Below are positions 1 through 64,000 of a DNA stretch of 64,000 nucleotides, in pieces. The notes beneath the pieces are model-generated. The model saw only the letters and a program-made list of their open reading frames with translations, ran no database searches and was not told where the DNA came from. The stretch comes from Oryzias latipes (taxonomy: Eukaryota > Chordata > Actinopteri > Beloniformes > Adrianichthyidae). Position 1 is the stretch's first letter. Each line of letters begins with the position of its first letter. Location: positions 1,103,985-1,167,984 of the forward strand of contig NC_019870.2 of assembly GCF_002234675.1 (NCBI RefSeq), given 5' to 3'. Position numbers and translations under genes: made by a program.

Positions 1-509
1 ATGGTTGAAGCTACAAAATACGACTTCTTTGTCGTGTTTTTGGGCTGCGTTTGAGCAACTTCTGGGGGCATTCACACTGAAGTGAACCGCAGCAGAGTTC
101 ACCTGCACGTGAACGGAGAAGCTCACTCAAGAAAATCAAACTGGTCCAAATTAGAGCTCAGGTGAGCTTTCACACCTGTGGGAACCAGGAGGATCATCAG
201 AGAAACCCCTTTGTCCATCATCAGAAAGGATGGTGCAGAGGCGTGGCCATCCTGTCTGATGATGGACACCTCAGCAAGCTTCATCCTTTCTCACGGTTCT
301 GTATCTGTAGAATCTGAGATGCAGGTTTGTGGGGAAAATGGACCAAAAGTTTTTTTTTTTCCGTTGATGGCTGAAAAAGAGGAATTTATGCTGAATTCGT
401 TGCGCTGTGATTTGTTGAGGGTCTACAGCGCAGCAGCTGAGGTAGAGATGTGTTGGAGGCCCGTGGGTGGTAGGAGGTGGTGGGGGCTTAATCTAATACC
501 ACGGCGGCC
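1..509. other. No gene recognised
   Basis: I see no conserved protein or RNA gene here. A stretch near 80-180 with short GAAGTGAACC and GAGTTCACCTG motifs resembles another at about 45377-45460, so it may be an old dispersed repeat. The open frame that crosses into the next element is chance. Confidence 0.4.
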
Positions 510-526
510 GCTTGGCGCGCTCTTCT
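510..526. repeat. 17-bp target-site duplication, left copy
   Basis: The sequence GCTTGGCGCGCTCTTCT is repeated exactly at 3659-3675, just outside the other end of the RTE retrotransposon. Flanking bases differ on both sides, so the duplication is 17 bp. This is the expected footprint of target-primed reverse transcription. Confidence 0.9.
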
Positions 527-3500
527 TCTTCTTTCTCTTTCGGCTTTTCCCATCAGGGGTTGCCACAGCGAATCATCCTTTTCCACCTCACTCTATCATG
601 AACATCTTCTACCCTAACATTAGCCAACTTCATGTCCTCTGTTAAGACATTCATATATCTCCTCTTTGGCCGTCCTCTTGCCCTCCGGCCAGGCAGCTCC
701 ATCTCCAACATCCTTCTACCAATATATCCACTATCCCTCCTCTGAACATGTCCAAACCATCTCAGTCTGGCTTCTCTGACTTTGTCCCTAACACAGGCAA
801 CATGAGCCGTCCCTCTGATGTACTCGTTCCTTATCCTGTCTAACCTGGTCACTCCTAAGGAGAACCTCAACATCTTCATCTCCGCTACCTCCATCTCAGC
901 CTCTTGTCTCTGTCTCACTGCTACCGTCTCTAACCCATAGAGCAGAGCTGGTCTCACCACTGTCTTGTACACCTTTCCTTTGAGTCTTGCTGGCACTCTT
1001 CTGTCACACAACACTCCTGACACTTTCCTCCAACCGCTCCAACCTGCCTGCACTCGCCTCTTCACCTCTTTTCCACAATCCCCATCACACTGAACTGTTG
1101 ACCCCAAGTACTTAAACTCCTGCACCTTCTTCACCTCAGTCCCCTGTAACCTAACGCTTCTACCTTGATCCCTCTCGTTCAGACACATGTATTCTGTCTT
1201 ACTACGACTGACCTTCATACCTCTTCTTTCCAGAGCAAACCTCCACCTCTCTAGCTGTTCCTCCACCTGCTCTCTACTCTCACTGCAAATTACAATGTCA
1301 TCCGCAAACATCATTGTCCAGGGAGATTCCTGTCTTACCTCGTCTTTCAGCCTGTCCATCAGCATAGCAAACAAAAAAGGACTCAAAGCTGATCCTTGGT
1401 GTAGTCCCACCTCCACCTTGAACTCCTCTGTCTGACCTACAGCACATCTCACCACCGTCATACTTCTCTCATACATGTCCTGAACTACTCTGACATACTT
1501 CTCTGCCACTCCAGACGACCTCATACAGTACCACAGCTCCTCCCTCGGCACCCTGTCATACGCCTTCTCTAAATCTACGAACACACAATGCAGCTCCTTC
1601 TGACCTTCTCTGTACTTTTCCATCAACATTCTCAAAGCAAAAATGGCATCAGTGGTGCTCTTACGGGGCATGAAACCATACTGCTGCTCACAAATCTCCA
1701 CCTTCTTCCTAAGCCTGGCTTCCACTACTCTTTCCCACAGCTTCATTGTGTGGCTCATCAACTTTATTCCTCTATAGTTGCTGCAGTTCTGCGTGTCACC
1801 CTTGTTCTTAAAGATCGGGACCAGGACGCTTCTCCTCCATTCCTCAGGCATCTTCTCACTCTCTAAAATCCTATTGAACAACCTTGTTAGAAATTCCACT
1901 GCTGTCTCTCCTAAGCACTTCCATACCTCCACAGGTACGTCATCAGGACCAACGGCCTTTCCGCTCTTCATCCTTTTCAGAGCCTTCCTAACCTCATCCT
2001 TTCCAATCTCTGCTACTTCCTGCTCCACAACAACCACATCTTCCTCCCTTCTTTCCCTGTCATTTTCCTCGTTCATCAGCTCCTCAAAATACTCCTTCCA
2101 TCTTTTCTGTACACTCTCTTGGGTTGTTAGCACCTTTCCATCTCTGTCCTTAATCACCCTTATCTGTTGCACGTCCTTCCCATCTCTGTCTCTCTGTCTG
2201 GCTAGCCTGTACAAGTCCTTCTCTCCTTCCTTTGTGTCTAACCTGTCATATAGCTCATCGTAAGCTTTCTGTTTGGCCTTTGCCACCTCTCTCTTCACTC
2301 TACGCTGCGCTTCCTTGTACTCCTGTCTACCTTCCTCAGTCCTTTCTACATCCCACTTCCTTTTAGCCAACCTCTTCCTCTGGACGCATTCCTGTACTTC
2401 CTCATTCCACCACCAAGTCTCTTTACCGTCTTTCCTCTTTCCAGATGACACACCTAGCACCTTCCTACCTGTTTCCCTGATAATCTCTGCTGTAGTTTCC
2501 CAGTCCTCTGGAAGCTCATCCTGACCACCCAGGACCTGCCTCAACTTCTGCCTAAATTCCTCACAAGTTTCTTCATTCTGTAGCTTCCACCACTTGGTCT
2601 TCTTTTCTGTTTTCCCTCTCTTCTTCTTCCTGACCTCCAGAGTCATCTTACACACCACCATGCGGTGCTGTCTGGCTACACTCTCTCCTACCACCACCTT
2701 GCAGTCATTAACCTCTCTCAAATGACCTCGTCTACATAGGATGTAGTCCACCTGAGTACTCCTACCTCCACTTCTGTATGTCACTCTATGTTCCTCTCTC
2801 TTCTGGAAGTAAGTGTTGACTACAGCCATTTCCATCCTCTTCGCAAAGTCCACCACCATCTGTCCCTCCAGATTCCTTTCCTTCACACCAAACCTGCCCA
2901 TCACCTCCTCATCACCTCTGTTGCCCTCACCAACATGCCCATTAAAGTCTGCTCCAATAACAACTCTCTCTCCTCTGGGAAAACTCTCTATGACCTCATC
3001 CAACTCACTCCAGAATCTCTCCTTCACTTCTAACTCACAGCCAACCTGTGGCGCATACCCACTGACTACATTCACCATCACCCCTTCAATTTCTAACTTT
3101 AGGCTCATCATCCTGTCTGAGACTCTTTTCACCTCTAGAACACTGTTTACAAACTCCCCCTTCAGAATCACTCCTACCCCGTTTCTCTTCCTATCAACAC
3201 CATGATAGAACAGTTTGTATCCTTCTCCAATACTACGTGCCTTGCTGCCCTTCCACCTTGTCTCCTGCACACACAGTACATCTACCTTCCTTCTCTCCAT
3301 CATGTCTGCCAGCTCCCTGCCTTTCCCTGTCATTGTGCCAACGTTAAGAGTCCCTATTCTCAAACCTATGTTCCTGCCTTTTCCCTTCTCTCTCTGGCAA
3401 CGGACCCTTCTGCCTCCCCTCTTTCTTCCACCAACAGTAGTCAAATTTCCACCGACACCCTGTAGGTTAACAGCATCGGTGGCGGTCGTTGTTAACCCGG

Positions 3501-3658
3501 GCCTCGACCGATCCGGTATGTCTAAAGTGTTGTGGATGATTCGCATGGTTATTTTGGCAATTTTTACGCCGGATGCCCTTCCTGACACAACCCTCTCTAT
3601 TTATCCGGGCTTGGGACCGGCACAGAAGTTACTGGCTTGCAACCCCTGTGGCTAGATT
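527..3658 (-). mobile_element. RTE-clade non-LTR retrotransposon, near full length
   Basis: The element lies on the minus strand. Its 5' end is near 3658 and its 3' end near 527. The 5' leader includes the GTGTCAGGAAGGGCATCCGG-type segment that is common in fish RTE copies. A single long ORF follows, and the element ends in a short purine-rich tail (GAAAGAGAAAGAAG on the element strand) rather than poly(A), as is usual for RTE. A perfect 17-bp target-site duplication flanks it. The intact ORF and perfect duplication suggest a young insertion. Clade assignment rests on protein motifs and tail type, not a search. Confidence 0.93.
553..3588 (-). CDS. RTE retrotransposon polyprotein: endonuclease and reverse transcriptase
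   Basis: This uninterrupted 1011-residue ORF encodes an AP-like endonuclease followed by a reverse transcriptase, which together copy the element RNA into nicked chromosomal DNA. The endonuclease spans roughly residues 75-320. Visible motifs are GTLNVGTM, the QETRWKG glutamate block, GADFNGHVG, and QVDYIL, with a final QHR where many endonucleases have SDH. The reverse transcriptase spans roughly residues 540-850, with SGKAVGPDDVP, NYRGIKLM, QYGFMPRKSTTDA, VFVDLEKAYDRV, LHQGSALSPFLF and the catalytic FADD box. A basic C-terminal region with a WFGHVQRR motif ends at RCGNP. The first methionine is used as the start; translation could begin elsewhere in the leader. The length of about 1000 aa is typical of RTE. 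No stop or frameshift is visible, so it may be coding-competent. Confidence 0.93.
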   Translation of the reverse strand: MSGRASGVKIAKITMRIIHNTLDIPDRSRPGLTTTATDAVNLQGVGGNLTTVGGRKRGGRRVRCQREKGKGRNIGLRIGTLNVGTMTGKGRELADMMERRKVDVLCVQETRWKGSKARSIGEGYKLFYHGVDRKRNGVGVILKGEFVNSVLEVKRVSDRMMSLKLEIEGVMVNVVSGYAPQVGCELEVKERFWSELDEVIESFPRGERVVIGADFNGHVGEGNRGDEEVMGRFGVKERNLEGQMVVDFAKRMEMAVVNTYFQKREEHRVTYRSGGRSTQVDYILCRRGHLREVNDCKVVVGESVARQHRMVVCKMTLEVRKKKRGKTEKKTKWWKLQNEETCEEFRQKLRQVLGGQDELPEDWETTAEIIRETGRKVLGVSSGKRKDGKETWWWNEEVQECVQRKRLAKRKWDVERTEEGRQEYKEAQRRVKREVAKAKQKAYDELYDRLDTKEGEKDLYRLARQRDRDGKDVQQIRVIKDRDGKVLTTQESVQKRWKEYFEELMNEENDRERREEDVVVVEQEVAEIGKDEVRKALKRMKSGKAVGPDDVPVEVWKCLGETAVEFLTRLFNRILESEKMPEEWRRSVLVPIFKNKGDTQNCSNYRGIKLMSHTMKLWERVVEARLRKKVEICEQQYGFMPRKSTTDAIFALRMLMEKYREGQKELHCVFVDLEKAYDRVPREELWYCMRSSGVAEKYVRVVQDMYERSMTVVRCAVGQTEEFKVEVGLHQGSALSPFLFAMLMDRLKDEVRQESPWTMMFADDIVICSESREQVEEQLERWRFALERRGMKVSRSKTEYMCLNERDQGRSVRLQGTEVKKVQEFKYLGSTVQCDGDCGKEVKRRVQAGWSGWRKVSGVLCDRRVPARLKGKVYKTVVRPALLYGLETVAVRQRQEAEMEVAEMKMLRFSLGVTRLDRIRNEYIRGTAHVACVRDKVREARLRWFGHVQRRDSGYIGRRMLEMELPGRRARGRPKRRYMNVLTEDMKLANVRVEDVHDRVRWKRMIRCGNP

Positions 3659-3675
3659 GCTTGGCGCGCTCTTCT
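3659..3675. repeat. 17-bp target-site duplication, right copy
   Basis: Exact partner of 510-526, directly beyond the 5' end of the RTE element. Confidence 0.9.
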
Positions 3676-3699
3676 GCGGATCACTAAACTCTACCTGCT

Positions 3700-3767
3700 C
3701 TATGTGTGTGCGTGTGTGTTGGTGTGTGTGTGTGGGTGTGCGGGCGTGTGTGTGTGTGGGTGTGCGG

Positions 3768-3799
<32 letters not shown>
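3700..3799. repeat. (GT)n microsatellite with GGGTGTGCGGGC interruptions
   Basis: About 100 bp of GT dinucleotides broken by GGGTGTGCGGGCGTG variants. It starts about 25 bp beyond the RTE target-site duplication. Short ORFs over it are artefacts. Confidence 0.9.
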
Positions 3800-3802
<3 letters not shown>

Positions 3803-4753
3803 CAGATTAGATTCTTTTCTGCTGTGACAGCAGAGAGTGAGGAGAATGCAGCGAATCGTGGAAAAACCCGATTCTTTGAATTCAGAACCGCAAACTCAGG
3901 GTTTGGAGTTTTCTGCTGAACGGCAACAGCAGCTCTGAAAATGATGTTAAGTTTCAGTGATGTGATAAATGACGTTTCTATGAATGATAGTTCTCTGCCC
4001 CTCAACTGATCTAAAAACATTCAGCATCTTCAGGATTTCAGCTCTGTGTTCATCCAAACATGATAAAACACTGAGTAGTTAGGAATATGAAAGATCATAA
4101 AATACTTTTTTCTTTGTGTTTATTTGATTCTATTAAAAACATTTTGATTAGAATGACGGTACCGCGATTTAGCCGTAGCGTCAGCTGTTTTCTGAAAAGT
4201 CCCGCCCCTTTAACTGTCTCCACCAATCATTCTTGGAGGCTTAATCACATGTCATCAGTCTGACCAATCAGAAGTGGTTAAAGTCTTCACTTCCTTGTTC
4301 TGATTCTGCTCATAAAGTCTGTCAGTTCCAACAGAAATACCAGCTAAAGCTCGTCTTTAGCGGTGTAGCTTTCCACAGAATCCGGTGTCAGACCGTGGAA
4401 CAAGTGAACAAAACACTGAAGCTCAGAGAAGAGAGTCTGAGAAGAGAGTGAGAGTCGGCGCACAAGTCTTCCCTCTTGAACGTCTTGAAACCACAACGAA
4501 CACATCAAACAGTTTTTAAATCTTTTAACTTAACTTTTATTACATATTTTAGAAAAAACAGCTGCAGCTTCCAGCTTTTTCTGCCACAATTATCACAGAA
4601 ATGTAGGTGAGATTGTCGAGGGAATGTAGATCAATACAGACTATGAGTTTCTCCTTTTTTTTTTTTAATGGATGCTGGTGTGCCTCGGGATTTTTGCCAA
4701 GGTTTAAGTGTGCCGTGGCTAAAAAAAAGGTTGAAAAACACTGATCTAGATGA
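3800..4753. other. Unrecognised DNA with one hAT-like terminal motif
   Basis: No gene is seen. At 4729-4743 the sequence GGTTGAAAAACACTG is the inverse of the CAGTGTTTTTCAACC type of hAT terminus. The preceding 60 bp (GTGTGCCGTGGCT) look like the end of an old hAT copy. No matching left end was found. Confidence 0.35.
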
Positions 4754-4899
4754 GGGTTCTCTGGATGACGGTTCTCTGGTTGACGGTTCTATGAATGACG
4801 TTCTATGAATGACGGTTCTATGAATGACGGTTCTATGAATGACGTTCTATGAATGACGGTTCTATGAATGACGGTTCTCTGGTTGACGGTTCTCTGGAG
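4754..4899. repeat. About 15-bp minisatellite (GACGGTTCTATGAAT)
   Basis: Roughly ten units of a 14-15-bp repeat, with alternation between TCTATGAAT and TCTCTGGTT variants. An isolated relative (GACGTTTCTATGAATGA) lies at about 3971-3990. Confidence 0.85.
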
Positions 4900-5716
4900 T
4901 CCCTGAACTGCAGAACCTTCTTTGTGTCCGTCACAGACTGAAACTTTTCAGATTCTGTTTGGGTCTTCAGCTTCTTCAGACGATCAGACGTGTTTTCTGG
5001 ATCTGAAGCCGTTTCCTCTCGGGTGTTTTTGTAAAACAGCTGAAGACATTTTCCCATCATTTCCATCCATTTGTGTAACCGTGGAGACGCACCGACTTTG
5101 GCCCTTTTCACACCATAATGGAAAACTTTAGCTGTCAGCATAAACGAGGACAAACGTCTTCATGCTTCATCTCTTTGTTGCAGCCCCCCCCCCATCAGAT
5201 GCACCCCCCACTCTTCTTTTAGCGTCCCTCCTCCCCCGTGTTTCTCTTCTGTTCATCTAATGGAGGGTCAGGAGCTAATGCTAATGCTGTGATGTGTATC
5301 CTCTGATGTGAGGGCGTCTGTGGTCTGCAGGGATGTTTCTCACAGATCTGCACAGGTTGTTGGCAGAAGCCGCCGTCTCTGTCGTGACAGTTCTCTGTGT
5401 GGTTGATGATCCCGCGGGCCGTCCCCATGGCGGCCGGACCTCAATGAAGGACTTATGTGCTTCGTACAGTAATCAGAAATGAATGGCTGTCATTATTTAA
5501 TGTTTTTCAGGATCACTTTCCATCTCAGCCCAGATTTCTGTGTTGGCAGGAGATCATATGTCTGGATTCAGTGTGAAATGGACTTTTCTGTGAAAGTGAT
5601 GGAGCTGCTGCTGAACCACTCCTGAATCCTGTCCAGTCAGCCTGTGGGGCATCAGTAGCAGCTACACGGCTGCATCAGGGGTGGAAGGGCAGCTTGACAA
5701 CATTTACACGTTTCCC
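4900..5716. other. No gene recognised
   Basis: Unique-looking spacer with a short C-run near 5185. The ORFs are short, lack family features and are not supported as genes. Confidence 0.35.
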
Positions 5717-6145
5717 CTGCTGCCCCCTGCCGCCCCCTGCTGCCCCCTGCTGCCCCTGCTGCCCCCTGCTGCCCCTGCTGCCCCTGCTGCCCCCTGCCGC
5801 CCCTGCTGCCCCTGCTGCCCCCTGCTGCCCCTGCTGCCCCTGCCGCCCCCTGCCGCCCCCTGCTGCCCCCTGCCGCCCCTGCTGCCCCCTGCTGCCCCCT
5901 GCCGCCCCCTGCTGCCCCCTGCCGCCCCTGCTGCCCCTGCTGCCCCTGCTGCCCCTGCTGCCCCTGCCGCCCCCTGCTGCCCCCTGCCGCCCCCTGCTGC
6001 CCCCTGCTGCCCTCTGCTGCCCCCTGCTGCCCCCTGCCGCCCCCTGCCGCCCCCTGCTGCCCCCTGCTGCCCCCTGCCGCTCCCTGCTGCCCCCTGCCGC
6101 TCCCTGCCGCCCCCTGCCACCCCCTGCTGCCCCCTGCCGCTCCTT
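5717..6145. repeat. CTGCCCC minisatellite, 9- and 10-bp units
   Basis: About 430 bp built from CTGCCGCCC, CTGCTGCCC and 10-bp variants with one more C. It is C-rich on the plus strand. Because 9-bp units preserve frame, it yields long Pro/Ala/Cys-rich or Gly/Gln/Ala-rich ORFs on both strands. These have no flanking coding context and should not be annotated as collagen-like genes. Confidence 0.92.
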
Positions 6146-9100
6146 GCGTGTCCGGGGTCAACACTGCTGGCTGAATGCGCGTTCATAAAACAATGTGAAT
6201 GCAGCAAAACAGTTGAAAGGGACAGAATCTCTCATGTTAACACCAACAACCACAGAGAACCACCCGGGCGCCATCGTACCCGCCGTGGTTTGAGGGTCAA
6301 ATGCTTCCAGTCATCCAGGTGACACAGGTGGAGCTGATCTGCTCTAATTTGTCTGCATTGGAAGTCCTGCTTGTTTTTTTGTTAGTGATGTCTCAGGAAC
6401 TTTACAAATATTTGCTGCTTGCTGCTAGACAGGAAGTGAGTCTTTGGCTTCTTTGAACGACGCCATCAGAGGATCGGCTCTTTATCGCAGCCCAAAAGAG
6501 AGCTGGAGGGGGCTAAAGGGGCAAACAGGTCCGGCTAACGTCTCACATTGGGAAATAAACATTCTGTAGAAATATGAGGACAGCTTTAGGCGTGTGTTAC
6601 CAGGAAAACCACACAACAGTGTGTGTGTGTGTGTGAGTGTTTTCATCCCATCAGCCTCTGCACAGACAGAGTCTGGCATTTAACCATGTCACAACAAAGC
6701 CCTGAGCACAACCTCCACTTTCTAACAGGACAACATCCCTATTTGTTTGAAATGGGATTAAAAGCGACACACAAACATGCTCCACATCCATCTGGCCGCA
6801 GACGTTTTCCTGAGCAAAGAGCCTTTTTCAGGCCGGCCCTCTGATTCAGGACAGAACCGGGATGACATGCAGTCGTGCTGCTACACTTCCATTACATGAA
6901 AGAGGGTTTCGCCTCTTATTCTGGCTTTTTTTTGGAACATTTTTGGTCTTTTGGTCTTAAAAGGTTTAATTTTGCATCAGATTTAAGAATACGTAAAGAT
7001 AAAGAAAGAAGATTGAGGCTATGAGAATTTGATGGTTCGACTTTTAGAAATACTTTAATATTTTAGTTTTTTTTCAAGAAAATCTCCATTAGCGACTAAT
7101 TTGGGAAACTTCAGAGGCTCTGGATTTTGGACAGAATGGTGATCGTCCTGTTTCTCTTTTATTTGTGTTTGTTTTTGTGTATTTTAGTACAAGGAAAGAG
7201 AAAGTGCTTTAGAAATCAAATTAATGTTGATTTAGTGCACTAAGGGATTTTTGACACAGTGAACCTTTTCCATCAAAAATAAACTGCTTTAGTTTTCTGG
7301 CTTCAGAGTCAAACAGGAAATCAGCAAAGTGGCGTCTCCTCTTCAGTCCGTCGTTTTGTGTTGGCAGATCTCACTTTGCTGCTTTGTGGGTCGTGATTCG
7401 GTGTTTTCATGTTTGGTTTGGAACCGGTAAAACCTACACTCCTCAGTCACGCTTCTACCATGACCTTGGCGTGAATCTGTGCACCTCGCTCAGGACTGGC
7501 TGCTCCACTTCCTGCCGCCGCCTGAGGGGGAGGCGGTCACGGATGAAGCCCGGCAGCCGATGAAGCAGCAGAAGCGCCACAATGACACCACAGGTTAAGG
7601 AGGAAAAGGCCAACGGTGGGGGTCCTGCCTGCCATCTGGGGGTCTCATTTAGCTGATTTGGACATGACAGAGGAAGAGAAGCCAGTCAAGGAGATGAAGA
7701 TGAGCTCCAGTAATCTGCAGGAGATAATGGTCACAGCCTCCTGAAACTTAAATGACCTTCCCCAACCATCTCCTCGCTCTGAATTACATCGTTTTTTCAT
7801 TTCATTCATACTTTCACCACACAGCCTGTTATAGTCAAACATGTTTTCCTCGGACTCGCAGTCCATTAAATTGTGTGTGTGTTCTGTCGTGACGAACTCT
7901 GAAATCCCCAAGAGAACTTTGTCCTTGTCTGTCAGCTCTGATCTATGGAAGCTTTGAGGCTCGTGACGTCCGTTTTTCTGCTTTCAGAGGGAACTTCACG
8001 ACATCCACGGTTTCTCCGCCTTCAGAGAGACTATCCGACAGCCGCCTCATGGCTCACGTCAGACGACCTTTGACCTCACCGTCAAACCGGTGGGTTTGGT
8101 GCTGGAATCACCGTCGTTCCACGCTCGGGTGCAGATCACCTAGTGAAGTTGAAACACGACACCGTGCCCTGGAGCCCAGAACACAAGGCCGTGTTGTGTT
8201 TGGATGCAAATCTTAGGGAAATTCTTTATCTGACAATTTTCCGAAAAGAAAAGAGAAACCACAGAGTTAGCGTCCCGTGTTAGCTCCTACGTGAGGGTGG
8301 GAGGTAGAGGGAACTGAAATAAACCGTCACATTTTGCATTTTTTATAACAGATTTCAAATAATAACAGCATATTTAACATAACTGAGGTAAAATGAGGAT
8401 TCACATTGTTAATGTTACAGGACACCCACCTCTGCCTCTGGACAATGAAACAGGAAAGAGGAGAGGGAAAGCAAGCGGCAAAACCAGCGAAGAAGAACAC
8501 ACGAGGGAGGGGCTGCTAACCCAACACTGAAAACAGGGGGGAAAGAAAAAACACTTTGTGTAATTAAAACAAAAAGACAGATCTCGTCCCGTTACACACA
8601 CTCCTACAAGATGTTTGAATTCTGGATATCCCCCGACGTTCACACAAAAACACAAAAAGAGTGGAAAATTGTCGTGTCGTTCACATTCCAACTTTCTAAG
8701 AAGAGACGGGGATGGAAAGAAATCGACAAACGTCACACAAAAGTCAACAGCCGTCAAAGAAGATTTGGAGTCACATGATGCAGGGATGGGCTGACATGAT
8801 GTTATCATGATGTTTACATGTTATCAGATGGCTGTGGCCACACAGCAAATCTAGAAAAAAGACTAGAACCACGACTGTCGCGTCATCAGCAAACCTACAT
8901 CCGTTCTGAAAATGGGGACTAGGCGAGACAGTCGTTGTGACACGCCCACTTTTACCAAATCGGCTGATAAGATGTCAATCAAAAAGCTCCAGCGCCAGAT
9001 TACAGTCTTAGACTAAATAATGGACTTTACCCCCCAGTACTGAACTCCAGGACAGTTTTCAGGATTTGAAACGAACCCCACAGGTGAAAAAAGGTATTGA

Positions 9101-9384
9101 GACCAGGATGTAAGTATGTTTTTTCTAATCTTAAATATGAACCATTTTACATCCAATCAGATCGATGTTCTGAGTGTTTTTAACGTCTATTTGTGGGATT
9201 TTATTTGATAATGGAGGACTTATTTAAAAATTTAAAGATCAGAATTGAGTTTCAGAGTATTTTTTTATTCAAATCGTTATGAATCAGGACAGGACGAGAG
9301 AATGACGTTAAAAAAAAAAAGTACTTGTGGCAAAAAGAATATGCCAGGCGGGGCCTCAAGCTCCCTGCTCCGCCCCTTTCTTTT
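6146..9384. other. Intergenic, no gene recognised
   Basis: I found no conserved protein, RNA gene or intact transposon. There is a short GT run near 6620. Scattered ORFs under 140 codons show no domain. The stretch at about 8850-9110 has the look of a dispersed fish repeat, but I cannot name it. Confidence 0.35.
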
Positions 9385-10215
9385 CGCAAGATTCTTTTTA
9401 TTAAATTTTCAATGCAATAAAAAAATTAAAAAAACATCAGAAACAGATTTTCATTTCACTCGAGTCAGCCATTACAAAAATTGCAACTTTTATCAACAGT
9501 ATTTAGATAAAGCTTTCTCTTATTCACAGTCCTATTTTAACAGCCCCCCTTCCCACCCCAAGAACAAGAGTGCCTTTCCTTAGACATTGACAAAATGAGG
9601 AATATAAACTTAGCAAACTTAAAATTAAGAAAGTAAAAAAGTAATACCAGAGGTCTGTTGTACCATCCAAAAATAACAATCAACAAAATCAAACAAAATG
9701 TGTGAAAGGTTGCCATATTTTTTCAAATTCTTCTCCTTTGTCTTTTCAAATATAAGTAATTCTTCCTAAAGGGACCCCTGACAGCATTTGTTGGAACCAT
9801 TGGGTTTTGCTTGGACTGTGAGTGTTTTTCCAGCGTTTGGTAATAAACATTTTTGCATGAATCAAGCTGAGACTTATAAATGCCCTCTCACCTTTGTTGT
9901 AGTGATGTATTTTTGGAATTACACCTAATAAAAAAACTTTGGCTCCAGTGGGATCTGCTTTAAAGTCATTTTCTCTATTGTGACTTTCACTTCTTCCCAA
10001 AATGTTTGGATACATTTGCATTCCCAAATACAGTGGAAGTATGTTCCTTTCATTTCCATGCATTTGGGACAAACAACTGTTATATTTTTGTTATATATAT
10101 TTAAATCCACTGGTGTTACATATGTACGCATTAACCATTTGTAATGTGTTAATTTTAGTCTGGAGTTATTTGACACCTTTTGAGCTGCAGCACAAAAACA
10201 GATTATAAAACTCAG
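9385..10215 (-). mobile_element. L1-type LINE, 3' fragment
   Basis: On the minus strand, frames at 10176-9925 and 10072-9746 together give the C-terminal region of an L1-type ORF2. It has the LTHYKWLMRTYVTP segment, then a cysteine/histidine cluster (CPKC, FHC, WECK) and a downstream GVIPK..ERAFISLSLIHAKMFITKRW block. The two frames are offset, so a frameshift is present. The 3' end near 9385-9420 is A-rich on the element strand. It is 5'-truncated or interrupted at 10215. The piece at 11132-11402 encodes sequence that belongs upstream of it. Confidence 0.75.
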
Positions 10216-10421
10216 AAGTGAGCGACCTTGGGAGTATTTCGGGCAGCCAACTCAGGCAGGCGTTTACTTCGGTTCCCCCCTTAGGGCGGTTCAGTTAATC
10301 AAACACACCTGTTCAGCGTCCCATTTAAGTCCAGGTGTGTTAGCTGTTCATCCTCCTTTACAGAAGCACCGCGTTCTTCGCCCCACCCTCCTTCCTGGCT
10401 TCCACCTGTGAGCTCCGTTAG

Positions 10422-11003
10422 GGTAAGGCAAGGCAAGGCAAGTTTATTTGTATAGCACAATTCGTACACAAAGTAATTCAAGGTGCTTCACAAAACAGAA
10501 AAATGCATTAAAATCACAATACATCATAGAAATAATCAACGTAAAATTTACTTTAAAAGAAAAGAAAAAATTTGAAAATTGATTTAAAAAATAAAGGAAG
10601 GAAAGGAAAGAAAAGTGTAGATAGGACCTTTCAGTCATATACGGCTAAACAGAAATGTTTTAGGTCTAGATTTGAACATGAACACAGAAGAGGCCTGTCT
10701 TACGACTTCAGGGAGGCTGTTCCAGATTTTAGCTGCAGAATATTGAAACGCTGATTCCCCTTGTTTAGTTCTGACTCTGGGAATCAACAGGAGGCCGGTC
10801 CCTGAGGTCCTCAGAGTACGAGATGGTTCATATGGCACTAACATGTCAGAGATGGACTTTGGTGCTCGGCCATGGAGAGACTTGTACACAAGCAGAGCTG
10901 CTTTGAAGTCTATTCTTTGAGGTACAGGGAGCCAGTGCAGAGACCTGAGCACAGGGTAGTTATCACCCAAAAGTTTATGGAAATTTGTCTCATGGAATTG
11001 CAC
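10422..11003 (-). mobile_element. Rex1/L2-like LINE, 3' fragment
   Basis: The minus strand encodes a 122-residue piece (11003-10635) with the conserved tail of jockey-superfamily fish LINEs: LHWLPVPQRIDFKAALLVYK, SLHGRAP, PYEPSRTLRTS, IPRVRTKQG, and AAKIWNSLPE. After it comes a 3' UTR that ends in TTGCC tandem units (GGCAAGGCAAGGCAAG at 10430-10441 on the plus strand). It is strongly 5'-truncated. Clade is inferred from memory of the motif pattern. Confidence 0.8.
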
Positions 11004-11131
11004 AGAGTCTTATGCCAATTATGAAGGAATGTGAAATGGCAACTAAGAGGAATGCAAATTGCTAACTTGGAGAAATGTGAAATGCTAACTTAAGGGAATG
11101 TGAAAGCATAACAAAGTATGTGAAAGCAAAA

Positions 11132-11402
11132 CTAAAAGATGTGAAAATAAATATTATTATTACTGCATGAGTTGTCTGACTGAAATGGCGCTTTTTTGGA
11201 ACTGTCTCTCACCATGAACTTTTCTAAAATTGAACATTGTGGTTTATTGAGGGTCTTCTGTGTTTTTCTTGCAAAGTTTCTGATCTGGAGAAATTTATAA
11301 AAATGCTTTTTACTCAACTCATATTTAATTTTTAACTCTTCAAATGACATCATAACATCAGAATCTGGCAAATATAAGTCTAATGATCTACGACAGACTG
11401 CC
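11132..11402 (-). mobile_element. L1-type LINE fragment, ORF2 C-terminal third
   Basis: The minus strand encodes MSFEELKIKYELSKKHFYKF followed by LQIRNFARK. This block lies in L1-type ORF2 between the reverse transcriptase and the terminal Cys/His cluster. Order and orientation match the fragment at 9385-10215, so both may be one copy split by later insertions. Confidence 0.65.
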
Positions 11403-11512
11403 CACCTGTCCAGGTGTCCCCCACCTTCGCCCACTAGTGGCCGGGATAGGCTCCAGCAGCCCTGTGAGCCAGAATGGACAAACGGTTCATAAGTTGAATG
11501 AATGAATAACTA
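11402..11512 (+). mobile_element. L2/CR1-type 3' end with GAAT tail
   Basis: The stretch CCGGGATAGGCTCCAGCAGC followed by a TGGACAAACGG..GAATGAATGAAT tail is the 3' terminus seen in fish L2/CR1 LINEs and their SINEs. A second degraded example (GAGATAGGCTCCAGCAACCC) is at about 41420-41475. Confidence 0.55.
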
Positions 11513-13047
11513 AGGATCACTGGGAACACTTTGAAAATATATCAGAGGATGATGGAGTGGAGCTTTTACACGACCCCTAGTGGTTATGCGATGAAGCGCC
11601 CTGGCTCCACTAACTTTTACCTTAAACTAGCCTCATGCAGGAAGGGAAAGAGTCGTCTGTTAGCTGCAAACAGCATGGACCAGCCTCACCTCTGTTTCTA
11701 CCTAAAGCTGCAGCAGCCCCCCCCCAAAAAAAAAAAAAATCACAGCCCTTGACCACAGGGGAGTGTCCAGCCAAAACAGGTAATGATTAAAATCTTAATA
11801 TTTAGGGGTGTGATGGTTAATCGACTTAATTGATGGATCAATCTGTCTGAGACCGGTCTAATCGACCATATGATCATGAAATCATTTTAAAAGAAAACAA
11901 ATCAATTATACTCAATATTGAAAATACTATTTGAAATTAAAACATGGTAGGCTATGTTCGTTTGTCCATATGTTGAATTGATGTGACACTAAACACATTT
12001 AGAACCTCATTTACTGATGAGCAGATGGAGGTCAATAATGTCGTTTCTTTGAAATGCCTCCATTTGCTCCTAAAACTGTTTGAGGAAAAGTCCATCTGTT
12101 TAGAAAGAAGAAGAATCAGATTGACGCGTTTGGAGATACAATCCTGAGGAAATCCTGGTACTTTTAGTCTGTTTGTATCTGAGAATATGGATTAAGGAAA
12201 GTTTGTTACCAGGCCAATCATTATTTCCTTTTATTTGCTGAAGGTGAAGATTATTATAAAAAAATGACTTCCTTATCTTTCCTCAATGTTTTTTCTTCTT
12301 TTTGTTTCACTGGATGCTTTCAATGATTTTCACATTTATTGAGTCTCCTGGTAAAGAAAGCAAAGACTTCATGAACATTTTCTCACACATAAAGCATAAA
12401 AAACCTTTGTTAGCAAGCCTGACTGAATGTTTCTGTCTTAAAATGAAAATATGTTATTTTAAATATTCCATCATCACACCAGTCAAAGCAGAACAACCAG
12501 TCAGGTTCTGGATGGAAGAGCCAAAATGCAGCTTCAGGCCTCAGGTTGAAGGTCTTGAATGATTAGGAACCTCCGTTTCAGTCTCACCTGAAGCTGAAGC
12601 CCGAACACGCCCACTTATTGGTAGTTGGAGAGACAAGAGGAGGAGAGATCAGCCTCCAACATTCACAGGTTTTCATGCTGATTTCCAGAGCTCCTGCTTT
12701 TTCTAGTCCTGACTGTCACCTGAGCGGCCGTGGAGGGAGATGCTCTCATCTCCTCTGATCATGATCCCTCAGTGCCTGTTTTATTTGGGGTGGAGGCCAC
12801 TTAGTGGCATTTGTTCTCCGCCAGTCAGAGCCTCAGGCAGCTTCTCCTCTCCATGCATTTACACAAAAACATCAACGTCCACAGCAGATACAGAGCGCAG
12901 ATCCTGTGACGTCCTGACTTCCTTTCCACAGCAGTCCAGCCGATCTTCTTCAGGGACACCAGATCTGTGAGTTCTTAAACCACATTAAAGATAAAGGATC
13001 CGGGCTCCACGCTGAAGAAGATGGCTAAAGACAGCAGAAGGACTTCT
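11513..13047. other. Spacer and likely 3' UTR side of the receptor gene
   Basis: No gene recognised. It contains a 13-A tract near 11728. The part nearest 13047 would be the 3' untranslated region of the minus-strand receptor. I saw no clear polyadenylation signal close to the stop. Confidence 0.35.
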
Positions 13048-14433
13048 CTAGAAGGATTTGCTCTTCATGTCTCTGAACAGGATCCTCTTGAAGGCTGTGC
13101 GGAAGTCACGGTTGAAGATGGTGTAGATGATCGGGTTGAGGCAGGAGTTGCAGTAGCCGCTCCAGAAAAAGAACCTGAACAAAGGATCGGGGACCTGATA
13201 TTTCTCAGGACACACCGCCTTCAGAGAGTAGGAGAAGAAGAAGGGGAACCAGCAGACCACAAACACCCCCATCACCACAGCCAGGACCAAGGTGAACCTC
13301 TTCTCTCGGTTTATCATGGCTTTGTGGCGAGAAATAGGCGTCTCCTGAGTTTTTGCCGTATCTTCAGGCAACAGTTTGGTGCCAGATGATGTTTTTATGG
13401 TGTTTTTGTATCTGCAGGTTGGACTCTGGACCTGAGCTTTAGGGCTGCCTCCCCCTCCTGCTCGGTCCCCTTCCTCGATGCTTTGCAGCTCAGTGTCCGA
13501 TTCTGAGCTGGAGGTGTGAACGGCGTCTTCTCCCTCTGCTTTGGGCAGATCTCTGGCAGCATTTGGGACAGCAGTTGAGAACAGAGGGGGTCCCTCTGTG
13601 GGGCTTTCCGCTGGTTTCTTATCATTCCACTGTGCGCAGTCAGTATGGACCGTGGTGAGAGACAGCTCTGGTGCAGCTGGAGCTCTTTGACCGACGTCCT
13701 TCTGGGATTCCTCAGGAAGCGACTTCATCTCAGTGTCGTCAGTTGCTGCTCCATAGAAGGATCTGCGCTTCTCTCCAGGCGGGCAGTGCATGTGCCTCTT
13801 CGCGATCTGATAAATCCTTATGTAGACCAGGATCATGATCACGCAGGGAGCGAAGAAGGAGCCAATGGTGGAGTAAAGAATGTACCACGGCTTATCGTCC
13901 GGCTCGCACTTGCCTTTGACTTTATCCTTCGTATCCAGGTACAGAAGAGGAGGGAAGGAGACAACGGCAGCGATCAGCCAGACCATGACGATGGCTGACT
14001 TGATGCGTCTTCGCGAACGCGTGGTACCGTAGGACACGGGCCGAGAGATGGACAGGTAGCGGTCCAGAGCGATTGCACACAGGTGCACGATGGATGCGGT
14101 GCAGAAGAGCACGTCCAAAGCCTTGTGGATTTCACACCAAATAGAGCTGAACACCCAGCAGCCCAGCAGCTCGTATGCCATCGAGAAGGGGACGACGATG
14201 AGAGCCACTAGAATATCTGCCGCCGCCAGAGACACCAGGAAGAGGTTCTGAGGCCCCCTCAGGGACCGGGACATCAGGACAGCTATGATGACCAGGATGT
14301 TCCCCACGATGGTCAGGATCATCATGGAGGTCATAACGATGGAAAATGCTGCCGTAGCTTGAGGAGAATAGGTGGAGTTAGGGAAACACAGGGTCATCCT
14401 CAGGGAGACGGGATGCTGAATGTCTCTGTTCAT
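13048..14433 (-). CDS. adra2b: Alpha-2 adrenergic receptor, alpha-2B-like
   Basis: This intronless 461-residue class A GPCR of the plasma membrane is expected to bind noradrenaline/adrenaline and couple to Gi/o. A short N-terminus carries an Asn-Ser-Thr glycosylation site. TM1 has GNILV, TM2 has LAAADILV and TM3 has the amine-binding Asp107 in DVLFCTASIVHLCAI. A DRY motif (124-126) follows. Cys100 and Cys176 can form the extracellular disulfide. TM5 has Ser188, Thr189 and Ser192 in the catechol-contact positions. A long, Ser/Glu-rich third loop covers about 214-380. TM6 has CWFP near 394 and TM7 has NPIIY at 433. SRSLRGPQNLFLVSLAAAD and ELLG favour the 2B subtype over 2A, 2C or 2D. The tail is RILFRDMKSKSF, so the usual palmitoylated cysteine after helix 8 is missing. 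Single-exon structure is normal for alpha-2 receptors. Family is certain; subtype is less so. Confidence 0.93.
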   Translation of the reverse strand: MNRDIQHPVSLRMTLCFPNSTYSPQATAAFSIVMTSMMILTIVGNILVIIAVLMSRSLRGPQNLFLVSLAAADILVALIVVPFSMAYELLGCWVFSSIWCEIHKALDVLFCTASIVHLCAIALDRYLSISRPVSYGTTRSRRRIKSAIVMVWLIAAVVSFPPLLYLDTKDKVKGKCEPDDKPWYILYSTIGSFFAPCVIMILVYIRIYQIAKRHMHCPPGEKRRSFYGAATDDTEMKSLPEESQKDVGQRAPAAPELSLTTVHTDCAQWNDKKPAESPTEGPPLFSTAVPNAARDLPKAEGEDAVHTSSSESDTELQSIEEGDRAGGGGSPKAQVQSPTCRYKNTIKTSSGTKLLPEDTAKTQETPISRHKAMINREKRFTLVLAVVMGVFVVCWFPFFFSYSLKAVCPEKYQVPDPLFRFFFWSGYCNSCLNPIIYTIFNRDFRTAFKRILFRDMKSKSF

Positions 14434-14867
14434 GAATGGGAGATCTTTCTAAGAGGAGAATCTAAAACAGAAGGAAAACATTTGGTTTGAAATCTGACAT
14501 TTTCTAAGTGTCACACGTTTGCAGTCACACACAAAATGATGATCTTTTCATTTGTTCTCTGTTTTGGTTAAAATAATCAGTGGATGGTGAGGACCGCTGC
14601 TCCCCTAGTTTTTGTTTCATTGGCACGTGTCAAGAGAACAGAACCAGCTGGGTCCTTGTACAGTCCTTACGTGTGTGTTTGTGTTCACTAGGACCTGTCG
14701 CCCGCAGCGTCAACGTAGAAACAAAATGTACATGAACATTTTCTCTCCACGGGTTCACAGAGCGGTCAACGACTTTGATATTTCGCGGTCACCCATGTGA
14801 CCCATACAGGTTTGAGCATTTTCTATCCGCTGACAGCCCGTAGCCACCTGTAAGGGCGGTTGGGACA
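14434..14867. other. Upstream region of the receptor gene
   Basis: This should contain the promoter and 5' UTR of the minus-strand receptor. I saw no convincing TATA box or other element. Confidence 0.3.
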
Positions 14868-15575
14868 AAGGCTAGTTCAGTTCCTATCATACCGATTGGA
14901 GATTTTTAGTAAGTATGAATTAACGCTCCTTCAGAGTCCATCTAATCAACTGTGGGGTTCCCCAAGGATCGATTCTAAGCCCACTACCTTTTCATTTATT
15001 AAGATTGCCACTTGGGGTGTGTTACTGGAAGACATGGGATGAATCTGAATTCTTACCCCACCCCTCCAGCTTCTTCTTACCCATTCAATTTTAGGAGCAT
15101 CTGAATCTGTAGGCCTGTACAGAGTTGTTTTTTTAAGGAGGAGCCATAGTGACTTGGGACTAGATATCCCTCTGCCGGTAGGGTAATCCGTGTCATGCTA
15201 TGGCGTGGAAGAGAAATGTATTTCTGCATGTGAGTGTCCCCGGAAGCACAAAAGTTTACATTTAAATGTAAGGACTTTTTGTTTTTGTATGACTTTTTAA
15301 GGTTATAAACCGATGTTATGAATTTTCCCAGTGCAGGCAGCTACGCTAACCAGCGACTATTCATGACGTCATCAAGAGGTAGCGTTGTCCGAATCTGAAG
15401 ACACTATTTTCCCATAACTCTCAGCTTGGACGGCTAAATGTAAGCATGGGAGGAGCTGCAGGGGTTGGTGGAAGAATTTTGAATCATCCATGTTGTTAGT
15501 TTTCAGAGCTATGCTGATGACATACGACTTTACGTTGCTGTTTCTCCGGATGACGAAGAGTGACGAAGAGTCAGT
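14868..15575 (+). mobile_element. Rex1/L2-like LINE reverse-transcriptase fragment, split by a MITE
   Basis: Plus-strand codons at 14954-14977 read GVPQGSIL, the RT motif B block. The codons just upstream (from about 14874) read SYHTDWRFLVSMN, matching the usual block before it. Codons at 15510-15560 read YADDIRLYVAVSPDD, the catalytic box. In intact elements these are about 25 residues apart; here 530 bp separate them, because a 453-bp MITE sits between. There are stops and a frame change, so it is a dead fragment. Confidence 0.8.
15037..15489. mobile_element. MITE with about 58-bp imperfect inverted repeats
   Basis: The left end (GGATGAATCTGAATTCTTAC, 15037 on) and the reverse complement of the right end (GGATGATTCAAAATTCTTCC, ending 15489) are related for about 58 bp each, including a shared ACCCCT..CAGCT block. 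Flanks share ATG, consistent with a 3-bp duplication. It carries no coding capacity. It interrupts the LINE reverse transcriptase. Confidence 0.7.
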
Positions 15576-15959
15576 GAACATACTTTCAAGACGGTTTTTC
15601 TTACAGTTTTTGTTCTGAAGGTTCTGAAGGCAAGAAGTGTATTGTGAGAAACCTGGATGTTCCTTGAGCTGAATTTTATTCCATAAATTATAAATAAACA
15701 AAAACAGGATTTTATCATCTCACAAACATTAGCAGACTCCACCCATTTCCCTGTCTTTCCATCATGGAGGGGCTAATGTGAGCCTTCATTCCCAGCAGAG
15801 TAGATTCTGGTAATGGGCGGCTCTCTGGTCTTCTCTGGAAAAGCATCTCAAACCTTCAGATTCCCCAGAACTCTGCATTTGCTCTCCGATTGATTTGAAT
15901 GATCCTCTGCTTCTTTCAAATGTCTGATGGTCTCAGACCTTCATATTTGTTTGATTTGA

Positions 15960-16140
15960 TATTGTGAGGTTGTCTGGTTCAGGCCTCTTAATGCCTCCTA
16001 AAGCTAGAACCAGACCTTCATGCAGGGATGACGGTCTTCCAGAACAGCCTCCAGAGAACCTTAAGGAACCACAGAAACTGTTGAGGATTTTAGAGGAAGC
16101 CTCCAGGCCTGTTAGACCAGCTTTTAGCTGAGATTTAGAA
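15960..16140 (+). mobile_element. Degraded LINE C-terminal remnant
   Basis: The stretch with CAGAACAGCCTCCAGAGAAC and the following GAGGAAGCCTCCAGG resembles, at DNA level, the LWNSLPENLR..KKRLKTH tail of Rex1/L2-type LINEs seen intact at 47255-47382. It is too decayed for a firm call. Confidence 0.35.
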
Positions 16141-16520
16141 CCAATGTGAGTTGATTTTATGTGTTCATATGTGTTCATGTTGCATGACGATCATACGTGT
16201 CCACTGCACTGAAAGGATTTTCCAGTATTTTGTTCTGTTTGAACTGCAGCGTTTTCTTGGGGAGGGTCCTCCACACCAGGGACTAGGTCCTCATGGGGGT
16301 TCAGGGGTGTTGCAGTGGGATCTCACTGCTTGCGTTAATGGTGGTGGTGGGGGGGGGGGGGGGTCACTGGTGCGGACAGATCCTCCCTAATATAATTTCA
16401 TCACTCAGCATTAAGCCACACATATTTTTCTATTTTGAGTCTTATTGGATGTTTTTCATTGAGTTGGGTGGGGGGGGGGGGGTTGAGTGCGTTTTATGTG
16501 TTTTTTATCAGTTTTCCTCC

Positions 16521-17495
16521 TTCAGGTTTGAGGGTTTTTTTACGCAGAAACCTTCAGTGTTTTAATTCCTGGCAGAAGATCTTCATCAAGCGTCTTCATC
16601 TTTCTTTAGTTCAGTTGTCAACAGCAGACGCAAAAAGTCAAGATGACAATCTGTGCGCTCACCCGCATCCTTGATGCAGCATCCGGGCATAAATAGATCT
16701 TTAGATTAATGTGCACGCACTGAAACACGCGCGTCCTCCTCCGAGCTGCGCGGCTCCACGATCTCCTCAACTCCCAAACTTTGTCCTCCAGAAAAACAGC
16801 TTCCGGGGGGAGTCCCTGTATGTCGGAGAGTCCGAGGAGGGGCTGCGGGGACGGATTCCGGACCCAGACGGCGCAAAGATCAAATCTAATCGATGTGATC
16901 CACGCGCGCGAAGCTGCTCACACCCCGGTGCGAGCTCCGGAAACTGATGAGGGCGATACTGACGCGCGTCTTTACGCGCACGAGGCGGTCACCTCATTTG
17001 GTTTTTGTTGAACCCCACTTTGTTTTAGAAATGAATAGTACTTATCATTTTGTTCTTAACAGTTAAGGTTATCATCAGGTTGAAACAAATTTATTCTGCA
17101 TTTGGAATTGTGTTGTATTCTGATGTTGTATTGTTATAAATGTTCCATTTTTGTATTCAGCAAATGTTCAATAAAAATAAAAACCTGCCCCCCTCCTCTG
17201 AGCACGAGGATGGATGGAGGTGAAGCTGAGAGGGAGGAACAGCAGGAAGGCGCTCCTCCATGAAAACACAACATTGTTTGATTGTTTGTTACTTTAATTC
17301 TTTGAAAATATGAAATCGTTCTTTAATTGGGTAATAAAAAATCACTAGAAAAAACTCCAGTGGATCATCAAAACATTGTTTTGATGCTTTCTTAAAAATA
17401 AACGTCTGTCTTTGTCAGTGTAATACGATCAGAAACACATTTTGATCTGAAAAAGAACAATTTGAATAAAACAGCGGGTCGCAATCCGATCCACG
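16521..17495 (+). repeat. Duplicated 1-kb exon-like unit, copy A (intact)
   Basis: This unit recurs as two pieces at 20842-21128 and 25866-26480. It looks like a small transcription unit: TATA-like CATAAATA at 16688-16695, a GC-rich stretch, a 63-codon ORF (16820-17011) and AATAAA at 17170-17175. Copy A has about 120 bp (about 17207-17345) missing from the other copy. The ORF product has no recognisable domain. The three nucleotide differences between the two ORF copies all change the amino acid, which argues against purifying selection. It could equally be a retrocopy, a solo LTR-like repeat or an exon of an unknown gene. Confidence 0.75.
16820..17011 (+). CDS. Small ORF of unknown function in duplicated unit, copy A
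   Basis: 63 codons starting MSESPRRGCGDG and ending VTSFGFC. It has no signal peptide, membrane segment or known motif. It sits between a TATA-like box and a polyadenylation signal, and its counterpart is at 25928-26119 with three substitutions. I do not recognise it, and translation is unproven. Confidence 0.25.
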   Translation: MSESPRRGCGDGFRTQTAQRSNLIDVIHAREAAHTPVRAPETDEGDTDARLYAHEAVTSFGFC

Positions 17496-18497
17496 GCAAC
17501 TCATGCTCTGAACATAACCTGGTCTGGAGCAGGTTTAGTTGAAGGTTAGTTTGTTTTCAGAGAGGTGAAGCAGCATGGCGTGTCCATTTGAAGATGATTT
17601 AGTGGATGAAGAAGCTCAGATAATACTTTTTCCACCGTGAGAGGGTGATAAGACCATATATGGATGTTGGAAAGATAAACTTTTTTACTTTGATCTAACT
17701 TCATTATTTGCTCCAGTTAAGATAAATCATTTTTTAGTTAAGTCAGCTTAAAAATAACACGTAGTTATCAGACAGTTATTTTACTTTCATTTACATTAAT
17801 TCAATTAAGTAGGTATGGCGTTTCATGGCTGCCATTAAGTGAAAGGCCGTAAAGACAACTGAGCGGCGTATTCAGGAACTGAGTGAGGAACCTCACAACC
17901 ACGCAGGAGCTATTCTAACCGAGCGACCCGCATTTTACAACTGCAGGCCTGCAATCCTGACTGAGCAGTGATCTTGCGCGGTCACCAGGGCGCAGTGTTA
18001 AGGGGATGTTTTTGTCACTTGGGGCGCAGTAACTTTTCTGGTTGATCTGATTGGCTGAAATTTGCATCTCAAGTCCGGAGAAGCAGCAGGGCGGGACTTT
18101 CTTTTAGAGGCTTTAACAGAAAAGCACAACAGAGTATTAGGGCCACCACAAAAAAATAAAAATAAAATAAAACGACGAGATTTTATCTCATAAATTTAGT
18201 AGATAAAAACTCGTAAATTTATGAGAAAAAAACTCGTAAATTCACGATTAAAGTGGAAGTGAGGACACAGAGCAGCAGGTGAACGCCGCACAGCAGCAGA
18301 GCAGACCGACTAAAAGCAGGTGATCTAAATGTTTATTGATAACGTTCCAAATCTCTGGAAGCTCATTTGTTTGATTTACAAGTTATTAAAGTCATATTTA
18401 TTGATGGTTGGTTTGCAGGATCTCTGCAGCCCGATCATGAAGTCATCGGTGTCCCTGCATCTGTCCACTTGAATCCTTTCTGCCTCCACCAAAGACC
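17496..18497. other. No gene recognised
   Basis: Spacer with AT-rich, possibly MITE-derived stretches (about 17690-17830) and a short palindromic CTCGTAAATTTATGAG cluster at about 18185-18250. A related cluster lies at about 20590-20640. Confidence 0.35.
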
Positions 18498-18751
18498 AGG
18501 GGCCTCATTTCTAAAACTTTGCGTAGGATTTGCGTCAGACGTGGCGTACGGATGAAACATAGGACGTGCGTACGCACAGAAATATTCGGATTTATAAAAC
18601 CGTGCGCACGCACATCCTACACATCTTTCCCTTAATAAATCACAACCAATTCTAAATGCAGCGCAGCTTTTGCGGCTTCATGACACGCCCATAGTTGCCC
18701 ATAAATAGTCCGTGAAACACCCACAAATGAATATTCATTGATTGCGAAACC

Positions 18752-18994
18752 ATGCCAAACACGGAGAGAAAATCAAAAAAACGTAACTTCACTCAATGTG
18801 AAGTAGAAGTTATCGTTGGCGAGGTGGAAAAGAGGAGAAGAATGTTGTTTGGAGGGCACAGTGTGGGCATTACTAATGACAAAAAGGCACGTGAGTGGCA
18901 GACGGTGGCAGACGCCGTTAATGCTGTAGCCTCACAACCTCGGACCGTGGCCGAAATAAAAAAGAAATGGTCGGACATCAAAGTCAAGGCATAA
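18752..18994 (+). pseudogene. Harbinger Myb/SANT-like DNA-binding protein, truncated
   Basis: This 80-codon ORF matches the start of the Harbinger accessory protein, the family from which NAIF1 and the TSNARE1 Myb domain derive. Visible blocks are KRNFTQCEVEVIVGEVEKRR and WQTVADAVNAVASQPRTVAE, then IKKKWSDIKVKA. In intact elements it binds subterminal DNA and imports the transposase. The stop is premature. Dropping a single T after the GCA alanine codon restores a frame reading KKRLALHRG, typical for the family, up to the G-run where the deletion joint lies. Confidence 0.8.
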
Positions 18995-19031
18995 AAAACG
19001 TCTAGCGCTCCATCGGGGGGGGGGGGGGGGG

Positions 19032-19266
19032 ACCTGAGCGCCAGATGCACCGGGTGACACGCGTGGTTCCTCCGAATGCTCTTCTGTAACGCCGGGCCCA
19101 AAAGCCCGCAGAGGTCCAACAGGACGGCTCGAGGAAGTCGGAACCGGCTCATGAGCCACTCGTCCTCGTTTGCCAGCAAGTCTTCTTGCTGTCTAAAGAT
19201 GCGTTCACTCCGTATTCTTCCATTTGCCACATCTTCTAAGATCAGCCATTGTGCGTCATTACGCAT
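19032..19266 (-). pseudogene. Harbinger transposase (HARBI1-like), N-terminal fragment
   Basis: Minus-strand codons from the methionine at 19266 read MRNDAQWLILEDV, then RIRSERIFRQQEDLL, DEWLMSRFRLPRAVLLDLCG and LLGPALQKSIRRNHA. This is the N-terminal domain of Harbinger nucleases. The DDE catalytic domain is absent, because the fragment runs into the G-run at 19015-19031 and then into antisense of the Myb ORF. It is dead. The open frame extends upstream to 19422, but that part is not recognisably conserved. Confidence 0.78.
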
Positions 19267-20841
19267 TGTGATGGGGCATTTTATTTCCATCCATTTATTT
19301 ACATCTGACAAGCTACAGATGTCGGTAATAATCGACGTGGAAATGGGAAATTGATCAGCGCAAATGTAATTTCTTGTTGCTTTCTGAATGGTTGAGACAT
19401 ACGCCATACATTTTTTTATCAAAAATAAAACAAACTAAAGGCATATGCATGAATACCATAATTCTGTAGCTTATGAAGAAATGTTTTAATATGAAAACAA
19501 CTTTCCCCAGTGGACAATTAATGCATCTCTCTCTATCTATCCATCTGTCTGTCTAATTGCACCTATATCTGCTTCGCCAGACGGACACATTGACGGGAAT
19601 GTCAGTTCTGTACATTATTTCGTTCTGTTAACTATATTATTTATGAGGATGAATTGCACAACATGCCAATATTGCAGAACATATTTCACTTTTCTTTTTC
19701 CAAATATGTGTTCATTTGAATTTCTGTTGTAATTTTCGTTTGATTTTTTTTTTGTTTGTTTCACTGCTGATCGATCAAACGGGTGTTGGTGTAGCTGTTA
19801 ATTGTCAGACTTGCTTTGTGAAGTCTTCATGTTATTTATGAGAGGCAGTATTGTCATTTTCACTTTCACGTGTTTCTTCCATCTGCCGACGGTGTCGCCG
19901 TTTTTCATTTCACCCGTTTTTGTGCGTACGCCTGGGTCAGAGCTTGAAGGACCGCACATTTTCCCCTCAAGTTTGCTTTTTATAAATCTCAACTATTGCG
20001 TAGAGAGTGGCGTACGCCTTCTTTTGTGCGTACGCAACCTTTAGAAATGAGGCCCCTGATCTCTATGTCTGTGTGAGGCTTCCGTCTGAGGAGGAGGTTC
20101 ACTTTCTGGCATTTTCAACGTTGTAATGATGATATAGCAGACCATTTTCATTCATCTCTATTGTTTTATGTTGAAACGGGACGTTTCATCTGGAGGAGGG
20201 GGCGTATGGAACACTGTTTACTTCCACATTGGTGTTGGGATGACAGGTTCATGACGTAAGGTGACAGATGAACTTCAGGTTATGTGAATGGAAAGGAGAA
20301 TAAAGGCTGCAGTGGTCCTCTACACCAAAACGTGTCTCTGAGCTCCTTATTTTACAGATGACACTCCGCTTTACCGACATCAAAACCCGGAAAGCCGGCT
20401 ACACTGAAAATAATCTGATTTTGAGTCGCCAAAGGTTCAGAATCTCTTTGTTTTAAACCTATAATAATCCGTAAATAAAGCTTCACAAAAGGCTCCACAT
20501 GTTTCATCTTCAAGCTACGCTCCGATAAACGGACAACATCTGTGTTTTCTCCTTGTTAATCTATGACTTTTTCCCGCAAAGTTTTAAATTTTAAGTCGTA
20601 AATTTAGGAGATAGAAACTTGTAAATTTACGAGTTTTATATGAGAATCTCTTTATAAATAAAGTTGGATTTGATTTGACTTTTCTTCCATTTGGAGGCAG
20701 AGATCCTTCATCAGAAGATGAAACATTTCAACAGACATCAGAAATTGTTGCTGTAAGCAGAGATTTGAGTTTCTGGACTGAACGATGATCAGTTTCCCAC
20801 ATTCATGCTTCAGCTGCAGCTTCAGGCTGCTCCAATAGATC

Positions 20842-21128
20842 TTCAGGTTTGAGGTTTTTTTTACGCAGAAACCTTCAGTGTTTTAATTCCTGGCAGAAGA
20901 TCTTCATCAAGCGTCTTCATCTTTCTTTAGTTCAGTTGTCAACAGCAGACGCAAAAAGTCAAGATGACAATCTGTGCGCTCACCCGCATCCTTGATGCAG
21001 CATCCGGGCATAAATAGATCTTTAGATTAATGTGCACGCACTGAAACACGCGCGTCCTCCTCCGAGCTGCGCGGCTCCACGATCTCCTCAACTCCCAAAC
21101 TTTGTTCTCCAGAAAAACAGTTTCCGGG
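20842..21128 (+). repeat. Duplicated 1-kb unit, copy B left part
   Basis: Nearly identical to 16521-16807, including the TATA-like CATAAATA. Identity stops abruptly at TTCCGGGG, where the L1-type element begins. Confidence 0.85.
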
Positions 21129-21387
21129 GTGAGGGGGGGAGGCAAGATGGCGGAATGAACGAACGTGCTTGGCGGGCTCCGGTTTAAGAGTTTTTTCTGT
21201 CTTTGTGTGATTTTTTTTTTATTCTATAACCAAGAACACTGCAAGCATTTTATAGTTTTCTATTTAAAGTTTGTGGTAGGAGTCGAGGACTTCTGTAAAC
21301 TTCTTTTTTTCTTCCTTTTGAAAATCTAAAAGTAATCTAACCGAAACGGACGAGCACGACTATTAATCCCAGTCCGATATTCACGAC

Positions 21388-21966
21388 ATGAGTGAGGAAG
21401 CTGTTGATGAAGTCACTAAAGGAGAAGGAGAAAGGAACCTTACACACACTCCAGTCAAAGCTCCTCATCCTAAAAAGCAGAAGAAAGGGAGCGGGCAGAA
21501 CTTACAGGATGAAAGTATGTTTGAAAGAATCATGGAAGCCGTGGCCGCCCTGACGGAGAAGGTCGACATGCAAACGACCATAATGGATGAGCAGACAGCC
21601 CTGCTGAAAAAGTTTGATGAAACAATTGATGCCAACTCCGAAGCTATAAGAAGGAATAAAGGAGTTCTAGAACATCTGGAGGATGTTGGGAAGAAAGGGG
21701 AGCACAGCGACTTCCCACAATCCTCCACGGTCAATAATCCTGCAGTTTGTGTCCAGAGTGGTCCGGGATGACGCGTGGAAACGGTCAAGAGAGGCGAGAG
21801 TCTGCAGGGAAATGCACGTCCACTTCAAAGAAGATTTCTCTAAGGAGGACAGGGAGGCGGAGCCAAGCTGTGGCCGCTGGTCCAAGAGGCCAGGAAGAGG
21901 GGTCAGAGGGCGTTCCTGAAGGAGGGGGACGCGCTGATCGACAGTCGAAGAGTGGACCCTCAATAA
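21388..21966 (+). pseudogene. L1-type ORF1 (RNA-binding protein), frameshifted
   Basis: The first part (21388-21771) is an acidic/basic N-terminus followed by a heptad-rich region around ERIMEAVAALTEKVDMQTTI, consistent with the trimerising coiled coil of L1 ORF1 proteins. The reading then jumps frame near 21690-21770. MHVHFKEDFSKEDREAE and later DALIDSRRVDPQ continue in other frames and resemble the C-terminal domain. At least two frameshifts are needed, so it is inactive. Confidence 0.7.
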
Positions 21967-22119
21967 GTGCCAGTCAGTGAGAGTTAGTGTTCTGTCAGTT
22001 CATGTTCTTGGTGAAGAATGCTCATTGAATTGTCTGGTGAGGACAGTATTGTTCATTCCTGGACATCTTCTGCGGTTGTTGTGCTATTAATAATTCTGAA
22101 ATGTTTCTTTCATTTCTTT

Positions 22120-25100
22120 GAACACTAGGGGGCTTAAAAACAACGTTAAGCCATAAGCTATTTTTTTATTTTGTAAGGAGCAGAAAGCTAAATGTGTTTT
22201 TTTGCAGGAAACCCATTCAGTTGAAGAAGATGTAAACGTCTGGAAGTTGCGGGGGGGGGGGGGGGGGGGGGGGGCTCTCATTCAGCTGGTGTTGTGATAC
22301 TTTTAAACAAATTCCCGGGAAAAGTTATAAACCACTTTGGGGACACTTATGGCCATTGGTTGATATTAATGATTGAGTTTAATGGTGAAATGTCTATTTT
22401 GGTGACCATGACTGATGATGTCATAGTTGGAGGTGACTTTAACTTGGTGTCAGACCTTTAGACAGACATCCACCTAGAGCACAATGTCACAAGTTTGATG
22501 ATCTGGTGGTTGAATTTATGAATGCTGTCAATTTAGTTGATTATTGGAGAATTCTGAACCCAGTGACCAGGCAATATACATGGTTTGATGCTGCAGGAAA
22601 TGGACAATGTTCAAGGTTAGATTATTGGTTAATATCTTCATCATTAGTAAAATATATTGATAAATGTTCCATTTCTGCTTCAGCCTTAACAGACCACTGT
22701 GATGTTTCTTTATCCCTTCAATGGAATCGGTCAGAACCTGATTTAAATCAAATGTGGAAATTCAACAATATGCTTTTGGAAGATTCCTGTTTTTGCAACA
22801 AGGTTAGACAATAATAACAGAAGTTGATGCTTTGGACATGTCACCTGTGAGGAAATGGGAATGGCTTAAGTTTGAAATTAGAAGTCTTGCAATTGAAGTT
22901 AGCAAAAAGTGCCTTTAGATTGAAACGTCTAAAACAACAAAATATTTTCAGAAATATTAATGACCTTTTTAAAAAGATGGATTTGTCGACTGGAGATTTA
23001 TTAGAATTAAATAAATTACAAAGCGAGTTAGAGGTTTTGTATATTGAAAAAGCTAAAGGTGCGTTTGTTAGATCCCGCGTTTGCTGGATTGAAGAGGGAG
23101 AAAAAAATACCACATATTTTTTTAATCTTGAACAACAAAGGCAATTAAAAAAGCAAATTAACAAATTATCAGTAAATAATTTTGTTTATGAAGACCAAGG
23201 GGAGATTAACAAAGAAATAGACCCATTTTACTCCAATTTATACAAGTTTTATCATTCTGAAGTGAAATTTTATTTGAAAGCATTGAAGGATTGAACCAAA
23301 ACATTGATTTAGAATTGAAACATTTTATGGAAAACGATTTAGACATTGAGGAAATGGATGCTGCTGTACTAAAGATGTCCTCTGGGAAATCTCCTGGCTT
23401 GGATGGTTTAACAGCAGAATTTTATAAATTCTTTTGGACAGAAATTAGACGTTTGTTACATGAAGCTTGTCTGGAATGGATCTCAGCAGGGAGCCTTTCT
23501 AACACTATGAGACAGGGGTCAAACCTAACAAAAACACTTTATATTTGGATAATTGGAGACCAATTACTTAGTTATGCAATGACTATAAACCTTTAGCTCA
23601 TGTTTTTGCAGAGCGTCTAAACAGAGGACTGAAGGATTTAGTGGATGAGTGTCAGTCAGCATTTATTACAGGAAGAAATATCCATAATCACATTAGGTTG
23701 GTAGTAGATTTGTTGGATTATTGTGACTTTGTTGACCCCCATAGTTTAATATTATTTCTAGATTTTTATAAAGCATTTGACACATTGGAGCATTCCTTTT
23801 TAATTAAAGCCCTGAAATTTTTAGGATTTGGTGATAATTGTTGTAATATTATTAAAATGTTGTATAATGATATTTATAGTTCAGTTTCCTTAAATCCAGG
23901 AATTACTCCCCGATTTGTAATTAAAAGGGGAATCCGACAAGGTTGTCCCATCTCGCCCAAACTGTTTATATTAGCTACTCAGTTATTAACCATCCTCATA
24001 AAACAGTCATGATATTGAAGGTATTTCTAATTTTGATAAGCAACACAAAATGAGTCAGTTTGCAGACGATACTGCTTTACTTCTAAAAAACGTTGCAGAG
24101 GTTGTTAAAGCTCTAAGTAGGCTTCAGTTATTTTCCAAAGCATCAGGATTGAAGTTAAATATTCCCAAATGTGAAATCCTCCCCATTCACTCATGTCAGC
24201 ACCAAACTATTGAAGCCATTAGGGTTCTTCATGAAGTGAAATATCTGGGTGTATTATTGTCTAAAAACACAATAAGGAGGGAAGAAGTCAACATTACAAA
24301 CCGATTGTTTGATATAAAGAAAAGTTTAAGTCGCTGGTTGACAAGAGATTTAACTGTTTTTGGGAGAAATCTGTGAACCAAAGCAGAAGGCGTCTCTAAG
24401 ATTATTTATCCTGCTATTCTTCATACATATCCCCTCCAAACATTAAGAAAGTTAACTCTATTTTTTTTCAGTTCATATGGAAAAACAAAACACATTCTAT
24501 CAAAAGTTCCCAACTGGTCAAAGGTTATGATAATGGTGGCATCAATGCTCTGGATTTTGAAGCTATGGTCGGTACTTTCAGAATTCATTTTTAAAGCTCT
24601 TCTGGTTGATAATAACTCCATGTGGTTTCATATTCCAACATCCATCTTTAAACATTTAGGAGGCATAGACTTCCTTTTGAAATGTGATTTTGAAGTCAAC
24701 AAGATTCCAATCATTTTGTCCAACTTCCATAAACAGGTTCTTCAGTTTTGGAAAATGATATTTAATCCCAATTTTACCTCATGGATCAACATTATGGAAC
24801 AACAGAACAGTATTAGTTGGTAGAAATCTATATTCAAACAGGATTGGTTTGACAGGAACATTCTTTTTGTTACAGATTTAACTGACAGTGACGGTAATTT
24901 ATTGACTTTTTCTTCCTTTATAGATAAATACCATCATCTCACCTGCAGCCTTAAAGAATTTAAAAAAGTATGTCGAGCTTTTCCTGCTGCTTTGATTCAT
25001 TTAATAAAGAACACTGTTTTCACTCCTCATAGAACAATTATCTCATGACCAAAATTACAGATAAATGGATGTAATTTCTTAGATTTTAAACTAAATAACA

Positions 25101-25500
25101 ATCTTTTGAAAAACTGTTTAAAAGAAAGAATTTATCACGTCCATAATCGAGCCTCTTTTAGATCATTCTCTTATTCCAACAGCCAATCTCTGTTAGTTAA
25201 AGCACACTCAAAGTACATTAAATGGTCTGTTCTGCCCAAAATAAAAGAAGCTCATTTCAAAATAATTAATAAATATTATCCGGTCTCTGATTTTCTTCAA
25301 AGCAGATTTAAATTCGATGTGGAATCTTGTACTTTTTGTAACTCAAATGAGGAAACGCTGGAACATTTGTTTTTTTTCATGCAGTTACTCTGAGGATTTC
25401 TGGACTCATAAGAAATTAGATTCATTTAAAACTGAATATTCCCCTTTTGGTATTTCTGAGAATACTACTGTTTATGGAAAATCTAGATGATTCTTTCTCA
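22120..25500 (+). pseudogene. L1-type ORF2 (endonuclease/reverse transcriptase), broken
   Basis: Endonuclease pieces include FLQETHS near 22205, SAGVVILLNKFPGKV after the G-run, and YTWFDAAGNGQCSRLDYWLI with TDHCDVSLSL at 22580-22730. RT pieces include SSGKSPGLDGLTAEFYKFFW (about 23380), QSAFITGRNIHNHIRLV (23650), ILFLDFYKAFDTLEHSFLI (23750), RGIRQGCPISPKLFILA (23930) and QFADDTALLL (24056). A C-terminal CTFCNSNEETLEHLF cluster lies at about 25330. Multiple stops and frame changes separate these. Motif spelling fits the L1/Tx1 group. Confidence 0.85.
22251..22274. repeat. 24-bp G homopolymer
   Basis: A pure run of 24 G inside the endonuclease region of the degenerate L1-type ORF2. It replaces coding sequence between the tryptophan after QETHS and the SAGV block. 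Run length may be unreliable in the assembly. Confidence 0.9.
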
Positions 25501-25865
25501 AATACCATAAATATCATCTTACTTTTAGGAAAATATCATAACCACTGTTGTAAGTGAGGTTCCAAGCCCTCCTTTCCAGGTTTTATTAACGCATTTAAAT
25601 TATTTTATTCCTCACTGAAAAGATTACAATCCTCGGTTGGTGTTAAAATAATATCTAAACAAATTTCCTTGTGGCTGTTATTTTAGTTTCTGTCCTGTGA
25701 TATAATTTGGCTCCTGTTTTTTCTTTTTTTTAAGTGATCTAACACTGATGACATCTGAGAGAATTATGTCCACCCCCCACCCTAGTGAGCGTGTCTTTCG
25801 TAGTGTGTTCATCCTCTGCTGGAGTTTGTATCTTTGTGTCTTTGAAAAGTTCAATAAAAAACAGC

Positions 25866-26480
25866 ATCCGGGCATAAATCGATCTTTAGATGAACGTGCA
25901 CTCACTGAAACGCGCGCGTCCTCCTGTATGTCGGAGAGTCCGAGGAGCGGCTGCGGGGACGGATTCCGGACCCAGACGGCGCAAAGATCAAATCTAATCG
26001 ATGTGATCCGCGCGCGCGAAGCTGCTCACACCCCGGTGCGAGCTCCGGAAACTGATGAGGGCGATACTGACGCGCGTCTTTACGCGCACGAGGCGGTCAC
26101 CTCATTTGGTTATTGTTGAACCCCACTTTGTTTTAGAAATGAATAGTACTTATCATTTAGTTCTTAACTGTTAAGGTTATCATCAGGTTGAAACAAATTT
26201 ATTCTGCATTTGGAATTGTGTTGTATTCTGATGTTGTATTGTTATAAATGTTCCATTTTTGTATTCAGCAAATGTTCAATAAAAATAAAAACCTGCCCCC
26301 CTCCTCTGAGCACGAGGCTAATATAAAACCACTAGAAAAAACTCCAGTGGATCATAAAATATTGTTTTGATGCTTTCTTAAAAATAAACATCCATCTTTG
26401 TCAGTGTAATACGATCAGAAACATATTTTGATGTGAAAAAGAACAATCTGAATAGAAACAGCGGGTCGCAATCCGATCCG
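25866..26480 (+). repeat. Duplicated 1-kb unit, copy B right part
   Basis: It aligns with copy A from about 16677 to 17495, with two differences in structure: about 80 bp is missing before TGTATGTCGGAG, and copy A has an extra 120 bp. The first 60 bp differ from both other copies at about five positions. The rest is about 98% identical by eye, including the small ORF (25928-26119) and AATAAA at 26278-26283. Confidence 0.85.
25928..26119 (+). CDS. Small ORF of unknown function in duplicated unit, copy B
   Basis: A 63-codon counterpart of 16820-17011, differing by R to S, H to R and F to Y. No domain is recognised. Its TATA-like box was altered to CATAAATC, and the L1 insertion separates it from the other upstream sequence. 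Confidence 0.22.
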   Translation: MSESPRSGCGDGFRTQTAQRSNLIDVIRAREAAHTPVRAPETDEGDTDARLYAHEAVTSFGYC

Positions 26481-28116
26481 TTTTTTTCCATAATCAATAA
26501 AACCTGCCGTTGCCCTTTCAGAATAAAAGCATCCTGGATGCACATGTTCTAATCAAACCTTTATGGTGAAATTGTTGCAGTTTTAATCCAGCTGATCTTT
26601 TGGAATTCAAAACTTTGTTTTCTTCAGCGTCAGCAGAAATATCTGTTTATCTGAGTCCAGCCTTTGATTCTGTGACCTGCAGTGAGATACATTGCTGGGT
26701 CACATGTCCTTGATATGGAAAAGGCCTGTTGGTCTACACTTTAACGGAAGATCAATAAAAGCTTAATGAGAAAAATATATAAATTATAACCAAAGTCAGA
26801 AATACATTAAGTTGGATAAATGTGTTGATTTGAGTTGTGTAAACAAAAAATTTAAGTTTGATCAACGTTAGAGATGGACAGATATAAGTTGAATGAAGTT
26901 AATTCAATTACGTGTTACCAATGGAAGTGATTCATTTAAGTTGGATCCACTTTTTCTTTTTAGAGTGAACATTCATACATGCAGTTAAATAACATCTACC
27001 TTTGTCCAATATGAACAGGAAACAAACTGAGAAGTCCTCATACTTTCCAAACTGAGCTCGCCATCTCCAGGTTTTAGGGTCGGCCCTAGAATTTCTTTAA
27101 CTGGAGCCAAAGCGATCCTGTTGGAACCATCTGCCTGATCCATTTGAAGCTGCTGGTTCAGATTGACCCGGGTAACCCGGACTTTCCTTTGCTCCACATT
27201 TAAAAGGTCAGTTTGGACTAATGTGCTTTTAAACGTTGTCCTCTGGTGGCTTTTGTTGCATAACTGAACTGGAGGTCCTTCAGGTTTTTAAGGCGTTTGT
27301 GGGAAGATGGAAGTTTGCGGAGCTCCAACCGCTTAAAGGTCCTCATTTAACACCCAAATCATTCCCAGAAAAGATTTGTTTTCCCTCCTTTTCCAATTTC
27401 CTTCCTCCGTCTGTGAAGGTCCCGCCTTTTTTCAAAACCGAACCAACGTTTGAGAGAAAAATACAACCAGAAACCATTGTGAAGTGTCTAAAATTTTAAT
27501 TTATCAGCATGAACTCCACTCAAGTTCTGTAGCACATCAGAACTGGTGTAACTGCGCCTCCTGCAGGTGGTTCAGCGAACTGCACAGCTCAGCTTTTTTC
27601 TCCTTTCAGGGAATCTGAGGAAAAGATCAGAGTGATGATTACAGGGGTCTTCAAGACCTGCAAGGATCACAGAACACCTGTCGGGTTTTGAGGTTTCAAA
27701 ATGAGAAACTTTACATTTTTGGTTGATCATTTTACATTGAATATTTTAACATTTCACCAGTTACTTTTTTCAGTATCTAAAGGGAGTCACTCCTACAGGT
27801 CATCCCAGCATACTTCAGGGAAACTGGGCTGGAAGGTTGATGTGGAAAAACATTTGTCCGATTGATCATCCGGTGCAAAAACGGAAGAATCTGTTTTCTT
27901 AAACGGACACATTTAGAGTCTCTCAATGTTGGACATGAATGAGGATTTTAGGAGAATGATTCAGACCATCCGTGTCTCTGCAGTCATCCTCTCCATTCCC
28001 ACTAGTTAATCCTCCTGGTGTCTTCCCCCCCCCCACACGCAAACTTTGAATTTCTTCTAAAAGAGATGAGTTTCTTCATCTGCCGTCTGTCTTCTGGCTG
28101 ACGGATGTTACAGGTC
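26481..28116. other. Intergenic, one possible MITE end
   Basis: No gene recognised. At about 26780-26968, repeated AAGTTGGAT motifs ending in TCCACTTTTTCTTTTTAGAG resemble the terminus of a common fish MITE, but I could not pair two ends confidently. Confidence 0.35.
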
Positions 28117-30936
28117 TCAGATTTTGTAACCTTCTCGTTCAGATAGCCCCTCCCTTTTCTTCAGTTGCGTTTGAGCAGACGTACCGCAGCCATAAAGATG
28201 CCGAACCCTCTGGATGTCCGACGGCGTCAGCATCTTCCTCTGTCCCATGTCCTCCACATTCCTGTTTGGGACGATGGTGGGCTCGCCGTTCGAGGAGAAG
28301 AATTTCCTGACGAGAGGTTGATGAAAAAGGGCCAAAAAGCAGAAAAAGACAGTGCTGCACTTGTCTCATCTTACCGTCCGTAGTGCATGATGGACGTGTA
28401 GTCGTACTGCAGATCAAAGGTCTCACCGTTATACGTCCGGAAGTTGTTCTCCATCCCTGAAAACCAGCATCATTCAGATCATAAAAATAAACTCCAGCTG
28501 AAAACATCACAGATGATCTGACAGAACCTGGATCAGTCACTTTCTGAACCACCTAAAACCTTTTTAGATTCTGAAAACAGGAAGTTTACCTTAACATAGG
28601 ATAAAGCTGCTCCCTGTAGTCATCTGCCTCCATCTAACCTCTGTGTCCAACCCTCATGTCCTCACTACATCCATGAACCTCCACGACATGGGACTGCTGA
28701 AACTGCTGCTGTACCGTCGTATTTATGACATGTACTTTTACTAACACTTTTACTACCATTTGTTCTTACTTTTGCCATTTGTTTGTCGTATTTCTTGTTT
28801 GGTTGCTGTAACAACACAATTTCCCTCGAGGGATCACTAAAAGTTCCGTCTGCTTCATCTCCAGAGACGATGGCAGAAAGGTTTACCAGATATGATGTTT
28901 TCGGGGAGAATGGTGATGTACTTCTCGCGGTCCAGCCTGGTGTGTTCGTGCTGGAAGCCCAGCGTGTGCAGGATCTCATGGGCGATGTTCCCCACAGAGC
29001 ACTCGGGCGCCAGAAACACCTCCTGCTTCCCGCCTCGGTAGCCCACGAAGGACGCACATCTGGAGACGATTCACAGAACCAAAGGTTTGTGAAACAGCAG
29101 CAACCAGCAGGTGAGGTTCCTGCTGGGTTCTTCTGGAGATCAGAGATGCTCCTTCACTGCTCAACTCTCCAGGTGATTGTTCTCTGGAAGAACATCTGCA
29201 GTGGAGCCATCATCGTCAGAGGCTAAAGGAAATCAGCCACCTTTTAAAAGAAAGCTTCTACGTTTCTTTAAAGAACTGGACAGTCTGAAGACTTAACCCG
29301 AATCCTCAGCTGACACCTCTACTTCCATTCCCTCATCAAACCCAACAACCATCTGGAAGTTTCTCAGGGCTTGATGAAGATGTTCTGGGGTTACTGCATC
29401 AGCACCACCTCCACAGGCTGGACTTGACTTCTGCATCCACAGAAACAAAGGCGGAGCCTCAGACTCACAGCAGACGTACCCGTGACCGATTCTGAAGAAC
29501 AGGTAGTCTGACTCGCTGCCGTTTTTCCTGTGAAAGGACACGCAGGTGTGTTTGGACACCATCGCCATGGCAGCCATGATGTCACTGGTCCGACCGTCTG
29601 AGACAGAACAGTAAACTTCAGACGAGCAGAACTTTCACCTGCTGTTCCATTAGAGCAGAACTTTTACCAATTTCTGAGCTGATGTCGTACGGGATGGACG
29701 GCGTCGGCCAGCGATTCCCCACCACATTCCGGTTGTTCTGCAGCGAGAGTACGATAGAAAACCATCAACAGTTCTGTTGGACCAAGAACTCAGAGGAGAC
29801 TCGTTGGTCCAGAGTTCCAGATGGTTTGGATCTCTTAATGCCAAACAGGCTTCCATGATATTAGGAGAAAAATCATCTATGCAGATGATAATCTACTAAT
29901 TTGTTTATGAAGTACTGCGGAGAATATCCCATGATGCATCATATTTACATTTTTTCAATGCGGTACCTCCTCGTGTATGCATGACAGGCAAAACTACAAA
30001 AACAGTTTTTGAAGTTTTGTTCTTAAGCTTTGTGTAGCAGCTGGTCTACATTAAAGTCCCACATGAAATGGGTTTAAACTGTATAAAATAAAGTGTTAAC
30101 ATTGATTAAAAGCAGTAATTAAGACTCAAAATGCAATTTTAACTAATTGTATCATCTTCCAATCATGAATGCTCGCTTAGCTTTGGACACGCCCACAATG
30201 TTTTTTTATAAATCATGCCGTTCAGGAGTTTTTTTTGTCCAGGTCAAAAATCCCAGGAGATCCCAGGAGAGGTTTCTGGGGAAATGGCAAATGTCCCAGG
30301 TATGTACAACTTTACATTTCTAGTTTGCTTCACTGCTACCAGGTAAGGATCCGACCCGTTCTGGCATGTGGTGTTGAGGGAAATCCAGGAAACATTTACG
30401 TACGCCGTTTCTTTTGTGTGATTGGTGCGGATCTCGGACTTCCACAAACACTCAGATCTAAACCAAATAAATAAAATTTATAAAAAATTTTAAAGAGTTT
30501 TACTCACCCCCAACAAAAGGTCTCCCTCCACCAAGGCATGATCTTCATTTAGTAACTCTGGAAACAAGCAAAGGTACGTCTGATTCCATTTTTGTGTGTG
30601 TGGTCAGAGAGTCAGACAGGTTCTGCTGAAGGCCTCACCTTCCAGGGTCTCTGGGTCGTGTTTCTTCTTCAGTTCTTCTTTGAGATGTGGAGCTTCAAAA
30701 ACAAAAAAGTACTTTCTATTCTTACATTGGGAACAGAACCTCTGTTGAACCGAGGCGTTCAAAGCAGAATTTACCTTTTTTGACTTCTTTCAAATGACCA
30801 GAATTCCCTAAAAACACAACAGAGTTTTTTTCTAACAAACCATGAAGACACAAAAACAGCAACACAACTTTCTTGCTGCCTCACCATTTCTCATCGCCAG
30901 AGCCAACAGAAGCAGCAGAGAGAGCCGAAGCAGCAT
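28117..30936 (-). CDS. astl: Astacin-family zinc metalloprotease, ASTL/hatching-enzyme type, nine exons
   Basis: This is a secreted protease. Exons on the minus strand are 30936-30885, 30807-30775, 30692-30639, 30557-30508, 29737-29668, 29597-29480, 29059-28887, 28456-28375 and 28306-28117. All junctions are GT-AG, and the lengths sum to 822 nt (273 aa plus stop) in one frame. Exon 1 encodes a signal peptide (MLLRLSLLLLLALA). The propeptide carries EGDLLL, where the Asp acts as the zinc switch. The mature enzyme begins near NNRNVVGNRWPTPSIPYDI. Exon 7 has the zinc site HEILHTLGFQHEH and exon 8 the Met-turn SIMHYG. Four cysteines (HTCV, GCAS, PECS, YGC) fit the two astacin disulfides. The extra N-terminal cysteines of six-Cys fish astacins are absent. 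The stop used lies 15 codons after YGC; a GTACGT there could instead splice to a longer C-terminus. Orthology to ASTL rests on its neighbouring adra2b-like gene. Confidence 0.9.
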
Positions 30937-31865
30937 GGTGTCCTCTGAACCTCAGGCCTCCAACTCCTGCGGTCAGGCTGAATGAAATCACCTGGGAGCA
31001 GGTAGGCCCCTCCCACCTGAGGAACCTGCTGAGCCTTCATCAGCCCATCTGGTCTGAAACGTCAGAGGTCCAATCAAAAAGAAGCAGAATCAGCAGGTAT
31101 GAGATCCTGGTTCGTCCACTCCGGTCAGGAAAGAAAAGGAATAGAAAAGACATATTTAAGAATACGTGCAGTCATCAATTTGTTATTTAATTTTTGAGAA
31201 TATTGAAGAGGATGTAGAAAGTTTGAGGGGAAAAATGACAAAAATACAGGTGGCAGACATGCAGCAAAAGGATGGGAGCAATAAAAATAAGGAATCCGAG
31301 TTTCAGATCAACTGGAAAGTAGTATTTATGAGCCTCCCCCCCATAATTATCTAAGAATGAACACGGTAAAAAAATGTTTACTTTAGTTTTCCCGCCAAAA
31401 TAATACATGACATCATGTAAAAAGTTTTGGATGCTAATTGCAGTTTTGTGGAGATTATCCAGAAACTGTTACACACCTTTTTTTAAATAATCTTAGTTTA
31501 CACAGACAACTCAGTAGATTTATTATTATTCATATATTCAAAGATTTCTCCATAATACAGAAAAATGAAGCATAAAAAGTTTCTATAGAATAGGTTGATT
31601 AATTACTATGGCAAGATTCTATCTTCATAAAAATTTAGGCTATTTAATCATAAAACTATATTTTCCTGAATTCCTTAGAGATGTAAATGTATATGTAAAA
31701 TCAAAATCACTCATCTAACAAAAAGGCTCTGATGATATTTGTGAATTTTTGCATGAATTTTAACCCCCTCAGCTGTTTGTTCTGGTTAATGTATTTTACA
31801 AAGTATACTACATTTATTCTCTAGTGGTATTGGCACTCTGTTCAATAAAGTAAAAAAAAAGAACA
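30937..31865. other. Upstream of the astacin gene; no other gene seen
   Basis: The first 100-150 bp should hold the promoter of the minus-strand protease. I did not find a convincing TATA box. The remainder is AT-rich with no recognised feature. Confidence 0.3.
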
Positions 31866-31935
31866 ATTAAAGCCGCAAGCGGCGTTGTATGGCCCGCAGA
31901 CGCAACCCGCCTTCCACGCCCAATTCTACGCACCA

Positions 31936-32003
31936 CCGCCCTCACCGCCCTCACCGCCCTCACCGCCCTCACCGCCCTCACCGCCCTCACCGCCCTCACC
32001 GCC
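31936..32003. repeat. (CACCGCCCT)n 9-bp minisatellite
   Basis: Seven to eight units of CACCGCCCT. The equivalent place in the second 2.29-kb copy (about 34228-34250) has only a non-expanded CACCGCCTCCCTCACTGCCC, so this expansion is specific to copy 1. Confidence 0.9.
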
Positions 32004-32032
32004 CACTTTTGATGAAGGCTAGTCAAAACTGC

Positions 32033-32530
32033 ATATGCTAATTATGCTAACTATGTTAGCTATGCTAATGTGGCTAAAAGTGCTAGCATAGCGATCAGCA
32101 TCATCAACTGACTCAGAAAAACACATTACCTAAAATGCTACTTATGCTAACTATGCTAGCTATGCTAATGTGGCTAATAGTGCTAGCATAGCGATCAGCA
32201 TCATCAACTGACTCAGAAAAACACATTACCTAAAATGCTAATTATGCTAATTATGCTAACTATGCTAATGTGGCTAAAAGTGCTAGCATAGCGATCAGCA
32301 TCATCAACTGACTCAGAAAAACACATTACCTAAAATGCTAATTATGCTAACTATGCTAGCTATGCTAATGTGGCTAAAAGTGCTAGCATAGCGATCAGCA
32401 TCATCAACTGACTCAGAAAAACACATTACCTAAAATGCTAATTATGCTAACTATGCTAGCTATGCTAACTTAGCTAAAAGTGCTAGTTTAGCGATCAGCA
32501 TCATCAACTGACTCAGAAAAACAAATTCCT
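32033..32530. repeat. 101-bp tandem repeat, copy 1 (about five units)
   Basis: Each unit contains TGCTAATTATGCTAACTATG, then a GCTAGCATAGCGATCAGCAT segment, and ends CAACTGACTCAGAAAAACAC. Within units there is a further 10-bp ATGCTAACT periodicity. Confidence 0.92.
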
Positions 32531-34157
32531 CCATTGGTAAGAGTTATATGTCATAAGTTGCTAAAAAAAACACTTTTTCCAAAATGGCGGCTTTTCTTTT
32601 GATTTTATCTCCATAGCAACCATTTTATGTTTTGGTCCCCTCGGGAGGACGAACAGATTGACGTCAGTTTCGGACAAATCGGTAAAAGTAAACTTTTTGT
32701 CGTCCTTAGCAACAGTGGTTTTATGCTAACCACGCCCACATTCCTTATATGTCCATATCCAGTGTTTTTCAATGTAATCTGTTTCAGGCATGAGCGCATG
32801 CATTCAATTTTCACTGTATTGTATTGAAATGCATGAGAGTTATAACAGTGCGCCACTTTGCTAGCTTGCCACGCACACGCCGTTCAAAAACTACAACTTC
32901 TAATTCCAACATTTTTTCCACAGTAGCTTGCCATTGATGCCCAAAAAGTTTCGAGACGATTGATGAAAATTCCAACGACAAGTTTACGTTTGAATCCGGT
33001 GGTAAAGGTGTTTTTTATAGAAAATTCAAGATGGCCGCCTTTTCCCGAGGTCAAAGGTCGACGAAACTCCAGAGGTGATTATACACTTACGCTAGGGACA
33101 TGCGAGTCAAATTTCGTCAAAATCGCTCGAAAAAAAGTTCATTTTTCCATATTGTGTAAAAACGCGAAAAACGCAAAATGGTAGATTTTGGCACAAAATG
33201 GCCGCCAAACCGTAGGTCGTGTCGCCATCACGTAATGATTTCAAAACTTTCTTTGGATATACCCGACAAAGTTATCTGAGTTTCGTTAGCCGATTCTTAA
33301 AAATAAAATCCGAAAAAAATTTTTTTAGCCGAGTCAGCACTTTTTTTTGCGACGGTTTTTTGTTTACCACGGCCACATTCCTTTATCGATTTTGTCGTGC
33401 GTGACATCGTTTTGTTCAGTGTGGGCCAGGGTATCGCATATTTCAGTTTCAGGCTATTCCGATAAAATATGTGCGAGCTAGCTAAAATGGCGACGGTTGC
33501 GAATTCGCCACGCGCACGCGTTTCAAATTCTACAACTTCTAATTCCAACATTTTGTCCACAGTAGCTTGCCATTGATGCCCGAGAAGTTTCAAAAAGATC
33601 GATAAAAATCCCTAGGACGAGTTTTCGTTTGTATCCGTCAATAAAGGTGCTTTTTTATGAAAATTCAAGATGGCCGCCCCTTCCCAAGGTCAAAGGTCAA
33701 CAAAACTTCTTTGGTAGTTGTAGAATCGTGTTTGTGGCATGTGTATGAAATTTCGTGAAAATCGCTTGAACAAAAGTGTAGTTTTCCCATATTGTCAAAA
33801 AACACGAAAATCGCCATTTCTCTGAGTTCGCCACAAAATGGCCGCCAAGCCGTAGGTCGTGTGGCCATCCCATAATGATTTCATAACTTCTTTGGGATAT
33901 CTCCAACACGCGTGTTTTGGTTTCGTAACTGTATTTCAAAATATTTTTTTTTGGCCCCATAAGCGATTTTCGGCCCATTCATTTTTTTTACGGGATCGCT
34001 CGCCGTGATGTCATTGACTTCGGGGGGGTGGCGTTCTCTTTGCCGAAAATTCATTTTCAATTTATCCCAGGTGTGTGCCAATTTTGGTGAGTTTTCGGGT
34101 ATGTGGCGGGGGTCAAAATTAAGCTCAAAGACGCCGTTAGTGTGCAAGAAGAATAAT

Positions 34158-36385
34158 AATTAAAGCCGCATGCGGCGTTGTATGGCCCGCAGACGCAACC
34201 CGCCTTCCACGCCCAACTCTACGCACCACCGCCTCCCTCACTGCCCACTTTTGATAAAGGCTCGTCAAAACGGCTTTTGCTAATTATGCTAACTATGCTA
34301 GCTATGCTGATTTGGCTAAAAGTGCTAGCATTGCGATCAGCATCATCAACTGACTCAGGAAAACAGATTATTAAAAATGCTAATTATGCTAACTATGCTA
34401 GCTATGCTAATGTGGCTAAAAGTGCTAGCATAGCGATCAGAATCATCAACTGACTCAGAAAAACACATTACCTAAAATGCTAATTATGCTAACTATGCTA
34501 ACTATGCTAATGTGGCTAAAAGTGTTAGCATAGCGATCAGCATCATCAACTGACTCAGAAAAACACATTACCTAAAATGCTAATTATGCTAACTATGCTA
34601 GCTATGCTAATGTGGCTAAAAGTGCTAGCATTGCGATCAGCATCATCAACTGACTCAAAAAACACATTGCCTAAAATGCTTATTATGCTAACTATGCTAG
34701 CTATGCTAAAGTGGCTAAAAGTACTAGCATAGCGATCGGCATCATCAACTGACTCAGAAAAACACATTCCTCCATTGGTGAGAGCTATATGCCATAAGTT
34801 GATAAAAAACCACTTTTTCCAAAATGGCGGCTTTTTTGTTTATTTTATCTCCATAGCAACCATTTTATGTTTTGTTCCCCTTGGGAAGACGAACAGATTG
34901 ACGTCAGTTTCGGACAAATCGGTAAAAGTAAACTTTTTGTCGTCCTTAGCAACAGTGGTTTTATGCTAACCACGCCCACATTCCTTATATGTCCATATCC
35001 AGTGTTTTTCAATGTATTCAGTTTCAGCCATGAATGCATGCGTTCAATTTTCACTGTATTGTATTGAAATGCATGGGAGTTATAACACTGCGCCACTTTG
35101 CTAGCTTGCCACGCGCACGCCGTTCAAAATCTACAACTTCTAATTCCAACATTTTTTCCACAGTAGCTTGCCGTTGATGCCCAAAAAGTTTCGAGACGAT
35201 CGATGAAAATTTCAACGACAAGTTTACGTTTGAATCTGGTGGTAAAGGTGTTTTTTATAGAAAATTCAAGATGGCCGCCTTTTCCCGAGGTCAAAGGTCG
35301 ACAAAACTCCAGAGGTGATTGTAAACTTACACTAGGGACATGCGCGTCAAATTTCGTGAAAATCGCTCGAAAAAAAGTTCATTTTTCCATATTGTGTAAA
35401 AACGCGAAAAACTCAAAATGGCGGATTTTGGCACAAAATGGCCGCCAAACGGTCGGTCGTGTCGCCATCACATAATGATTTCAAAACTTTGTTTGGATAT
35501 ACCCGACAAAGTTATCTGGGTTTCGCTAGCCGATTCATAAAAAAAAAAATCCGAAATTTTTTTTTTTAGCCGAGTCAGCACTTTTTTTTGCGACCGTTTT
35601 TTGTTTACCACGGCCACATTCCTTTATCGATTTTGTCGTATGTGACATCGTTTTGTTCAGTGTGGGCCAGGTTATCGCATATTTCAGTTTCAGGCTATTT
35701 CGATAAAATATGTGCGAGCTAGCTAAAATGGCGACGGTTGCGAATTCGCCACGCGCACGTGTTTCAAATTCTACAACTTCTAATTCCAACATTTTGTCCA
35801 CAGTAGCTTGCCATTGATGCCCGAGAAATTTCAAAAAGATCGATAAAAATCCCTAGGACGAGTTTTCGTTTGTATCCGTTACTAAAGGTGCTTTTTTTTG
35901 AAAATTCAAGATGGCCGCCCCTTGCCAAGGTCAAAGGTCAACGAAACTTCTTTGGTTATTGTAGAATCATGGTCTTGGTATGTGTGTGCAATTTCGTGAA
36001 AATCGCTTAAACAAAAGTCTTGTTTTCCCATATTGTCAAAAAACACGAAATTCGCCATTTTTCTGAGTTCGCCACAAAATGGCCGACAAGCCGTAAGTCG
36101 TGTGGCCATCCCATAATGATTTCATAACTTCTTTGGGATATCCCCAACACGCGTGTTTTGGTTTCGTAACAGTATTTCAAAATATTTTTTTTTGGCCCCA
36201 TAAGCGATTTTCGGCCCATTCATTTTTTTTACGGGAACGCTCGCCGTGATGTCATCATCGTGGGGGGGGTGATGTTGTCTTTTCCGAAAATTCATTTTCA
36301 ATTTATCCCAGATGTGTGCCAATTTTGGTGAGTTTTCGGGTATGTGGCGGGGGTCAAATTTGAGCTCAAAGACGCCGTTAGAAAC
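34158..36385. repeat. 2.29-kb unit, second copy
   Basis: Direct repeat of 31866-34157 at high identity (mid-90s percent by eye). It begins with GCCGCATGCGGC, a perfect 12-bp palindrome where copy 1 has GCCGCAAGCGGC. It includes its own 101-bp array at about 34262-34770. Confidence 0.9.
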
Positions 36386-36404
36386 AATAATAATAATAAT
36401 AATA

Positions 36405-37555
36405 ATAAAAAAACATTCGAAAAACAATATAGAAGTTTTTGCAGTCAGGTGGCCCATGTATTTCAATGCGGCCTGTCTTTTACTATAGGCTGGGCATGTC
36501 TTTTTGGCTTTAAACCCGTTCTTTGAGGGCTTTTTGGGGCTTTTTTGGTTTTTTGTCGTCATTTTTGCGACTACAATTTTGACGTTTGTGCGTTGGTGTT
36601 GTGCGTGTGTGTGTGTATTTTTGTTGTGTTACACAATTGTCGTGTCATTTTGTGCTTTGGGCGACTTTTGACCCCATTTTTTGGCGTTTTGACGCGTTTT
36701 TTTGACGTTTTGGACTTTTTGAGTGTTCGACCCTCGTACCAGTTACAATATGGTCCTTGCAGTCTATGACTGCTGCGGGCCATAATAATAATAAAAAAAC
36801 ATTCGAAAAACAATATAGAAGTTTTTGCAGTCAGGTGGCCCATGTATTTCAATGCGGCCTGTCTTTTACTATAGGCTGGGCATGTCTTTTTGGCTTTAAA
36901 CCCGTTCTTTGAGGGCTTTTTGGGGCTTTTTTGGTTTTTTGTCGTCATTTTTGCGACTACAATTTTGACGTTTGTGCGTTGGTGTTGTGCGTGTGTGTGT
37001 GTATTTTTGTTGTGTTACACAATTGTCGTGTCATTTTGTGCTTTGGGCGACTTTTGACCCCATTTTTTGGCGTTTTGACGCGTTTTTTTGACGTTTTGGA
37101 CTTTTTGAGTGTTCGACCCTCGTACCAGTTACAATATGGTCCTTGCAGTCTATGACTGCTGCGGGCCATAATAATAATAAACGAAGCAGAAACAATATAG
37201 AAGTTTTTGCAGTCAGGTGGCCTATGTATTTCAATGCGGCCTGTCTTTTACTATAGGCTGGGCATGTCTTTTTGGCTTTAAACCCGTCTTTTGAGGGCTT
37301 TTTGGGGCTTTTTTGGGTTTTTGTCGTCATTTTTGCGACTACAATTTTGACGTTTGTGCGTTGGTGTTGTGCGTGTGTGTGTGTATTTTTGTTGCGTTAC
37401 ACAATTGTCGTGTCGTTGTGTGCTTTGGGCGACTTTTGACCCCATTTTTTGGCGTTTTGACGCGTTTTTTTGACGTTTTGGACTTTTTGAGTGTTCGACC
37501 CTCGTACCAGTTACAATATGGTCCTTGCAGTCTATGACTGCTGCGGGCCATAATA
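36405..37555. repeat. 386-bp direct repeat, three copies
   Basis: Units start at about 36405, 36790 and 37185, spaced 386 and 382 bp apart. Each runs from AACAATATAGAAGTTTTTGC to ATGACTGCTGCGGGCCATAA. The first two are essentially identical; the third has a few substitutions. The repeated ORFs are by-products of the repeat. Confidence 0.92.
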
Positions 37556-37779
37556 ACAAAAAAACCTCTGAAAAAAACAATTCTGGGAATCTAAACAACA
37601 TACAGTATTAAAGGTTTACAGTTCTTCATTGGAATCCTTGTCTTCTTAAATAAATGTTTTATTACACGCAGAAACTCTTACTTAAAACGGGTAATTTGGT
37701 TTTCTGAACCATGTTTAGTTTATAGTTTTGGTTTTAATTGTTTTATTTTCTCAGCAGTTGTAGTTCATCTTTCCGCCAC

Positions 37780-37877
37780 TGCGGGCGCTAAAGAGGAGAG
37801 ACACGTCATCGATGATCGCAGTAGAAGAAGAAGAAGACTTCCGGTGAAAACAAACACGTGAGGAAAAGGAGAAAAAG
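37780..37877 (+). promoter_or_regulatory. zcchc9: Probable zcchc9 first exon / promoter region
   Basis: A short CpG-containing stretch (CACGTCATCGATGATCG, then GAAGAAGAAGACTTCCGGTG) ends at a good donor (AAA|GTAAGG at about 37877). CTTCCGG is an ETS-type site common in housekeeping promoters. Its position upstream of the first coding exon of zcchc9 suggests a non-coding exon 1. This is inferred; no transcript evidence is available. Confidence 0.45.
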
Positions 37878-38585
37878 TAAGGCGTTTAAAATTACTTTTT
37901 GACCCGCTTTGATAATTTTTACGGTGGTAAACTTTCCAAAAGTATATGTAATTATTCTTTATGACTCTAAAGTAACGCGAAACCTTCTGCCTTTTCCATA
38001 AATTACGTTTATTTTTAGTTTTTTTTTTCTGACAAAAGCTAACACAAACAGCTGTTTCTTGCTTTTTGTTTGAGGCACATTTTTATAACAAACCATGAAA
38101 GTCGGTGTTTAGACGTCAAAAAGACTAAATTTCTGTGAACTCTTCAGGTATTGGCATCGAGACTGATCATCATCATGTCATCCACAACAAACGTAATTCT
38201 TGTCCTTTGTTACTGTATTTGGAACAATGCAGGTCTTATACTCAAAAACAACAAAAGTATTTTTCTTGAAAATTGGTTGGAAATGTTTCTTGTGACACAG
38301 ATGGTGTATCCACCAGGTTACCTGATGTCACCTATAGTCTGCATGTCTCACCTGCAGAGTTTGCATCCCAGGTGGGGTTAGAATTCTGTGGAGCAGTTCT
38401 CCTTCAAATCCTCCATGTTCTCCCGCAAATGATCAGAATCGTGGTGGAAAAACTAAGATGTTTTTCAGCTGTCAGGAATAACAAAGACATTCGTCACTGT
38501 TCCATGTTGTCTCTGACTGGACTAGCTTTGGTCCCTGCTCCACAAATATGTCATCACCAATCAGACTAAAGACATTTCTTTCTAA

Positions 38586-38771
38586 ATGATTCATACATTT
38601 TACCAAGTGAAACACTTTTATACTACATTTAAAAAAGATCTGGACATAAACTGTTCATTTTGTCGTTCTTCACCAGAAACGCCGCCTCATCTTTTTTGGT
38701 TTTGCTGCTTCACTCCAACATTTTGGAAAGACTATAAATTATTCCATAAGCATATTATTGTTTATAGTTAA
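38586..38771 (+). mobile_element. L1-type LINE C-terminal fragment in zcchc9 intron 1
   Basis: Codons read FYQVKHFYTTFKKDLDINC, then CSFCRSSPETPPHLFWFC and FWKDYKLF. This is the Cys/His cluster at the end of fish L1/Tx1 ORF2, comparable with the cluster near 25330. It is short and 5'-truncated. Confidence 0.65.
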
Positions 38772-39311
38772 TTCAAGGGAGATTTAATTCAGAGAACATT
38801 TATATAGGTACTTACTTATAATTAGGGCTAAATATTTCCTTCACAAGTGTTAATATTCTAACAGAAAACCAGTTTTTTATGTTTTTCAGAAAGAAATGAT
38901 TCTGTATGTAAATAGGATTAAATCCTGTTAAAACAGTGGAAACATTTTCTCTTTTTTAGACTTTAACAGAATCCTTAACCTTTATTATTATTTTTGGCTT
39001 TTTAATTTTTTACCTGTTTTTTTCTTGCTATTATTATGTTGTTGTTTTTTTACATTTTTCTGGCAAATGTGTAAATTGTTGTCATTTGCACACAGTGTGG
39101 AGTTTTAATGTTCGATATTCCGTATGTGCAATATTTGTTAAAAAGGTTTATTTGGAAAAAAAATAGATCCACTTCCTTATTTGAAAACATAGAAGAAGAA
39201 ATGTGAGCAAAAACTCAGAGGATGATGAAGATGCAGGTTGTAGAGACAAAGGTCCAGATGAATTCTGGGAATCTGAGTCCAAATCTTTCCTGTTTCAGGT
39301 CAGCAGCTGTC

Positions 39312-40920
39312 ATGACCAGGTGGGCAAGAGCCAACAATGTCCACAGACACAAACCAGCAGAGGCCACGCCCTGGAGTCAGCTGAGGGGGCGGGGCTCCGG
39401 GGGCGGGGCTCATGGCGCTCCTCTGAGGAGGACTCAGGCCAGCAGCTCCTCGGCAAAGAGTCGGAAGAAGAAGGACTACACCAATGAGGATGTGAATGGA
39501 TTCCTGCAGTATCTGAAGGAGAAGGGAGCCCCTCTGCCTGCAGGGGGGCAGGAGCGGCAGAAGGGGGGGCAGGAGCTCGTGCAGGAGGTGGGGGAGGCTC
39601 TGAGGAAAGACCAGAGGAGGGAGACCCGGAGAGTGAAGAGGCAGACGGACAAGAAGAACAAAATGGTGAGAGTCTTTCCGAGGAGCTTCCTGTTTGTATT
39701 TCTCCTTCATTGTGAGTCTGAGTCAGAACGGGGCGTTTGAGCTGACGGCGCCCCCTGCTGTCGTCTCCTCAGCTCTGCTTCAACTGCAGGAAGCCGGGTC
39801 ACGGTCTGGCCGACTGTCCGGAGGCCGACGCCGACCGGGAGATGGGCCGAGGCATCTGCTACCGCTGCGGCTCCACCGAGCACGAGATCCACAAATGCAG
39901 AGCCAAAGTGGACCCGGCTCTGGGTGAGTCCTGTAGCCCCGCCCCCTTCTGCAAAGCATCCCCCCTCCGTCTGAGAACCGCTGCTGCTTCCCCACAGGAG
40001 ATTATCCGTATGCCAAGTGCTTCATCTGCGGTCAAACCGGCCACCTGTCGCGCTCCTGTCCGGACAACCCCAAAGGACTTTACGCAGAAGGTACAGACTC
40101 CGCCCACAGGCCTGTCACAGAATGTGGCGTCCGAGTTTCAGCTGCACCCATAAAGCTCAGCTGATCGTTTAAGCGAGGCTCTCTGACCGGGGGAGGGGGG
40201 GTTGTCGTCTGCAGGAGGTTCCTGTCGTCTTTGCGGGTCGGTGGAACATTTCCAGAAGGACTGTCCCGAGCATCAAGCTGCCAGTAAGTGACATTCATCT
40301 GAAGAATGCAATTCCCCCAGAGGGGTTTGGAACACGACAATAGATGTAAAGGAAGAGGAAGACATTTTTATGAATCACAGAGAACGCAGTGGAATTCCAG
40401 ACCATCATCTGTGGAAGTTAAAAAGAAACAGCAAAGCAGGAAAAATGTCGTTACTGACGTTTTGTCACAAAACATCCCAACAATACAGACAAATAATTCC
40501 TAATAAACTACAAGTTTCCTTCTTGCACCAAACCATCAAACGTCAGCTTTAGTTGGTTTTTCCTCTGCTGCTCATCTGTTCTCTTATTTTGTAAAGAACA
40601 TTGCCATGAAGGAACCTTTATTTTGAAGGAACGCCTGATGATGCACAGCAGCCCCCCCTGGTGGTTGGTGTCAGAACTGACTCAAATAAAATAGTGTTGA
40701 CTTGTTAGTGGAACAGAGTCCCTCCATGCTTTGTTATGCAGCTTTAGGCCTACTGATGATGAACTAGAGCAGAGGCCAGCTCTTCATCACTTCCTGTTTC
40801 TCCTCAGCTCACTCCGTGACTTTGGCATGGTTGTCCAACAACATGAGCGCCGACCACGAGGACGTGCACGTTCCGGTGAAGAAGGCCAAACCCAAGCAGA
40901 CCAAAGTGGTGACGTTCTGA
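39312..40920 (+). CDS. zcchc9: Zinc finger CCHC domain-containing protein 9
   Basis: Coding exons are 39312-39665, 39773-39923, 39998-40090, 40215-40283 and 40808-40920. They sum to 780 nt (259 aa plus stop) with GT-AG junctions and a continuous frame. The start MTRWARANN and the DYTNEDVNGFLQYLKEKG block match the vertebrate family. A basic stretch (RRETRRVKRQTDKKNK) precedes four zinc knuckles of form CX2CX4HX4C, near residues 120, 146, 175 and 202: CFNCRKPGHGLADC, CYRCGSTEHEIHKC, CFICGQTGHLSRSC and CRLCGSVEHFQKDC. The tail ends KVVTF. The family is a nucleolar/nuclear RNA-binding protein; human ZCCHC9 is about 271 aa. Exon 2 starts at 39299 after TTTCAG, so this ATG is the first after the splice. 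The 5' part of the protein is richer in Gly/Ser/Arg than I recall for mammals. Confidence 0.95.
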
Positions 40921-41335
40921 CCTCCGCCTGCGTCACATGACCGCCTCTCCTCCTGGGCGACTTCTCGGACCTTCTGGGTTCTGGTTCGGATGAGAGATCA
41001 AAGGCTGAGCCTCTTTAAAGGAACATCTGCTCCTCTTCATCAGTCTCAGCGTCTCCTGGTGTGGGATGAAGGCTGCTCCCTGTTCACATCTGTCGGTTTG
41101 ACGGTGACGGAACTGAAACGTCCTGCCGATGAGCTGCGTGCAATGCATGCTGGGAGTCCGATAGCCGGAAGTACAGAGAGCTCAAGAAATGCAAAAACAG
41201 TAGAAGTTGGGCAGCCAACATTTTCTCTGTAGCAGATTTCTGAGGGACCTCTGCTGCTAAAATAGAAGCTGGCTACAGAAAAGCCTGTGTGTTTAATGTA
41301 AAGATGTATAGCATAAATGGGTTTGACCAAAGCTC

Positions 41336-41341
41336 AATAAA
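41336..41341 (+). terminator. zcchc9: zcchc9 polyadenylation signal AATAAA
   Basis: The canonical hexamer lies 416 bp after the zcchc9 stop codon, in CTCAATAAAACC. No closer AATAAA was noticed in the 3' UTR. Confidence 0.6.
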
Positions 41342-41970
41342 ACCAGAGGAACAGCAGGCTTAAACTTTCATTTTTCTCTGCTTCAGCCTTGTGGTGTGAG
41401 TCCTTGGAGATGTGTTGCTGAGATAGGCTCCAGCAACCCCCAAACCCTGCTTAGGAAGCAGCAGGAAGATGGATCCTTTCAGAGAAAGTTGGTAGTTTGG
41501 CTCCCTGTCAGACAAATGGGGATGTGATTCCATGTTATATCTGGAGGTGAAAACCTCTCCTCTTCTCAGCTTTCAGCTTGCAAAAGAACAGAAGGCTTCC
41601 AGATGTGGGTGAAGGGTTTCCTTCAAGTCGAGCTGTGGCATCTAGACTCCAAATCTTCTTTCTTTTGCCGCCCATCCAAGTTTCTTTATCTGGATGAGCG
41701 TTGGAGATCTGCTCTGTAGAAGCTGTGTGGAGCATGCAGTGTGTGGAGTCTACCACTGGGGGGCAGTGTGACGTCAGACTGATGGCTGAGCTTGTGGCAC
41801 AGCAGGTGAGGGTCTTCAGCATTTAAAGGTTCTTCTCAAGACTTCAAGACATAATTCAGTTGTGTTTCTATAGACCAACATCACAACATAGTCACCTCAA
41901 AGGGCTTCATACTGTTACCTGTAGAGGAACATGAAGTCAGTCACAGAATGCAACAGGTAATTGCTAAACC

Positions 41971-42329
41971 TACGGTGGCCCAGAAGGGTCACAACACTTT
42001 AGATTTTGCAACACAAAATAACACATTACAGTTTGTCACAACACTAAAAAATATTAACTCACAACACAAAACAACTCACATCATAATAGTAGGTTTAGGG
42101 GACAGCCCCTAAACCTACTATTATGATGGAATCAACCTGGATGAATGAAGTCTTCATGGACAATAACACAACACAACACTTTAACTCACAACACAACATA
42201 CATCTTTAAAAGCAGAGTAAGTTCTGTTGCAGATAAACTTCCGCTTTGAGTTATTGTTTCGTGTTGTGAGATAACTTTTTTAGTGTTGTAATAAACCGTA
42301 GTATGTTGTGACCCTTCTGGGCCACCGTA
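41971..42329. mobile_element. 359-bp MITE with 26-bp perfect TIRs and 6-bp TSD
   Basis: The left end at 41971-41996 (TACGGTGGCCCAGAAGGGTC and six more bases) is the exact reverse complement of 42304-42329. TAAACC directly precedes the left end (41965-41970) and directly follows the right end (42330-42335), giving a 6-bp target-site duplication. The interior is full of ACAACAC motifs and has a perfect palindrome at its centre. It encodes nothing. A TAC terminus with a 6-bp duplication is what I recall for IS3EU-type elements; that family name is tentative. Confidence 0.88.
42081..42126. repeat. Perfect 21-bp inverted repeat with 4-nt loop
   Basis: Arms at 42081-42101 (TCATAATAGTAGGTTTAGGG plus G) and 42106-42126 are exact reverse complements, with loop ACAG. 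It lies near the middle of the 359-bp MITE, so single strands could form a strong hairpin. Confidence 0.95.
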
Positions 42330-42335
42330 TAAACC

Positions 42336-43429
42336 GGCCCTTAGACCCTCCTTCTCGGTAAAAACTCCACTTGAAGGACGGATCCTCCCCCAGGACGGAC
42401 AGGCCATGGACCAGAACTCTCAGCGTTTCTAACTTTAGTTGGGGGGCCACTCAGTCCAGTTCTCAGATACAGTCAATGGTGCTGCCACACACGTCTATAC
42501 GGATGGCGAGCTCCTGTCATCAGCTGGTTACTGCTGAAGACCCTCCTCTCAGACCAGCAGGTCACTTCAGAGGCAGACGTGAGGAGAAGTGAAGAGTGGA
42601 CCGACTGGGATCCTTGGAGGCCCCGCCCCCGCGCCTGGCTTCACAGAGCCTGATAGGTTCTCCTGGAGGCGAAGTGAAACTGCAGCCAGACGGCCGCAGC
42701 TCGCTGCCAGCTTCCAGCCCACCGGGGGCCGTTACACAACTCCCCTCCCAGATTTCCCCACAGCAGCAGCAGCTTCTGTGGAGCAGCAGACAGAGGCTTC
42801 ATTCACTCACGTCTCCTGGTTCCAATTTGAAGCTGGGGGGGTGGGGGGAGTGCGTTAGTGGTGATAATGTATACTTCGTTTGCCATTTACCCGCTTATAC
42901 CGCGGCCACGTACAAAAGAAATAAGTATTAAACCCGTTTTTTGTCCTTTATTCTTGTTATTTTTTCAGTTTGGAAACGGTAATGTGACAACGCGCCACTT
43001 TGCCGTTTCAGCCGGCGCGGTTCTCGACTGCAGCGGCAAAGGAAATGCTGATCTATGCTGATGATCACGATGTGTTGAATAAAGCATCAGTTCAGAGAGA
43101 AAGTTCTCCTCTTACCGCTTGTTTTTGTCCGGACGATGAAGATAAAGTTTGATTTAAAGAAGCCGGCGCAGTGAAACAAAACATTTAGGCTACGTCACCG
43201 GAACTACTTTTTAAGGCGTGCGTTTAATCCACTTTTTAATCCACACCCAGCAGCCAATCAGAAGGGAGAATTCACCTGTACCGTGGAATAAATGCCATGA
43301 ATCTTACACAACTGTGCGTGATTTTTGTGAGATGCATAGGCAAACTTATAGCTTTGACTTTTCATGCATGAACCATAGATGTATCATTTTTATATTTTCT
43401 ATATCACATTAAAAGTACGTAAATGACGC
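42336..43429. other. No gene recognised
   Basis: Unassigned spacer. The stretch about 42850-43210 (CGCGGCCACG, CGCGCCACTTTGCC) looks like a dispersed repeat but I could not define its ends. Confidence 0.3.
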
Positions 43430-43465
43430 GCGACCCCTGCTGGGACAAGCCGAAAGAAAAAGAAA
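43430..43465 (+). mobile_element. 36-bp RTE insertion (dead on arrival) with 9-bp TSD
   Basis: The fragment GCGACCCCTGCTGGGACAAG continuing with CCGAAAGAAAAAGAAA aligns, with about five mismatches, to the final 36 bases of the RTE element at 527-3658, read on that element's strand. AAATGACGC occurs immediately before it (43421-43429) and immediately after it (43466-43474), a perfect 9-bp target-site duplication. Confidence 0.85.
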
Positions 43466-43474
43466 AAATGACGC

Positions 43475-46400
43475 ACAAATCACTAATGAATTGCATATGA
43501 ACAGCGCATTGATCCCATACGGTTCATGATCCACATTGTGTTCTTTGCGTGGTTGATTCATTCCTGATTCGTCTGTGACAGTTTCATGGAAAAAGCACAA
43601 CTGTTTTATCACTTTTTCCACACAGACTCACGTCTGACCAGTTTTCATCCGTGCGCAAAATGTACGAATTGGCTGCGTCACATGACCTTAACAATCGGGT
43701 CTGGACGCCTTCCAACAGGCTGAAGCGGATCTGGACTTCACGGTGTCGTTTTGAGTCATCATGAGGTTCCTGTAAATGCAGCAGGAATTTAGAGGTGTTT
43801 TTATTTTACATTGACCTTTATCGTGACCTTTTTGACACATTTGATCTAAAACCAGATCTCATTTCTACAGGTTGCTGTAAGGATTTCTGCAGCTGGAGTC
43901 TTTGTGCTGCGACTTCATGGAGATGTGGGAGGGGCCGAGTCACCATAGCTGCTCTTTGTTGAGAGATTTTAAAACGGTATTTCATATGAGACCCATGATG
44001 TTCAAATAGAACCATTCTGAGTTGGGTCTCTCGTCCCGAGGAGTCAGTAAAGATCTGAAAAGTCCTAAAAAATTCAGTAAAGTCTCTGTGCTGGAAGCCT
44101 GCGAGATGGAAGAAGACCCACCACCCAAAATATTTGATATCCTGCTTTGATGTCGCCTGAAACTGGACAAATGCAGGATCAAACTCTGCAGGCAGCCATC
44201 AAAGCTCCAGATGATCCAAAATGCTGCATCTGGTCCGGTCTCTGCTTCAAAGCTAGAGCGGTCACCTTCCTACCTGAAGTCCATCCAGGTGTGTAGCGCC
44301 CCCCCCCCCCCCCCCTCTTCTGAGATCCGGGAGGATGAGGTGAGGAACCACTGGTTGCAGCAGAACCTCTCTCTCAAAACGCTTCAGTGATAAAACGGAG
44401 GTCAGCTTCCTTTAACGTTCAAACACTCCTTATTTTGGATCTGAGAGGTTTTTTTCTACAGAACTTTTTCTGAAACTTTGGATGTCTGATTGTGTAGCTA
44501 GAGGGTTCATGCAGGAAACTCTGGATCACAACTTCTCTGTGTTTTCTTCCTTTGATGCAGACTCAGACGGAAGTGTTTGTGCTGAAAATGGGCTTTCAGG
44601 TTCTTCACATGGAGAACTTGAGCTTTCCACGTATTGATGAGAATCTGAGCAGATGACTTATTAGTTTCTTTCTTTATTCTTCTTGACAGTTTGTGTAGGT
44701 GTGTTTGTGTTGTGTTTGGTTTCTGACCTCAGTGTTTTGTCGTGTTCCTCGTCTTCTGGAAGTCCTTCAGTTCTTGTTTTCACTCTCTGCTCTCTTCTGA
44801 TTTATTTTTTTATCTCGATGCATCAATTTGGACAAAATGTTTGAATGTGGTTCAGAATAAGAGTAAACAGGGGAAAACTCCCCCGTCCCTCTCTGGTGCC
44901 CCCCCCCCCCAGCAGTAGCCAGGACTAATGAACTTCAGTGTCTGTATTTATGGACTGAGGGAAACGGGCTCTGCTGTGAAAGAGGATCTGCAGCCGAGAG
45001 CGGAGGAACCAGGACGGTAACGAAGGCGGCGGCGTCCTCCCTCTGATGTGGAGACGCTTTACGGGAACATGGCAGGTTAACTGTCTTGACCCCGCCGCAC
45101 GGCTCCGCAATGGAAAACACGTGAGACCAGAGCTCGTTCCAGCTCTCCTCACATCTTTAGCTTTTTTTTTTTTTTCTGCGGTGAAAGTGCACAGCAGTGA
45201 AAACCATCGTCTCCATTGGAGGGCTGGGATTTTTGTCCTGCTGCATCCTGCATGGAGCAGCAGGTATTCTTTAGAAATTCACCTCTAAATTGTGGGCACA
45301 GAGCAACTCCACCCCCCTTCCCGTTGCCTTTGCTGAGAACCCTTCCATCTTATTTTCTTGGTAACAAGTACGATGTTCCCTCTGAAGTGAACCCTGCAGA
45401 GTTCACCTGTGGGAACAGACACCCTGGTTCTCAGGTGACTGAAGTTCAGGTGAGCTTTTGCGCAGACGAAGCAGATCATCTGAAGGCTCAAACTTCAGAC
45501 AGGACAGAACCGGGCCAGCATGAATGTCTGCCTCTGTTGAGTTCCATCTTAGTGACTTTACACCATGTATGAGATGCTCCCAGCCCTTATCAGAGCCAGT
45601 ACATGTCTGACCAATTCCAGAACTCTCTAGAGAACGTCAGACTATGATGACTGGATTACAGGATAATCTGCCTCCTAAACTCCAGAGGAAACTTTCAGGA
45701 AGTAAAAACGATAGTAAGAGATAAACCAGCTGATGTCTGCTGCTAAAAATCTCCATTTTTGTTCAATTCATTGACCTGCTGATCAAAACCGATGGAGCGA
45801 GGAAGAGTTTGTCTGTGTCGAAGCAGAGAGCTTCCTGCTGCTGTGGACTGGACCTCATGAAGGTTTAGGGAAGGAGCTGCTCGTGATGGACCGGAGCTTT
45901 AGAAAGTGAGTTGCTGCTGAGAGGATGAAGGTTTACTGCAGAATAAACGTCAAAGGCAGTACGGAGGTCGGAGGAGATCAGTGTTTTCTGCCATCAAAGG
46001 GCGCCGCCTTGCAGAGGATGAAGGCCACTTTATGAAGCCCTCGGCAGTTACCAGGAAACGCTTGTTACCTGGAAGTCATTACTCCAGCATCTCGCCCGAA
46101 GAGCTGGACTCCCGCTCACAGTCATGCACATGTGTCTGATGCTCTGGGCAGTTTGGTGGAGGTGAAGAGGGCGGAAGGAGGCATCCCTGAGTGCAGGAGA
46201 GGAGATGAAAGTGGGCTGCAGTTAATGACGGAGATCACAAACCAAAGGAGCCGCGTGGATCTGCAAGGAGCCTTCTGGAGCTAATAGGGCCGAGCGCTCT
46301 GCTCCAAGCCTAGGGTGATGCCACCAGGAAGCATGTTTCCATTTTTTTTAGAGTTTTCAGCCTGAACCCCAGAGAGACGCTGCACCTGGAAGGAAAGATG

Positions 46401-47139
46401 TTCATGCATAGTTTCCTGACGATGCAGCTCCTGGATCACACATGCTGGCGCAATGATAGCAGATCTTTACAGGAGATTGACCTCAGGTCAAAACCTCTCA
46501 AGTATTTGAGGGTCATGTGACCCAGATCTTCGCAGAGAAGTGGCAGCTGCAGGGTTCCAGCTGCTCTGGTGGGCATCAAAGCCTTCCTGTGGCGTTTCTG
46601 ACCGCGTTGCTGCAGGCTGACCCACTTTACTCCACGTTTGCTCTTCAGCAGATCTTCAACCTTTACTGTGTCTGAAAGGTGGAGCTCCAGTGGATGCATT
46701 GGATCTCACATTTGTAGGATTTGTTTGCACTTAGTTTTGCAGCAGTTTCTTTCTTTTTCCTGCTGATCATGCAGGTGACTTTTGGATTTTCTCTTAATTG
46801 TTGACACTTTTCCCTTTGTAGTTGATAGTCTCAACCTAAAAAAAATTGGTTTTCTTTTGAAAAAATGCAGCAGAATTTCAAATTTCCTGCTGACGGTTGA
46901 ACCAGGACACAGCGTCATATACCAACCAGTCCGCATCACCAACAGATAATCGAATCATTTCCATTCACACCCATGCGCCTCGCATGTTAGATGTCTCCGC
47001 CCAATTCACACAACAGTCACAAAACTTACAGTAAACCAGGCTCACATCAGATTTCACCCACAACGATGAAGATGACTCTTTTAAATGTTTCTTTTAAATA
47101 AGACTTTCATCATTAATGATCTGGTTTTAGACCATGATC
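43475..47139. other. Intergenic, no gene recognised
   Basis: It contains C-homopolymers near 44298 and 44900 and unassigned sequence. Short ORFs lack recognisable domains or exon signals. A segment near 45377-45460 resembles sequence near 80-180. Confidence 0.35.
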
Positions 47140-47254
47140 CATCCTGTCTTTAATCTTATTTAAATGATCTTTTAAAGTAGGAGCACTCGCTGACCCTGAG
47201 GTCCTCCAGTGCTGCCTTTTTTAGTTGTTCCTAAGGTGAGGACCAAAACCTATG

Positions 47255-47382
47255 GTGGGGCTCCGTTCCACCATCACGGTTCTCACCTATGGAACAGTCT
47301 GCCGGAGAACCTCAGGGCCACAGAGACTGAAGTTTTCAAGAAGAGGCTCAAGACCCACCTTTATAATTTGGCTTTTAGTTGA
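47255..47382 (+). mobile_element. Rex1/L2-like LINE, C-terminal fragment
   Basis: Codons read SHLWNSLPENLRATETEVF, KKRLKTHLYNLAFS and stop. This is the extreme C-terminus of a jockey-superfamily fish LINE. Related but degraded sequence extends upstream to about 47140. Confidence 0.75.
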
Positions 47383-47599
47383 AAAGCTAAAGTGAAGTCA
47401 GTTGGAAATTTTCAAATAGTTTATCCAGTAGAATTTTACTTTAAGAGGTGTTCTAAATGTTCTTAGATTGAATTAATAAATTAATTAATTATTAATTGAA
47501 AAACTAAATTAATATTTTTCATCTTTCTTTGTTTACATTTTGCCAGTTTTGTGTTGCACCTGGGCCATTGATAATTTAAAAACCTTTGGTGATTATTAA

Positions 47600-47602
<3 letters not shown>

Positions 47603-47674
<72 letters not shown>
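47603..47674. repeat. (TA)n microsatellite, 72 bp
   Basis: An uninterrupted TA dinucleotide tract. It ends about 100 bp before the CpG-rich start region of xrcc4. Confidence 0.95.
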
Positions 47675-47677
<3 letters not shown>

Positions 47678-47739
47678 GTTGAAATGTATAACGTTGAAAT
47701 GTCATTCAAACACTAAACAGTAGCATCGATTCTGTCGCG

Positions 47740-48091
47740 TAACGATGACGTCACAGCCACCTTGGCTGTCTTTCTGTCAAACTCCGCTTCCATCCAAAGC
47801 CGCGCGCCGTTCGCCTCTGGTAAGCTGTGGCTTTGCTGTTACTGGCGCGCGAGCCCGTCTTCTGCCTCTCGTCCACGTGCGTCTGTTTACAAACACTTCT
47901 CGGTTGAGCTAGCCTGTTAGCCTGCTAGCTCCTAGTGTAGAGAAACGCAGACCGTAACCCGGTTTTGGGGATTTTCGGTACGTTTTCAGTCGTAGCAGCT
48001 TTGGGACAAAAGATCAAACTTGTTCTGAACGTGCAGAAGTGAGCGCGCGCTTCTTTTAGGAGCTACCTCTGTCTCAAACTACAGAGTCACG
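47740..48091 (+). promoter_or_regulatory. xrcc4: Probable xrcc4 promoter and non-coding exon 1
   Basis: This is a CpG-rich patch in AT-rich surroundings (GACGTCACAG near 47748, CCGCGCGCCG near 47800, GAGCGCGCGC near 48039). TGACGTCA-type sequence resembles a CRE. It ends at a good donor, CACG|GTAAGC at 48091/48092, upstream of the first coding exon at 48932. Mammalian XRCC4 also has a non-coding first exon. This is inferred from position and composition. Confidence 0.55.
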
Positions 48092-48933
48092 GTAAGCGTC
48101 TAATAGAGCTGCTCAGATCAGGTTGTACTGATGAATCTGTAGTTTAAGTGATGAATCTGTAGTTTAAGTGCCTCGTTTAAACATCCTCTGCTCTCATGTG
48201 TCGTTGATGGATCCACTGAGACCTGAGGTTAGAGTTCTTTCGTGCATTTGGAGGGAATCCCTGTATGCCACCAATCTGTGAATATATATGTAGTATATGG
48301 TATATAATATAGTATATATGGGGTGTTTTGTATTTACTTTTTCTTTACTAATTTCTTCCTTATACGATTTTCCCTTTTGTGGACCAATTGAGTGTGAGGT
48401 AAAGCTTATTATTATAATGATTAGTAATGATAGTAGTAGTATAGTATTACTGTAAATGCTTTGGTTCTATTCACAGTTTTAGTGATTTTTTAATTTAAAA
48501 ATAGACCTTTTTCTTTACGTTTTAAATACATTTTTTGGACTCATATTTTGGACGTTTGTGACGTTTTAAAACAGTTTTCATAAACTTTATTAAACAAAAT
48601 CCAAATTACTTAACATTTTTGACATCATTTTTGCACTAGTTTATTTTTATATTTTAATCCTTCTTTCAGATAATTATTGCGTGATCAGCGTTTATTAAAG
48701 GACGATTCATGACAGACTAAACGATGGGACCTCAGGATTCTTGTTCCAGGTTTTCATGTGTCAAAATAATAAATGTGAGCAGATGTGAATGTAGATCTGC
48801 AGGTGGAGGTTAATGCAAACGAGACGCTGAGCCTCTTCAGGCCGTGTGGCGTGGAGGAAGTCCTCGCCATGAGGCCTCCTCACAGAGAGTTGGTGTTTCA
48901 GAAAAATGACCAGCTCTGGTTTCATCTGCAGGG

Positions 48934-51900
48934 ATGAACACGGCTGTGCGGGAGATCCACATATCCTCCAAACCTGGCTCCTCCTACTTCCTGCGTGTGG
49001 ACTGGGAGGGGCGGAGCTTAGCATCAGGCTTCAGGGTGCTGCTCACCGATGGCCAGGATGCTTGGAGTGGAGAAGGTAAAGATGACCCTCGGCATGACGG
49101 GATAGAGCTCACACATGCACACGTTTACGTGCACACCCCTCTGATGAGGAAATGACAAACGGACCGTTTCTGTGACCACGCAGTGGGCGCGGCCACCATA
49201 GGCGGCGAGGCGGAGGAGCTGGAGATGACGAGGGAGAAGTACGTCCAGGACCTGGAGCGGGCGCTGACCGGAGCAGAACCACCGGACCCCTACAGCTTTA
49301 GCCTGAGTCCAGAACCGCCGGGCCGCAGCGTCACGCTGACGTACGAGAAGATGCAGAAGGAGATCTCGGTGAGTCCTGACGCAGACGTGTGAGGCTAGAA
49401 TACAAACACACACGCTGTTCTTTCACGCATGCACAGTAAGTGTTTCTCTCAAATGTGCACTCTGTGTTCCACAAAAACACAATAAATGTTTCACAAAGAT
49501 CATTTTTAGGCACACTTGTGTTACAGAGTGACAGAATGTGCATTTATAAACCTCACCTCCTTAGTGAGACAAATCCTGACAAATCCTGAACTAATGTCAC
49601 CATTGGCTAATGAATCTGTCAATCAAACTCATCAACAAAGCAGGCGTGTTCGCTTTCAGCCAATCGAACGGCCCCTCAGACTTTCTCTACACAAACGTCA
49701 GGACGTGGGGCTTTTCATGCAGACGTTGGTCAGACAGGTAAAGGTGACGTTTCAATCGCTGGCCTGTGGTTTTCCTCGGTCAACATCATGGCGCCCTGCG
49801 GTCAGCTGTTTGTGATGGGCGTGGCCTGTCACAAACGTTCTTCAGCTCTTTTCTTCTGCTGAACATCTGCTACCTGATGCTTACAGACTGTTTACTTCTT
49901 TTCTCATTTATTCTTGTGGCTGAATGTTCTAGAAAGATCTTTTGGGGAATTTTAAATCCTTTAATTTCTCATCTAACAAAAGTCTTTTATTCAGTGATTC
50001 AGTGATTTTCCATCATTTCCCCAAACCCTGAAATCATCGCCACACTTTTGGTTTTGTTTCATGAAAAGTGTTTGATTGTTTTGGCTGTGAAGCCTCATGT
50101 TTTTGGCTCAAACGCTGTTGTCATGGCGACGGCCGAATGGAAAGGGAGCCATGAATGGATGAAAAACAAAAACGAGAGTCAGGAGTGAGTTTAGAGGTGT
50201 CTGTTTCCCTCGGAGTGGAAAAACTCAGCGCTCGCTCCAAGTCATGATGAGAGGCTTAAGTGGGACCCTCCCCCCTCTAATCTGTGTGGGGGGGCAGCAT
50301 CCCAGGTGTTACCTGAGCAGGTCCACATTCCAGATTCTTCCCGTTGAATGTTCGGACGGAGCTGAGAGGAACTTCAGAGCGTCTGAGGAGTTTCACAACA
50401 TCTGTCTGTGAGAGGAACATCGGGTTTTGGGTTCCAGATTTATGAACGGAGCCAAAGCGGTTCGAACTGGATTACAGGGAACTCTGGTCTAAAGCTGTTC
50501 AAGAAAAATGTAGATATTATATACATAAACGATAGAGAGTTGCGTAATATTTGTCATCTATTGATGACAAAGACTCTCCTGAAAGCAGTTTCAGCTTTGA
50601 GGTTCTGCAGTTCTAAGGGGCTCCCTCCTCCTCACAGGACTTTCAGTTCCAAACAGCCGTTTCCATGACAACCCCGACATCATCAGTCCAGGCTGCCATC
50701 CTGAATCAGACATCATGCAGGCTCAGCCTGACCGCTCAGGGTGGCTCCAGAACCAGCTGGGAGGAACTGGGTCCAGTTTTTCTGAGTTTATTCAACATTT
50801 CCTTAAAGTGCTGACGTCATGTTTGGAAGACCAAGGAAGGATCATGAACATGACTCGTGACAAAGTTTCCTTGTTTCCATCCAGCCCTGCTCAAACACAC
50901 CTGCCCTTCATCATCAGGTGCCTGAGAGTCTGATGATGAGCTGAATCCGGTGTTTGTCATGTGTGAGTCATGTGTGCGTCAGGTGTGCGTCAGGTGTGCG
51001 TCAGGTGTGTGTCAGGTGTGTGTCAGGTGTGTGTCAGGTATGTGTCAGGTGTGTGTCAGGTGGGTGTCAGGTATGTGTCAGGTGTGTGTCAGGTGGGTGA
51101 CATGTGCGTGTCATGTGCGTGTCAGGTCCGTGTCAGGTGTGTGTCAGGTGGGTGTCAGGTGGGTGTCAGGTGTGTGTCAGGTGTGTGTCAGGTGGGTGTC
51201 AGGTGGGTGTCAGGGGGGTGTCTGGTGTGTGTCATGTGTGTGTCATGTGTGTGTCAGGAGTGTGTCAGGTGGGTGTCAGGGGGGTGTCAGGTGTGTGTCA
51301 GGTGTGTGTCATGTTTGTGTCAGGTGTGTGTCAGGTGTGTGTCAGGTGGGTGTCAGGTGGGTGACAGGTGGGTGTCGTGTGTGTCATGTGTGTGTCATGT
51401 GTGTGTCATGTGTGTGTCATGTGTGTGTCAGGTGTGTGTCAGGTGTGTGTCAAGTGGGTGTCAGGTGGCTGTCAGGTGGCTGTCAGGTGGCTGTCAGGTG
51501 TGTGTCAGGTGTGTGTCAGGTGTGTGTCATGTGTGTGTCATGTGTGTGTCATGTGTGTGTCAGGTGGGTGTCAGGTGGGTGTCAGGTGTGTGTCAGGTGG
51601 GTGTCAGGTGTGTGTGTCAGGTGTGTGTCAGGTGGGTGTCGGGTGTGTGTCAGGTGTGTGTCATGTGTGCGTCAGGTGTGCGTCATGTGTGTGTCCGGTG
51701 TGTGTCCGGTGGGTGTCAGGTGGGTGTCAGGTGTGTGTCAGGTGTGTGTCAGGTGGGTGTCATGTGTGTGTCAGGTGTGTGTCAGGTGGGTGTCAGGTGG
51801 GTGTCAGGTGTGTGTCAGGTGTGTGTCAGGTGTGTGTCAGGTGGGTGTCATGTGTGTGTCATGTGTGTGTCATGTGTGTGTCATGTGTGTGTCAGGTGTG

Positions 51901-54900
51901 TGTCAGGTGTGTGTCAGGTGTGTGTCAGGTGTGTGTCATGTGTGTGTCATGTGTGTGTCATGTGTGTGTGTCAGGTGTGTGTCAGGTGGGTGTCGGGTGT
52001 GTGTCAGGTGTGTGTCATGTGTGCGTCAGGTGTGCGTCATGTGTGTGTCCGGTGTGTGTCAGGTGGGTGTCAGGTGGGTGTCAGGTGGGTGTCAGGTGTG
52101 TGTCAGGTGTGTGTCAGGTGGGTGTCATGTGTGTGTCAGGTGTGTGTCAGGTGGGTGTCAGGTGGGTGTCAGGTGTGTGTCAGGTGGGTGTCAGGTGGGT
52201 GTCAGGTGTGTGTCAGGTGGGTGTCAGGTGGGTGTCAGGTGTGTGTCAGGTGGGTGTCAGGTGTGTGTCAGGTGGGTGTCATGTGTGTGTCATGTGTGTG
52301 TCATGTGTGTGTCAGGTGGGTGTCAGGTGGGTGTCAGGTGGGTGTCAGGTGGGTGTCATGTGCGTGTCAGGTGCGTGTCAGGTGCGTGTCATGTGTGTGT
52401 GTCAGGTGGGTGTCATGTGGGTGTCATGTGGGTGTCATGTGTGTGTCAGGTAGGTGTCAGGGGGGTGTCATGTTTGTGTCAGGTGTGTGTCAGGTGGGTG
52501 TCAGGTGGGTGACAGGTGTGTGTCATGTGTGTGTCAGGGGGGTGTCATGTGTGTGTCAGGTGTGTGTCAGGTGGGTGTCAGGGGGGTGTCAGGTGTGTGT
52601 CATGTGTGTGTCAGGGGGGTGTCATGTGTGTGTCAGGTGGGTGTCAGGTGGGTGTCATGTGTGTGTCAGGTAGGTGTCAGGGGGGTGTCATGTTTGTGTC
52701 AGGTGTGTGTCAGGTGGGTGTCAGGTGGGTGACAGGTGGGTGTCATGTGTGTGTCATGTGTGTGTCATGTGTGTGTCAGGTGTGTGTCAGGTGTGTGTCA
52801 GGTGGGTGTCAGGTGGGTGTCAGGTGGGTGTCAGGTGGGTGACAGGTGTGTGTCAGGTGTGTGTCAGGTGTGTGTCAGGTGGGTGTCAGGTGTGTGTCAG
52901 GTGTGTGTCATGTGTGTGTGTCATGTGTGTGTCAGGTGTGTGTCAGGTGTGTGTCATGTGTGTGTCATGTGTGTGTCATGTGTGTGTCATGTGTGTGTCA
53001 GGTGGGTGTCAGGTGTGTGTCAGGTGGGTGTCAGGTGGGTGTCAGGTGCGTGTCAGGTGCGTGTCATGTGTGTGTGTCAGGTGTGTGTCAGGTGTGTGTG
53101 TCAGGTGGGTGTCAGGGGGGTGTCAGGTGTGTGTCAGGTGTGTGTCAGGTGGGTGTCTTGTGTGTCAGGGGGTGTCAGGTGTGTGTCATGTTTGTGTCAG
53201 GTGTGTGTTAGGTGGGTGTCAGGTGGGTGACAGGTGGGTGTCGTGTGTGTCATGTGTGTGTCATGTGTGTGTCATGTGTGTGTCAGGTGGGTGTCAGGTG
53301 GGTGACAGGTGTGTGTCAGGTGTGTGTCAGGTGTGTGTCAGGTGTGTGTCAGGTGGGTGTCAGGTGTGTGTCAGGTGTGTGTCAAGTGTGTGTCATGTGT
53401 GTGTGTCAGGTGTGTGTGTCAGGTGTGTGTCAGGTGGGTGTCATGTGTGTGTCAGGTGGGTGTCAGGGGGGTGTCAGGTGTGTGTCAGGTGGGTGTCAGA
53501 TGTGTGTCAGATGTGTGTCAGGTGTGTGTCATGTGTGTGTCATGTGTGTGTCATGTGTGTGTCAGGTGTGTGTCAGGTGGGTGTCAGGTGTGTGTCAGGT
53601 GTGTGTCAGGTGTGTGTCATGTGTGTGTCATGTGTGTGTCATGTGTGTGTCAGGTGTGTGTCAGGTGGGTGTCAGGTGGGTGTCAGATGTGTGTCAGGTG
53701 GGTGTCAGGTGTGTGTGTCAGGTGGGTGTCGGGTGGGTGTCATGTGGGTGTCATGTGGGTATCATGTGTGTGTCAGGTAGGTGTCAGGGGGGTGTCAGGT
53801 GGGTGTCAGGTGTGTGTCAGGTGGGTGTCATGTGTGTGTCATGTGGGTGTCAGGTGTGTGTCAGGTGGGTGTCAGGTGGGTGTCAGGTGTGTGTCAGGTG
53901 TGTGTCAGGTGGGTGCCAGGTGTGTGTCAGGTGGGTGTCAGGTGGGTGTCAGGTGGGTGTCAGGTGTGTGTCAGGTGGGTGTCATGTGTGTGTCATGTGT
54001 GTGTCATGTGTGTGTCATGTGTGTGTCAGGTGGGTGTCATGTGTGTGTCAGGTGTGTGTCAGGTGTGTGTCAGGTGTGTGTCAGGTGGGTGTCAGGTGGG
54101 TGTCAGGTGGGTGTCAGGTGGGTGTCAGGTGTGTGTCAGGTGTGTGTCAGGTGGGTGTCATGTGTGTGTCATGTGTGTGTCAGGTGGGTGTCAGGTGGGT
54201 GTCAGGTGCGTGTCAGGTGGGTGTCATGTGCGTGTCAGGTGCGTGTCAGGTGCGTGTCATGTGTGTGTGTCAGGTGGGTGTCAGGTGGGTGTCAGGTGGG
54301 TGTCATGTGGGTGTCATGTGGGTGTCATGTGTGTGTGTCAGGTGGGTGTCAGGTGGGTGTCAGGTGGGTGTCATGTGTGTGTCATGTGTGTGTCATGTGT
54401 GTGTCAGGTGGGTGTCAGGTGGGTGTCAGGTGCGTGTCAGGTGGGTGTCATGTGCGTGTCAGGTGCGTGTCAGGTGCGTGTCATGTGTGTGTGTCAGGTG
54501 GGTGTCAGGTGGGTGTCATGTGGGTGTCATGTGGGTGTCATGTGTGTGTGTCAGGTGGGTGTCAGGTGGGTGTCAGGTGGGTGACAGGTGTGTGTCATGT
54601 GTGTGTCAGGGGGGTGTCATGTGTGTGTCATGTGTGTGTCAGGGGGGTGTCATGTGTGTGTCAGGTGTGTGTCAGGTGGGTGTCAGGGGGGTGTCAGGTG
54701 GGTGTCATGTGTGTGTCAGGTAGGTGTCAGGGGGGTGTCATGTTTGTGTCAGGTGTGTGTCAGGTGGGTGTCAGGTGGGTGTCAGGTGGGTGTCATGTGT
54801 GTGTCATGTTTGTGTCATGTGTGTGTCATGTGTGTGTCAGGTGTGTGTCAGGGGGGTGTCAGGTGGGTGTCATGTGTGTGTCAGGTAGGTGTCAGGGGGG

Positions 54901-57900
54901 TGTCATGTTTGTGTCAGGTGTGTGTCAGGTGGGTGTCAGGTGGGTGTCAGGTGGGTGTCATGTGTGTGTCATGTTTGTGTCATGTGTGTGTCATGTGTGT
55001 GTCAGGTGTGTGTCAGGTGTGTGTCAGGTGGGTGTCAGGTGGGTGTCAGGTGGGTGACAGGTGTGTGTCAGGTGTGTGTCAGGTGTGTGTCAGGTGGGTG
55101 TCAGGTGTGTGTCAGGTGTGTGTCATGTGTGTGTGTCAGGTGGGTGTCAGGTGGGTGTCAGGTGTGTGTCAGGGGGGTGTCAGGTGTGTGTCAGGTGGCT
55201 GTCAGGTGTGTGTCATGTGTGTGTCATGTGTGTGTCATGTGTGTGTCATGTGTGTGTCAGGTGTGTGTCAGGTGGGTGTCAGGTGGGTGTCAGGTGCGTG
55301 TCAGGTGCGTGTCATGTGTGTGTGTCATGTGTGTGTGTCAGGGGTGTGTCAGGTGTGTGTCAGGTGGGTGTCTTGTGTGTCAGGGGGTGTCAGGTGTGTG
55401 TCAGGTGTGTGTCATGTTTGTGTCAGGTGTGTGTTAGGTGGGTGTCAGGTGGGTGACAGGTGGGTGTCGTGTGTGTCATGTGTGTGTCATGTGTGTGTCA
55501 GGTGGGTGTCAGGTGGGTGACAGGTGTGTGTCAGGTGTGTGTCAGGTGTGTGTCAGGTGGGTGTCAGGTGTGTGTCAGGTGTGTGTCAAGTGTGTGTCAT
55601 GTGTGTGTGTCAGGTGTGTGTGTCAGGTGGGTGTCATGTGTGTGTCAGGTGGGTGTCAGGGGGGTGTCAGGTGTGTGTCAGGTGGGTGTCAGATGTGTGT
55701 CAGGTGTGTGTCATGTGTGTGTCATGTGTGTGTCATGTGTGTGTCATGTGTGTGTCAGGTGTGTGTCAGGTGGGTGTCAGATGTGTGTCAGGTGTGTGTC
55801 ATGTGTGTGTCAGGTGGGTGTCAGATGTGTGTCAGGTGGGTGTCAGGTTTGTGTGTCAGGTGGGTGTCGGGTGTCAGGGCTCCAGACTAACTTTTTTCAC
55901 TAGGAGCACTGTGGCCCCTAAATGAAAATTTTAGGGGCACAACCTGAAAATTTAGGGGCGCATAACGTAAATCAACATGCAAACCAGATCTTCTAATTTC
56001 CACTGTATTATAAATACACTAAATAAAATAAATAAAGTAAATAAATACTTTAATTATAGATGCAAAAATTACAATCTGCTTTTTCAAATTCAGTGTCAGA
56101 TTTTATTCTGCACTTTTGAAGATGCAACAAGAAGGTAAACTGACAGCACCATCGCTGTCATGACAGAAAAAATAATAAAAAAATTACCATAAATTTAGAA
56201 TAAAAAAAGTTTTTAGTAACAAGTGATTACCATAATAACCTTTCGGTCATTTCACAGTTAAGAACAATACTTAAATGTATGTAAACATTAGGGGATGGAA
56301 ATTCATGTTGGCGACACCAAATACGTGCAGCCAAGATGCACAATAATTTGAGATCACCCAGATGGACGTAACGCTGCACAGATCACCTGGTGTGAGACAT
56401 ATTTTTGTTTTTGCTCTAACATCAGCTGTCAATCAAAACCAAAATATCACCAGAAAGGGGCGGAAGCAAGACCCCAACCTGACCAAACACAGCTGGAAAT
56501 TTAGTACTGAACTGACTGAAAGCTGCCCTACAGACTACAAAACAATGCATTATGGGACATGCGTCCTGATGGGTTTTTGTAGTTCACAGATCAATTAAAA
56601 TAATTTAAAATACCAACTGATTTAAAAAAGGCTACATACATCACAAAACATTGAAATAATTATAAAAGATGTAATATCACAGATCATACTTAGGGGGAGA
56701 GGCATAATTATTAAATTGAATGTTAAGGACAACTCCAACTTCCTGTTGCAGCTTCGCCTTCATGCCCCCCCCCCCCCGGGCGCTGGTTCATCTCAAACAC
56801 GTCTATCGTTGCATATTCCACACGTGTTTTAAGTGCGTCTAAGACTAAATCGTGTTGTCGCTCACACGTGTTTATGTTCGAGCCCCGTTAGCTGTCACTC
56901 ATGTAGGTGTGGGACATTTATGCTCCTCAGCTGACCATCTCCCGCGGGAGCGGTGTGCTGTCGTTACAGCCGTGCATGAGAGCCGTGGTTTGCTTCGCGA
57001 GTTTGAGACCCCTGCTGTACACTCTGGCACTGGTACACTAGCCGCAGGTCGAAAGAACGAATCAATAGTTCGCTCGCTCATAGCTCAGACGCACATATCA
57101 GGTTGTGATGATTTGTCTCCGTTTCCTTCCCACAGACGTTAACGCGCACTCGATTATCTCTAGGCCCCGCCCCTCCACATATTTTAGCCACTTGCAGTGA
57201 CTTTCCCTATTCTGTGCGACTGGATGTAAAATTCAGTCGCACAGTCTCAAATTTTGGTCGCAAAATGCGAGCAAATGGTCGCAGTCTGGAGCCCTGGGTG
57301 TGTGTCGGGTGTGTGTCAGGTGTGTGTCATGTGTGCGTCAGGTGTGCGTCATGTGTGTGTCCGGTGTGTGTCAGGTGTGTGTCAGGTGGGTGTCATGTGT
57401 GTGTCATGTGGGTGTCAGGTGTGTGTCATGTGTGTGTCATGTGTGTGTCAGGTGGGTGTCAGGTGGGTGTCATGTGCGTGTCAGGTGGGTGTCAGGTGGG
57501 TGTCAGGTGGGTGTCAGGTGGGTGTCATGTGCGTGTCAGGTGTGTGTCAGGTGTGTGTCAGGTGTGTGTCAGGTGTGTGTCATGTGTGTGTGTCATGTGT
57601 GTGTCAGGGGGGTGTCAGGTGTGTGTCAGGTGTGTGTCAGGTGGGTGTCATGTGTGTGTGTCAGGGGGGTGTCAGGTGGGTGTCAGGTGTGTGTCAGGTG
57701 GGTGTCATGTGTGTGTCATGTGTGTGTCATGTGGGTGTCAGGTGTGTGTCATGTGTGTGTCATGTGTGTGTCAGGTGGGTGTCATGTGCGTGTCAGGTGG
57801 GTGTCAGGTGGGTGTCATGTGCGTGTCAGGTGCGTGTCAGGTGTGTGTCAGGTGTGTGTCAGGTGTGTGTCATGTGTGTGTGTCAGGTGTGTGTCAGGTG

Positions 57901-60900
57901 TGTGTCAGGGGGGTGTCAGGGGGGTGTCAGGTATGTGTCATGTGTGTGTCAGGTGGGTGTCAGGGGGGTGTCAGGTGTGTGTCATGTGTGTGTCAGGTGG
58001 GTGTCATGTGTGTGTCAGGTGGGTGACAGGTGGGTGTCATGTGTGTGTCATGTGTGTGTCATGTGTGTGTCAGGTGGGTGACAGGTGGGTGTCAGGTGGG
58101 TGACAGGTGTGTGTCAGGTGTGTGTCATGTGTGTGTCAGGTGTGTGTCAGGTGTGTGTCAGGTGTGTGTCAGGTGTGTGTCATGTGTGTGTGTCAGGTGT
58201 GTGTCAGGTGGGTGTCAGGTGGGTGACAGGTGGGTGTCATATGTGTGTCATGTGTGTGTCAGGTGTGTGTCAGGTGTGTGTCAGGTGTGTGTCAGGTATG
58301 TGTCATGTGTGTGTGTCAGGTGTGTGTCAGGTGTGTGTCATGTGTGTGTGTCAGGTGTGTGTCAGGTGGGTGTCAGGTGTGTGTCAGGGGGGTGTCAGGT
58401 GTGTGTCAGGTGGGTGTCAGGTGTGTGTCAGGGGGGTGTCATGTGTGTGTCATGTGTGTGTCAGGGGGGTGTCATGTGTGTGTCAGGTGTGTGTCAGGTG
58501 GGTGTCAGGGGGGTGTCAGGTGGGTGTCATGTGTGTGTCAGGTAGGTGTCAGGGGGGTGTCATGTTTGTGTCAGGTGTGTGTCAGGTGGGTGTCAGGTGG
58601 GTGTCAGGTGGGTGTCATGTGTGTGTCATGTTTGTGTCATGTGTGTGTCATGTGTGTGTCAGGTGTGTGTCAGGGGGGTGTCAGGTGGGTGTCATGTGTG
58701 TGTCAGGTAGGTGTCAGGGGGGTGTCATGTTTGTGTCAGGTGTGTGTCAGGTGGGTGTCAGGTGGGTGTCAGGTGGGTGTCATGTGTGTGTCATGTTTGT
58801 GTCATGTGTGTGTCATGTGTGTGTCAGGTGTGTGTCAGGTGTGTGTCAGGTGGGTGTCAGGTGGGTGTCAGGTGGGTGACAGGTGTGTGTCAGGTGTGTG
58901 TCAGGTGTGTGTCAGGTGGGTGTCAGGTGTGTGTCAGGTGTGTGTCATGTGTGTGTGTCAGGTGGGTGTCAGGTGGGTGTCAGGTGTGTGTCAGGGGGGT
59001 GTCAGGTGTGTGTCAGGTGGCTGTCAGGTGTGTGTCATGTGTGTGTCATGTGTGTGTCATGTGTGTGTCATGTGTGTGTCAGGTGTGTGTCAGGTGGGTG
59101 TCAGGTGGGTGTCAGGTGCGTGTCAGGTGCGTGTCATGTGTGTGTGTCATGTGTGTGTGTCAGGGGTGTGTCAGGTGTGTGTCAGGTGGGTGTCTTGTGT
59201 GTCAGGGGGTGTCAGGTGTGTGTCAGGTGTGTGTCATGTTTGTGTCAGGTGTGTGTTAGGTGGGTGTCAGGTGGGTGACAGGTGGGTGTCGTGTGTGTCA
59301 TGTGTGTGTCATGTGTGTGTCAGGTGGGTGTCAGGTGGGTGACAGGTGTGTGTCAGGTGTGTGTCAGGTGTGTGTCAGGTGGGTGTCAGGTGTGTGTCAG
59401 GTGTGTGTCAAGTGTGTGTCATGTGTGTGTGTCAGGTGTGTGTGTCAGGTGGGTGTCATGTGTGTGTCAGGTGGGTGTCAGGGGGGTGTCAGGTGTGTGT
59501 CAGGTGGGTGTCAGATGTGTGTCAGGTGTGTGTCATGTGTGTGTCATGTGTGTGTCATGTGTGTGTCATGTGTGTGTCAGGTGTGTGTCAGGTGGGTGTC
59601 AGATGTGTGTCAGGTGTGTGTCATGTGTGTGTCAGGTGGGTGTCAGATGTGTGTCAGGTGGGTGTCAGGTTTGTGTGTCAGGTGGGTGTCGGGTGTCAGG
59701 GCTCCAGACTAACTTTTTTCACTAGGAGCACTGTGGCCCCTAAATGAAAATTTTAGGGGCACAACCTGAAAATTTAGGGGCGCATAACGTAAATCAACAT
59801 GCAAACCAGATCTTCTAATTTCCACTGTATTATAAATACACTAAATAAAATAAATAAAGTAAATAAATACTTTAATTATAGATGCAAAAATTACAATCTG
59901 CTTTTTCAAATTCAGTGTCAGATTTTATTCTGCACTTTTGAAGATGCAACAAGAAGGTAAACTGACAGCACCATCGCTGTCATGACAGAAAAAATAATAA
60001 AAAAATTACCATAAATTTAGAATAAAAAAAGTTTTTAGTAACAAGTGATTACCATAATAACCTTTCGGTCATTTCACAGTTAAGAACAATACTTAAATGT
60101 ATGTAAACATTAGGGGATGGAAATTCATGTTGGCGACACCAAATACGTGCAGCCAAGATGCACAATAATTTGAGATCACCCAGATGGACGTAACGCTGCA
60201 CAGATCACCTGGTGTGAGACATATTTTTGTTTTTGCTCTAACATCAGCTGTCAATCAAAACCAAAATATCACCAGAAAGGGGCGGAAGCAAGACCCCAAC
60301 CTGACCAAACACAGCTGGAAATTTAGTACTGAACTGACTGAAAGCTGCCCTACAGACTACAAAACAATGCATTATGGGACATGCGTCCTGATGGGTTTTT
60401 GTAGTTCACAGATCAATTAAAATAATTTAAAATACCAACTGATTTAAAAAAGGCTACATACATCACAAAACATTGAAATAATTATAAAAGATGTAATATC
60501 ACAGATCATACTTAGGGGGAGAGGCATAATTATTAAATTGAATGTTAAGGACAACTCCAACTTCCTGTTGCAGCTTCGCCTTCATGCCCCCCCCCCCCCC
60601 GGGCGCTGGTTCATCTCAAACACGTCTATCGTTGCATATTCCACACGTGTTTTAAGTGCGTCTAAGACTAAATCGTGTTGTCGCTCACACGTGTTTATGT
60701 TCGAGCCCCGTTAGCTGTCACTCATGTAGGTGTGGGACATTTATGCTCCTCAGCTGACCATCTCCCGCGGGAGCGGTGTGCTGTCGTTACAGCCGTGCAT
60801 GAGAGCCGTGGTTTGCTTCGCGAGTTTGAGACCCCTGCTGTACACTCTGGCACTGGTACACTAGCCGCAGGTCGAAAGAACGAATCAATAGTTCGCTCGC

Positions 60901-63809
60901 TCATAGCTCAGACGCACATATCAGGTTGTGATGATTTGTCTCCGTTTCCTTCCCACAGACGTTAACGCGCACTCGATTATCTCTAGGCCCCGCCCCTCCA
61001 CATATTTTAGCCACTTGCAGTGACTTTCCCTATTCTGTGCGACTGGATGTAAAATTCAGTCGCACAGTCTCAAATTTTGGTCGCAAAATGCGAGCAAATG
61101 GTCGCAGTCTGGAGCCCTGGGTGTGTGTCGGGTGTGTGTCAGGTGTGTGTCATGTGTGCGTCAGGTGTGCGTCATGTGTGTGTCCGGTGTGTGTCAGGTG
61201 TGTGTCAGGTGGGTGTCATGTGTGTGTCATGTGGGTGTCAGGTGTGTGTCATGTGTGTGTCATGTGTGTGTCAGGTGGGTGTCAGGTGGGTGTCATGTGC
61301 GTGTCAGGTGGGTGTCAGGTGGGTGTCAGGTGGGTGTCAGGTGGGTGTCATGTGCGTGTCAGGTGTGTGTCAGGTGTGTGTCAGGTGTGTGTCAGGTGTG
61401 TGTCATGTGTGTGTGTCATGTGTGTGTCAGGGGGGTGTCAGGTGTGTGTCAGGTGTGTGTCAGGTGGGTGTCATGTGTGTGTGTCAGGGGGGTGTCAGGT
61501 GGGTGTCAGGTGTGTGTCAGGTGGGTGTCATGTGTGTGTCATGTGTGTGTCATGTGGGTGTCAGGTGTGTGTCATGTGTGTGTCATGTGTGTGTCAGGTG
61601 GGTGTCATGTGCGTGTCAGGTGGGTGTCAGGTGGGTGTCATGTGCGTGTCAGGTGCGTGTCAGGTGTGTGTCAGGTGTGTGTCAGGTGTGTGTCATGTGT
61701 GTGTGTCAGGTGTGTGTCAGGTGTGTGTCAGGGGGGTGTCAGGGGGGTGTCAGGTATGTGTCATGTGTGTGTCAGGTGGGTGTCAGGGGGGTGTCAGGTG
61801 TGTGTCATGTGTGTGTCAGGTGGGTGTCATGTGTGTGTCAGGTGGGTGACAGGTGGGTGTCATGTGTGTGTCATGTGTGTGTCATGTGTGTGTCAGGTGG
61901 GTGACAGGTGGGTGTCAGGTGGGTGACAGGTGTGTGTCAGGTGTGTGTCATGTGTGTGTCAGGTGTGTGTCAGGTGTGTGTCAGGTGTGTGTCAGGTGTG
62001 TGTCATGTGTGTGTGTCAGGTGTGTGTCAGGTGGGTGTCAGGTGGGTGACAGGTGGGTGTCATATGTGTGTCATGTGTGTGTCAGGTGTGTGTCAGGTGT
62101 GTGTCAGGTGTGTGTCAGGTATGTGTCATGTGTGTGTGTCAGGTGTGTGTCAGGTGTGTGTCATGTGTGTGTGTCAGGTGTGTGTCAGGTGGGTGTCAGG
62201 TGTGTGTCAGGGGGGTGTCAGGTGTGTGTCAGGTGGGTGTCAGGTGTGTGTCAGGTGTGTGTCAGGTGGGTGTCAGGTGGGTGTCAGGTGGCTGTCAGGT
62301 GTGTGTCATGTGTGTGTCAGGTGTGTCTCAGGTGTGTGTCAGGTGTGTGTCATGTGTGTGTCATGTGTGTGTCAGGTGTGTGTCAGGTGGGTGTCAGGTG
62401 TGTGTGTCAGGTGTGCGTCATGTGTGCGTCATGTGTGCGTCAGGTGGGTGTCAGGTGGGTGTCAGGTGGGTGTCAGGTGGCTGTCAGGTGTGTGTCATGT
62501 GTGTGTCAGGTGTGTGTCAGGTGTGTGTCAGGTGTGTGTCAGGTGTGTGTCATGTGTGTGTCAGGTGGGTGTCAGGTGTGTGTCAGGTGTGTGTCAGGTG
62601 TGTGTCATGTGTGTGTCAGGTGGGTGTCAGGTGGGTGTCAGGTGGGTGTGTCAGGTGTGCAGGGCATCATGGAAAACATGGAGGACATTGTTCCCCGAGC
62701 ACCAGGGTTGGGAAGCACTGGTTTAGCGGCAGCTGTAAAACAAAAAGAGCAGAAACAAAACCAAACAGAGAACTTCTGTTCTGGGTTGAGGTGGTCCCGA
62801 TCCGAGGACCCCCAACGGTTCTGACAGAACCACCGTCACAGGGTTTGAGGTCCGACTCCAAAAGGACTGAATCAGCTGGATTTCCGGTTTAACATGATTC
62901 AAAGAAATGAAGGCTTATTTGTTTAAACTCATTTTTTTTAACCGCGAAAACAGGCCGTGACATAAAAGATTTAAGCTAAACTAAAATAGAACTTTCAGGG
63001 ATAGATTAGGATTTTAGGATCCACCCGTCAGGAGAGCTAAAAAGCTGAGACGCTTCTAAATCATCAAACTGAAAAAAAAGAATGTTGCAAGGAGGGGGGC
63101 CCTTGAACGGAGCCCTGGGGGACTCCAGACTAAAGGGAGAGCTGGAGCACCTCAGACTTGTAACCCCCCCCCCCCCTCTTTCTCTTTCTGTAACCCCTTT
63201 CCTTCTTCATCACACCGTTAGAGTTCTGTCTTAACCGTGAAAACCTGCTGAGATCGATCAGATTGAACCCAAAAACAGGAATCTTAAAATGCTGGAAAAA
63301 GATTCATACCAAATCCTGAGTCGGAACCATCAACTGAACCTTAAAGCAACGGAAAAACCACACATTTTGATAAATGACGGACATTGGACCACAACGATCC
63401 TGGTCTGTTTTTGTCAACTTCTCCAAGTTTAGATTTCAAGTTTCAAATAGAAGAGCTGATTTTATTTTTAGTGAGTAATGTCTTACAGAGACAGCAGCTT
63501 TCACCACATTTAACTGGAAACAGCTGAGTCTGGACTGTCAGAGATCCACCAGGAGTCTTCTGGCTGCAGACCTGAAAGCAGAAGATTAAAGGATCTGCGG
63601 TTCTGCAGGCCCACATCCACAAACTGCTTTTATTTGTTCCAGTTCAGACTAGGCTCAGCTCTCCTGGAGGCGGAGCTCCGGCCAGCGGAGGCGCTGAGGC
63701 AGCTGCTGCTCCACAGCCTGCAGCGAGGAGACAGCCTCCAGAACCAGAACCAGAAGCTGCAGGAGGACAACCAGCGGCTGAAGCAGGAGCAGCAACGCAT
63801 CTGTGCAGA
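48934..63809 (+). CDS. xrcc4: DNA repair protein XRCC4, N-terminal part (gene continues beyond window)
   Basis: Coding exons seen are 48934-49075 (142 nt), 49184-49368 (185 nt) and 63643-63809 (167 nt), with GT-AG junctions and consistent phases (1, 0, 2). They encode 164 residues plus two bases. The head domain begins MNTAVREIHISSKPGSSYFL and includes VDWEGRSLASGFRVLLTDGQ, then EEAEELEM-type sequence, REKYVQDLERALTG and PYSFSLS, matching vertebrate XRCC4 order. The third exon starts FRLGSALLEAEL and runs into a Gln/Leu-rich helix (LQNQNQKLQEDNQRLKQEQQ), the start of the dimerisation coiled coil. XRCC4 is the nuclear scaffold of DNA ligase IV in non-homologous end joining, and its head contacts XLF. 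The ligase-binding coil and the tail lie outside. The 14.3-kb intron between the second and third coding exons holds the giant minisatellite. Confidence 0.93.
49369..50953. other. xrcc4 intron, left unique part
   Basis: Single-copy-looking intron with no recognised element, running up to the minisatellite. Confidence 0.4.
50954..55874. repeat. 11-bp minisatellite, first block (about 447 units)
   Basis: Head-to-tail units of consensus TGTCAGGTGTG, with frequent variants TGTCATGTGTG, TGTCAGGTGGG, TGTCAGGGGGG and TGTCAGGTGCG, and occasional 13-bp units with an extra GT. All units point the same way. It is strongly G/T-biased on the plus (xrcc4 sense) strand. Because 11 is not a multiple of 3, each plus frame cycles through the same 33-nt period, giving long overlapping ORFs with an 11-residue Cys/Val-rich repeat. 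These are not genes. Confidence 0.97.
54608..58430. repeat. 3,822-bp higher-order block, copy 1
   Basis: This segment, made of minisatellite, hAT-like element and minisatellite, is followed directly by a nearly identical second copy at 58431-62253. Variant units occur in the same order in both copies. Left identity begins near the TGTCAGGGGGG unit at 54607 (58429 in copy 2). Right identity ends near 58432 versus 62255. Confidence 0.92.
55875..57296. mobile_element. hAT-like non-autonomous transposon inside the minisatellite, copy 1
   Basis: The 1,422-bp insert has perfect 14-bp terminal inverted repeats: CAGGGCTCCAGACT (55875-55888) and AGTCTGGAGCCCTG (57283-57296). The CAGGG start is typical of hAT. 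The flanks are minisatellite, so the expected 8-bp duplication cannot be read cleanly (TCGGGTGT versus GGTGTGTG). No transposase motif is visible, so it is probably mobilised in trans. It contains a C-run near 56765 and ORFs of 78 and 96 codons without known domains. Confidence 0.8.
57297..59696. repeat. 11-bp minisatellite, second block (about 218 units)
   Basis: Continuation of the same array between the two hAT-like copies. It contains the joint of the 3.82-kb tandem duplication near 58430. Confidence 0.96.
58431..62253. repeat. 3,822-bp higher-order block, copy 2
   Basis: Direct tandem copy of 54608-58430. The only difference I noticed is one extra C in the C-run of the hAT-like element (near 60590), which shifts the offset from 3,822 to 3,823. 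Confidence 0.92.
59697..61119. mobile_element. hAT-like non-autonomous transposon, copy 2
   Basis: A 1,423-bp copy of 55875-57296 with the same 14-bp inverted repeats and the same flanking units. It arose by segmental tandem duplication, not by a second transposition, because the flanking minisatellite is duplicated with it. Confidence 0.85.
61120..62658. repeat. 11-bp minisatellite, third block (about 140 units)
   Basis: The last part of the array. The final 400 bp (62256-62658) lies outside the 3.82-kb duplication. The array stops at TGGGTGTGTCAGGTGTGCAG. Confidence 0.96.
62659..62720. mobile_element. hAT-like terminal fragment at the array's 3' edge
   Basis: CCCCGAGCACCAGGGTTGGG followed by AAGCACTG (ending 62720) resembles the terminus of hAT elements (inverse of CAGTGCTTCCCAACC). 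No partner end was found before 50954, so only one side of an old element is identified. Confidence 0.45.
62721..63642. other. xrcc4 intron, right unique part
   Basis: Intron sequence with a C-run near 63165 and no recognised gene or element. It ends with a TTTATTTGTTCCAG acceptor before the exon at 63643. Confidence 0.45.
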
Positions 63810-63814
63810 GTAAA

Positions 63815-63866
63815 CAAGCACAACACACACACATGCACACACAGGCATATGCACACATGCACAGGT
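63815..63866. repeat. (CA)n-rich microsatellite with ATGCA variants
   Basis: Imperfect CACACA / CATGCACA repeats just inside the intron after the last xrcc4 exon seen here. Confidence 0.75.
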
Positions 63867-64000
63867 AGTGATAGATAAGATGAAGATGCATTATTGGTCT
63901 CAGCTTGGGAAATGGGGTTTTTGCAGCGTCAACGTTAGGCTCAAAGATACAAACACACAACCAATGGGTGACAATAAAAAACCAGAACAATCAATCAGAA

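Follow-up and report, generated by a model that had tools for sequence, protein, structure and literature searches.

The closest described case that we found is the intronic VNTR of human CACNA1C (TRACT), in which a 30-bp unit is repeated over 3 to more than 30 kb (PMC13131567, in the part of the article available). In a teleost, the growth hormone gene of Sparus aurata carries polymorphic minisatellites in introns 1 and 3 (PMC3045353, available excerpt). A VNTR is also located in intron 3 of human XRCC4, according to the title of a reference cited in PMC4322983, and when genic tandem-repeat variants of humans and chimpanzees are ranked by divergence-to-diversity ratio, one of the ten lowest lies in XRCC4 (PMC13308034, available excerpt).

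We analyzed one assembled sequence, a stretch of 64,000 nucleotides of fish DNA (the window), which contains a long array of an 11-bp unit (Table 1). Like the CACNA1C VNTR, this array is intronic, of kilobase scale (3 to more than 30 kb there, 11.7 kb here), and composed of many unit variants. It differs in the length of the unit (11 versus 30 bp), in its runs of identical units, which reach 26 in some CACNA1C alleles and at most four here, and in the duplication of a block that carries a transposon, none being noted for CACNA1C in the available text (PMC13131567). The S. aurata minisatellites resemble the array in being intronic and in a teleost gene; however, their polymorphism is on record, whereas the xrcc4 array is known from one sequence (PMC3045353, excerpt). 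With the human VNTR named in PMC4322983 (reference title), it shares the location in an XRCC4 intron. The array belongs to an already known type. The original prediction had called it unusual; the very long, single-orientation, intronic array stands, but the term was overstated, as kilobase-scale intronic VNTRs are known, for example from CACNA1C (PMC13131567, as excerpted), and intronic minisatellites that are polymorphic are known from fish growth hormone genes (PMC3045353, as excerpted). Among the matches listed in the literature, we found no direct report of this xrcc4 intronic array, and the available parts of PMC6603046 and PMC11172789 contain nothing on one.

We consider it probable that the locus is an ordinary, very long minisatellite of the VNTR type that is passive in the intron of a fish xrcc4 gene, grew by blocks, received one transposon insertion, and had its last block, of 3.82 kb, either duplicated or misassembled.

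Table 1. Location of the xrcc4 exons, the array, and the elements within the array (window coordinates).
Feature	Coordinates	Strand	Description and basis
xrcc4 first coding exon	48934..49075	+	tblastn with human XRCC4; joined frame
xrcc4 second coding exon	49184..49368	+	donor TCG/GTGAGT; tblastn, joined frame, Pfam PF06632
xrcc4 intron holding the array	49369..63642	+	14,274 bp, phase 0; homology, joined frame
xrcc4 third coding exon	63643..63809	+	acceptor TTTGTTCCAG/, weak donor AGA/GTAAAC; tblastn, homology, PF21924, joined frame
11-bp minisatellite array, with two transposon copies	50949..62659	+	consensus GGTGTGTGTCA, ~797 decoded units; TRF, hit scan, unit decoding
Older internal duplication, first copy	52647..53587	+	offset about 2.2 kb; unit alignment
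Older internal duplication, second copy (inside block B)	54862..55780	+	unit and base alignment
Exact tandem duplication inside block B	54680..55009	+	165 bp (15 units); self-comparison
Block B, first duplicate (array, transposon, array)	54599..58420	+	matches 58421-62255
Block B', second duplicate	58421..62255	+	match extends 12 bp beyond the duplication unit
Inverted-repeat DNA transposon, first copy	55875..57296	.	1,422 bp; perfect 14-bp terminal inverted repeats CAGGGCTCCAGACT
Same transposon insertion, second copy	59697..61119	.	1,423 bp; identical flanks; one C more or less in the poly-C tract

Gene context and composition of the array

The xrcc4 exons were located by tblastn with human XRCC4 as query. 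When 48934-49075, 49184-49368, and 63643-63809 are joined, they form a single open frame of 164 codons plus 2 nt, and the exon phases match across 49368/63643 as had been predicted. A comparison of the joined translation with solved structures returned 17 distinct sequences at E <= 0.001, every one of them XRCC4 or an XRCC4 chimaera; the best match was XRCC4 in PDB 3ii6 (E 4.7e-31). The alignment to human XRCC4 contains small gaps elsewhere, and none at the 49368/63643 junction. Two Pfam matches were above their cut-offs, the XRCC4 N-terminal domain (PF06632, E 3.4e-25) and the XRCC4 coiled coil (PF21924, E 3.2e-8), so that both parts of the protein are encoded across the intron. Because the exons join in frame and match XRCC4 structures and both Pfam domains, the array looks to be located, in sense orientation, inside an intron of a fish xrcc4 gene; homology likewise supports the splice of 49368 to 63643, and normal splicing would presumably remove the array. 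The original placement between xrcc4 coding exons, in a 14.3-kb intron of which the array takes up the greater part, holds in light of the gapless homology at the junction and the Pfam domains. Intron 3 of human XRCC4 (codons 105/106) may be homologous to the array-bearing intron. Mammalian introns are large, and the presence of an intronic repeat in both human and fish XRCC4 may therefore be a coincidence. The donor of the third exon, AGA/GTAAAC (63807-63815), scores poorly (-1.5, with an approximate matrix).

TRF identified 50949-59696 and 61120-62659 as an array of period 11 with the consensus GGTGTGTGTCA. Wrap-around decoding divided 8,865 bp (8.87 kb) of repeat into 797 units in three blocks of 441, 216, and 140 units, a count that includes seven 20-bp pieces holding nearly two units and a few partial pieces at the block edges. 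Exactly 11 bp long are 710 of the 797 units, and three variants, with G or T at positions 1 and 5, account for 537 of these 710. A unit scan allowing up to two mismatches gave 791 matches within 50940-62665. The self-match at lag 11 in the first block (50949-55874) is 0.88, whereas in 100 dinucleotide-preserving shuffles it averaged 0.351 and did not exceed 0.371; the array is therefore not due to chance. Minisatellites are tandem repeats with a unit of roughly 7-100 bp, and here 797 units of period 11 lie head to tail in one array. The array is wholly in a single orientation: with up to one mismatch, the unit has no match on the - strand of the whole window, and outside the array the + strand contains one match before 50900 and none after 62700. 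These results agree with the original description of an array of about 800 units of 11 bp that spans 11.7 kb, contains about 8.9 kb of repeat, and has one orientation throughout. A 33-bp trimer of the unit had no matches in viral, bacterial, and archaeal contig collections, which is uninformative about fish.

The consensus unit contains no stop codon in any + frame, and an ORF finder reports frames of up to 583 aa within 50926-62824 (+). A coding array was ruled out: the stop-free frames (up to 583 aa) stem from the composition of the unit, and joining the exons in phase does not require them. Such frames are a trap for automatic annotation.

The transposon and the 3.8-kb tandem duplication

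Both interruptions of the array are one and the same insertion of about 1.42 kb: in each case the terminal inverted repeats (14 bp) are perfect and the flanks identical. There are two copies because the block with the insertion was duplicated. Uninterrupted versions of the insertion site are found at 51631 and 51985. Given these empty sites, and given that the array extends on both sides of the insertion, the array is older than the transposon. The longest stop-free stretch in the transposon is 97 codons, so the element is presumably non-autonomous. Non-autonomous inverted-repeat DNA transposons of the hAT type are known, and an 8-bp target duplication is usual for many hAT elements. The array transposon resembles hAT-type elements in its perfect 14-bp terminal inverted repeats CAGGGCTCCAGACT, which start with CAGGG, and in having no long open reading frame; a scan of stop-free stretches found none long enough for a transposase gene, 97 codons being too short. 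Unlike such elements, it does not have the usual 8-bp target-site duplication, since the flanks TCGGGTGT and GGTGTGTG differ. Five bp, GGTGT, abut each end, and the shared flank reaches 16 bp if one mismatch is allowed; the target is repetitive, and the target duplication is ambiguous. AATAAA occurs on the + strand of the transposon copies, near 59840.

The duplicated block was delimited by comparing 54599-58432 to 58421-62255: 3,834 bp match with no substitution and a single 1-bp indel, and this sole difference between blocks B and B' is C13 versus C14 in a poly-C tract. The 12-bp sequence GTGTGTGTCAGG is present at 54599, 58421, and 62244, and the duplication junction lies within this unit homology. 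Identity between the flanks is 0.87 for the 150 bp before and 0.85 for the 150 bp after the blocks, compared to an array background of 0.87 (mean; s.d. 0.025); the duplicated block is therefore sharp-ended. The second copy adds about 3.82 kb, one interruption included, and 58421-62243 contains about 218 units and 2,400 bp of repeat. The "800 units" thus are about 580 units and a second copy of about 218. Minus the duplicate copy, which makes up about a third of the stretch, the array is about 7.9 kb long. The original prediction overlooked this tandem duplication and the common identity of the two interruptions.

Blocks B and B' may be either the product of a genuine, very recent event or an assembly error. 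We lean toward a real duplication, with modest confidence. The lack of substitutions over 3,834 bp limits divergence to at most 0.078% (95% upper bound), which corresponds to an age ceiling of about 39,000-130,000 generations at an assumed rate of 1e-8 to 3e-9 per site per generation. We give a somewhat less than even chance to an artefact in which one block was entered twice; the true allele would then contain a single transposon and measure about 7.9 kb from one of these array edges to the other. The lack of any substitution and the single C13/C14 difference fit such an error, as a homopolymer indel is also expected from misassembly, and repeat arrays are generally prone to assembler errors. 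The window contains no gaps (N), which is weak evidence to the contrary, and further blocks within the array suggest that block duplication occurred here at several ages. If two haplotypes had wrongly been kept, the probability of seeing no difference would be about 1e-5 at 0.3% heterozygosity and 0.02 at 0.1%; because the absence of substitutions is unlikely at ordinary heterozygosity, a simple haplotig explanation is weak, whereas a read-overlap error may be the source.

If the duplication is real, the locus is a legible record of minisatellite growth by kilobase-size blocks, in which the transposon serves as an internal marker that separates block duplication from slippage. It would also be handy as a length-polymorphism marker, and could naturally serve to test if the splicing of a repair gene suffers from a long, donor-like array in sense orientation. 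An artefact would caution against taking copy numbers from assembled arrays.

Growth and variability of the array

Older layers of duplication were detected by aligning the array as a string of units. Between 52647-53587 and 54862-55780, 68 of the 88 aligned units are identical (score 84, versus less than 30 in each of six shuffles), and the base alignment has 2.9% substitutions and 10 gap openings. Four further block pairs were found. Three are free of substitutions: one offset by about 354 bp and one by about 224 bp, each with 11 gapped columns, and one offset by about 165 bp. In the fourth, offset by about 2.09 kb, substitutions amount to 1.9% and 53 columns are gapped. Three of these four pairs and a near relative of the 165-bp pair have a unit-alignment score of 31, with the reporting threshold of 30 barely below it. 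The right arm (57297-58420) and the 3' tail (62244-62659) were considered as old copies of the left arm, which found no support; their best unit-alignment scores were 14 and 12, compared to up to 18 and 20, respectively, in shuffled sequences (n=20 each).

In the left arm, the identity between adjacent units is 0.277, versus 0.163 expected and a maximum of 0.259 over all lags in 200 shuffles; this excess suggests local duplication. In the right arm, the corresponding value of 0.261 at lag 1 falls inside the range of that arm's shuffles (maximum 0.365). Identical units follow one another at most four times in a row, no more than in the shuffles. Runs of at least three identical units number 33 in the left arm, whereas 500 shuffles averaged 12.6 and never exceeded 24; the other two blocks show no excess of such runs, with 11 versus a shuffle maximum of 11, and 8 versus 10. 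Runs no longer than four argue against simple or ongoing slippage, and growth by many-unit blocks plus some local duplication fits the array better than slippage of perfect tracts alone.

The array would have expanded mainly through the duplication of blocks, of about 15 and up to about 350 unit-equivalents per event, presumably by out-of-register exchange or template switching among the near-identical 11-mers. A single insertion of the presumably non-autonomous inverted-repeat transposon would have followed within the array, and the final step would have been the head-to-tail duplication of the transposon-bearing 3.82-kb block, as a real recent event or through an assembly error.

The original prediction proposed that the locus is hypervariable in the population, and the exchange of kilobase blocks could indeed give rise to many length alleles. 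We place this proposal just short of an even chance. The B/B' duplication, if real, is young (divergence <=0.078%); fish growth hormone intronic minisatellites are polymorphic (PMC3045353, excerpt), and XRCC4 is the site of the human and chimpanzee tandem-repeat variant of low divergence-to-diversity ratio mentioned above (PMC13308034, excerpt). However, runs of identical units do not exceed four, and the CACNA1C VNTR, which is of similar size, underwent no new length changes in a four-generation pedigree, according to the available text of PMC13131567; length alone is therefore no proof of instability. The structural signs conflict: the 3.8-kb duplication, free of substitutions, points to recent change or to misassembly, whereas the short runs oppose instability by slippage.

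Splicing signals, RNA, and DNA structure

Donor-like 9-mers were scored with an approximate matrix, and splice sites were counted in the repeat only, excluding the two transposon copies. On the + strand, the repeat contains 477 donor-like 9-mers scoring at least 4, a density of 53.8 per kb; the corresponding density in 1-50900 (+) is 0.86 per kb. None occurs on the opposite strand of the repeat. CAG/GTGTGT accounts for 228 of the 477 and CAG/GTGGGT for 220. A score of at least 5, higher than that of three xrcc4 donors (4.2, 4.3, and -1.5), is reached by 461 sites in the repeat. GTGTGT has 895 overlapping matches in the 8.87 kb, and AATAAA is absent from the repeat. By a simple pyrimidine-tract rule, neither strand of the repeat contains an acceptor-like site; no exon would therefore be readily defined inside the repeat.

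It seems improbable to us that the array affects xrcc4 expression. Under such an effect, U1-donor-like CAG/GUGUGU or CAG/GUGGGU sites and UG-rich sites of the TDP-43 type would slow or regulate removal of the intron in a length-dependent manner. The 477 sense donor-like sites, their density relative to the rest of the strand, the 461 that outscore xrcc4 donors, and the 895 GTGTGT matches are in keeping with this possibility. In the portion of PMC10530927 available, UG repeats recruit the fly homologue of TDP-43 in a model, and TDP-43 interacts with XRCC4-ligase 4; an intronic VNTR affects ABCA7 splicing (PMC5954066, excerpt). Extending the TDP-43/UG-repeat model to the xrcc4 intron would be speculation by analogy. 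Against an effect on expression count the absence of acceptor-like sites under the simple rule, the orientation of the array, which is a coin toss, and the approximate nature of the donor matrix. The more far-reaching proposal, that a fast-changing array alters xrcc4 splicing through sense decoy donors, so that end-joining capacity would vary among individuals with array length, appears extremely improbable. We assume that the array is neutral. No Rfam family matched at the gathering threshold anywhere in the window, and a functional RNA was set aside on these grounds.

Switch-region R-loop elements combine strong GC skew with AGCT hotspots. A fragile element resembling an immunoglobulin switch region, formed by R-loops or G-quadruplexes, is very doubtful here. 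The coding strand has a GC skew of about 0.63-0.68 in windows composed entirely of repeat, and 18.7% of the repeat on the + strand lies in two-tetrad G-quadruplex motifs (G2, loops 1-7), compared to 2.5% (+) and 4.1% (-) of 1-50900. The mean G4Hunter score of the repeat is 0.73, with 9.3% of 25-bp windows at 1.2 or above. In contrast, three-tetrad motifs cover 0.0% of the repeat with loops of 1-7 and 3.2% with loops of 1-12, and the repeat contains no AGCT despite a skew of about 0.65. The G-quadruplex and switch-region possibility was set aside in view of the 0.0% short-loop three-tetrad cover and the absence of AGCT; given the 18.7% cover, the weaker two-tetrad form may occur.

The window contains additional repeats and frames. 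The stretch 31853-36400 comprises two tandem copies of about 2.3 kb (31853-34160 versus 34146-36400), an older duplication with 91.9% identity, and each copy bears an array of about five units of a 100-bp repeat. TRF reported three copies of a 386-bp unit at 36396-37564, with 97% matches between neighbors, and a second minisatellite at 5714-6137, with about 44 copies of the 10-bp unit CCCCTGCTGC. On the - strand, 556-3600 is an uninterrupted stop-to-stop frame of 1,015 codons in which endonuclease and reverse transcriptase domains were matched, apparently an intact frame of a non-LTR retrotransposon, and 13051-14448 is an uninterrupted 466-codon frame of a rhodopsin-type GPCR (PF00001, E 8.6e-69), which we take to resemble an alpha-2-adrenergic receptor. 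Upstream of xrcc4 and on the same strand, 39746-40150 contains a zinc-knuckle frame (PF00098, E 1.7e-5) that we presume to be possibly zcchc9.
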